A stretch of 37,630 nt of DNA from an uncultured Myxococcales bacterium (GTDB lineage: Bacteria > Myxococcota_A > UBA9042): positions 1 to 37,630 of the forward strand of contig CALENB010000477.1 in the NCBI GenBank assembly GCA_937910235.1. Direction: 5' to 3'. Both the position numbers and the translations under genes were made by a program. The notes beneath the pieces were generated by a model. The model was not told the origin of the DNA, ran no database searches, and saw only the letters and a list, made by a program, of their open reading frames with translations. Each line of letters begins with the position of its first letter. Position 1 is the stretch's first letter. Shown in pieces: positions 1 to 37,630 of this stretch.

Positions 1-1
1 T

Positions 2-3000
2 CACAATGGGCTGAACGAACGTGCCGCGAACGACGTCCGGTACAACGCCCGTCAACTTCTGGAAACCGGACACCGATTCGCAGAGGGCGCTCACGACCAG
101 GATGTTCCGATACTTCTCGACGAATTGCGGGCTCAGCACGGCGCCGTTCGTCAGGCCAAACACGATCGGTGCGGTTGTTGGATCGGTCTGTTTGAGGTCA
201 GTCGAGTCGAAACACGGCTCAATCTTCTGCGAAACAAAGGCGCTGACGTTAATGTCATAAGATGCGCCCATGACGGGTACCTCGACGAACACCATCTCCT
301 CAGGTGCCGGGGTGAGGAAGGCGGTGGCGCCTGCGGTCGTCGTCTTGTCGAAGCTGACCGCAGCGGCGCCAGGCTTGGAGGCGACCGTGGTGGTCTGGTA
401 GGCCCAACCAAAGCTCGCGGCGCCCTCCGAGGTGTTCTTCAGGGAGCCCAAACCGTCGTTGAACGGCTCGCTGTAGCACAGGTACGAGCAATCGCCGCTG
501 ATCGCTACGTCGTCGATCTCCACAACACCCGCGGCCGCCTTGGTCTGACCCGATTTGGCAATCAAGACGACGTCGACGACCTTGCCGGAGAACGCCTTGA
601 GGTCGACGCTGATGACCTTCCAGGCCTGCACAGCGTCGCAGGTCTGATGCACAAGCGTGCCGTTGACCATGACGGACAGCGTGTCGCCTCCGCAACCCAC
701 CTCTCCGAGGGTCTTGGCGCGCACGGCGAAGTGCAGCCTTGTGTCGGCGAGGACGGTGACTTCGGGGATAGTGATGCTCGCGCTGTAGGCCTTTCCGTCT
801 GGCGAGCCCCCGGTCCATGTGGCGCGGAGGGACGCCTTGCCGCTGTGGCCGTCCTTGTCGTTGACGTTCCAACTCAGGAAGTTGACCGCTTCTGCCGCGA
901 GCTTCCACGGCTGAGGGATCGCCTTCTCCTTCGCCTGCGTCGTCGTATTGACCACCGGCACCTCAAGCGCGGTCCCCATGCAGCCTTTGGCGCACTTGCC
1001 GCTGAGGGTGATGTCATCGATGCGAACCTCGCCCTTGGTTGTCTTGGTGTAGGTCATCTTGGTGCGCACGACTAGGTCGACCGACCGGCCGGCATACGCG
1101 GTGAGGTCAACGGTGATCAGACCGTATCCCTTCGTCGTCGCGCCCGCGAACGACCCACACTGCTTCCAGGCCGGCGCGCCGTTGACCAGCACCTCCGTGC
1201 AATCCGCCGTCCCCGCAGTGGCCTTGTAGTTGAAGGTAAGCGTCTGCGAGGCATCCGCCTCCAAGTACATCTTGCGGAGAGACAGGGAGAAGTCCCCTTC
1301 GACAACTTCGGTCGTCGCCTTGGCATCCTTTGTGCCATCCCAAGACGCCGACAACACGGAGCTGCCGGTCGCGGCGTCGCCCTGAACCACTGCGAGCGTG
1401 ATGTAGTCGCCCGAGGTGCGCAGGAGCGCGGTCTCGATCGGTTTCTCGAAGCCCTCCACCAAACAAGGGCCACACCCGGCGATCTTGGTGTTGCTGCACG
1501 TGCCGCTTTTGCAGGCATCCAGCGTGCATGGGTCCTTGTCGTCGCAGTCCTTCTGCGTCTGCGCCTTGCACAAGCCATCGATGCACATCGCCGCCTCGAC
1601 GCACTTGTCGCCGTCCGCGCAATTGACCGTAGCGGTGCTGATGCAGACCGCGTTTGGCGAGCCAGCATCGGGTTTCTCGCACTTGTACCCGGTCGCACAG
1701 GCGTCCTTCTCGCCTGCTTTCGCCTTGGGGTCGCAGATCTGCTCAACCGTCAGCGGCGGCCAGCTCGCCACCGGCGTCACCTTGCACTTGAAGGACGAGC
1801 CGCCGTCATCTGCGCAGGTCGCTGTGACACATTCGCCCTGCAGCGCCTTGCACGTCTCGAGTACGCCCGGATTGCAGAAGCCCAGCTGACACGCATCCTT
1901 CACGGTGCAGCCATCTTTGTCAGCGTCGCAGTTCTCGCCGTTCTTGCGCGGGTATGCCTCGCAGAGGTACGTGACGCTGCCCTTATTCGTGCAGCCACCG
2001 ACGATGCACTGACCCTTGTCTTCCTTCGTGCAGTCCGGCGCCTTGCCCGGCACGCACGCGCCGAGCCCGTCACAGGTGTCGTCGACCGTGCAACCGTCCG
2101 CGTCCGCGTCGCACTTGGTGCCCTTGGGCTTCGCGTCCGTCGCGCACTTGAACGTGGTGGCGCTGATCGACTTACAGGTGCCCTGACCACAGCCGTTGGT
2201 CTCCTTCAAGCAGTTCACCGCGGTGCCAGGCTGGCACGCGCCCTTGCCGTTACAGACGTCGTCCTTGGTGCAGCCATTGCCGTCGGCGTCGCACGGGACG
2301 CCGCCGGAAGCGGGCTTCGAGACACACTTGCCCTGGCTCGATGAGAGCGGCTCGCAGGCGCCGATCTGGCAACCGCTGCTACCATCGAGCGAGGAGCAAT
2401 CCTTCATCTTGCCAGGCACACAGGCGCCCGCGATGCACTTGTCGTCGAGCGTGCAGCCGTTGTCGTCGGCCTCACACGGCTTGCTCTCCTTGATTGGCGC
2501 CCCGATGCACGTGAACGTCGTCTTACCGGTAGATTTGCACGCACCCACGGTGCAGGCGCCAGTCTTGGCGTTGCAGTCCGGCGGCACGCCCGGCACGCAG
2601 ATGCCCTGGGCGCAGATGTCGTTTGACGTGCAGCCGTTATCATCCGCGTTGCACTCGCCGCCATTGTTCTTGGGTTGCGCGGTACAGCCACCCTTGCCGC
2701 CGTTGTTGGTCTTGTCGCAGACCCCGACGGCGCACTCCACGTTGACGTCCGCGCTACAGTTGTAGGGGCCAGTGCCCGCCTGGCACTTGCCAGACTTGCA
2801 CGCGTCGCCCGCCGTACAAAGCTGACCGTCGTCACATGTGGCGCCATCCTTGGCGCCGGTGATCTTGCAGGTGAACCCGCCGCTGCCGTCCTTCACGCAG
2901 GCAGCGAGCTCGCACTCGCCGGCGACGCCGTCGCAGCTGATCGGCTTGCCGGCCTTGCACTTGCCGTCGTCACACGTATCGCCCGCTGTGCAGGGGTCGC

Positions 3001-6000
3001 CGTCGGCGTCACAGACGATCGTGCCGGCCTTGGGCAGCGGAACGCAGCTGTAGCCAGCCTGCGCCGTGGCATCAAAGACACACGCCGCGCTGTTGCAGCT
3101 GTCGCCGACGGACGAGCAGTCCACTTCACCGGCCGATTTGCACTGACCGTTGGTGCAGGTGTCGCCCACGGTGCAGGGCAGGTCGTCGTCGCACTTGCTG
3201 CCGTTGACGAGCTCATTGACCGCGCACACACCCGTGAGCGTATTGCACTGGTTCTTCGCGCACGCGGTGTCGCCTGTGCCGTCGCACTGCACGACGGTCT
3301 TGTCCTCGATGCAGTTACCGAGCAGGTCGGTCGGCTTCTTCTTCACGCACTCCCACTTGCCGTCGCAGAGGTTGTTGTTGTCCTTCACCTTGCAGTCGTT
3401 GTCGCTGCTGCACGTCACGCAGAGGTCTTTGTCCTTCGGGATGCAGAAGCCGCCCTGGCACTGCGAGGCCGACGAACACACGTCGCCGTCGTCACAATCT
3501 GAGCCGTCCTTCTTGTCGTCGTACTGGCAGCCCTTGCCGCTGATGCAGGCGTCCACTGTGCAGGCGTTGCCGTCATCACAGTCCAAGGCCGTGCTCGCGC
3601 ACTTGCCCTTGCCATCACAGCGGTCGGTAGTGCAGGCCTTGCCGTCATCACACTTCGTCGCGGTGTCCTCGACAGGCAAGTTCACGCAGCCGCCCGTCTC
3701 GTCCTTCGTCGTAGCGGTGCACTTGTCGGTGGTGCAGACGTTCTGGTCGTCGCAGTCCTTCAACTTCGCCTCGCACTGGCCCTTGTTGCAGACGCCCTTG
3801 TCGGTGCAAGCGTCGCCGTCGTCACAGGGCTGAAAGCCGTCTAGATTGCTGTGTAAGCAGCCTTTGGTGTTGTCGCACTTGTCGAACGTGCAGTCGTTCT
3901 CATCGTCGCAGACGTTCTGCTTGTTCTGGCAGCCGCTCTTCGCGTCGCAGTTGTCGACTGTGCAGACGTTGTTGTCGTTGCAGTTGACGGCGGTGCCCTC
4001 GCACGAGCCGGTCTTGCATTTGTCGAGATACGTGCAGGCGTTGCCGTCGGTGCAGTTCTTGCCGTCGTCAGGGACGATGGTGCAGCCATTGACCGGCGAG
4101 CATGGCCCGGCGATCTTGGTGCAAGCGTTGCCATCGTCGCAGTCGACCAGCTTGGCCTCGCACTCACCCTTGATATTGCAGGCGTCGGCGCTGGTGCACT
4201 TGTTGCCGTCATCGCAGGCCTTGCCAACCGACGCCTTGATTACACAGGCGCCGTTGATGCAGCTGTCCTCGGTGCACGCGCTGCCATCGTCGCAGTCCTT
4301 CGCCTTGCCGGCGCACTTCGCCTGAATGTCGCAGTGGTCCAAGGCGGTACAGGCGTTGCCATCGTCGCAGTCCTTACCGAGCTCGAGTTTGTTCAGGCAG
4401 CCACCCTTGCCGTCGCAGCCATCGACCGTGCACGGGTTGTTGTCGTCGCACGTCAGCGCGGAGCTCTTGCAGACACCGTCGAGGCACTTGTCGCCGGTGG
4501 TGCACGGGTCGCCGTCGCTGCAGACGAGCTTGTTGTCCAGCAACGCGCTGCATTTTCCGGTCTTGCCGCTGCAGAGGTCGATGGTGCAAGGGTTGTCGTC
4601 GTCGCAGCTCTTCTTGGCGCCCGCACACTTGCCCTTCGCGCACTTGTCCGTCTCGGTGCAGGCGTCGCCGTCGTCGCACTGGCCCCCGTCGCCCACGTCG
4701 CCGTGCACACATCCTGCCAACGGGCCACACGCGTCGACCGTGCAGGGGTTCTGGTCGTCGCAGCTGAGCTTGGCATCCGTCGTGCATTTGCCAGCTTTGC
4801 AGGTGTCCTGAATGGTGCACTTGCTGCCGTCATCACAGACCAAACCATCCTTCTTGGGCGTGACCGCACACTTGCCAGTCGTCTTTACGCAGAGGTTTTC
4901 GGTGCAGGACTCCTTGCTGGGGTCGCAGATTACCGTTGTCGCCGGTCCGACGAGGCAGAGTTTGCCGATGCACTGGAACACGCCATTGCACAGGTCACCG
5001 TCTTCAAACTTGGTGCACTCACTGTCGGAGGCACAAGCGCACTTGTTCTGCGCCGGTGTGCTCGAACAGATGCCGTCCTTGCAGGCCTCGCCGGCGGTGC
5101 AGACGTTGTTGTCGTCGCAGACCGATGCGTCCGCTTTTGCGGCGTTTTTGCAGCCGACCTTGGGGTCGCAGCTGTCGTCGGTGCACGGCTCACTGTCGTC
5201 GCAGTCCTTCTTGCTGCCTTCGCACGTGCCTGAGTCGGAGCAGACCGTGCTCGCGAGGCACTTGTCGTTGCTCACGCAGGGCACGCCTTTCTGCTTCTTA
5301 AGCAGCTCGCACTTGCCGCTGGTCGGATTGCACTGGTTGGTGCCGCAAGCCGGATCATCCGCCGGCGTACACACCACCACCGTCTTCAGGTCGAGCTGGC
5401 AGACCTTGCCGAGCTTCGAGGCCGCGCAGTGGGCGGTACCATTACAGAGGTTGTTGTCCTGCAGACTGGCGCACTGCAGGTCTGAGGTGCAGAGCACGCA
5501 GCTGTTCGTGCCGACACATTTGCCGAGGTCACACTGGTCGTTGTGGGTGCAGCTGATGCCGTCGTCGCACTGCGATCCACCCGCTAGCGGCACGTATTTG
5601 CAGCCTGTGAGCGTGTCGCAGATGTCCGTGGTGCATGGGTTGTCGTCGTCACACGTCACCGACTTGCCGCCACACGCACCCGCTGTGCAGAGGTCTTCCG
5701 TGGTGCACTTGTTGCCGTCGTCGCAGGGTCCGGTGAAGGTCGTGTGCACGCACTTGCCCGTCGCCGGATCGCACGCGTCGTTGGTGCAGGGCTTGTTGTC
5801 ATCGCAGTCGGCTTTCACGCCCAGGCACTTGCCGGCGCTGCACTTGTCGAGCTCGGTGCACTTATCGCCGTCGTCGCAGAACACGTCGTTCTTCGGGACG
5901 TGAAAGCAGCCGCTCTGGGGCGAACAGCCGTCGTTGGTGCAGGGCGACTTATCGTCGCACATGCCGGTCGTGGTGTAGCCCTCGCCGGTGCACTTACCTT

Positions 6001-7216
6001 TGACACACGCGTCTTTCTGCGTGCATTTGTCGCCATCATCGCACTTGAGGCCATCGGCCTGGGCCGGCGAGACGCAGCTGCCCGTCTTCTTGTCGCAAGC
6101 GTCCGCGGTGCACGAGTTGCCGTCGTTGCAGACCAGCGCCTTGCCGGTGCAGAGCCCGGCGCTGCACAGATCGTTGGTGGTGCAGCCGTCTTCATCGCTG
6201 CAGGGTTTGCCATCGGGCGCGGCGGTGCTGGTGATCTTGCCGGTCGTCTTGTCGCACGACACCAGCAAACAGGGGTTGGTCTGCTGAGCGGCGGCCACGG
6301 TCGCGCCTTTGCACTTGCCGTCGGCGCACTCGTCTTTGTCGGTGCACTTGTCGCTGTCGTCGCAAGAGACGCCGTTCTGATAGGCCGGAAACACGCAGCC
6401 CGTCTTCGAATCGCAGCTGTCCTTGGTGCACGGAATCTGGTCGTTACAGACGACCGCGCCGCCAGACACGCACTTGCCAGCCGCGTCGCACTTATCTGGG
6501 TCGGTGCAGGCGTCGCCGTCCGAGCACGGCGTGTCCTTCTCCTGCGGCGTGTTCAGACAACCCTTGTCTTTGTCGCAGCTCTCGATGGTGCAGCTCTCGT
6601 TGTCGTCGCACTTGGTGTGGGGGTCGAACGCGGTGCCGGCGCAGGCGCCCTGGCCGCAGAGATCGTCGTCCGTACACGCGTTGTCATCGTCACACTTGAC
6701 CTTGGCCGAGTCGGGCGTTTTGGCGACGGCGCAGGTGCCGTCATCCTTGCAGATCGGGTCGTAGCAGACTTCGGCGGTGCACGACATCTCGCCCGCGCAG
6801 GCGCCTTTTGCGTCGCACTTGTCGTTCTTCGTGCAGGCCTTGGCGTCGTCGCAATCAGCACCCGCAGCTTTCTGCTTGGCGACGCATGATCCGGCCTCAC
6901 ACACCGCCGCGAGACACGAATTGTCGAGGGTCACCTTGCCAACGCAGTCTGCGTCCGCTGTGCAGGTCCCGGCGTCTTGCCCAACCGTGTCGGCAGCGCC
7001 GCCCGTGTCTGCGTCGCTGGTTGCATCTAGGCTCGGAACGTCCTCGGGGCCGGTATCAGCGCCGCCCGCTGTGTCAGGCTTGGTCACCGGGTCTGCGCCG
7101 CAACCAACCGCCAGCAGCAACGCGAGAGACGCCAAACCACGGGCCACCATCACGTCGCGCGCGATGCGTCGGTTGTGGGAAGGAGACAGGGTGACCAGAG
7201 AGATGGGGCGGAGCAT
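2..7216 (-). CDS. Giant cysteine-rich CTDC-repeat lipoprotein (3' end beyond window)
   Basis: The minus frame is open from ATG at 7216 to the left edge (about 2,405 codons) with no stop, so the C-terminus is missing. Two starts compete. ATG 7216 has an AGGGA about 7 nt upstream. ATG 7150 gives a compact lipoprotein signal (MVARG, hydrophobic LASLALLLA, lipobox AVGC) but no clear ribosome site. Both share the same lipidated Cys. Next comes a D/T/G-rich linker of about 45 residues, then a long array of cysteine repeats of the type CDDGNxCTxDxC...GC (to about position 1460). These resemble the Dictyostelium CTDC repeat of extracellular-matrix proteins. The last about 480 residues form three similar domains of about 160 residues; the first two end in [IV]DD[IV]x[IL]SGxC, which suggests jelly-roll/MAM-like binding folds. 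A surface-anchored adhesin or matrix role is inference. The gene diverges from a smaller relative at 7680. Confidence 0.88.
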   Translation of the reverse strand, partial: MLRPISLVTLSPSHNRRIARDVMVARGLASLALLLAVGCGADPVTKPDTAGGADTGPEDVPSLDATSDADTGGAADTVGQDAGTCTADADCVGKVTLDNSCLAAVCEAGSCVAKQKAAGADCDDAKACTKNDKCDAKGACAGEMSCTAEVCYDPICKDDGTCAVAKTPDSAKVKCDDDNACTDDDLCGQGACAGTAFDPHTKCDDNESCTIESCDKDKGCLNTPQEKDTPCSDGDACTDPDKCDAAGKCVSGGAVVCNDQIPCTKDSCDSKTGCVFPAYQNGVSCDDSDKCTDKDECADGKCKGATVAAAQQTNPCLLVSCDKTTGKITSTAAPDGKPCSDEDGCTTNDLCSAGLCTGKALVCNDGNSCTADACDKKTGSCVSPAQADGLKCDDGDKCTQKDACVKGKCTGEGYTTTGMCDDKSPCTNDGCSPQSGCFHVPKNDVFCDDGDKCTELDKCSAGKCLGVKADCDDNKPCTNDACDPATGKCVHTTFTGPCDDGNKCTTEDLCTAGACGGKSVTCDDDNPCTTDICDTLTGCKYVPLAGGSQCDDGISCTHNDQCDLGKCVGTNSCVLCTSDLQCASLQDNNLCNGTAHCAASKLGKVCQLDLKTVVVCTPADDPACGTNQCNPTSGKCELLKKQKGVPCVSNDKCLASTVCSDSGTCEGSKKDCDDSEPCTDDSCDPKVGCKNAAKADASVCDDNNVCTAGEACKDGICSSTPAQNKCACASDSECTKFEDGDLCNGVFQCIGKLCLVGPATTVICDPSKESCTENLCVKTTGKCAVTPKKDGLVCDDGSKCTIQDTCKAGKCTTDAKLSCDDQNPCTVDACGPLAGCVHGDVGDGGQCDDGDACTETDKCAKGKCAGAKKSCDDDNPCTIDLCSGKTGKCSALLDNKLVCSDGDPCTTGDKCLDGVCKSSALTCDDNNPCTVDGCDGKGGCLNKLELGKDCDDGNACTALDHCDIQAKCAGKAKDCDDGSACTEDSCINGACVIKASVGKACDDGNKCTSADACNIKGECEAKLVDCDDGNACTKIAGPCSPVNGCTIVPDDGKNCTDGNACTYLDKCKTGSCEGTAVNCNDNNVCTVDNCDAKSGCQNKQNVCDDENDCTFDKCDNTKGCLHSNLDGFQPCDDGDACTDKGVCNKGQCEAKLKDCDDQNVCTTDKCTATTKDETGGCVNLPVEDTATKCDDGKACTTDRCDGKGKCASTALDCDDGNACTVDACISGKGCQYDDKKDGSDCDDGDVCSSASQCQGGFCIPKDKDLCVTCSSDNDCKVKDNNNLCDGKWECVKKKPTDLLGNCIEDKTVVQCDGTGDTACAKNQCNTLTGVCAVNELVNGSKCDDDLPCTVGDTCTNGQCKSAGEVDCSSVGDSCNSAACVFDATAQAGYSCVPLPKAGTIVCDADGDPCTAGDTCDDGKCKAGKPISCDGVAGECELAACVKDGSGGFTCKITGAKDGATCDDGQLCTAGDACKSGKCQAGTGPYNCSADVNVECAVGVCDKTNNGGKGGCTAQPKNNGGECNADDNGCTSNDICAQGICVPGVPPDCNAKTGACTVGACKSTGKTTFTCIGAPIKESKPCEADDNGCTLDDKCIAGACVPGKMKDCSSLDGSSGCQIGACEPLSSSQGKCVSKPASGGVPCDADGNGCTKDDVCNGKGACQPGTAVNCLKETNGCGQGTCKSISATTFKCATDAKPKGTKCDADADGCTVDDTCDGLGACVPGKAPDCTKEDKGQCIVGGCTNKGSVTYLCEAYPRKNGENCDADKDGCTVKDACQLGFCNPGVLETCKALQGECVTATCADDGGSSFKCKVTPVASWPPLTVEQICDPKAKAGEKDACATGYKCEKPDAGSPNAVCISTATVNCADGDKCVEAAMCIDGLCKAQTQKDCDDKDPCTLDACKSGTCSNTKIAGCGPCLVEGFEKPIETALLRTSGDYITLAVVQGDAATGSSVLSASWDGTKDAKATTEVVEGDFSLSLRKMYLEADASQTLTFNYKATAGTADCTEVLVNGAPAWKQCGSFAGATTKGYGLITVDLTAYAGRSVDLVVRTKMTYTKTTKGEVRIDDITLSGKCAKGCMGTALEVPVVNTTTQAKEKAIPQPWKLAAEAVNFLSWNVNDKDGHSGKASLRATWTGGSPDGKAYSASITIPEVTVLADTRLHFAVRAKTLGEVGCGGDTLSVMVNGTLVHQTCDAVQAWKVISVDLKAFSGKVVDVVLIAKSGQTKAAAGVVEIDDVAISGDCSYLCYSEPFNDGLGSLKNTSEGAASFGWAYQTTTVASKPGAAAVSFDKTTTAGATAFLTPAPEEMVFVEVPVMGASYDINVSAFVSQKIEPCFDSTDLKQTDPTTAPIVFGLTNGAVLSPQFVEKYRNILVVSALCESVSGFQKLTGVVPDVVRGTFVQPIV
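1465..6970 (-). repeat. Array of CTDC-type cysteine-rich repeats within the giant lipoprotein
   Basis: Dozens of degenerate units of about 35-45 residues are read on the minus strand. Each is built on C-[DN]-D-x-[ND]-x-C-T-x-D-x-C followed by G-x-C, often alternating between a 'DPxTGC' half and a 'DKCxxGKC' half. Spacing and wording change along the array. The downstream units (about 1500-3000) carry longer inserts such as the CDADGNGCTxDDxC form with extra cysteines, whereas the upstream units are shorter and more regular. At DNA level the recurring CGA/CGT codons keep antisense frames open, which creates many spurious plus-strand reading frames. Confidence 0.85.
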
Positions 7217-7306
7217 AGGTAAATCCCTGCTTGGTGAGATCCGGGAGGATCTTGTTTCGCGCGTGGTTCACGGGCGTTTCACGGCGCGCTTCTGTTGGCA
7301 ACCGCC

Positions 7307-7315
7307 GGGGGGGGG
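7307..7315. repeat. Homopolymer run of nine G
   Basis: An uninterrupted G9 (C9 on the minus strand) lies in the divergent intergenic region, about 90 bp upstream of the 7216 start of the giant lipoprotein. Such tracts can change length by slippage and alter promoter spacing. In DNA this GC-rich a run of nine is not very unlikely by chance, so any regulatory role is speculative. Confidence 0.6.
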
Positions 7316-7604
7316 TGTTCCCGTGAAGGGCACACGCCGAAATAATCGACGTAGGACCGGGGTTGCGCCTCGTTAGGCTATCAGATGCGGTCTGAGGGCC
7401 GCAAGAAACCCGCGGTCAACTGCGACGAAGTGACAGGGCGCCGCGGCAGGGGACGCTGACGCGCGATCCGCGGCCGCGACCAGGATCACCCGGTCGAGTC
7501 GCAAAACGCTGTTTATGCGGCGGATCTAGCAAACGGTGGCATCCTTGCGATCGTCGCAACGGGGTGTGCAGGTCAGGCCAACCCGCGCCATCACGCGACG
7601 AACA

Positions 7605-7633
7605 TTGATTGGCCGGCATGGCGCGGCTACCCT
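7605..7633 (+). promoter_or_regulatory. Candidate sigma70-type promoter for the 7680 lipoprotein gene
   Basis: TTGATT (7605-7610) and TACCCT (7628-7633) are separated by exactly 17 bp and lie about 47 bp before the ATG at 7680. The -35 element is good and the -10 element only moderate. The rest of 7217-7604 holds no convincing gene. It is the shared control region of two divergent lipoprotein genes, and I found no clear promoter pointing left. Confidence 0.35.
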
Positions 7634-7679
7634 CCTGCGGCCTCGGCGCACCGCAAACTGCGCCAGTGTGGAGCTCGCC

Positions 7680-9536
7680 ATGTTGATCCCTCGTCCATCC
7701 CCGCTGCTGCTCGTAGCGCTCTTTGCCAGCGGCACGATGTTGGGCTGTGGCAACGACGAGACTCCGGGGTCGACCTCCAGCGCCGGCACCGTCGACACCA
7801 AACAAGGCATCGACTTCGCCGTCAGCGGCGACAATGCGGCGGGCGAAGCGGACGTCGACGTGAACACCGGCGGCGCGGACGCGGGCACGGTGGACCCAGG
7901 CACGTTTGGCGCGAAGTGCAAGACCAACGACGACTGCGACACCGCCCTGTGCGTACAGGGCGCCAACGGCAAGCTGTGCACGAAAGTGTGTGAAGAAAGC
8001 TGCCCGAGTGGTTTCACGTGCGCCGAGAAGAAGACGCCCGGCGGCGACGTGATCTACCTGTGCCTGCCGAGGTTCCTCTACCTCTGCGATCCATGCGACT
8101 TCAACTCGCAGTGCAACGACGCTGGCAAGAGCGGCAACGTCTGCGTCAGTTTTGGCAAGCCCGGCAGCTTCTGCGGCATCAAGTGTGACGAGGTGAGCCC
8201 GGACTGCCCGACGAGCTACAGCTGCCAGCAAGTGGTGGACAGCAAGACGGGCCTGACATCGAGCCAGTGTGTGCGGGACAAGGGATTGTGCGAGTGCAGC
8301 GAGCGGGCGACCGAGTTGGCGCTGGCGACGACGTGCACCAATCAGAACCTGTACGGCGCGTGTAAGGGCGTGCGCAACTGCACCGGCGGCGGCCTGAGTC
8401 AGTGCCAGGCCATGGTGCCAAAACCCGAGGAATGCAACGGAATAGACGATGATTGCGACGGCAACACCGACAACTTCGACGCGACGGCCTCCTGCAAGAA
8501 GACCAACGAGTTCGGCAGCTGCCCGGGCATCATCGTCGCCTGTCTCGACGGCAAGACGACGTGCGACGCGCCAGCGGCCAAGCCCGAGGGATGCAATGGC
8601 GTCGATGATGATTGTGACGGAGAGACGGACGAGGGCCTCTGCGACGACGGCGACCCGTGCACCAACGACACGTGCAACAGCGATGGCTCCTGCAAACACA
8701 AGGAGCTCGCTGGGCTGGCTTGTGACGATGGCTCGCTCTGCACGCAGACCGATAAGTGCCTCGCCGGCAAGTGTGTGGGCGGCAACGCGCTCGATTGCGA
8801 CGACAAGGACCCGTGCACCAACGACACGTGCGACCCCTTCACCGGCTGTGTGCACAAGGCGTCGTCGGACGCCGTCTGCCCGGATGACGGCGAGGTCTGC
8901 ACGCAGGACCTCTGCAAGGAGGGCAAATGTCTGCATCCGCAGGCCAAAGACGGCTCCACCTGCGCCGACGACGGCCTGATCTGTACGCAAGACGCCTGCC
9001 AAGCCGGCACCTGCGCGCATCTGCCGAAGAATGGCGGTGTTTGCACGGATGACGGTAACGGCTGCACCAAGGACGTCTGCTCGGCGGGCGCGTGCAAGCA
9101 CATCCCGGCGACGGGGAGCGCGTGCGAGGACGGCAACCCGTGCACGCTGAAGGACACCTGCAACGCCGGCAAGTGTTTGTCGGGGCCGCTCAACCAGTGC
9201 AACGACAACAACCCCTGCACCAAGGACGTGTGCACGCCACAGACCGGCTGCAAACACTCGAACAACGACTACGCGCTGTGCACGGCGAGCTCGGCGGATT
9301 GCCCGGTAGGCACATGCAGCGGCGGCGGTTGTTTCAGCAAGCCGAACGTTGCCTGCAACACCAAGGTCAAAGTTGGGCTGTGCGACAAGATCGACGTCAA
9401 GGGCACGTGCGCATCGTCGGGCCAATGCTCGCCCCAGTCGACGCCGAAGGGCGTCTCTTGCCCGAACTGCAAGTCGGTCTGCACCAGCTGCTTCGGCATC
9501 TTGATCTGCCTCGACTTCCTGTTCGCTGGGCCATAG
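7680..9536 (+). CDS. Cysteine-rich lipoprotein with MopE-like motifs and CTDC repeats
   Basis: 618 residues. ATG 7680 is preferred over the upstream in-frame ATG (7536) because it has GGAG 6 nt upstream and begins a lipoprotein signal peptide with a TMLGC lipobox (Cys about 23). A D/G/T-rich linker follows, then a cysteine-rich domain (about 80-215) with CxxC and C-x4-8-C spacings. Next are two copies of the motif CNG[IV]DDDCDGxTD (near residues 251 and 304), which match the metal-binding repeat of Methylococcus MopE-type proteins. From about residue 320 to the end there are CTDC repeats like those of the divergent giant lipoprotein. The product is probably exported to the outer membrane or cell surface. 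Ca2+ or Cu binding by the acidic loops is possible but unproven. The two genes are likely relatives sharing a repeat module. Confidence 0.9.
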   Translation: MLIPRPSPLLLVALFASGTMLGCGNDETPGSTSSAGTVDTKQGIDFAVSGDNAAGEADVDVNTGGADAGTVDPGTFGAKCKTNDDCDTALCVQGANGKLCTKVCEESCPSGFTCAEKKTPGGDVIYLCLPRFLYLCDPCDFNSQCNDAGKSGNVCVSFGKPGSFCGIKCDEVSPDCPTSYSCQQVVDSKTGLTSSQCVRDKGLCECSERATELALATTCTNQNLYGACKGVRNCTGGGLSQCQAMVPKPEECNGIDDDCDGNTDNFDATASCKKTNEFGSCPGIIVACLDGKTTCDAPAAKPEGCNGVDDDCDGETDEGLCDDGDPCTNDTCNSDGSCKHKELAGLACDDGSLCTQTDKCLAGKCVGGNALDCDDKDPCTNDTCDPFTGCVHKASSDAVCPDDGEVCTQDLCKEGKCLHPQAKDGSTCADDGLICTQDACQAGTCAHLPKNGGVCTDDGNGCTKDVCSAGACKHIPATGSACEDGNPCTLKDTCNAGKCLSGPLNQCNDNNPCTKDVCTPQTGCKHSNNDYALCTASSADCPVGTCSGGGCFSKPNVACNTKVKVGLCDKIDVKGTCASSGQCSPQSTPKGVSCPNCKSVCTSCFGILICLDFLFAGP

Positions 9537-9559
9537 GGCATCGCCACATCATCAGGAAC

Positions 9560-9588
9560 TTTCGAGTGACGTGGCGACGGGCTATGCT
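9560..9588 (+). promoter_or_regulatory. Candidate promoter upstream of the tamB-tamA pair
   Basis: TTTCGA (9560-9565) and TATGCT (9583-9588) are 17 bp apart in the 116-bp gap before the TTG start at 9653. The -10 matches consensus at 4 of 6 positions and the -35 only at 3. A 7-bp inverted repeat (TCGCCAC ... GTGGCGA, within 9541-9578) overlaps this site and could instead be a weak terminator for the preceding lipoprotein gene. Confidence 0.25.
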
Positions 9589-9652
9589 CCGCGCTTCGCT
9601 CTCCATCGTGCCGCTTTTCTGTGCGTGCGGGGGGCGACGCTAGGAGCCCAGG

Positions 9653-12600
9653 TTGCAGGAGCCGCAACAGCAACCAGAACCCAAACCGCGGCGCGGCGGC
9701 CCGTGGCGTCGCGCGCTGCGCATGGTTGGCGCTGCGATCTACCAGCTCACGATCCGGCTCGCGGTCAACGTCGCCATCGCGGTGCTGTTTCTCTACTTCG
9801 CCATCAACTCAGCGGCTGTTGCGTCCCGGATCAGCGCCTTCGCGAGTGATCAGGTGCCCGGCACGATCACGACACGACACATCCAGTGGGGCCCAGATCC
9901 CGGTCAGCTGCGTTTGATTCGCCCGGTGGTCAAAGACGCAGAAGGCCACCTCGTGATCGCCGCGGAGTGGATGAGCGTTGGTGTGAGCTGGCTCGGCATG
10001 GTGCAACAGGCGCTCGCGGGTAAAGGCCTGCGGGCGATCCGGATCAGGCAGGTGGTGATCGCTGGTCCGCGAGTCGCGCTGGAGACCAACGAGGCGGGGC
10101 AGCTGCGGTTGGCGCTCGCGTTTGTGACCCCGAGCGATGAGCCCGAGAAAGCGACGCCGCCGGGCGCGCCGCTGGCCCTGATCATCGACGCGATCACGGT
10201 CAAAGCGGGGCACTTCCTGATGGATCTCAGCGGCACGCGGATCGACGCCGCCGGGATTGAGATGGAGGCCGATTTTCGCCTGCAGCTGAGCGGCGAACAG
10301 GCGGGGAGCTACGCGTACAACGGTCGTGCCATCTCGGCGAAACGAATGGCGATGTGGCTACAGTCCTTTGAGACGGCCGGGTTGGCGCAGCTGCCGGCCA
10401 GCCAGATCAGCGTCGCGCGGGTGTCCGGCGATCAACATGGCGTGCGCTGTTTGGGGACGACGTCGACCGCGCCGCACACGCGAATCACCCGGGGAGACGT
10501 CGTGGTGCGTCTCGATGCGCCCGGCCCCACGCCCGGGACGTTCGGCGTCGACGTGAAGGTGACCGACACCGCCATCGCCACATCGACGACGGAGCCCTTT
10601 GTGGCGCGGCTGCTGGGACCGACGTTCGCGGCAAAGGCGGAGATGATCGGCTCGGTGAGCGTCGGTACGAACGGCGCCACGCACGTTGAGGTGGGGGTGA
10701 CGGGCGCCGGCAAAATGGCGGGTTTCCAGACGCGGTCGGTGTCGACGCTGGTGATGGTGGACGTAGGCGATCGCGCCGATGAGATCGTGCGGGTCCGCGC
10801 GGAGAAGCTGCATATCCAGGCTTTTGGCGGCGATCTGCGATCCAAAGAGGTGCGCTATCGGCTCGGCAAAGATGGCGAACAACGGGTGACGGGGCACGTG
10901 CAGCTCAAGGGTGTGTCGGTGGCGGAGGCGCTGACGAGCGAGGCAGTGGGGATGACGACGGCTGGCGCGGCGGCCATGGCTGGTGTGCTGGACGGCGAGC
11001 TGGAGACCGACGTCAAGCTGCGAATCGACGGGGACAAGAAGCCGCCGCTCAGCATGGTGGCAAAAGTCGGCGGCCTGCTGACGTTGCGGCGCGCGGAAGG
11101 GGCGACGCTGCTGCGCGAGGCCCTGCCGACGCTGCATCTGCGGGGCCAGATCGACACGATCATGTCCCCGCACGGCGAGCCGCCGCGGCCGCTCACCATC
11201 GAGCTTGGTCAGGTCCTGATCTCCGATCAGGCGGACGCGGCCGGGGTACCAAAGCGGGCCGCGAAGGCGACGTGGATCTTCGCCGATGGCGAGGTGGATC
11301 TGCATCGCGCGCGCGTTGAGCTGCGGCTCGACGCCAACCTGCCAGACTTAGCGCGGCTGCTGCTGCCTTTCGGCGTCAAGGGCGTGGGCGGCTCGGCGCG
11401 GCTCGACGACGTCGGGGTCAAGGGGCCGTGGCTGAACCCTGAGATCGCCGGCGGCCTGGACGCGCGGCAGCTGGTGGCGGGTGGCCAGCAGATCAAGCGG
11501 CTGAAGACACGGCTCGCCTTGAGCGACGGGGTGCTCAAGCTGACCGGGCTGCGGGCGGAGGTCGCGCTCGGTCAGGCCGCTGGTGACCTTGAGCTGGATC
11601 TGTACGAGCGCGACCTCACCAAGCTGCGCAAACACATGCAGCTGCGTGGCGCGCGGGTCCGCGTGTCGGGCGTAGACCTCGCTGGGCTGCTCAAACCCTA
11701 CAAAATCGACTATCTGAAGGGGGAGCTGGATCTGAGTCGGGTCAGTTTTGAGCTCGACCTGAGCGATCCCCTCAAAACGGTCGATGCCCGGGCCCACCTG
11801 CACATCACCCGACCGGTGCTGCGTCACGAGCGGCTCAAGCGCCTCGACGCGGACGTGCGATTTGGTGGCGGCCGCGTCGACGTGCGCAAGCTGGAGATGG
11901 AGTACCAGCCCATCGCGCTCGCCGGGCTGGCGCCCAACGTGAAGGCGCCGACGGTGACGGTCGAGCGGCTGACGTACGGACTCGACACGCAGCGCTTCGA
12001 GCTGACAGGGCTGACTTGGCCGAGGATGGCCTTGTCGCGGATCGGTGAGGTGGCCGCGCTGAAGATGCCGCTGCACGGCACGATCGCGATGACCGTGAAG
12101 GAGGCGAAGGGATCGGCGACCGATCTCTCGTTCGACGCGGCGATGTCGTTCACCGGGCTCGCCTGGGACAAGATCTTCATGGGTAGCGCCGACGTCGCGA
12201 TCCGAAAAAACCCCGGAAAACCGGCCGTGGTGACCAGTGAGCGGTTCTTTGACCGCTTCGAGCTCATGGGTGGGTCGCGGGTGCACTTCACACGCATCGT
12301 GCCGACCTGGATGCAGTTCAACCTGAAGACCGCGCGGCTCGACCCGATGGCCTTCCTCGGCCTCCCGCCGATGTCGGATCTGCGCATGCTGGCGACGGGA
12401 AAAGCCGAGTTTCGCTTGGATTTCCGGCCGGGTCACGACGTCTTCACCGTGCACACGGAGCTGCCCAAGGGCGGCGCGGAGCTGGAGTTGGGCAATGGCC
12501 TCGAGCCGATCTCGAATCTGCACCCAGCGACGATCGACATCTTCCCCGACCGGGTCAAGATCGGCAGCATGAGCCTGCCGTTTGGGCGCGACATCCTGGA

Positions 12601-14188
12601 GATGTGCGGCGAGTTCGTCTTCCCCAATGAGGCGAAGGGCGTACCGAGCATCTTGCGGATGTACCTCGCTGGCACCCTGGATGTGCCGCGTTTTGGCGCC
12701 CTCGCCGAGAGCATGGCGGCGCTCGATATGCGGCTGCGCATCGACAAGGACCCGCTGGTGGAGCTCGACAAGCGCTCGCGCTGCCTCACCACGGCGGCGG
12801 CGCAGGGCGGGATCATGCGGCTCGCCGGCCCGCTCGATGCCCTCGCGGCGCAGGGCCAGCTGCGTCTGCTGCAGTCGCGGATGACGCCGCGTGGTTACGG
12901 CAAAGAGGTGGTGCTGGCAGAGGGCGCCCAGCTGGAGTTGAGCACGTTGGCGAAGGGGCGGCTGCGTGTGCGCATCCCGGTGGACAGTCGCCTCCAGGGC
13001 CAGATCGAAGAGAGCACCTTCTCCACCTGGGGCACGCTGCACGTCATCGGCTACACACCCCAAGACGTCGATTGGCACTTCGAGGCCGTGGATCTGGCGC
13101 ACACGGTCCCCAAGGAATACTCGGTGGTGATGTCGACCCAGCTGCGCTTGCTCGGCGACCGGCTCGCCGACGAAAAACGCCGGAATCTCAAGCTGAGCGG
13201 CAAGATCACGGTCACGGAGGGCAGCTACTCCAAGAGCTTCGACCGACTCGGCAAGGTCATCAGCGGCGTGCGGGGTCGCGAGCTGGAGGCGTATTCGGAG
13301 CCGCTCATGGAGCGCATGCCGTGGATTGGTCGCATCGGCATGGATCTCAAGGTCAACGGCAGCAACTTCTTGGTGCTGTCCCGCTTCCCCTTCGGCAAGA
13401 CCGATCTGGAGCTGAGCATGGATCTGCGGGTGCGCGGCACGTTTGCGCAGCCCAAGATCTACGACCGGGTAGTCATCGAACCGGGCAGCATTCTGACCTA
13501 TTCGGTGGTCAAACGAGACTTCGAAGTCACGCGCGGAACCATTGATTTCCGGGGTGATCCGGCGAAGGGCGTGCTCGATCTGGAGGCGAAAGATGACGTC
13601 GAAGTGAACAACACCGACTCGGCGTCCGCCAGCACCACGATGAGCGTCGGCCCAAACCTGTCGGGCACGAGCAGCTCGGGGTATGCCCAGATCGTGACGG
13701 TGATCATCCGGGTCTCGGGTCCGCTGGACGATCCCAGCAAGCTGGTGATCGATTTCAGCTCGGTGCCGCCCTATCAGCAGGGTGACATCCAATCCCTGAT
13801 CCTGACCGGGCAGCTGCTCACCTCGAGCAGCGCGTCGGGATCGCTCGGCTCGCGGGCCAGCATCAACTTGCTGACGGACGATCTGGCCCAGGCCTTCAGC
13901 GACATGCTGCTGTCGGCGTTTGTGGACAAGGTCACCATCGGTATCCCCGTGGCCGGCGGCGTGTCCGCGACGGTCACAACGAAGCTCGGCAAGTACCTGA
14001 CCCTGCGCGGCGAGTACAAGTCGCAGCCAGGCGTCCGCGAGATGATCGGGCGTTTTGCGTTCAATTTGCCGCTGGAGAGCCTCTATCTGGAGTCGCTGCT
14101 GCTCTCGAGAGAAGTGGACAGCAACAATGCGCTCAACACCAACATCTTCGAAGGCCGCATTCGCTACCGCCTCACGTTGGAGGACTGA
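9653..14188 (+). CDS. tamB: TamB/AsmA-like translocation and assembly protein
   Basis: 1,511 residues, longer than the roughly 1,260 of E. coli TamB. The TTG start is chosen because AGGAG lies 6 nt upstream and because the next Met (residue 24) sits just before the membrane segment. A basic N-terminus leads into one signal-anchor helix (about 34-53). The long middle is a series of short beta-strand pairs rich in 'LxLxG' and 'GxLxLxxG' patterns, as in AsmA/TamB beta-taco grooves. The C-terminal about 380 residues carry the DUF490/TamB features: 'GSILTY', 'ITRGTIDFRG'-like strands (here EVTRGTIDFRG), an S/T-rich insert, and a final stretch ending in 'EGRIRYRLTLED'. TamB-like proteins span the periplasm and work with an Omp85 partner in outer-membrane protein or lipid transport. 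That partner is the next gene, only 4 bp downstream, so the two form an operon. Confidence 0.88.
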   Translation: MQEPQQQPEPKPRRGGPWRRALRMVGAAIYQLTIRLAVNVAIAVLFLYFAINSAAVASRISAFASDQVPGTITTRHIQWGPDPGQLRLIRPVVKDAEGHLVIAAEWMSVGVSWLGMVQQALAGKGLRAIRIRQVVIAGPRVALETNEAGQLRLALAFVTPSDEPEKATPPGAPLALIIDAITVKAGHFLMDLSGTRIDAAGIEMEADFRLQLSGEQAGSYAYNGRAISAKRMAMWLQSFETAGLAQLPASQISVARVSGDQHGVRCLGTTSTAPHTRITRGDVVVRLDAPGPTPGTFGVDVKVTDTAIATSTTEPFVARLLGPTFAAKAEMIGSVSVGTNGATHVEVGVTGAGKMAGFQTRSVSTLVMVDVGDRADEIVRVRAEKLHIQAFGGDLRSKEVRYRLGKDGEQRVTGHVQLKGVSVAEALTSEAVGMTTAGAAAMAGVLDGELETDVKLRIDGDKKPPLSMVAKVGGLLTLRRAEGATLLREALPTLHLRGQIDTIMSPHGEPPRPLTIELGQVLISDQADAAGVPKRAAKATWIFADGEVDLHRARVELRLDANLPDLARLLLPFGVKGVGGSARLDDVGVKGPWLNPEIAGGLDARQLVAGGQQIKRLKTRLALSDGVLKLTGLRAEVALGQAAGDLELDLYERDLTKLRKHMQLRGARVRVSGVDLAGLLKPYKIDYLKGELDLSRVSFELDLSDPLKTVDARAHLHITRPVLRHERLKRLDADVRFGGGRVDVRKLEMEYQPIALAGLAPNVKAPTVTVERLTYGLDTQRFELTGLTWPRMALSRIGEVAALKMPLHGTIAMTVKEAKGSATDLSFDAAMSFTGLAWDKIFMGSADVAIRKNPGKPAVVTSERFFDRFELMGGSRVHFTRIVPTWMQFNLKTARLDPMAFLGLPPMSDLRMLATGKAEFRLDFRPGHDVFTVHTELPKGGAELELGNGLEPISNLHPATIDIFPDRVKIGSMSLPFGRDILEMCGEFVFPNEAKGVPSILRMYLAGTLDVPRFGALAESMAALDMRLRIDKDPLVELDKRSRCLTTAAAQGGIMRLAGPLDALAAQGQLRLLQSRMTPRGYGKEVVLAEGAQLELSTLAKGRLRVRIPVDSRLQGQIEESTFSTWGTLHVIGYTPQDVDWHFEAVDLAHTVPKEYSVVMSTQLRLLGDRLADEKRRNLKLSGKITVTEGSYSKSFDRLGKVISGVRGRELEAYSEPLMERMPWIGRIGMDLKVNGSNFLVLSRFPFGKTDLELSMDLRVRGTFAQPKIYDRVVIEPGSILTYSVVKRDFEVTRGTIDFRGDPAKGVLDLEAKDDVEVNNTDSASASTTMSVGPNLSGTSSSGYAQIVTVIIRVSGPLDDPSKLVIDFSSVPPYQQGDIQSLILTGQLLTSSSASGSLGSRASINLLTDDLAQAFSDMLLSAFVDKVTIGIPVAGGVSATVTTKLGKYLTLRGEYKSQPGVREMIGRFAFNLPLESLYLESLLLSREVDSNNALNTNIFEGRIRYRLTLED

Positions 14189-14192
14189 GCGG

Positions 14193-17100
14193 ATGCCTGC
14201 CTGCTTCGCGCCACGACGACTGCATGGTTGCCGGCTCCTCGCGGTCGTCTCGCTGGCGCTGTGGTGGTTTCCGCTGACGCTGCAAGCGGGGCCACCACGC
14301 CCGGTGTCGCGCCCCACATCGACGGAGACGCCAGACGCGGTGACGGTGCGCCCAGGCAGCGGCGCGACCCCAACCACGATCAAAACGAGCCAGGGCGCCG
14401 CGGCCCAACCGGCCAACACGACGGCGGCGTTGGAGAGCCACATCGTCGCCGCGGAGACCCGGTGCGGCGGCGCCCAGATCGAGCACACTGAGCTGAGCGG
14501 ATGCCTTGGCACGCGGTGTCAGGATGAGACGGAGCGAGGCCGGTTTGTGCGCCTGACGGGCCTGCAACCAGGCGAAGTCCTGCGACCGGGCATGCTCGCG
14601 AACGCCCGTCTGCGGCTGGAGAAGACCCGCTTTTTTGGCGTGGTGTTCATCCGCTGCCAGCGTGTCGGAGACCGCGCGCGGCTCAGCGTGGGCGTGGTGG
14701 GTAACAGCGTCATTCGGCGCGTTCGATTTGTTGGCAATCAGGCGCTGTTTACGGCCGAGTTGCGCAACAAGGTGCAGCTGCAACCTGGCGACGTGCTCAA
14801 CCCCAACACCGACGAGACGCGACGCACGCTGGAGCAGCAGACGCGGTCGATCCAGGGCGCCTATGCCCGCGAGGGGTTCGATGACGTGAAGGTCCAACTC
14901 GAGGTCACGACCGTCGGCGTGGGGCAAGTGGAGCTGGTGGTGCGTATCGACGAAGGCGAGCGAAAACGGGTGGTCCACCGCAATTTACAGGTGATCGATC
15001 CGCATCAACCGACGCCACGGGAGCGCGCTGCAGGGCTGGTTTGTCAGGATGTCAGCGAGCGCGCGCTGCTGCGGGTCAGCGGGTTGAACACCGTCGATGT
15101 GTTCACGCGACGCGCGGGTGTGCGCGCGCGCAGTCAGATCCGCGTGCGTCTGCGGCAGCTCGGCTATGGCAACCCACGGGTCAGCGTGACCCTCGTCGAG
15201 GCCGATCAGGTGGTGCAGGTGCGCGTGCAGTTGGGTCGGTGCAATGTCGTGCGCATTTTTGAGCGCGAGAGCGCCGCGGGCAGCAGCGAGGGCGGGGCCG
15301 GGGAGCGGGACGCTGAGAACTGGCGGATCACCGACGAGGATGACTACACCGCGGTGCTACCGTTCACGCAGAGCGGCGTGTTCGACGTCGACGAAGCCGA
15401 TCGCGGCCGGCGAGCGCTCACCGCGTTGCTGGAGAATCGCGGCTACTTCTTCAGCGACGTGACGCTGGAGGTGCGTGACGTGCCGCAAGCGTGGACGAGT
15501 CGGGTGCGTCGCGCGATCACCTATCATGTGACCACCGGCTATCGCGCGCAGATTCGCGGGCTGCACTTTCCGGGCGCGAAACACTTCACCCGGGCCGAGC
15601 TACTCGAAGGCATCGTCACGCGCCCCTACGACTTCTTCGACGACGGCGGCTACCTGCAGACCGCGCAGCTGCTGGGCGATCTGGACCGGCTGCGCGCCCA
15701 ATACCGGAGCGCCGGGTTCTTCGAGTTTCGCTTCGACATGGCGGCGACCGAATCCACGAACGGCGCTGGACTGCGCCACGGCCGCAAAACGGTGCGTGGC
15801 GAGGAGATCATCGACATCTTGCTGGGCGACCACGGGTTTCGGGTGCGGCGTCCGGTCGATGAGCACTTCATCTACATCGACGTGCCGTTGACGGAAGGCC
15901 GCCGCACCCGCTTGGGCACGCTGGTCGTCGATGGCCCGGGCCAGGAGGGTAGACGCCGTGTTCGCGGGCTCTTCGGCCTAAAAAACGGCGAGGTGCTGTC
16001 CTTCACACGCATGGTCGCTGGCGTGCGCAAGGTGGAGGATTGGTACCAGGATCGCGGCTTCTTTCAGGCGAAGGTCGAGGTGCAGTGCCGGGTTCGCGGC
16101 GCCGCAGCCGAGAGCCTGACCGCGGCGGTGATGACGCCAGTCGACCCGTGCCTGGGCCCGGTGCCGCCCGAGAGCGCCAAGTGTCCGCCGCGGCCCGGCG
16201 CCACGACGCAGTGCGAGGACACCGCTGCGGCAAAGGCAGCCCCGGTGGAGCCCGTCGCGATGCGGCGCTGCAGGCCGGACGACTGGTGCGCGTGCACCGA
16301 GCAACGCATCCTTGGCGCGTCTGTGGATGTGCGACTGCAGATCCAGGAGGGGCCGCGTGTGCGTATCGGCGAGGTCTTCGTCTCGGGTAACTTCATCACC
16401 AACGGTGAGCTGTTGACCGGATACATGCCGAAGTACGACGCACTCTACTCGGGCCAGGTGCTGTTCGAGGCGCTGCGAAAAATCCGCAATCTCGGGGTAT
16501 TTCGCTCCGTCTCGATCCAACAGATCGGCGCCGACGAGTGCCCGCCGCGCCGGCATGTCGCCCTGGTGGTGCGGGTGGTGGAGAACGACCGCACCACCAT
16601 CGATCTCGACGCCGGCTTTCAGACCGCCAACGTCAACCGTGACGCCTCCAACACCAGCGTCGGCGAGCCTCCGCTGCTCCTGGTTGACGCGCTCGAGCAC
16701 CTCGTCGCGGCCGGGGCGCGGCTCAACACCGGCTCGGGCCAACGAGTCGGGGCGACGCTACCGAAGCTGGTGCTGACCATGAGCGCGGACTGGCGCAACC
16801 GGAACTTCCGCGGCGAGGGCGAGGAGCTGCGGGGTGTGTTTCGGGTCGGTGTCTCGTCAGATCTGAGAGACCTAGCCACCCAACCCTTCTCGCTGGGCCT
16901 GCTCGCCGCCTCCTGGACCAACTCGCACCTGCCCTACGACGTCTCGCTCAAGGTGATCCCGTTTGCCTCCCGCGATTTCGTCACCACGATCGTCGATGTC
17001 GACAAGATCGGCGTCGCCACAGAGATCTCCAAGCGCTTCCTGCAGCACCTCTCCCTCTCCCTCGGCGCGGAGGGCGGGTTCGTGAGCTATCGGCCGCTGC

Positions 17101-17909
17101 CGTCGGACCCCATGACTGGCTTCAACAAGCAGCTGAAGGTGATCCCGCGAGGCACCTGGGATCGCCTCAACAGCCCCATCAACCCGACCCGCGGCGTTTT
17201 TGCGACGACGTCTATCGCCTACATCAACGCGATTATTGAGGATGGCGACAAACCGACCGCGAATCAGGGCAACTTTCTCAAGTTCGAGGCGCAGCTGAAG
17301 TGGTACGGCACGCTGCGCGACACCTTCACGCTGGCGCTGACGGTGCGCGGCGGCACGGCGATGCGCCTGGGCGACAAGGGCGCGACCGCCGGCGCCGGCC
17401 TGCCCTCCAACGAGACGTTCCGCTTAGGCGGTCAGCTCGGGCTGCGCGGCGTGACGGATAACGGCGTGCTGCAATACGGCCGAGATGGTGCCCCGTTGCC
17501 GCTGCTCGACACCCACGGCGACCCGGTCTGCGCGGGCGAAAACGACACCCCGCCCTGCAGTGATCTCAGCGCGGGCATCCGCACACGCGCGGACGGCTCG
17601 ATGCTGCTGGCGGGAACGGTGGAGGGCCGCTTCCCGTTGATCCGTCGCGCCGGTCTCTGGGGTGCCGCGTTCTGGGACTGGGGTGTCATCTCGGACGACC
17701 TGAACGGCCTGTCCTACGGCAAGGCCTTCCGGCACGGCGTCGGTCTCGGGCTGCGTTATCTGATCTCGGGTCAGATCCCCGTCCGCATCGACTACGGCGT
17801 CGCGGTCGATCGGCGGTGCACGCAACCCTTCAAGGCGATGGGCCAGCGCACCTGCGCGAAGATCGAGGAGTTTGGTCAGCTACAGGTCGGCCTGCTCTAC
17901 GCCTTCTAG
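14193..17909 (+). CDS. tamA: Omp85-family outer membrane protein (TamA/BamA-like) with POTRA domains
   Basis: 1,238 residues from ATG 14193, 4 bp after the tamB stop. A signal peptide (hydrophobic core LLAVVSLALWW, cleavage after about LQA32) precedes several POTRA-like modules to about residue 790. Examples are 'VRRVRFVGNQALFTAELRNK'-type and 'RIGEVFVSGNFITNGEL' strands with 'AYAREGF' and 'WYQDRGFFQAKV' helices. The C-terminal about 440 residues form the beta-barrel. It includes the Omp85 loop signature FRLGGQLGLRGV (about 1077-1088; RG as in the V/I-RGF motif) and 'FWDWGVISDD'. The protein is about twice the length of E. coli TamA (577). It contains a Cys/Pro-rich insert (about 635-710, at least seven Cys) within the POTRA region, unusual for this family. 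Its position right after tamB argues for a TamA role, but BamA-like function cannot be excluded. Confidence 0.87.
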   Translation: MPACFAPRRLHGCRLLAVVSLALWWFPLTLQAGPPRPVSRPTSTETPDAVTVRPGSGATPTTIKTSQGAAAQPANTTAALESHIVAAETRCGGAQIEHTELSGCLGTRCQDETERGRFVRLTGLQPGEVLRPGMLANARLRLEKTRFFGVVFIRCQRVGDRARLSVGVVGNSVIRRVRFVGNQALFTAELRNKVQLQPGDVLNPNTDETRRTLEQQTRSIQGAYAREGFDDVKVQLEVTTVGVGQVELVVRIDEGERKRVVHRNLQVIDPHQPTPRERAAGLVCQDVSERALLRVSGLNTVDVFTRRAGVRARSQIRVRLRQLGYGNPRVSVTLVEADQVVQVRVQLGRCNVVRIFERESAAGSSEGGAGERDAENWRITDEDDYTAVLPFTQSGVFDVDEADRGRRALTALLENRGYFFSDVTLEVRDVPQAWTSRVRRAITYHVTTGYRAQIRGLHFPGAKHFTRAELLEGIVTRPYDFFDDGGYLQTAQLLGDLDRLRAQYRSAGFFEFRFDMAATESTNGAGLRHGRKTVRGEEIIDILLGDHGFRVRRPVDEHFIYIDVPLTEGRRTRLGTLVVDGPGQEGRRRVRGLFGLKNGEVLSFTRMVAGVRKVEDWYQDRGFFQAKVEVQCRVRGAAAESLTAAVMTPVDPCLGPVPPESAKCPPRPGATTQCEDTAAAKAAPVEPVAMRRCRPDDWCACTEQRILGASVDVRLQIQEGPRVRIGEVFVSGNFITNGELLTGYMPKYDALYSGQVLFEALRKIRNLGVFRSVSIQQIGADECPPRRHVALVVRVVENDRTTIDLDAGFQTANVNRDASNTSVGEPPLLLVDALEHLVAAGARLNTGSGQRVGATLPKLVLTMSADWRNRNFRGEGEELRGVFRVGVSSDLRDLATQPFSLGLLAASWTNSHLPYDVSLKVIPFASRDFVTTIVDVDKIGVATEISKRFLQHLSLSLGAEGGFVSYRPLPSDPMTGFNKQLKVIPRGTWDRLNSPINPTRGVFATTSIAYINAIIEDGDKPTANQGNFLKFEAQLKWYGTLRDTFTLALTVRGGTAMRLGDKGATAGAGLPSNETFRLGGQLGLRGVTDNGVLQYGRDGAPLPLLDTHGDPVCAGENDTPPCSDLSAGIRTRADGSMLLAGTVEGRFPLIRRAGLWGAAFWDWGVISDDLNGLSYGKAFRHGVGLGLRYLISGQIPVRIDYGVAVDRRCTQPFKAMGQRTCAKIEEFGQLQVGLLYAF

Positions 17910-17945
17910 CCCGGTTTTGCGCGGCCACAGTTGGGTCGGGGTCCC

Positions 17946-17966
17946 GTGGTGGCTTCGCGTCACCAC
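17946..17966. terminator. Possible hairpin between convergent genes
   Basis: GTGGTG (17946-17951) pairs with CACCAC (17961-17966) around a 9-base loop in the 58-bp gap between the Omp85 stop and the TlpA-like stop. There is no T-tract on either side, so intrinsic termination is uncertain. Confidence 0.25.
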
Positions 17967-17967
17967 C

Positions 17968-18522
17968 TCACTGCGCGGCTGCGTTCAGCAGGGTCCGCAG
18001 CTCGTCGATGTCGTGGGGTCCACGCAGCTCTTGTTGCACCACACCCAGCTTGTCGATGACGAAATCGACCGGGATCGCGTTGACGCGGTAGCTGCCGTGA
18101 GCGCGACCGTCAGCGTCGTGCAGCACCGGGTAGCTGTGACCCGTTTCGCGGAGGAAGGCACGGATATCTGGCACGTCCTCGGCGGAGATGGTGATCACCT
18201 CAAACGCCCCGCTCTTGACGCCTTCCTGGTGCAGCGCCGCCACGGCAGGGGCCTGCTTCACGCAGGGGGCGCACGAGGGGCCCCAGAAGTGCAGCAGCGT
18301 CGCCTTGCCCAGCACCGGCTTGACCCACCGCGCCGGCGCGCGGGCGGGCTGCAGCGCCAAGATGGGCAGATCGATCTGTGGCGCGCGCTGCCCCTCCAGG
18401 CCACTCGGCGGCGGCGTGTTCTGGCGCAGGCCGACCGCGGCGAGCGCCAGCGCGATGGCGAGGCCGACGGCCAGGATCGCCGCGGGTTTGCGGCCTAATC
18501 GCTCGTTGATCGTGCCGCTCAC
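17968..18522 (-). CDS. TlpA/ResA-like membrane-anchored thioredoxin-fold protein
   Basis: 184 residues. The start is GTG at 18522, with GAGGGG just upstream, overlapping the stop of the M1 peptidase gene by 4 bp (GTGA), which suggests translational coupling. One N-terminal hydrophobic helix (about 13-31) anchors it, probably facing the periplasm. The redoxin domain has the active site GPSC-APC (Cys84 and Cys87 in CAPC) and the cis-proline loop NAIPVDF (Pro151). The overall pattern 'LHFWGPSCAPC ... AIPVDFVID' fits TlpA-type disulfide reductases. It probably reduces or isomerises disulfides in exported proteins. In a genome with many cysteine-rich lipoproteins such a role would be natural, but no partner is identified. 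Confidence 0.85.
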   Translation of the reverse strand: MSGTINERLGRKPAAILAVGLAIALALAAVGLRQNTPPPSGLEGQRAPQIDLPILALQPARAPARWVKPVLGKATLLHFWGPSCAPCVKQAPAVAALHQEGVKSGAFEVITISAEDVPDIRAFLRETGHSYPVLHDADGRAHGSYRVNAIPVDFVIDKLGVVQQELRGPHDIDELRTLLNAAAQ

Positions 18523-21227
18523 GGGGCCCCTCGCTGTGGTTGTTTGGGCGTCCCTGCGCCGTCACGGGCGGCGTGGGTTTTGCCTGCGGCGTTCGCATGG
18601 TTTGTTTTGGTGTGGTGAGCCCTGTTGTGGCCAGCCCTGTTGTGGTCAGCCTTGCCTTCTTTCGCGCGCTCCTCCAGCTGCCGCAGCGACCGCTCGAGGC
18701 TGCGAATCCGCTCCTCCACCGGCAGCTTGCTGCCAAGCCCCTTGGCCGCGTCGCGCATGCGCAGCGCCATGCGAAAACTGGGTTCGCGGCCCGCTGCGGC
18801 GAGCAGCGCTGTACGCGAGGCCGGCAGGCTCAGCGTCTTCAAGGCCGTGACGGCGTGGGCGCGCAGGCGAGCGCTGTCTTCCTGCAACATCGCCTCCAGG
18901 TGCTCACGCGCCGGATCTCGGGCTGCGCGCACACGGACGGCAAACGTGGCGAGCGCGGCGGCGGCGGGGCCACGGACGGTCTTGCGACGCCCAACCTCCG
19001 TGGCGGCCCAGATTTGGTGCAGATCGCGTGGATCTGCGAGCTTGGCGAGCAGCAACAACGCCGCGCCGGTGAGCCGGTCCCGCCACGTTGGCCAGGTGGT
19101 CGCCTCCAGCAAGAGCGGGCGTGCCTTGGCGCGATCGATGACAAAGACCGCGCGCAGGCTCGCCTCCCGCACAGCGTCGCTGGCGTCGTTGCGCGCCGAT
19201 CGCGTCAGCAGGTCGACGCTGTCATGGTCGCGCAGCTCGCCTAGCGCGGCCGCCGCGGCGCCCCGCACCTTCGATTCCGCGTCAGACTGCGCCGCGCGCT
19301 GCAACCCAGCGCGCACCGTGGCGCGCGGCGCGGCGCCGAGGACCTTCGCCGCCGCAGCCCGCACGTGGCGTGCCTTGTCGTCTCGCAGCACCGTCAGCAG
19401 CGTCTGCACCACGACGTCGCGATGCAGCGCGCCCCGCAACGCCAGCACCGCCCGCAAGCGCGCGTCGGGGTGAGGCGCCAGCCGGGCCGTGCCACGCATC
19501 AAATCGGCGTCTGCGCGCAGCTTCCAGCCGACCAGCAGCGCCATCTGCGGATCGACCATGACCCACGCCGGCGCGTCGGGCAGCTGGACCGACCAACGCT
19601 CGTGGCGAGCGTTGAGGTCCATCACGTGCCGCATCACCTTGCCACCGCTCGCATAGGCGACCTGAACCGGCAGCTCGAAGGCCGGGCGCTGACCGTCGAT
19701 CTTCTGCGTCTGGCGCAGCGTCACCTGCAGGCGCTTGTGGCGGGCATCCCAGGCGATCTGCGCCTCGACCTTCGCCGCGCCGGGTTGCCGCAGCCAGCGC
19801 CGAAAGAAGCCACGCAGGCTCTGTCCGGACACGTGCTCCATGGCGCGCCGCAGGTCGGCGGTCTCGACGCTCTGGTGGCCGTGACGCTGGAGATACGCCT
19901 TGATCCCGGCGTCGAACACAGCGTGCCCGAGCTGCTCGCGCAGCATGTGCAGCACCCAGGCGCCCTTCCGATAGGCGTGTCCGTCAAAGAGCGCCATTGG
20001 GTGGCGATAGCGATCGGACACCACCGGCCGCGGCGCGGTGGCGTCGGCCGCGAGCGCAGCGCTCCTGGCGTCCGCCATCTCTTCCGCGAAGCGGTTGATC
20101 CCATGGGCCTGCAGGGTCCAGAGCTTCTGATAAAATGTCGCGAACCCCTCGTTGAGCCAGAGATCGGCCCAGGTGCGACACGTCACCAAATCGCCGAACC
20201 ACTGATGCGCCAGCTCGTGGGCCAGCAGCCCATCGATGGTGCGGTCCCGATCGCTACGTTTGGTGCCGATCGCGCGGGTTGTCAGGGTCGTGAGGGTGAT
20301 GTTCTCCATGCCGCCGGCCATGAACTCGTCCACGTACACATGGCCATAGGTCGCGTGCGGATAGGCGGTGCCCGTCAGCTGCTCAAAGTGGTCGAGCATC
20401 TCGCCTGTGCGACGACCGATCGCCCCGATCCGGGCTTGGTGCTGCGGAAACGCCCAGCTCTCGATCCGCACGCGTTTGTGCGGGTGCCGCTGCGCCTGAA
20501 AAGGTCCGATGGCGAGGGTCAGCAGATACAGCGGATAGGGCTTGGTGAGGGTGTACTGCGCCGTGTGGCGGCCCCCCTTGGTGGTGGTAGGACCGGCCTC
20601 GCCGTTGCTGAGCACCCGCAGCCCCTTCGGCACGTTGACGCGCACACGCCACGTCATGCGCTCGTCGGGGTCGTCGGGCGAGGGCAACCAGTGTCGCGCG
20701 CCGCGGGGCTCGCCCTGGGTCCACACGTGCACCGGGCGCTTCGGTTCGTCGCGATCAGGCCCCACGAAGTAGAGGCCCATCGCCGGTCGCGTCACCGCCC
20801 ACGTCAGGCGCACCGAGAAGCTGGCCCCAGCGCTAGCACCCCGTAAAACCAGGCGCAGCTGACCCTTGCTGACCGGATGCGGGCCCGGGATCACCGCACC
20901 TGCGACCGTCAAGACGACCTCGGTGACGTTCAGATCGGTCGCGTACAGCACCAGCGTTGGCGCCGCGCTGCGCGTCACGCCCGTGTACGTCACCACCCCA
21001 TGCGCGGCGTGCTGTTGCGGCTGCACCGTCAAGGCGAGATCCATATGCTGAACATCGACGGTGCGGGACCGAGGCTCGTGCAAGGGGAGCCGCCCTGTCA
21101 GGTACCGGTCGCGGCCATCGGGCCCGTCGCTTGGGGGCGCGGCGGCGGCTGGCGTTGGCGCCATCATCACAAAGCAGATCAACAACAACAGCGATTGTAT
21201 GGCGCGGCGGGGCGGTGAAGCTGGCAT
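18519..21227 (-). CDS. M1-family metallopeptidase with C-terminal HEAT-repeat region
   Basis: 902 residues. ATG 21227 has a near-perfect AAGGAGG 4-5 nt upstream. A signal peptide (residues 1-30, AAAA end) indicates export. The N-terminal beta domain is followed by the catalytic domain with the exopeptidase motif GGMEN (305-309), zinc motif HELAH (337-341) and the third ligand Glu360 in LWLNEGF, i.e. HExxH-x18-E. The catalytic Tyr motif is HAYRKGAW. All M1 residues are present, so it should be an active aminopeptidase. From about 600 the sequence turns into alpha-helical HEAT-like repeats (for example 'DDKARHVRAAAAKVLG', 'SDAVREASLRAVF') instead of the usual ERAP-type C-domain. It ends in a coiled coil ('IRSLERSLRQLEERAKE') and a low-complexity tail of His/Asn/Lys/Ala. 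First gene of a two-gene operon with the TlpA-like protein. Confidence 0.9.
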   Translation of the reverse strand: MPASPPRRAIQSLLLLICFVMMAPTPAAAAPPSDGPDGRDRYLTGRLPLHEPRSRTVDVQHMDLALTVQPQQHAAHGVVTYTGVTRSAAPTLVLYATDLNVTEVVLTVAGAVIPGPHPVSKGQLRLVLRGASAGASFSVRLTWAVTRPAMGLYFVGPDRDEPKRPVHVWTQGEPRGARHWLPSPDDPDERMTWRVRVNVPKGLRVLSNGEAGPTTTKGGRHTAQYTLTKPYPLYLLTLAIGPFQAQRHPHKRVRIESWAFPQHQARIGAIGRRTGEMLDHFEQLTGTAYPHATYGHVYVDEFMAGGMENITLTTLTTRAIGTKRSDRDRTIDGLLAHELAHQWFGDLVTCRTWADLWLNEGFATFYQKLWTLQAHGINRFAEEMADARSAALAADATAPRPVVSDRYRHPMALFDGHAYRKGAWVLHMLREQLGHAVFDAGIKAYLQRHGHQSVETADLRRAMEHVSGQSLRGFFRRWLRQPGAAKVEAQIAWDARHKRLQVTLRQTQKIDGQRPAFELPVQVAYASGGKVMRHVMDLNARHERWSVQLPDAPAWVMVDPQMALLVGWKLRADADLMRGTARLAPHPDARLRAVLALRGALHRDVVVQTLLTVLRDDKARHVRAAAAKVLGAAPRATVRAGLQRAAQSDAESKVRGAAAAALGELRDHDSVDLLTRSARNDASDAVREASLRAVFVIDRAKARPLLLEATTWPTWRDRLTGAALLLLAKLADPRDLHQIWAATEVGRRKTVRGPAAAALATFAVRVRAARDPAREHLEAMLQEDSARLRAHAVTALKTLSLPASRTALLAAAGREPSFRMALRMRDAAKGLGSKLPVEERIRSLERSLRQLEERAKEGKADHNRAGHNRAHHTKTNHANAAGKTHAARDGAGTPKQPQRGAP

Positions 21228-21319
21228 TGTTCCTCCTTAGAGAGCCTGCGGTTGGTACGCGGATCGCCAGCGCAAAGGAAGGGTCGTGAAGCGGTTTCCA
21301 CTTTTGTAGGGCCTCCTGT

Positions 21320-22960
21320 ATGGTCCGCCGCCCTCGAACGAACGGAGTGATCTTGAGCGGTATCAGGCGCATCCTTGTGGTCAGCAACAACCCGGACGTG
21401 CTGCAGGCCGTTGGGCGCGCGGCGCAGCCGAAGGGCTACCTGCTCTTTCAAGCCGACGACCACGATGAGCTCCGCCTACGGCTGCAAGACCTCAAGCCCG
21501 AGCTCGTCGTCCTCGACGCGACCCACCCCGCCTGCCAAGAAGTGGCGCTGCTGAGTCCGCTGCTGGCCTACGCGCACGCCGAGATCAGCGGTGAATCGTT
21601 GCGCGCCCAAGTGCTCGTGGTGGGCAGCAGCAAAGACGTGCATCGCCGCGTCCTCGCCGCCGCGATCAGCGTAGACGCCATGGTGGACCTGCCGCTCGAT
21701 CCGCTCGAGATGGCCATCGAGGTGCGCACGCTGGTGCGAGTTCGGATGATGGCGGCCAAGTCGCTGCGCGATCGTGATCTGCTCAATCAGCTCTTCGAGT
21801 TGTCGACGTTCACCGATGGCTACGACAGCCCGGACGCGGTGCTGGCGAGCCTCGCTGGTCGGTTGGCGCAGTGGATGCAGATGCCGCACGTCGTCGTCAC
21901 CCTGGGCACAGCGAATCATCCGAGGATCGCGGCGGGGCATCACCTGCCCGGCAACGCTGGCGGTCGTGGCCGCGCCTTGGTCGAGCGCCGCCATCATGAG
22001 CTGGTGGGCCTGGGCGAAGAGCTCTGCATCGACGAAGCCGACGGTGTGCTCGCGGGCGAAGATCCGAGCGGGCTGCCGTACGTCGGGCTGCCGCTCAAGG
22101 GTCAGCAGGGCGAGGTGCTCGGGGCGCTGCACGCCTGGGGGGCCGACCAGCTGCCGGACGACACCTATCTTCGGGTCCTGCGCGCTGCGGCGGCGCGGAT
22201 CGGCGCGGAGATTCAGCTTGGCGATAGCCACCGGCGGCTCGAGGAGATGGTCGAGGCGCGGACCGCCGACCTCACCGCGCTGCTCGAGCGGCTCCGTGCG
22301 GTGAACAACCAGCTCGTCGAGGCCAGTCGAGAGACCATCATGCGCCTGGCCCGCGCCGCAGAGTTTCGCGACGGCGACACGGGTGAGCACGTCGACCGTA
22401 TGTCCTCCTACGCCCAGATCATCGCCCGCCAGATGGGGATGGGCTCCGAAGAGCAGGCCCTGATCAAGCTCGCGGCGCCGATGCACGACATCGGCAAGAT
22501 CGGCATTCCCGACAGCATCCTCCTGAAGAAGGGCAAGCTGACGACGGAAGAGTACGCCGTAATGAAGGCCCACCCGACCATCGGCGCGCGCATCCTCGCG
22601 GGCTCCGGCAGCAAGCTGCTGCAGATGGCCGAGAAGATCGCGGCGACACACCACGAGAAGTGGGATGGCACCGGCTACCCCAACGGCCTGGCCGGCAACG
22701 AGATCCCGCTCGCGGGCCGCGTTGTGGCGCTCGCAGACGTGTTCGACGCGCTGACGTCGCCGCGTGTCTACAAGGACGCCTGGAGCATCGACGAAGCGGT
22801 GACCTACATCCACGGCCTGGCGGGTCTGCACTTTGACCCGCGCGTGATTCAAGCCTTCGACCAATGCCTCGATCGCTTGCTGGCGGTGCGCGCCACCCAC
22901 ATGGGACATGACGCGCAACCGGCGGCGGCGCTCGACGCGGCGCGGAGCGAGGTTCAATGA
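21320..22960 (+). CDS. Receiver-like/HD-GYP domain protein, predicted c-di-GMP phosphodiesterase
   Basis: 546 residues from ATG 21320. An in-frame TTG at 21353 with GGAG 5 nt upstream is an equally good start and would begin right at the receiver domain (MSGIRRILVV). Domains: a receiver-like fold (about 15-140), a GAF-like segment (about 160-300), a short coiled coil (about 303-340) and HD-GYP (about 340-520). The HD-GYP motifs are intact: GEHVDRMS (His357), MHDIGK (His389, Asp390), HHEKWDGTGYP (444-454). Hydrolysis of cyclic di-GMP is therefore expected. The receiver keeps the phosphoacceptor-like Asp66 (VVLDAT). However, it has SNN where the acidic pair is normal and DLPLDP where Lys-Pro is normal, so phosphorylation is doubtful. 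Its stop overlaps the next gene (ATGA). Confidence 0.88.
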   Translation: MVRRPRTNGVILSGIRRILVVSNNPDVLQAVGRAAQPKGYLLFQADDHDELRLRLQDLKPELVVLDATHPACQEVALLSPLLAYAHAEISGESLRAQVLVVGSSKDVHRRVLAAAISVDAMVDLPLDPLEMAIEVRTLVRVRMMAAKSLRDRDLLNQLFELSTFTDGYDSPDAVLASLAGRLAQWMQMPHVVVTLGTANHPRIAAGHHLPGNAGGRGRALVERRHHELVGLGEELCIDEADGVLAGEDPSGLPYVGLPLKGQQGEVLGALHAWGADQLPDDTYLRVLRAAAARIGAEIQLGDSHRRLEEMVEARTADLTALLERLRAVNNQLVEASRETIMRLARAAEFRDGDTGEHVDRMSSYAQIIARQMGMGSEEQALIKLAAPMHDIGKIGIPDSILLKKGKLTTEEYAVMKAHPTIGARILAGSGSKLLQMAEKIAATHHEKWDGTGYPNGLAGNEIPLAGRVVALADVFDALTSPRVYKDAWSIDEAVTYIHGLAGLHFDPRVIQAFDQCLDRLLAVRATHMGHDAQPAAALDAARSEVQ

Positions 22961-23685
22961 CGATGGCGGCCACGGATCGGCGCCGACAGCTGGCTGGCTT
23001 GGCGGTGAGCGGGGCGGCCATGCTGCTGCTCGGCGGCGGCTGCGATCGAGTTAACAGCGCCGCAGAACCGAGCGCGGCGACAGCCCCCGCAGAGGCGACC
23101 CCTTCAAAAACGAAGCCGGCGCTCACGTCAGCGCAGGCGGCCGCGGTCGAGGGCGCGCAGTACCAGCAACGCCGCAAACAGAAACCGGTGATAATCGGCG
23201 GCTGCGACGCCAGCTGCGAGACGCCGCAAAAAGCTGCGGCGGCGCTGTTCGATGGCTTGCTCAGCGCCGACGCGGGGGCGACATTGCGCCACCTCTTCGA
23301 TTGGTCGCTGCTCGAGCTCGACGGTGACAAGCGTGGCGACCGGTGGTCCGACATGTGGGGCGATCGTCGGCAACACGCCAAGCGCAACCAGGAGATCCAG
23401 GCGTGGCTGGACGGCTGGATCGCGACGCTCAAGCAGGCCAAGGGCGACGAGCTGTTGCGGTCACGCGCGAGCGGGGTGCAGATCCGTGTGATCCCCAACC
23501 GTACCGACGTCGTGGAGATGCGCTGGCGCCACCCGCCGCTTCCGGCTCAGGGTGGCGACCGCGAGTGGCGGATCCTGTGGACGTTGCGTGGCTATGAGTG
23601 GCTGATCAGCCGTATCGATCGCCTGCCGAGCCAACGCCCGCTCGGCACGCCGCCGCTCGGCAGCGTCAGGAGAGGACGGCTATGA
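22957..23685 (+). CDS. Lipoprotein of unknown function
   Basis: 242 residues. It starts within the ATGA overlap with the HD-GYP gene, so translation is probably coupled. The N-terminus MTMAATDRRR plus a hydrophobic stretch ends at LLGGGC (Cys29), a plausible lipobox. An Ala/Pro/Thr linker follows to about residue 60, and then a compact domain with the landmarks CDASC and a Trp- and charge-rich helical region ('DRWSDMWGDRR', 'IQAWLDGWIATL'). It finishes with beta-like segments ('VQIRVIPNRTDVVEMRW', 'WRILWTLRGYEWLISRI'). I do not recognise the family. It is expected in the envelope. Confidence 0.82.
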   Translation: MTMAATDRRRQLAGLAVSGAAMLLLGGGCDRVNSAAEPSAATAPAEATPSKTKPALTSAQAAAVEGAQYQQRRKQKPVIIGGCDASCETPQKAAAALFDGLLSADAGATLRHLFDWSLLELDGDKRGDRWSDMWGDRRQHAKRNQEIQAWLDGWIATLKQAKGDELLRSRASGVQIRVIPNRTDVVEMRWRHPPLPAQGGDREWRILWTLRGYEWLISRIDRLPSQRPLGTPPLGSVRRGRL

Positions 23686-24833
23686 CCCGTGCGCGCCGCG
23701 TTGTGGGTTCGCCCGTGGCGATTCGGATGCTCGGGACCTCCATGCCTCGGATCGGTCCGCTGGCAGCGCTGCTGATCGGGGGCCTGCTCGCCAGCGGCCT
23801 GGTCGGCTGCAGCCCATCCACAACGGAGCCGCCGGCGCCCAAGCCACTTGAGGGTTGGACGACGCTGGTCGACGGCTACACGGGCGGCGGCATCACTGCG
23901 GCGTGGAGCGCTGGCGCGGCCGGCGCGCAGCGCAGCTGGGCGCTGGTCGGCGGCGACGGCGCCAACGGGGTCATCCTGGAGCTCAGCGGCAGCACGTGGA
24001 CACGCCACACCATCGCTGGGGTCGGCCTGCTGTGGTGGGTCCATGGCGACGCGGCTGGCAACCGCGCGGCGGTCGGAGATGGCGGCGCGCTCGTCACCTG
24101 GAAGGCCGGCGACAGCGCCCCCAAGGTCACGCGAATCAAAGCGCTGCAGGACGCCAACGTCGCGCTCTACGGCGTGTGGTTCGCGCCGGGAGCGACGGAG
24201 TACTGGGTCGTGGGCGGCAACCCGAAGGTCGGTGTGGGCACGGGCATCGCGTGGCAGATCCCCGCGTCCAGCCTCGACGCAGACCCAGCCGCCAGCGCGA
24301 CGCGCGTCGACGTCGGCGACAAGCAGGGCATCCTCTTCAAGATCATCGGCGTCGGCGAGGAGCGCTGGGCGGTGGGGGACGGCGGCGTGATCTGGCATGG
24401 CAAGGGCGCCACGTGGGCCGTCGAGGCCACCATCGACACGGACGTGCTCATCGGCATCGCTGGCGACACGAGCGACCACCTCGTGACGGTTGGCGGACGC
24501 GGCGCGGGTGTCGTGGCGCGGCGCAGCGCCTCGGGCTGGGCGCAGGTCGCTGGCGGCAAAGACAGCTGGATCTCCGGGCTCTCCGCGGTGACGCTGCTGC
24601 CGAGCGGCGTGGCGCTGGTCGGCGGCACCTACGGATTCCTCGGCATGCAAGACGCCACCACCCCCAAGGATGATCTCCCTGGCTTGGATCCGCCGCTCAC
24701 CACGCTGACGCTGCACGGCGCCTGGTCCGATGCGCACACCCAGGTGATGGTCGGGGGCAGCTTCGACAACCCTGCGGCGCCGATCGTGGGTTGCGTGTTG
24801 ATGCGTGGCGCGGCCTTGCCTGCCCTGCCCTGA
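23682..24833 (+). CDS. Lipoprotein with propeller-like W-x-VG-GG repeats
   Basis: 383 residues. ATG 23682 overlaps the previous stop (ATGA). An upstream in-frame ATG (23598) lies inside that gene and is not used. A long basic N-terminus precedes a hydrophobic segment (LAALLIGGLLASG) and the lipobox LVGC. The mature part has recurring blades of about 45-55 residues with the pattern 'WALVGGDG', 'RAAVGDGGALVTW', 'YWVVGGNPKVG', 'RWAVGDGGVIWHG', 'LVTVGGRGAGVV', 'VALVGGTYGFLG', 'QVMVGGSFDN'. This suggests a Ycf48/YCF48-like or similar beta-propeller. The molecular role is unknown. It is the third gene of a tightly coupled trio behind an HD-GYP regulator. The gene ends 32 bp from a convergent RluA gene. 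Confidence 0.85.
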   Translation: MTRARRVVGSPVAIRMLGTSMPRIGPLAALLIGGLLASGLVGCSPSTTEPPAPKPLEGWTTLVDGYTGGGITAAWSAGAAGAQRSWALVGGDGANGVILELSGSTWTRHTIAGVGLLWWVHGDAAGNRAAVGDGGALVTWKAGDSAPKVTRIKALQDANVALYGVWFAPGATEYWVVGGNPKVGVGTGIAWQIPASSLDADPAASATRVDVGDKQGILFKIIGVGEERWAVGDGGVIWHGKGATWAVEATIDTDVLIGIAGDTSDHLVTVGGRGAGVVARRSASGWAQVAGGKDSWISGLSAVTLLPSGVALVGGTYGFLGMQDATTPKDDLPGLDPPLTTLTLHGAWSDAHTQVMVGGSFDNPAAPIVGCVLMRGAALPALP

Positions 24834-24865
24834 CGCCAGCGCGGCTTCACGCTGCCCGCCCTCGC

Positions 24866-25651
24866 CTACCTTCGACCCTTCAGATCGTTGCCCTGCGGCC
24901 CCTTTCGCTTCAGCTTGGTACGCCGATGACGGCGATCGAGCTCGGACGGCACGCGGCCGCCGTCTTCCTCGAAAAACAACCGCATGTCGGTCGGGACCGG
25001 CGCGCGCAGGGTGAGGTGCTCGCCGGTCGTTGGGTGCGCGAGGTCGAGGCTGCGGGCGTGCAGAAACACACGCTTGGCGAGGCGCGACGAGCGACGCCCG
25101 CCGTACAGGAAGTCGCCGATGATCGGGGCGCCGAGGTCGGCGAGGGCGACGCGCACATGGTGCTTGCGGCCCTGCTGCGGCGTCACGCGGACGAGACCGT
25201 AGCGCCGACCGCGGGCCAAGACCTCGACCTCACTCTGGGCCAGCTGGCCGCCGTCAGCGACGACCTCCATGCACTCGCCACCGTTGATTCTACGGGGTTT
25301 GAGGCGATGTTCGACGTAGGCCCAGCGCACGGGCGGCACGGGATACGTGATCGCGATGTACAGCTTGTGCACGCTGCGCTCGGCAAACGCCGCCGTCAGC
25401 TTGGCGGCGACCGCGGGGCCCTTCGCCAGGATGATCACGCCAGTCGTGTCACGGTCGAGCCGGTGCACCAGGTGGAGGGGTAGCTCCGGCGCTGCCCCTG
25501 CTGCAGCGGCGTCGTCGGCGCGTTTCTGCGCCCAGGCGAGCACCGTGCGGTCGCGGCCATCTTCGGCCACCAGCCAACCAGCGGGCTTGTTCAGCACCAG
25601 CACGGCGTCGTCTTCAAGAAGTACAACCGGAGTGTCGTTGTCGCTCGCCAT
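24866..25651 (-). CDS. RluA-family RNA pseudouridine synthase
   Basis: 261 residues. ATG 25651 has GAGGGA 5 nt upstream; the longer in-frame start at 25753 would reach into the tRNA terminator. The catalytic motif HRLDRDTTG contains Asp66. Other family blocks are present: 'VLVLNKPAGW' near the N-terminus, 'KLYIAIT', 'VRVTPQQGRKHHVRV' and 'PIIGDFLYGG'. The usual motif reads HRLDxxTSG; here Thr replaces Ser. There is no N-terminal S4 domain, as in TruC/RluA-like members, so the target (rRNA or tRNA) cannot be assigned. The C-terminus is basic (RRHRRTKLKRKG), which may help RNA binding. Confidence 0.9.
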   Translation of the reverse strand: MASDNDTPVVLLEDDAVLVLNKPAGWLVAEDGRDRTVLAWAQKRADDAAAAGAAPELPLHLVHRLDRDTTGVIILAKGPAVAAKLTAAFAERSVHKLYIAITYPVPPVRWAYVEHRLKPRRINGGECMEVVADGGQLAQSEVEVLARGRRYGLVRVTPQQGRKHHVRVALADLGAPIIGDFLYGGRRSSRLAKRVFLHARSLDLAHPTTGEHLTLRAPVPTDMRLFFEEDGGRVPSELDRRHRRTKLKRKGPQGNDLKGRR

Positions 25652-25735
25652 CGCCGTCCCTCGTGATCGCCGCGCGACGCAGGTGCCTGGGCGCCGATCA
25701 AGGTAGACGTCCCGGCGCGCTAGCCGCGTCGCGGC

Positions 25736-25778
25736 AAAAATGACGAGGGGCACTCAGCCATCAGGCCAAGTGCCCCTC
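25736..25778 (-). terminator. Intrinsic terminator of the tRNA-Pro gene
   Basis: On the minus strand a perfect 10-bp stem (GAGGGGCACT / AGTGCCCCTC; plus-strand arms 25745-25754 and 25769-25778) with a 14-base loop is followed by GTCATTTTTG. It starts 4 bp after the tRNA 3' end. Confidence 0.8.
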
Positions 25779-25782
25779 CCAG

Positions 25783-25856
25783 TCGGGGTGACTGGATTCG
25801 AACCAGCGACCCCTTGCTCCCGAAGCAAGTGCGCTACCAGGCTGCGCTACACCCCG
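25783..25856 (-). tRNA. tRNA-Pro, anticodon CGG
   Basis: 74 nt on the minus strand. The acceptor stem CGGGGTG pairs with CACCCCG, the discriminator is A, and the 3' CCA is not encoded. The D arm is GCGCAGCCTGGTAGCGC. The anticodon stem CTTGC/GCAAG holds loop TTCGGGA, so the anticodon is CGG and reads CCG (Pro), a codon common in this GC-rich window. The T arm has GGTTCGAATCC. The variable loop is short, so despite the neighbouring selA this is not tRNA-Sec. Confidence 0.97.
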
Positions 25857-25896
25857 AACGATCCGCGCTCCTCGGGAAATCGGAGCACGGGCCGCG

Positions 25897-25925
25897 TTTA
25901 TGCTGAAAGCCATTAAACGTGTCAA
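25897..25925 (-). promoter_or_regulatory. Strong sigma70-type promoter of tRNA-Pro
   Basis: On the minus strand a consensus TTGACA (25925-25920) is followed after 17 bp by CATAAA (25902-25897), then a GC-rich discriminator (CGCGGCCC) typical of stringently controlled stable-RNA promoters. Predicted transcription begins near 25890, leaving a leader of about 33 nt before the tRNA. The -35 hexamer overlaps the selA stop codon. Confidence 0.7.
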
Positions 25926-27460
25926 TCCCCGTGGCCGGCGCCGCCTTCAATGAGCGCGAGCGCGGCGCAGAGTTGGGCGGGTAGGTCGGCCCGCGCGCCG
26001 GCAAACAGGCTGCGCAGGTCGAGCCACACGTCCAAATCCCGCGGTCGGGCTAGGACCGCGGGCTCGCCAAGGCGCAGCGCGGTGGCCAGCGCCGCAGCGG
26101 ATCGACCGGGCTGTCGCAGGGTCAGGGCCCACGAGGGCAGCACCGCTCCCGGCTGCGCGCCGCCGCCGACGGTCGCTTCGCTGGGTGCGAGCGCCACATC
26201 CCAGTCGGCGCCTACCGTCAGCCGAACCCGATCGGCGAGACCTTCGCCCAGCTGCAGGAGCGCCGCCTGATCGAGATCCATGGCTTGCCACAGCGGCAGC
26301 TCCGCCGTCGCCCGGCCACGCAGGTGGCTGCGCAGGGTCGCCTCCAAGGCGGCGAGCACCATCCCGTCGACCCGCACAGCGCGGGCCATGGCGTTGGCGC
26401 CGATCTGCCGAAGCCACCGCCGCTTACCCACGATCAGCCCGGCCTGTGGCCCACCGAGCAGCTTGTCGCCCGAAAACGTCACGACATCGGCGCCTGCGGC
26501 CAGCGTCTCGCGCACCGTCGGCTCCGGCTGCAGGCCCCAACGTGTCAGATCGTCAACCACGCCCGAGCCGAGGTCGACGACGAGCGGCACGCCCCGCTCG
26601 TGGGCCAACGCGGCCAGCTCCGCGACCGTCGGGGTGTGCACAAATCCCTCGACACGAAAGTTGGAGCGATGCACCTGCAAGACCACGGCTGCGGGCGTCG
26701 AGGCTGCTTGGGCCAGGGCGGCGTGAGGCTGGGCGGCGTGCGTCTGGGCAGCGTGAGTCTGGGCGGCGACGTGCGCGTCTAGGGCCGTCCCATAGTCACG
26801 CGGCCAGGTGCGGTTGGTCGTGCCGACCTCAACGAGGATCGCGCCAGCGGCGCTCATGACGTCTGGCACACGAAACGAGCCGCCGATCTCGACGAGCTCA
26901 CCGCGTGACACAAACGTCGGCCGCCCAGCGCTGAGCGCGTGCAAAACCAGCATGATCGCGGCGGCGCCGTTGTTGACGACCAGGGCATCTTCGGCGTCGA
27001 ACAACCAGCGCATGGGGTCGCGGAGCAGATCTTGCCGCGAGCCGCGCAGCCCAGTCTCCAGGGACAGCTCCAGGTTGCAGTAGGCCCCCGTCGTCTCGAC
27101 CACTCGGGCCAGCGCCGCGTCCGAGAGCGGCGCGCGACCGGCGTTGGTGTGCACCAGCACGCCGAGACCATTGAGCACACGTCGGAGGATCGGGCCGCGC
27201 AGCTGGGCCACCGCGCGGGCCAGCGCCGTGTCGACGTGCGCTAGCAGAGACGCCGCGTCGGTGATCTGACCTGAATCCACGGCCGCACGTGCCTGCGCGA
27301 TCACGTCGCGGCACATCGCCGTGCGGGTCGCGTCGCTCGTCGCGACGGGCTGCCAGCAGGCACGCTGCTTGAGGTGATCGATCGCGGGCAGGTGGCGTAG
27401 CAGGGACCTATCGACTTGCACGGGCGACTCCAACCGGGACCAACGCCGCAGCCCCAGCAT
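25922..27460 (-). CDS. selA: L-seryl-tRNA(Sec) selenium transferase
   Basis: 512 residues (E. coli SelA is 463). ATG 27460 is chosen because further upstream in-frame starts run into the divergent ABC gene; the ribosome site is weak. The PLP-dependent enzyme turns seryl-tRNA(Sec) into selenocysteinyl-tRNA(Sec) using selenophosphate. Visible family blocks are 'RRVLNGLGVLVHTNAGRAPL', 'YCNLELSLETGLRGSR', 'VVNNGAAAIMLVL', 'EIGGSFRVPDVM', 'VEVGTTNRT', 'SNFRVEGF' and the PLP-lysine motif FSGDKLLGGPQAG (Lys333). An Ala/Gln/His/Thr repeat insert (about 231-254) is unusual. Its presence implies that the genome encodes selenoproteins, but selB, selC and selD are not in this window. Confidence 0.93.
   Translation of the reverse strand: MLGLRRWSRLESPVQVDRSLLRHLPAIDHLKQRACWQPVATSDATRTAMCRDVIAQARAAVDSGQITDAASLLAHVDTALARAVAQLRGPILRRVLNGLGVLVHTNAGRAPLSDAALARVVETTGAYCNLELSLETGLRGSRQDLLRDPMRWLFDAEDALVVNNGAAAIMLVLHALSAGRPTFVSRGELVEIGGSFRVPDVMSAAGAILVEVGTTNRTWPRDYGTALDAHVAAQTHAAQTHAAQPHAALAQAASTPAAVVLQVHRSNFRVEGFVHTPTVAELAALAHERGVPLVVDLGSGVVDDLTRWGLQPEPTVRETLAAGADVVTFSGDKLLGGPQAGLIVGKRRWLRQIGANAMARAVRVDGMVLAALEATLRSHLRGRATAELPLWQAMDLDQAALLQLGEGLADRVRLTVGADWDVALAPSEATVGGGAQPGAVLPSWALTLRQPGRSAAALATALRLGEPAVLARPRDLDVWLDLRSLFAGARADLPAQLCAALALIEGGAGHGD
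26716..26775 (-). repeat. 15-bp tandem repeat inside selA
   Basis: Three good copies and one degenerate copy of a 15-bp unit (GGGCGGCGTGCGTCT on the plus strand) occur head to tail. In the selA frame they encode the pentapeptide Q-[TP]-H-A-A. The repeat length preserves the frame, and the insert lies in a probable surface loop between the 'TTNRT' block and the following strand. Confidence 0.75.
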
Positions 27461-27469
27461 CGGGACTTC

Positions 27470-27516
27470 GGCGCCACAGGTCTTGACTCTGGCGCCGCAG
27501 CGGACAAGTTGGCGCC
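27470..27516. promoter_or_regulatory. Three evenly spaced GGCGCC palindromes between selA and the ABC exporter gene
   Basis: GGCGCC occurs at 27470-27475, 27491-27496 and 27511-27516, i.e. at intervals of 21 and 20 bp (about two helical turns), filling the 56-bp divergent gap. The first two sites form a larger inverted repeat (GGCGCCA ... TGGCGCC). A TTGACT at 27483-27488 could be a -35 element but has no good -10. The phasing hints at an operator array; this is inference. Confidence 0.35.
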
Positions 27517-29424
27517 ATGGCCAGTCCCGCTGCTCCCCACACCATGCCCCGCTCACCGCGCAGCGCAACCGTCGGCCCGCTACCACCTGCGCCGCCCGGC
27601 CCGACACTCGTGGCGCGCTTCATCCAGCGCTACGCCCGTCGCTACGCCGGCGTCTACGTATTGGGCGTCGCCTTTCTGCTCGCGACCAACGGCCTGACCG
27701 TCCTCATCCCGCGGCTGATCAAGACGGTCTTCGACAACCTCGCTGAAGGCTCCAGTGAAGTCGACATCTACGCCCGGTACATCGGCGTCGCAGCGCTCGG
27801 GGTCATCGTCGTGCGCACGCTGTCACGTGTGCTGTTTTTCAATCCAGGCCGCACCATTGAGTACCGTGTTCGCAACGACATGCTGGCGACGCTGCTCTCC
27901 ATGTCGACGACTTTTTTTCACCGTGCGGGCGTTGGCGATCTGGTCAGCCGCGCGATCAACGACGCGACTTTTGTGCGCGCGATCGTTGGTTTTGCAGTGC
28001 TCAACCTGCTCAATCTCTGCATCGCCAGCGCTACCGCGATCTGGCAGATGCTGCTGATCGATCCGTGGCTCACGCTGTGGTGCACCCTGCCCTTGGCCGC
28101 GTCGACGTGGTTGATGCGCGTCAGCATCAAGTGGATGTACGGCCGGATGAAGGCGGCGCAGGCGGAGTTGGGGCAGCTCAGCGTCCATATCCTGGAGTCG
28201 TATGGCGGCGTGGCCGTCATCCAGGGCGGCGCCGCGACGGACGCTTTTGTGCGGCGTTTTGACGGTTTTAACGACCGCTACACCGAGCTCAATCTGCAGG
28301 TGGCGGCGGTGCGGTGCTTTGTGATGCCCGTCGCCCGCGCCATCGGCAGCGTCTGCATCTTCTTGCTGCTGCTCATCGGCGGCCAACGCACGATCGAGGG
28401 GGAGCTGAGCGTCGGCGACCTCGCGGCGTACGCGAGCTTCGTCAGCATGCTGGTCGCCGCGCTCGCCATGTCGGGCTGGCTGCTCAACTCCCTGCAACGC
28501 GGCTACGTCTCCTTGCAGCGGGTGTGGCAGGTGTTGGATCTTGAGACCGATCGTCCGCAGGGCGACGAAGCGCTGCCTGTCCGCGGCGGTGGTCTGAGCG
28601 TTGAGGTGTCGGGGCTGAGCTGGCGTTTCGGTGACGCGGAGCTAGCGCTGCACGACCTCTCGTTTTCGCTACCGGCGGGCCAAGTTCTCGGCGTCTACGG
28701 TCCCGTTGGCAGCGGTAAATCGACGCTCGTGAACCTGCTCAGTGGGCTGTTCGCGCCGCCACCGGGCACGATCGCGCTCGACGGGGTGGACCTCCGCAGC
28801 ATCGACGCCGACAGCCTGCGGCGCGACGTGGCGGTGGTGCCCCAGGAGAGCTTTCTGTTCTCACGCAGCCTGCGCGACAACATTGGCTACGTGGATCCGG
28901 TCGACGACATCGATGACGCCCGGGTGCACGCCGCGGCCATCGCGGCGGCGCTAACGGAGGACATCGAGCGGCTCGATGACGGCCTGGACACCGTGGTCGG
29001 CGAACGCGGGTTGATGCTGTCGGGCGGGCAACGTCAGCGCGCCCAGATCGCGCGCGCGCTCTACGCCGGGGCGCGACTGCTGATCCTGGACGACGTGCTC
29101 AGCGCCGTGGACCACGACACCGAAGCGCAGCTGCTGGCCGCCTTGCGAGCTGAGATCACGGGGACATCTGGGCGAGGCGGTGGCTGCTCTGCGATCATCA
29201 TCAGCAGCCGCTTGAGTGCGCTGGCCGGCTGTGACGAGATCCTGGTCTTGGACCAAGGTGGCATCGTCGAGCGCGGCGATCACGCCACCTTGGCGGCATC
29301 TGGCGGGCTGTATGCGCAAGCGTGGGCCGTGCAGCGCGATGATGACGACGCTGGCGACGGCGACGACGACGACGACGACAACGACCGCGTGGCCAACGCA
29401 GCGCCGCGCGCGGGGGACTCATGA
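27517..29424 (+). CDS. ABC exporter half-transporter (MsbA/type IV) with non-canonical ATPase site
   Basis: 635 residues. The ATG at 27517 or 27544 could be used; neither has a strong ribosome site. A six-helix transmembrane domain (about 35-325) is fused to a nucleotide-binding domain. The latter has Walker A GPVGSGKS (395-402), Q-loop VVPQESF (Gln443), signature LSGGQRQR (501-508) and Walker B LLILDD (521-526). The catalytic Glu after Walker B is Asp526 ('LDDVLSAVD'), and the H-loop His is Ser564 ('IISSRLSA'). Such replacements are typical of the degenerate half of heterodimeric exporters, yet no partner gene lies nearby. An Asp-rich tail (about 608-622) comes from GAC repeats. The substrate is unknown. 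It is followed by a coupled methyltransferase-like gene (ATGA overlap). Confidence 0.9.
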   Translation: MASPAAPHTMPRSPRSATVGPLPPAPPGPTLVARFIQRYARRYAGVYVLGVAFLLATNGLTVLIPRLIKTVFDNLAEGSSEVDIYARYIGVAALGVIVVRTLSRVLFFNPGRTIEYRVRNDMLATLLSMSTTFFHRAGVGDLVSRAINDATFVRAIVGFAVLNLLNLCIASATAIWQMLLIDPWLTLWCTLPLAASTWLMRVSIKWMYGRMKAAQAELGQLSVHILESYGGVAVIQGGAATDAFVRRFDGFNDRYTELNLQVAAVRCFVMPVARAIGSVCIFLLLLIGGQRTIEGELSVGDLAAYASFVSMLVAALAMSGWLLNSLQRGYVSLQRVWQVLDLETDRPQGDEALPVRGGGLSVEVSGLSWRFGDAELALHDLSFSLPAGQVLGVYGPVGSGKSTLVNLLSGLFAPPPGTIALDGVDLRSIDADSLRRDVAVVPQESFLFSRSLRDNIGYVDPVDDIDDARVHAAAIAAALTEDIERLDDGLDTVVGERGLMLSGGQRQRAQIARALYAGARLLILDDVLSAVDHDTEAQLLAALRAEITGTSGRGGGCSAIIISSRLSALAGCDEILVLDQGGIVERGDHATLAASGGLYAQAWAVQRDDDDAGDGDDDDDDNDRVANAAPRAGDS

Positions 29425-30131
29425 GCCAACTTGGCAAATCGATGCGAGCCGGCCTACTCGAAGCGGCGAAGGGCGCGCTGCGGGTGGCGGACTATGAACG
29501 CCACATGGCCGAGCACCCCGTGGCGAGCCAGGCCGCGGGATTGGCGTTGCTGCGAGCGCATGGCGACCTGCAAGCGCGGGGTTGGTTTCGTAGCTTCGTC
29601 ACGCGGCGCCCCATCGACGCGGACGGCGCGCCGCTACCCTGGTTCACCTACGGGGCGATCAACTTCCTGCAGCGCCGCGTGCGCTCGGAGTGGCGCGTGT
29701 TCGAGTACGGCAGCGGCCACTCGACGCTCTGGTGGGCGCACCGAGTCAGCGAGGTCGTCGCCGCGGAGCACCACCCCGGCTGGGCGAAAGAGATGAGCGA
29801 CAAGGCGCCCGCGAACGCCCGCATCGTGCACCGCCCGTTGAGCGAGGGCACGGCCTACCCCGACGCGCCGAACCTGGAAGGCGGCGGGTTCGACGTCATC
29901 GTCATCGACGGCCGCGAGCGCGTCTGGTGCGCCGAGCGTTGCTTGAGCGCGTTGAAACCGAGCGGGATCATCGTGTGGGATAACAGCGAGCGGGAACGCT
30001 ACGTCCCTGGCCTCACGGCCCTCGCCGCGGCGGATTTTCGCAGCGTCGAGTTCGACGGCATGGGGCCGATCAACACGTACGGCTGGCGGACCACGATCCT
30101 CTACCGCGATGACAACGTGCTCGGCCTGTAG
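29421..30131 (+). CDS. SAM-dependent methyltransferase-like protein
   Basis: 236 residues. It starts in an ATGA overlap with the ABC exporter stop, so the two are probably co-translated. A Rossmann-type core is visible: motif I FEYGSGHST (94-102), 'EVVAAEHHPGWAKEM' after strand 2, and 'FDVIVIDGRER' followed by 'LKPSGIIVWDN' for strands 4 and 5. The N-terminal about 70 residues are helical and not recognised. The acceptor is unknown. Pairing with an exporter suggests modification of an exported lipid, glycan or small molecule, but that is inference from context. Confidence 0.78.
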   Translation: MSQLGKSMRAGLLEAAKGALRVADYERHMAEHPVASQAAGLALLRAHGDLQARGWFRSFVTRRPIDADGAPLPWFTYGAINFLQRRVRSEWRVFEYGSGHSTLWWAHRVSEVVAAEHHPGWAKEMSDKAPANARIVHRPLSEGTAYPDAPNLEGGGFDVIVIDGRERVWCAERCLSALKPSGIIVWDNSERERYVPGLTALAAADFRSVEFDGMGPINTYGWRTTILYRDDNVLGL

Positions 30132-30188
30132 CCCGCCCGCATCAGCAGACCGTCGCCACAGCGGTGGCCACAGACCCGGAGTCGCGCC

Positions 30189-30617
30189 ATGTCAGACCGA
30201 ACCGACCGCCTGTCGCACACGTGGGTTACACCCCGCAGTCCCGCCACCGTGCTGGTGCTGTGCGTCGTGACGTGCGGCCTGTACCAGCTGTTTTGGTACC
30301 ACCACATCTACGAGGAGACGGTGGCGGTCGCAGGCGAAACGCCGACGGGCAACGGCTACTGGCTCGACCTGCTGCTGACGGTCATCACCTGCGGCGTGTA
30401 CGGCGTCTTCGTCGACTATAAGCTCTGCAACCTGCTCAACGGGGTGCTGCAGGAGCTGGGCCATCGCGTCGACAAGAACGAGAGCACGGTGGTCGTGGTG
30501 CTCGATGTCTCCGCCTACCTGACCGGCTGGATGGCCAACTTGGTGACGACGGCGCTCGCCCAAGATCAGCTCAACAAGATCCTCAGCGGACCCCTGGTGC
30601 AGCCGGCGCCGCGGTAG
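30189..30617 (+). CDS. DUF4234-like small membrane protein
   Basis: 142 residues; GGAG 7-8 nt before ATG 30189. Two similar hydrophobic segments each carry the pattern 'VTCGLYQLFWYHHIYEE' or 'ITCGVYGVFVDYKLCN', the repeated T-C-G-[LV]-Y signature of DUF4234 integral membrane proteins. A third weakly hydrophobic segment lies near residues 100-120. The function of the family is unknown. Its 3' end overlaps the convergent peroxiredoxin-like gene by 35 bp. Confidence 0.75.
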   Translation: MSDRTDRLSHTWVTPRSPATVLVLCVVTCGLYQLFWYHHIYEETVAVAGETPTGNGYWLDLLLTVITCGVYGVFVDYKLCNLLNGVLQELGHRVDKNESTVVVVLDVSAYLTGWMANLVTTALAQDQLNKILSGPLVQPAPR

Positions 30618-31581
30618 GCGCGACCGCCTCTGCTGCCGTCCCGGCGGGCTTTTCGGCGAGTTTGTCCCCAGGGTTACCCGGTGTCGCCGTCGGCGGCGCC
30701 GCGCGTGCGCGAACCGCAGCGAGCAGCTCCGCTGGCTCGGCGCGACGGCGATAGTCTGCGTCGAGGAAGGCGTACCGAATCCGACCATCGGGATGTATGA
30801 CATACGCCGCGGCGAGGGGCAGCTCGCCCTTGTCGGTGCCGCCCCAGGCTTTCAGGTCGAACGCCTTGTCATAGCGCGCTTTGAGCTCTGGCGGCAGCTG
30901 GTAGACGAGCCCATACGACCGCGCGACCTTGAGTCCGGCGTCGCTCAGCACCACCATGGGCAGCTTGTGTTTCTGCACCGTGCTCAGCGATTTGTCCGGT
31001 GTATCCGGGCTGACAGCGACGAGCGTCGCGCCCACCTTGGCCAACTCGGGCACCAGCTTAGCGTAGCGACGCAGCGTGATGTTGCAGTACGGACACCAGC
31101 CGCCGCGGTACCACGTCAGCACGACGGGCCCCTTCTTCAGTAGATCAGACAGCTTCACCAGCTTGCCGGTCGCGTCTGGCAGCGTGAAATCGGGGGCGAC
31201 ATCATCGATGTTCTTGGCGTCGCGCAGCATGGTGCCGGCGCCGAGCGCTGCGATCGCCTTGTCGGTGACCGCCTGCGATTCTTTCGGCGCCCGGGCCCGA
31301 TACGCGGCCAGCTTCGCGCGCAGCTCGGCGGCGAGAGAGTCGGCCGGCACAGGCGGCGACCTCGGGTCGACGTCGGGCGAAGGCGGTACCGGGGGTGCGT
31401 CGGGGATTCTAGCGGCCTCCACCGGGTCGACGGTGGGCTTCGCGGTGGCGGCGCCCGCAGCCGGGCCTGCAGGGGCAGCGGCCTTGGTTACGGCCGCGGC
31501 GCTGGGCGATGTTGTCGTCTTGTCGCCGCAAGCGAAGCCGCAGGTCGTGGCCAGCAGCAGGATGGGAACGTGCAATCGCAT
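30583..31581 (-). CDS. Peroxiredoxin-like (AhpC/TSA) lipoprotein with WCPYC motif
   Basis: 332 residues. ATG 31581 has GGAG 5 nt upstream and begins a signal peptide ending in a lipobox-like GFAC (Cys18); the in-frame start at 31650 would hide this. An Ala/Pro-rich linker (about 20-80) is followed by a helical segment and the redoxin domain (about 128-290): 'APDFTLPDATGK' and 'LTWYRGGWCPYC' with Cys163 and Cys166. Unlike classic peroxiredoxins (PxxxTxxC), this CxxC form belongs to the peroxiredoxin-like group with WCPYC. A thiol peroxidase or reductase role on the outer side of the inner membrane or in the periplasm is likely. The C-terminal about 40 residues are again Ala/Pro-rich. It diverges from the AlkC gene. 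Confidence 0.87.
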   Translation of the reverse strand: MRLHVPILLLATTCGFACGDKTTTSPSAAAVTKAAAPAGPAAGAATAKPTVDPVEAARIPDAPPVPPSPDVDPRSPPVPADSLAAELRAKLAAYRARAPKESQAVTDKAIAALGAGTMLRDAKNIDDVAPDFTLPDATGKLVKLSDLLKKGPVVLTWYRGGWCPYCNITLRRYAKLVPELAKVGATLVAVSPDTPDKSLSTVQKHKLPMVVLSDAGLKVARSYGLVYQLPPELKARYDKAFDLKAWGGTDKGELPLAAAYVIHPDGRIRYAFLDADYRRRAEPAELLAAVRARAAPPTATPGNPGDKLAEKPAGTAAEAVAPTAAPAAPGVR

Positions 31582-31685
31582 GGTGTCTCCAAAGGTCGGT
31601 CGCGCGGGCGAGTCGACCGTCGTGGTCCGCAAACAGGTCCCCGATCGCATAGCACATCGGCGGCCCGGCAGGCACCCTCGCGCAC

Positions 31686-32786
31686 ATGACAGAATCGACC
31701 CAGTTCAAGCACAAGATCTCCGCCCAGACCATCGCCGCGCTGGCGCCCCGCTTCGCCGAGCTGCTGCCTGGGTTCGACGCCGACGCCTTTCGCACACACG
31801 CCCTCGACGGCCTGGAGACGCTGGCGCTCAAGGCCCGCCTCAAGCAGGTCGCTCGCGCAGCGCGTGGCGCATGGTCGGGCCCGCTGACCGAGCTGATCGA
31901 GGCCCTGCCCGAGATCGCCGCTCAGTCCCCCGCGCTGACCGGCTTCGCGGCGTGGCCGCTGCTGCAGGTGATCGAAGACCACGGCCTCCCTGCGCGGGAC
32001 GCGAGCCTCGCCGCGATGCGCGCGCTGACGGCGCGTTGGTCCGCGGAGTTCGCGATTCGGCCATTTTTGCGGGCTGATCCGGTGGGGACCCTCGCCGTCC
32101 TGCAGCGCTGGGCGACGGATCCTGACGCGCACCTGCGGCGCTTGGTCAGCGAGGGATCGCGGCCTCGACTGCCATGGGGCGGCCGCCTGGCACGCTTCGA
32201 CGCCGACCCCAACCACACCCTCCCCTTGCTTGAACAGCTGCGATCCGATCCGTCGTTATACGTGCGACGATCCGTGGCCAATCATCTGGGCGACCTCGCC
32301 AAGACGCATCCCGATCGCGTCGTTGCAGTGCTGAGCCGCTGGCAGCGCGAAGTCCCGGGCCCGGAGACGACATGGCTGGTGCGTCACGCCGCGCGGTCAC
32401 TCATCAAACAAGGCCATCGCGGCGCCCTGACGCTGCGTGGGTTTGAACCACCCGCCATCGTGGTCGACGCGTTCGCTGCGAACCCGGCCGTGCTGCGGTT
32501 TGGCGGCCAGCTGCAGCTTCACGCCACGCTGCGGTCGACGGCGCCTAACGCCCAGCGGTGGGCGGTCGATTTTGTGGTCCATCACGTCAAAGCGAAAGGC
32601 GATCGGGCGCCGAAAGTGTTCAAGTGGCGCGAGGTCCGGGCTGCGCCGGGAGCGGTCGTCCAGCTCAAAAAAAACCACGCCATTCGGCCGATCACGACGC
32701 GTCGGTACTACCCCGGACTGCACCGGGTGGAGCTGCAGGTCAACGGCGTGGTGCTCGCGGGCGCCGACTTCACGCTCGTGATGTGA
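31686..32786 (+). CDS. AlkC-type DNA alkylation repair protein
   Basis: 366 residues from ATG 31686. The helical HEAT-like part carries the conserved AlkC/COG4335 block 'RLVSEGSRPRLPWGGRL' (about 157-173) and the following 'SLYVRRSVANHLGDLAK' and 'HAARSLIKQGH' repeats. These line a DNA-binding groove in AlkC/AlkD-type glycosylases that excise N3- or N7-alkylated purines without base flipping. The last about 110 residues are beta-rich ('QLQLHATLRST', 'VDFVVHHVKAKG'), matching the Ig-like C-terminal extension found in some AlkC proteins. No adaptive-response genes lie nearby, and regulation is not visible. Confidence 0.85.
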   Translation: MTESTQFKHKISAQTIAALAPRFAELLPGFDADAFRTHALDGLETLALKARLKQVARAARGAWSGPLTELIEALPEIAAQSPALTGFAAWPLLQVIEDHGLPARDASLAAMRALTARWSAEFAIRPFLRADPVGTLAVLQRWATDPDAHLRRLVSEGSRPRLPWGGRLARFDADPNHTLPLLEQLRSDPSLYVRRSVANHLGDLAKTHPDRVVAVLSRWQREVPGPETTWLVRHAARSLIKQGHRGALTLRGFEPPAIVVDAFAANPAVLRFGGQLQLHATLRSTAPNAQRWAVDFVVHHVKAKGDRAPKVFKWREVRAAPGAVVQLKKNHAIRPITTRRYYPGLHRVELQVNGVVLAGADFTLVM

Positions 32787-32811
32787 GCGCTGCGGTCAGG
32801 GCGACACGGCG

Positions 32812-34329
32812 CTATGACAAGGTCAGCTTAAAGCGCTGCCGCCGCGCCCGATACACCTCCAGGTCCACCTGCAAGCCCGCTGCGCCGGCCACCGCGATCG
32901 CGTCGGCGATGGCGACGGGCAGCGTCTGCGGCAAGCGCGGATCGACCACCGAGGGCAGCAGGTACTTCGGACCAAACGTGTGCGGTACACCAGCATCCCC
33001 CGAGCCCACAGCCCGCGCCAACGCGGCGAGGCCCGTCGCTGCGGCGCACAGAGCCGCCATGGGCAAGTGGGTGGCGCGACAGTCGAGCAGCGCCCGCAAC
33101 AGGTGCGGAAACACCAAGAGCGTCGTCGCGTGGTTGCAGTGGGTACCCGAGCTGGTCGCCATGATCACGTCGTTGCGGGTGCGCATCGCGTCGGGCCACG
33201 ACATCTCTGGTTCGGGCACGCCCAGGCACACGACGACCGGCTGGGGCGCCATGGTGCGCAGCTCGGCCGTGGACAGGGGGGCGGCGGCGCCACAGCCGAC
33301 GTAGACGTCAGCGCCGGCGATAGCCTCGGCCCGCGTCGCAGGACACGGTGACGCGGCGAGGTCGAGAAACCAGGTCCGCAGCGATCGACCCGGGTGCATG
33401 GGCCCATCGCGGTCGATCACGACGAGGTGACTGTGGTCGACCTTCAGGGCGCGCAGCAGCTGGCCAACTCCGACGGCGGCAGGCCCAGCGCCCGAGATGA
33501 CGATGCGCGCGCTGTGCAGCGGTTTTCGCGCCAGCAGCAGGCCGTTGAGCAGCGCCGCGACGGCCACGACCCCGACGCAGTGCTGCTCGTCGTGGACGAT
33601 GGGGATCTGCATGCGTCGGGTGCAGGCGTCGACGACGGCGAGACTCGCGGGCGAGACGAGATGCTCCAGCGCTAACGCACCAAACGTCGGCTCCACCGCG
33701 CACAGCAGATCGACCAGCCGGGTCGGATCGAGCTCGGCGAGCTCGAGATCAAAAGCATCCAGCCCTGCGAAACGCTTGAGCAACACGACCTTTCCCTCAA
33801 GCAGGGGCTTGACGGACTCCGGGCCGAGGGCGCCTTTACCCAAGACGCTGGTGCCGTTGCTCACCACACCGACCAGCCGACCGCGCGCGGTGTACTCCCA
33901 CACGGCGTGCGGGTCTCGGTGGATGGCCACGCAGGGGGCGATGGCGCCAGGCGCATACGCCACCGCGATGTCGGCGATGGTGCCGACCGTGCGGGTTGGC
34001 TGCACCTCGATCTTTCCGGGCTTGCCGAGGGCGTGGTAGCGCAGCGCCCACTCCCTGAGCATGCGTCGACGCACCTGAGCGCTGGGGTCGTCCTCGCCCT
34101 GTGGACCCAGAGAATGGGCGCGTTCGGCGAGTTGTACCCGCGCGATCATGCTGCTGCCGAGGCGCTCCATGATCGCGATGGCGGCCGCGTCGCCGCGATG
34201 CACATGCTGCAGAAATGACCGCGCCGCCAGCTGCACCAGCTTGCACTCGGTCAGCGCGCGCACCGTGGAGAGGCGCCGCTTAGCGTTGAACAGGGCCATC
34301 TCGCCGACGATCCCGCCTGTCGTGATCAA
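32812..34329 (-). CDS. Malic-enzyme-like domain with the 3' half of a cNMP-binding domain (downstream part of a frameshifted gene)
   Basis: The frame is open from about 34329 (TTG, inside the stop of the upstream fragment) to TGA at 32812, 505 residues. The first about 55 residues complete a cyclic-nucleotide-binding domain ('GGIVGEMALF...RRLSTVRA'). The rest follows NAD(P) malic enzymes of the MaeB type: 'ALRYHALGKPGKIEV', 'AYAPGAIAPC', 'SNGTSVLGKGALGPESVKP', 'EGKVVLLKRFAG', 'VEPTFGALALEHL', 'IPIVHDEQHC' and the nucleotide fold 'ISGAGPAAVGVGQLL'. Several normally fixed residues differ: LEDI reads LEHL, HDDQHGT reads HDEQHCV, ANPEPE reads GVPEPE, and the Asn pair before 'xLxFP' reads Thr-Thr. 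Malate oxidation is therefore doubtful. See the upstream fragment for the frameshift. Confidence 0.75.
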   Translation of the reverse strand: MITTGGIVGEMALFNAKRRLSTVRALTECKLVQLAARSFLQHVHRGDAAAIAIMERLGSSMIARVQLAERAHSLGPQGEDDPSAQVRRRMLREWALRYHALGKPGKIEVQPTRTVGTIADIAVAYAPGAIAPCVAIHRDPHAVWEYTARGRLVGVVSNGTSVLGKGALGPESVKPLLEGKVVLLKRFAGLDAFDLELAELDPTRLVDLLCAVEPTFGALALEHLVSPASLAVVDACTRRMQIPIVHDEQHCVGVVAVAALLNGLLLARKPLHSARIVISGAGPAAVGVGQLLRALKVDHSHLVVIDRDGPMHPGRSLRTWFLDLAASPCPATRAEAIAGADVYVGCGAAAPLSTAELRTMAPQPVVVCLGVPEPEMSWPDAMRTRNDVIMATSSGTHCNHATTLLVFPHLLRALLDCRATHLPMAALCAAATGLAALARAVGSGDAGVPHTFGPKYLLPSVVDPRLPQTLPVAIADAIAVAGAAGLQVDLEVYRARRQRFKLTLS

Positions 34330-34532
34330 CCCGATGCGGCGGCCCCCTCCTCGGCCTCAAGCTCTCCGGCGAGCACGAGGTAAAACGCGTCACCGGCGTC
34401 GCCCTCGGCGATCAGGAGGTGGCCCGCGGGCACGACCTGTGTCTCGCCGATGCGGGCTAACAGCGCCCGCTCCGCCTGCGGGATGGCGAAGACGCGCCGT
34501 GCTTCCGCTGCGGCCGCGGCGAGATCGAGCAT
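34326..34532 (-). CDS. N-terminal half of the cNMP-binding domain (upstream part of the frameshifted gene)
   Basis: 68 codons from ATG 34532, which has AGGAG 8 nt upstream, to TGA at 34326. The sequence 'PAGHLLIAEGDAGDAFYLVLAGELEAEEG' style start of a CRP-type domain is cut off mid-fold, and the missing strands continue in the next frame at 34329. One extra base in the G5 run (plus-strand C5 at 34343-34347) would give a continuous and natural reading 'EEGGRRIGLITTGGIVGEM', joining the two parts into one protein of about 573 residues. This may be a real inactivating mutation, slippage-tolerant decoding, or a sequencing error in the homopolymer. I cannot tell which from the sequence alone. Confidence 0.7.
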   Translation of the reverse strand: MLDLAAAAAEARRVFAIPQAERALLARIGETQVVPAGHLLIAEGDAGDAFYLVLAGELEAEEGAAASG

Positions 34533-34842
34533 GGGGTCAACTCCTGGGGAGGGTCGCGACCCGTGCACCGCGCGAGGCGGCGGCGGGGGCAGCGACGACG
34601 GTGGGGCGCGCTGGAGCGGGCCCGCCATGGACAGGGGGAGCGGCAGGCTACCACTTCGGCCGGCGGTGCATAGGACGGATGGCAGTGCGCGCGCCCCAGC
34701 CTGACTATCCAAAGCTCTGCCGCGCGAGACAGACCTCCCTACGGTCGGATCTGTCGCTTGCACTCCCCCACCGCGTACGGGCTCCGCCCTTTTGTCTGTT
34801 TCTCGCTGCCGAGTTGTCCAAAATTGGTCGGTTTTGGATTAG

Positions 34843-35088
34843 TCCCTTGGCGGCCAGGTACACGCCATCCAGGCCCGTCGAGATGGCACGACCACGACGG
34901 TGTCGTTTACGCCCGAAGGCGGCGGCCCGGTCCAGTCGGCGACGACCAGACATGAGAAGACGTTCGCCGCCAATGACGTCACAGGCCAAACGGTTGGCAG
35001 TAAGGTCGGCATTCCAAGCGTCGAACGGCCATATTCGCAGCTTTTCGCCGATCTGCGTTGGGCCATCACGGTCGGCTATCGATTCTGA
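34843..35088 (+). pseudogene. Possible C-terminal remnant of an outer-membrane barrel protein
   Basis: An open frame without a start upstream (stop at 34840) ends in 'SQLFADLRWAITVGYRF' and TGA. A final strand of alternating hydrophobic residues with terminal Phe is typical of outer-membrane beta-barrels. A GTG at 34900 could start a 62-residue peptide but has no good ribosome site. The remainder of 34533-35560 (about 1 kb) shows no convincing gene on either strand and a somewhat lower GC content than its surroundings; it may be decayed or acquired DNA. Confidence 0.25.
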
Positions 35089-35560
35089 TCGCCGCGCTAC
35101 CGGACGACGCGCGGAGTCTGGAGGGTCGGGTGTTCATCGTTTGCATTTTGAAGAGACCCAACGGTAACGCCTGACCCCAGTGTCCTGCTCCTTGTCCAGC
35201 AACGTGTCACTCCGCACGCGGCGCGGCGCCTCAACCGACCTCGGATTGAACGATGAAACATGCGCATTCGCGCCTCATCGCCGGAGTCGTGACGCGCTTG
35301 TTCGCGGCATGCTGCATGACCTGACGCGTCACACCTGGTGGCTTATCCGCACCAAGCTGCGGAAGTGCACACAGTCCGAGCCTTCATGGTCTGGGCGCGT
35401 ATGGCACATTCCGCCAATACCCCATCAGAACTAGACGCCTATCTCATCGTTTTTGGGTGTCGGCATGACCGTTGCATTGAAGGCGGGCGTGGTGGTGCTT
35501 CCGAGCGGCTTGTTCCGACACGTTTGGCACACGCTACAGCGGATCTCCATCGCGCCACGC

Positions 35561-35587
35561 TTGCAACACCCGACAGGCCGATATTAT
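35561..35587 (+). promoter_or_regulatory. Candidate promoter of the FAD oxidase-VOC pair
   Basis: TTGCAA (35561-35566) and TATTAT (35582-35587) are separated by 15 bp, slightly short of optimum but with a good -10. They lie 46 bp before the preferred start at 35633. Confidence 0.35.
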
Positions 35588-35632
35588 TGGCCATAAAGGA
35601 CCACGACAATGAGGATGACTGAGGAGCTACAG

Positions 35633-37072
35633 ATGGCCGGCTTGAACGGCGGCACAAAGACAATCGGAGCCAGCGAATTCGCCGAATTCGCGGTGTCGCT
35701 TCGCGGCGACTTGCTGACTAAGGATGTCGAGGGCTACGACGAAGCCCGCTCCGTCTGGAACGCGATGATCGACAAGAAACCTGCGATGATCGTCCAGTGT
35801 TTCGGCGTCGCAGACGTCATCGCGTCGGTGAAGTTCGCTGCGAAACACCAGATCGTTCTGGCCGTTCGGGGCGCCGGGCATAACATCGCGGGCACGGCGA
35901 TCTGCGACGATGGCCTGCTGATCGACTTGTCGGGGTGGCGTTCGATTCATGTGGATCCCGAAGGCAAGCGCGCGCGCGTCGAACCGGGGGCCACCCTGGG
36001 CGATTTGGACCATGAGACGCAGGCCTTTGGGCTCGCCACCCCAACAGGCATCAACTCCACGACGGGCATCGCCGGTCTCACGCTGGGAGGCGGATTTGGC
36101 TGGTTGAGCCGAAAGTACGGGCTCACCGTCGACAACTTGCACGCGGTAGACATCGTCACCGCAGACGGAGCGCTGCGGCATTGCAGCCTGACGGAGAATC
36201 GTGACCTCTTCTGGGCGATTCGCGGCGGCGGTGGCAACTTCGGTGTCATCACCTCATTCGAGTTCGATCTCCATCTCGTCGGACCGACCGTGATGGCGGG
36301 CCTCGTGATTCACCCCTTCGAGAAGGCTCAGGAGGTCCTCCAGCACTACCGCCACTGCGTCGAGCGCATGTCCGATGAGATGTGCGTCTGGATGGTGGCC
36401 CGCAAGGCGCCGCCGCTGCCTTTTCTTCCTGCCGAGTGGCACGGCAAGCCGGTCATCGTGTTGGCGGCGTGTCACATCGGTACGAAGGCCGTCGCCGAGA
36501 AAGAGCTGCGCGAGCTGCGCGAATGGGGCCAGCCCATCGCCGATGTGATCGGGCCACAGCCGTATAGCACGTGGCAGACCGCGTTCGATCCCCTACTCAC
36601 GCCCGGCGCTCGGAATTACTGGAAATCTCACAATCTCACGGAGATGAACGACGCCGTCATCGCCTTGGTCGAGGAGTACGGCGGTCGCCTGCCGACGACG
36701 GACACCGAGATCTTTTTTGCCAGAGTTGGGGGCGCGATCAACCGAGTCTCACCGCAGTACACGGCGTATCCGCACAGAGACACGAAGTTCATCATGAATG
36801 TTCATACCCGCTGGAGCAGCCCGAAGGACGACGACCGCTGCATGGCCTGGGCACGAGAGTTCTTCACGGCGATTGAGCCTCACGCGACGGGCGGCGTCTA
36901 CGTCAACTTCATCCCAAGCGATGAGAATCGTGTGGCCAACGCGTACGGCCCAAACATGGCGCGACTCAGCGAGATCAAACGCGAGTACGACCCGCAGAAC
37001 CTCTTCCGCATCAACCAGAACATCAAGGCGCGCCATGTCACATTTCACGCACCTAGCGCTGCACGTCCGTGA
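35633..37072 (+). CDS. FAD-linked oxidase of the berberine-bridge/6-hydroxynicotine oxidase type
   Basis: 479 residues from ATG 35633, which has GAGGAG about 6 nt upstream; an ATG at 35609 (8 residues longer, weaker AAGGA) is also possible. The FAD-binding PCMH domain shows 'IVLAVRGAGHNIAGTA', where the His (residue 83) is the usual site of covalent 8-alpha FAD linkage, and 'GIAGLTLGGGFGWLSRKYGL'. The second covalent position, Cys in berberine-bridge enzymes, is Asn141 here ('PTGINSTTG'), so a mono-covalent FAD is predicted. The substrate domain leads to a BBE-type C-terminus: 'YVNFIPSDENRVANAYG' and 'YDPQNLFRINQNI'. The enzyme should oxidise a small molecule with O2; the substrate is unknown. 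Its end overlaps the VOC gene by 38 bp. Confidence 0.92.
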   Translation: MAGLNGGTKTIGASEFAEFAVSLRGDLLTKDVEGYDEARSVWNAMIDKKPAMIVQCFGVADVIASVKFAAKHQIVLAVRGAGHNIAGTAICDDGLLIDLSGWRSIHVDPEGKRARVEPGATLGDLDHETQAFGLATPTGINSTTGIAGLTLGGGFGWLSRKYGLTVDNLHAVDIVTADGALRHCSLTENRDLFWAIRGGGGNFGVITSFEFDLHLVGPTVMAGLVIHPFEKAQEVLQHYRHCVERMSDEMCVWMVARKAPPLPFLPAEWHGKPVIVLAACHIGTKAVAEKELRELREWGQPIADVIGPQPYSTWQTAFDPLLTPGARNYWKSHNLTEMNDAVIALVEEYGGRLPTTDTEIFFARVGGAINRVSPQYTAYPHRDTKFIMNVHTRWSSPKDDDRCMAWAREFFTAIEPHATGGVYVNFIPSDENRVANAYGPNMARLSEIKREYDPQNLFRINQNIKARHVTFHAPSAARP

Positions 37073-37442
37073 TCTCGACGCCTGCGTCCGTTTCTACGAG
37101 GCGTTCTGTGGCCTCGTCGTGACCCACCGGCGCGGAACGGGACCGCATCGCGTCGTCTGGTTGGCCGAGGTGGGGCGCGAAACAGCGTTCGTCTTCGTGC
37201 TGCTCGAAGGGGGGCCAGGCCGCAAGCAAGCCGAGGGAGACTTTAGTCACCTTGGCTTCGCTTGCGGCAGCCGCGAGGCGGTCGATCAAGTGGCCCGGCG
37301 AGGACAGGAAGCGGGCTGTTTGGCCTGGCCCCCGCGGCAAGAGCCCTACCCCGTCGGTTACTACTGTGGCTTGAACGATCCCGACGGCAACTTCATCGAG
37401 ATGAGCTTTGGTCAATCGATCGATCCGGTTCAGCCGGTCTAG
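37035..37442 (+). CDS. VOC-family (glyoxalase/dioxygenase-fold) protein
   Basis: 135 residues from ATG 37035 (AAGG 6 nt upstream), overlapping the FAD oxidase by 38 bp in another frame, so likely co-expressed. The fold shows two beta-alpha-beta-beta-beta modules. Probable metal ligands are His6 (FTHLALHV), His72 (FSHLGFA) and Glu122 (NFIEMSF), with the signature 'NDPDGNFIE'. Members act as glyoxalases, ring-cleavage dioxygenases, isomerases or resistance proteins; pairing with an FAD oxidase suggests a catabolic or modification step. The last residues (PVQPV) come from a 9-bp DNA repeat that continues beyond the stop. Confidence 0.88.
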   Translation: MSHFTHLALHVRDLDACVRFYEAFCGLVVTHRRGTGPHRVVWLAEVGRETAFVFVLLEGGPGRKQAEGDFSHLGFACGSREAVDQVARRGQEAGCLAWPPRQEPYPVGYYCGLNDPDGNFIEMSFGQSIDPVQPV

Positions 37443-37469
37443 CCGGTCCAGCCGGTTCAGCCGGTCCAG
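37425..37469 (+). repeat. 9-bp tandem repeat across the VOC stop codon
   Basis: Five units of CCGGTYCAG (PVQ in the VOC frame) follow each other, with a sixth partial copy CCTGTC. In the second unit CAG is TAG, which is the stop codon. Reading on, the frame would stay open through the remaining units to a TGA about 90 bp later, so the stop looks like a C-to-T change inside the repeat. Confidence 0.8.
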
Positions 37470-37540
37470 CCTGTCAAATTGGCCGTAATTCCGCCGATGG
37501 GCTCGCTCAAACCCTACAATCCCGGCCTCTGAGGGCTCCG

Positions 37541-37630
37541 CATCAACGTTGGCTTCGGCATCAACGTTGGCTGCCGCATCAACGTTGGCTGCCGCATCAA
37601 CGTTGGCTGCCGCATCAACGTTGGCTGCCG
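37541..37630. repeat. 18-bp tandem repeat at the right edge
   Basis: Five consecutive units of CATCAACGTTGGCTGCCG (the first with TCGG in place of GCCG at its end) run to the last base, so the array probably continues. Each unit contains the palindrome CAACGTTG. The unit is a multiple of three. On the minus strand one frame reads Ala-Ala-Asn-Val-Asp-Ala, like the D/A-rich linkers of lipoproteins in this window; on the plus strand all three frames are also open. Confidence 0.9.

Follow-up and report, generated by a model that had tools for sequence, protein, structure and literature searches.

Near the left end of a 37,630-nucleotide stretch of DNA from an uncultured Myxococcales bacterium (hereafter the window) lies the gene of a giant protein, composed largely of CTDC cysteine repeats and bearing a bacterial lipoprotein signal and three predicted C-terminal jelly-roll domains, which is probably a stalk, laced by disulfides and anchored through lipid, that ends in a variable binding tip. 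Judged by sequence comparison, predicted stalk proteins of this kind represent a class-wide expansion and the giant is not an isolated gene. Beyond the first description of this protein, we report at least 60 CTDC genes in the host genome, expansion throughout the host's class, two alternating types of repeat module, and a conserved gene block that includes a second CTDC lipoprotein, TamB and Omp85. A scan of named genomes identified 37 loci, mostly in MAGs deposited as Myxococcales, Deltaproteobacteria or Proteobacteria, and the isolate names of several hint at lakes; the host is a relative of the myxobacteria and probably lives in lakes. Searches of plasmid and viral collections revealed no relative.

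Reading frame and boundaries of the giant gene

The minus-strand frame at 2-7216 runs without a stop for 2,405 codons and exits the contig at its left end. Because the window is the whole of contig CALENB010000477.1, one of 593 in a 7.10-Mb assembly, this edge is an assembly break. The lipobox LLAVGC, with its cysteine at residue 39, stands after Met23, and since Met23 directly precedes the lipoprotein signal we regard nt 7150 as the more probable start than nt 7216. Signal peptide, lipobox and the cysteine at +1 that characterize bacterial lipoproteins are thus all represented in the giant, a hydrophobic stretch with a lipobox occurs at the same N-terminal place in 13 of 17 orthologs, and the third-codon-position G+C of 0.85 is that expected for a real gene in G+C-rich DNA. 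The original prediction, of a single open frame extending from a lipobox to the left edge and exceeding 2,400 residues, is borne out; it had also called for a search to the left for the stop codon. The first 400 bases of the window overlap no other contig of the genome, and orthologs place the stop instead: in L074, a complete gene with 68% identity to the giant, and in L141, the frame closes about 25 residues past the window edge (...YVDDIKMLCK, stop), which shows that the giant lacks no more than about 25 residues of its C-terminus. Neither a stop nor a frameshift interrupts the frame, which is kept and stop-terminated in 15 other genomes. The features of the gene, numbered by residues of the open frame, are as follows.

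2-7150, minus strand: giant CTDC-repeat lipoprotein gene, probable start Met23 (open frame, PF00526 match, 17 aligned orthologs)
7100-7150, minus strand: predicted lipoprotein signal MVARGLASLALLLAVGC, its lipid-bearing cysteine being residue 39
6965-7099, minus strand: cysteine-free tether rich in Asp, Thr, Gly and Ala, about 45 residues (40-84; from sequence)
3194-6964, minus strand: main CTDC array (residues 85-1341), in which most four-cysteine modules alternate between 24 and 28 residues (Pfam, module listing)
1697-3193, minus strand: variant cysteine repeats of about 60 residues, CDADGNGCTxxDxC...PGxxxDC, residues 1342-1840 (module listing, ortholog alignments)
1463-1696, minus strand: last CTDC module and collar, residues 1841-1918
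992-1462, minus strand: predicted jelly-roll domain 1, residues 1919-2075, boundary approximate (AF2 on 17 orthologs; Foldseek matches to reelin, meprin MAM and carbohydrate-binding domains)
488-991, minus strand: predicted jelly-roll domain 2, choice-of-anchor J/MAM-like, residues 2076-2243 (NF038128)
2-487, minus strand: predicted jelly-roll domain 3, the tip, residues 2244-2405, incomplete, the fastest-evolving part (AF2 on ortholog L141)

The CTDC array and its module types

Dozens of repeats similar to the CTDC profile had been predicted, and are confirmed. The Pfam profile PF00526 (Dicty_CTDC) matched the giant in 12 stretches (E=4.3e-27; 94 bits against a cut-off of 27), and the CTDC core motif occurs in 43 copies, whereas 1,000 shuffles of the residues gave 0.58 copies on average and never more than 4. 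Parsing of the sequence revealed the tandem four-cysteine modules of about 24 residues that define the family, about 65 four-cysteine modules in all. Two types of module, of 24 and 28 residues, alternate strictly: with type A defined as C-x5-C-x5-C-x4-C and type B as C-x5-C-x4-C-x5-C, the order AB was recorded 658 times and BA 697 times across all CTDC proteins fetched, as against six cases of AA and 38 of BB.

Conservation of the stalk and divergence of the tip

In an alignment of 17 sequences, with 42-67% identity to the window giant over its full extent, 263 of 274 cysteines are present in every sequence; invariance is 28% for Asp and 27% for Gly, and exceeds 28% for no residue type other than Cys. 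The length of the protein is also nearly constant, at about 2,450-2,530 codons in nearly all orthologs, and these two features together indicate that the array is frozen and does not behave as a variable tandem repeat. Divergence is least in the stalk and greatest in the outermost jelly-roll, identity to distant orthologs being 45-55% in the main array and 17-22% in the tip (domain 3), or 36-39% and 15-20%, respectively, for residues other than cysteine. The signal and tether are fast-diverging as well (17-43% identity to orthologs). A stable stalk combined with a diverging tip would be the pattern of a receptor or adhesin.

Disulfide pairing and module fold

Losses of cysteine among orthologs bear on the pairing of these residues. 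Both L145 and L148 have lost C203 and C220, the first and fourth cysteines of one module, and have kept the middle two; in L155, C146 and C162 are lost together, again with the two middle cysteines of the module retained. Such paired losses point to a C1-C4 disulfide inside the module. We based this assignment on the orthologs and set aside correlated-loss tables compiled over all fetched CTDC proteins, for which three parsers gave contradictory and artefact-ridden results. By analogy with the Gal/GalNAc lectin of Entamoeba, C2 and C3 are probably bonded to neighbouring modules; in the arc of that lectin, four-cysteine modules of 20-35 residues have their first and last cysteines bonded inside the module and the middle two to its neighbours (PMC12948311).

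This lectin was also retrieved by structural comparison. An AF2 model of residues 1001-1520 consists of all-beta hairpins (mean pLDDT 77.6), with a pTM of 0.29, as for a flexible chain, and its five best Foldseek matches in the PDB were all entries of the Gal/GalNAc lectin (HgL), the best having an E-value of 4.9e-7 and TM-scores of 0.12/0.08. With TM-scores near 0.1 and this pTM, the similarity is local, at the level of the module only, and a comparison of PDB sequences with the ortholog array profile gave no match up to E=10. The arc of the E. histolytica heavy subunit (PDB 9gjg), like the modelled array of the giant, is made of four-cysteine beta modules, of 20-35 residues in the lectin; it forms part of an adhesin, but only seven of its modules are solved, it carries other heads, it has no sequence match to the giant, and the likeness is drawn through a predicted model of low TM-score. 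The cysteine spacing and paired losses fit a first-last bond of the HgL type, within a fold comparison at TM of about 0.1, and the HgL arc offers a good working hypothesis for the fold of CTDC modules, with kinship to HgL not proved. From the original proposal of a disulfide-stiffened stalk, the layout of stalk plus head is supported, with a conserved cysteine scaffold and a fast-evolving tip; the closest solved fold, the arc of an amoebic lectin, suggests a laced, possibly curved chain more than a stiff, straight rod.

The predicted C-terminal head

Three jelly-roll-like domains had been predicted at the C-terminus. An AF2 model of the last 544 residues of ortholog L141 shows all-beta domains (mean pLDDT 88.8, pTM 0.85), and we assign these, with good confidence in the model, as three jelly-rolls. 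Foldseek placed reelin first among matches to the head model, with meprin and accessory domains of carbohydrate enzymes and glycosidases lower down. Within the choice-of-anchor J/InhA-MAM group (NF038128, PF20773), domain 2 of the window giant scores above the NF038128 cut-off (32.2 bits versus 30, best stretch 2097-2239), whereas domains 1 and 3 have diverged too far to be assigned clearly; ortholog L147 scores 19.2 bits with the same profile (cut-off 30). InhA-like_MAM was matched weakly in 13 of the 17 orthologs, with E-values down to 7.6e-6; L141 scores 22.5 bits, below the gathering score of 26.9. Choice-of-anchor J domains are found on bacterial surface proteins with diverse anchors, and jelly-roll folds are functionally promiscuous.

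Gene neighbourhood

Three genes that follow the giant in the window recur with it.

7680-9536, plus strand: gene for a second, small CTDC lipoprotein, oriented divergently to the giant (PF00526, 1e-15; lipobox FASGTMLGC)
9653-14188, plus strand: TamB (PF04357, 7.7e-20; one match in its own genome)
14187-17909, plus strand: Omp85/TamA-like outer-membrane assembly protein with POTRA domains (PF07244, 5.5e-40; PF01103, 3.9e-20; start approximate), one of four Omp85 matches in the host genome

Among family genomes with sufficiently long contigs, most have the giant, the small CTDC gene (587-744 codons, 73-86 cysteines), TamB and Omp85 side by side, and the link between giant and TamB-Omp85 within the family is real. 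TamB is present as a single copy in every family genome that gave a match, and identity between the TamB proteins of most genera is 28-30%. Outside the family, members of the host's class keep the TamB-Omp85 pair and have none of these CTDC genes; in two family members, L153 and L156, the block is broken and the giant is located elsewhere. In a different family of the class (f5), two genomes (L171:15301-19998 and L179:2-4666) carry a CTDC gene of more than 1,550 codons no farther than about 4-5 kb from TamB. The window contains bacterial genes throughout, including one for SelA (selenocysteine synthase; 25922-27607, minus strand).

Expansion of CTDC genes and oxidative folding enzymes

A search of the host genome with the PF00526 profile gave at least 150 matches, and 14 control genomes gave no match. 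In the roughly 0.8 Mb of sequence fetched around these matches there are 66 frames with 1,633 cores, 102,804 residues and 10,087 cysteines; the resulting figures of at least 60 CTDC genes and more than 4% of the genome are lower bounds. Of 60 frames tested with Pfam, 59 were confirmed to contain CTDC, and a lipobox-like signal is present in 37 of the 50 frames whose start lies inside the fetched stretch. The stretch ends, mostly at contig ends, within 27 of the 66 frames, which explains the broken assembly. Partner domains include InhA-MAM (eight proteins), NHL propellers (seven) and RCC1 (five), and in single or few cases CARDB, LamG, FG-GAP, F5/8C, LTD and fibrinogen-C. At one site (L012, L013; G000:C524:13-38 kb) four or more giant CTDC genes lie in tandem, with lengths of about 2,086-2,138 codons and related C-terminal ends.

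All 52 sampled genomes of the host's class matched PF00526, as did 115 of 232 genomes of the phylum outside that class, mostly with few matches each. The anchor of CTDC proteins seems, from their sequences, to change with lineage: those of a Planctomycetota MAG (L093) and of Archangiaceae and Polyangiaceae MAGs (L092, L109) have C-terminal tails resembling sorting tags (IPTVSQWG..., or GCGC...RRRR). Two adjoining CTDC lipoprotein-like genes were also found in a 367-kb contig that is attributed to a patescibacterium (L106; Candidatus Uhrbacteria MAG, JAPLZK010000003.1), which may reflect either transfer or binning error.

In the literature searched, the Dicty_CTDC profile is named by only four papers, none of which has a title concerning bacteria. 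The dictyostelid proteins EcmA, EcmB, PsiA, PsiF and PdiA share with the giant the repeat family, as curated in PF00526, and tandem cysteine-rich arrays. They are extracellular matrix or signal proteins of amoebae; the giant differs in being bacterial, with a lipid-anchor signal and a predicted jelly-roll head in place of PA14. A published table lists 11 CTDC proteins in D. discoideum (PMC4931340), against at least 60 genes in the host genome.

The enzymology of the class fits heavy disulfide traffic. VKOR was found in all 36 class genomes tested; its presence in 96 of 153 other genomes shows that it is not class-specific and makes this mild support only. Two of the three VKOR copies in the host genome are four-domain fusions of VKOR, DsbA, an FGE/sulfatase-modifying-factor-like domain and TlpA (L181:898-3450 and L182:2860-5355; G000:C363, C414), and similarly long VKOR frames occur in most family members.

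Proposed function and alternatives

In the mechanism we favour, Sec export, lipidation of Cys39 and the flexible Asp/Thr-rich tether would place the protein at the outer membrane, where oxidative folding of about 65 four-cysteine modules would produce a continuous chain. Bonds between the first and last cysteines of each module, and probably between the middle two and neighbouring modules as in the Entamoeba lectin arc, would make of these chained modules a protease-resistant stalk of fixed length and perhaps curved shape. The stalk would hold its three jelly-roll domains (MAM/choice-of-anchor J-like) out where they can touch a ligand; the likeliest ligands are glycans or partner proteins borne by other cells, prey or matrix. 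We infer surface exposure, the pairing of the middle cysteines, the nature of the ligand and any role of TamB and Omp85 in the assembly of the giant.

We think it unlikely that the giant is instead a structural element of a coat or matrix, its CTDC chains cross-linked into a surface layer or sheath and its jelly-rolls only aiding assembly. Dozens of cysteine-rich lipoproteins per genome would suit such a coat, and the CTDC and spore-coat proteins of Dictyostelium are matrix proteins (PMC4931340, PMC3068167). The avian eggshell membrane protein CREMP, with its alternating four-cysteine modules, and the likewise disulfide-rich spore coat protein SP75 (PMC3068167) resemble the giant in having four-cysteine modules in long disulfide-rich chains, but have other cysteine spacings, belong to secreted fibre or coat, and carry neither lipid anchor nor jelly-roll head, and no homology is shown. 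Against cross-linking, the length and cysteine positions of each protein are fixed and losses occur in pairs, as suits intramolecular bonding, and the fast divergence of the tip and the variety of heads suit recognition better than packing.

Nor does it appear likely that the giant is a kin- or cell-recognition receptor engaged in homotypic contact through a polymorphic head on a cysteine-rich stalk, like TraA of Myxococcus xanthus, whose repeat region is much shorter. The two agree in layout and in the rapid divergence of the giant's tip: TraA is a surface receptor that combines a variable lectin-like domain and a tag for sorting to the surface with cysteine-rich repeats, which have been proposed to act as a rigid stalk, and its authors noted the resemblance of the repeats to PF00526 (PMC3325183). 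In composition they diverge, TraA having a PA14 domain, TIGR04201 repeats and a MYXO-CTERM tag where the giant has predicted jelly-rolls, CTDC repeats and an N-terminal lipid signal; searches of the giant gave no Pfam match to PA14 and no NCBIfam match to TIGR04201 or MYXO-CTERM.

It is improbable that the giant and the small CTDC lipoproteins serve in the periplasm as accessories of TAM (TamB-Omp85), working with TamB and TamA. Adjacency of the four genes despite the low identity of TamB between genera, and the neighbouring TamB being the only one in the genome, would favour this; we demoted it as the main explanation because the pair persists outside the family with no such CTDC neighbours. 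In addition, L153 and L156 keep the giant with the block broken, and a stalk of about 1,830 residues would be long for the periplasm.

We find it quite improbable that the protein is a store of metal or calcium, with Asp- and Cys-rich loops binding metals and no stalk, a reading prompted by the 287 Asp residues and CDDGN loops of the giant and by a MopE-type metal-binding motif that some sister proteins possess and that is weakly present in the small CTDC protein; cysteines are lost in pairs, as disulfides would be, and the protein is exported to an oxidising compartment with VKOR and DsbA present, although bound calcium may stabilise the fold of CTDC modules. That the gene is an artefact of assembly or annotation (chimera, contaminant or eukaryotic DNA), as contigs ending inside it and other CTDC genes might hint, is very hard to credit given the bacterial content of the window and the same module order and neighbours in orthologs of many independent genomes, which refute it for the frame.

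Implications

A broader and more tentative proposal, which we regard as possible but doubtful, is that a whole class of the Myxococcota has made its cell surface out of giant lipid-anchored stalks drawn from a genome-wide, modular library. Dozens of genes per genome would encode interchangeable heads on a common CTDC stalk, with oxidative folding enzymes dedicated to them. The disulfide-chained module would be shared with matrix proteins and adhesins of amoebozoa, and its fold would recur in the dictyostelid matrix proteins and in the arc of the Entamoeba lectin, through ancient transfer between bacteria and amoebae or through convergence. CTDC repeats have so far been treated as a slime-mould family; since they account for more than 4% of one bacterial genome and are present in all genomes sampled from its class, their main reservoir may be bacterial. 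With 263 invariant cysteines, a grammar of two modules and a candidate solved fold, the question of how CTDC repeats fold becomes directly testable, and the system is offered for studying how bacteria export giant disulfide-rich proteins and how the matrix modules of amoebozoa originated.
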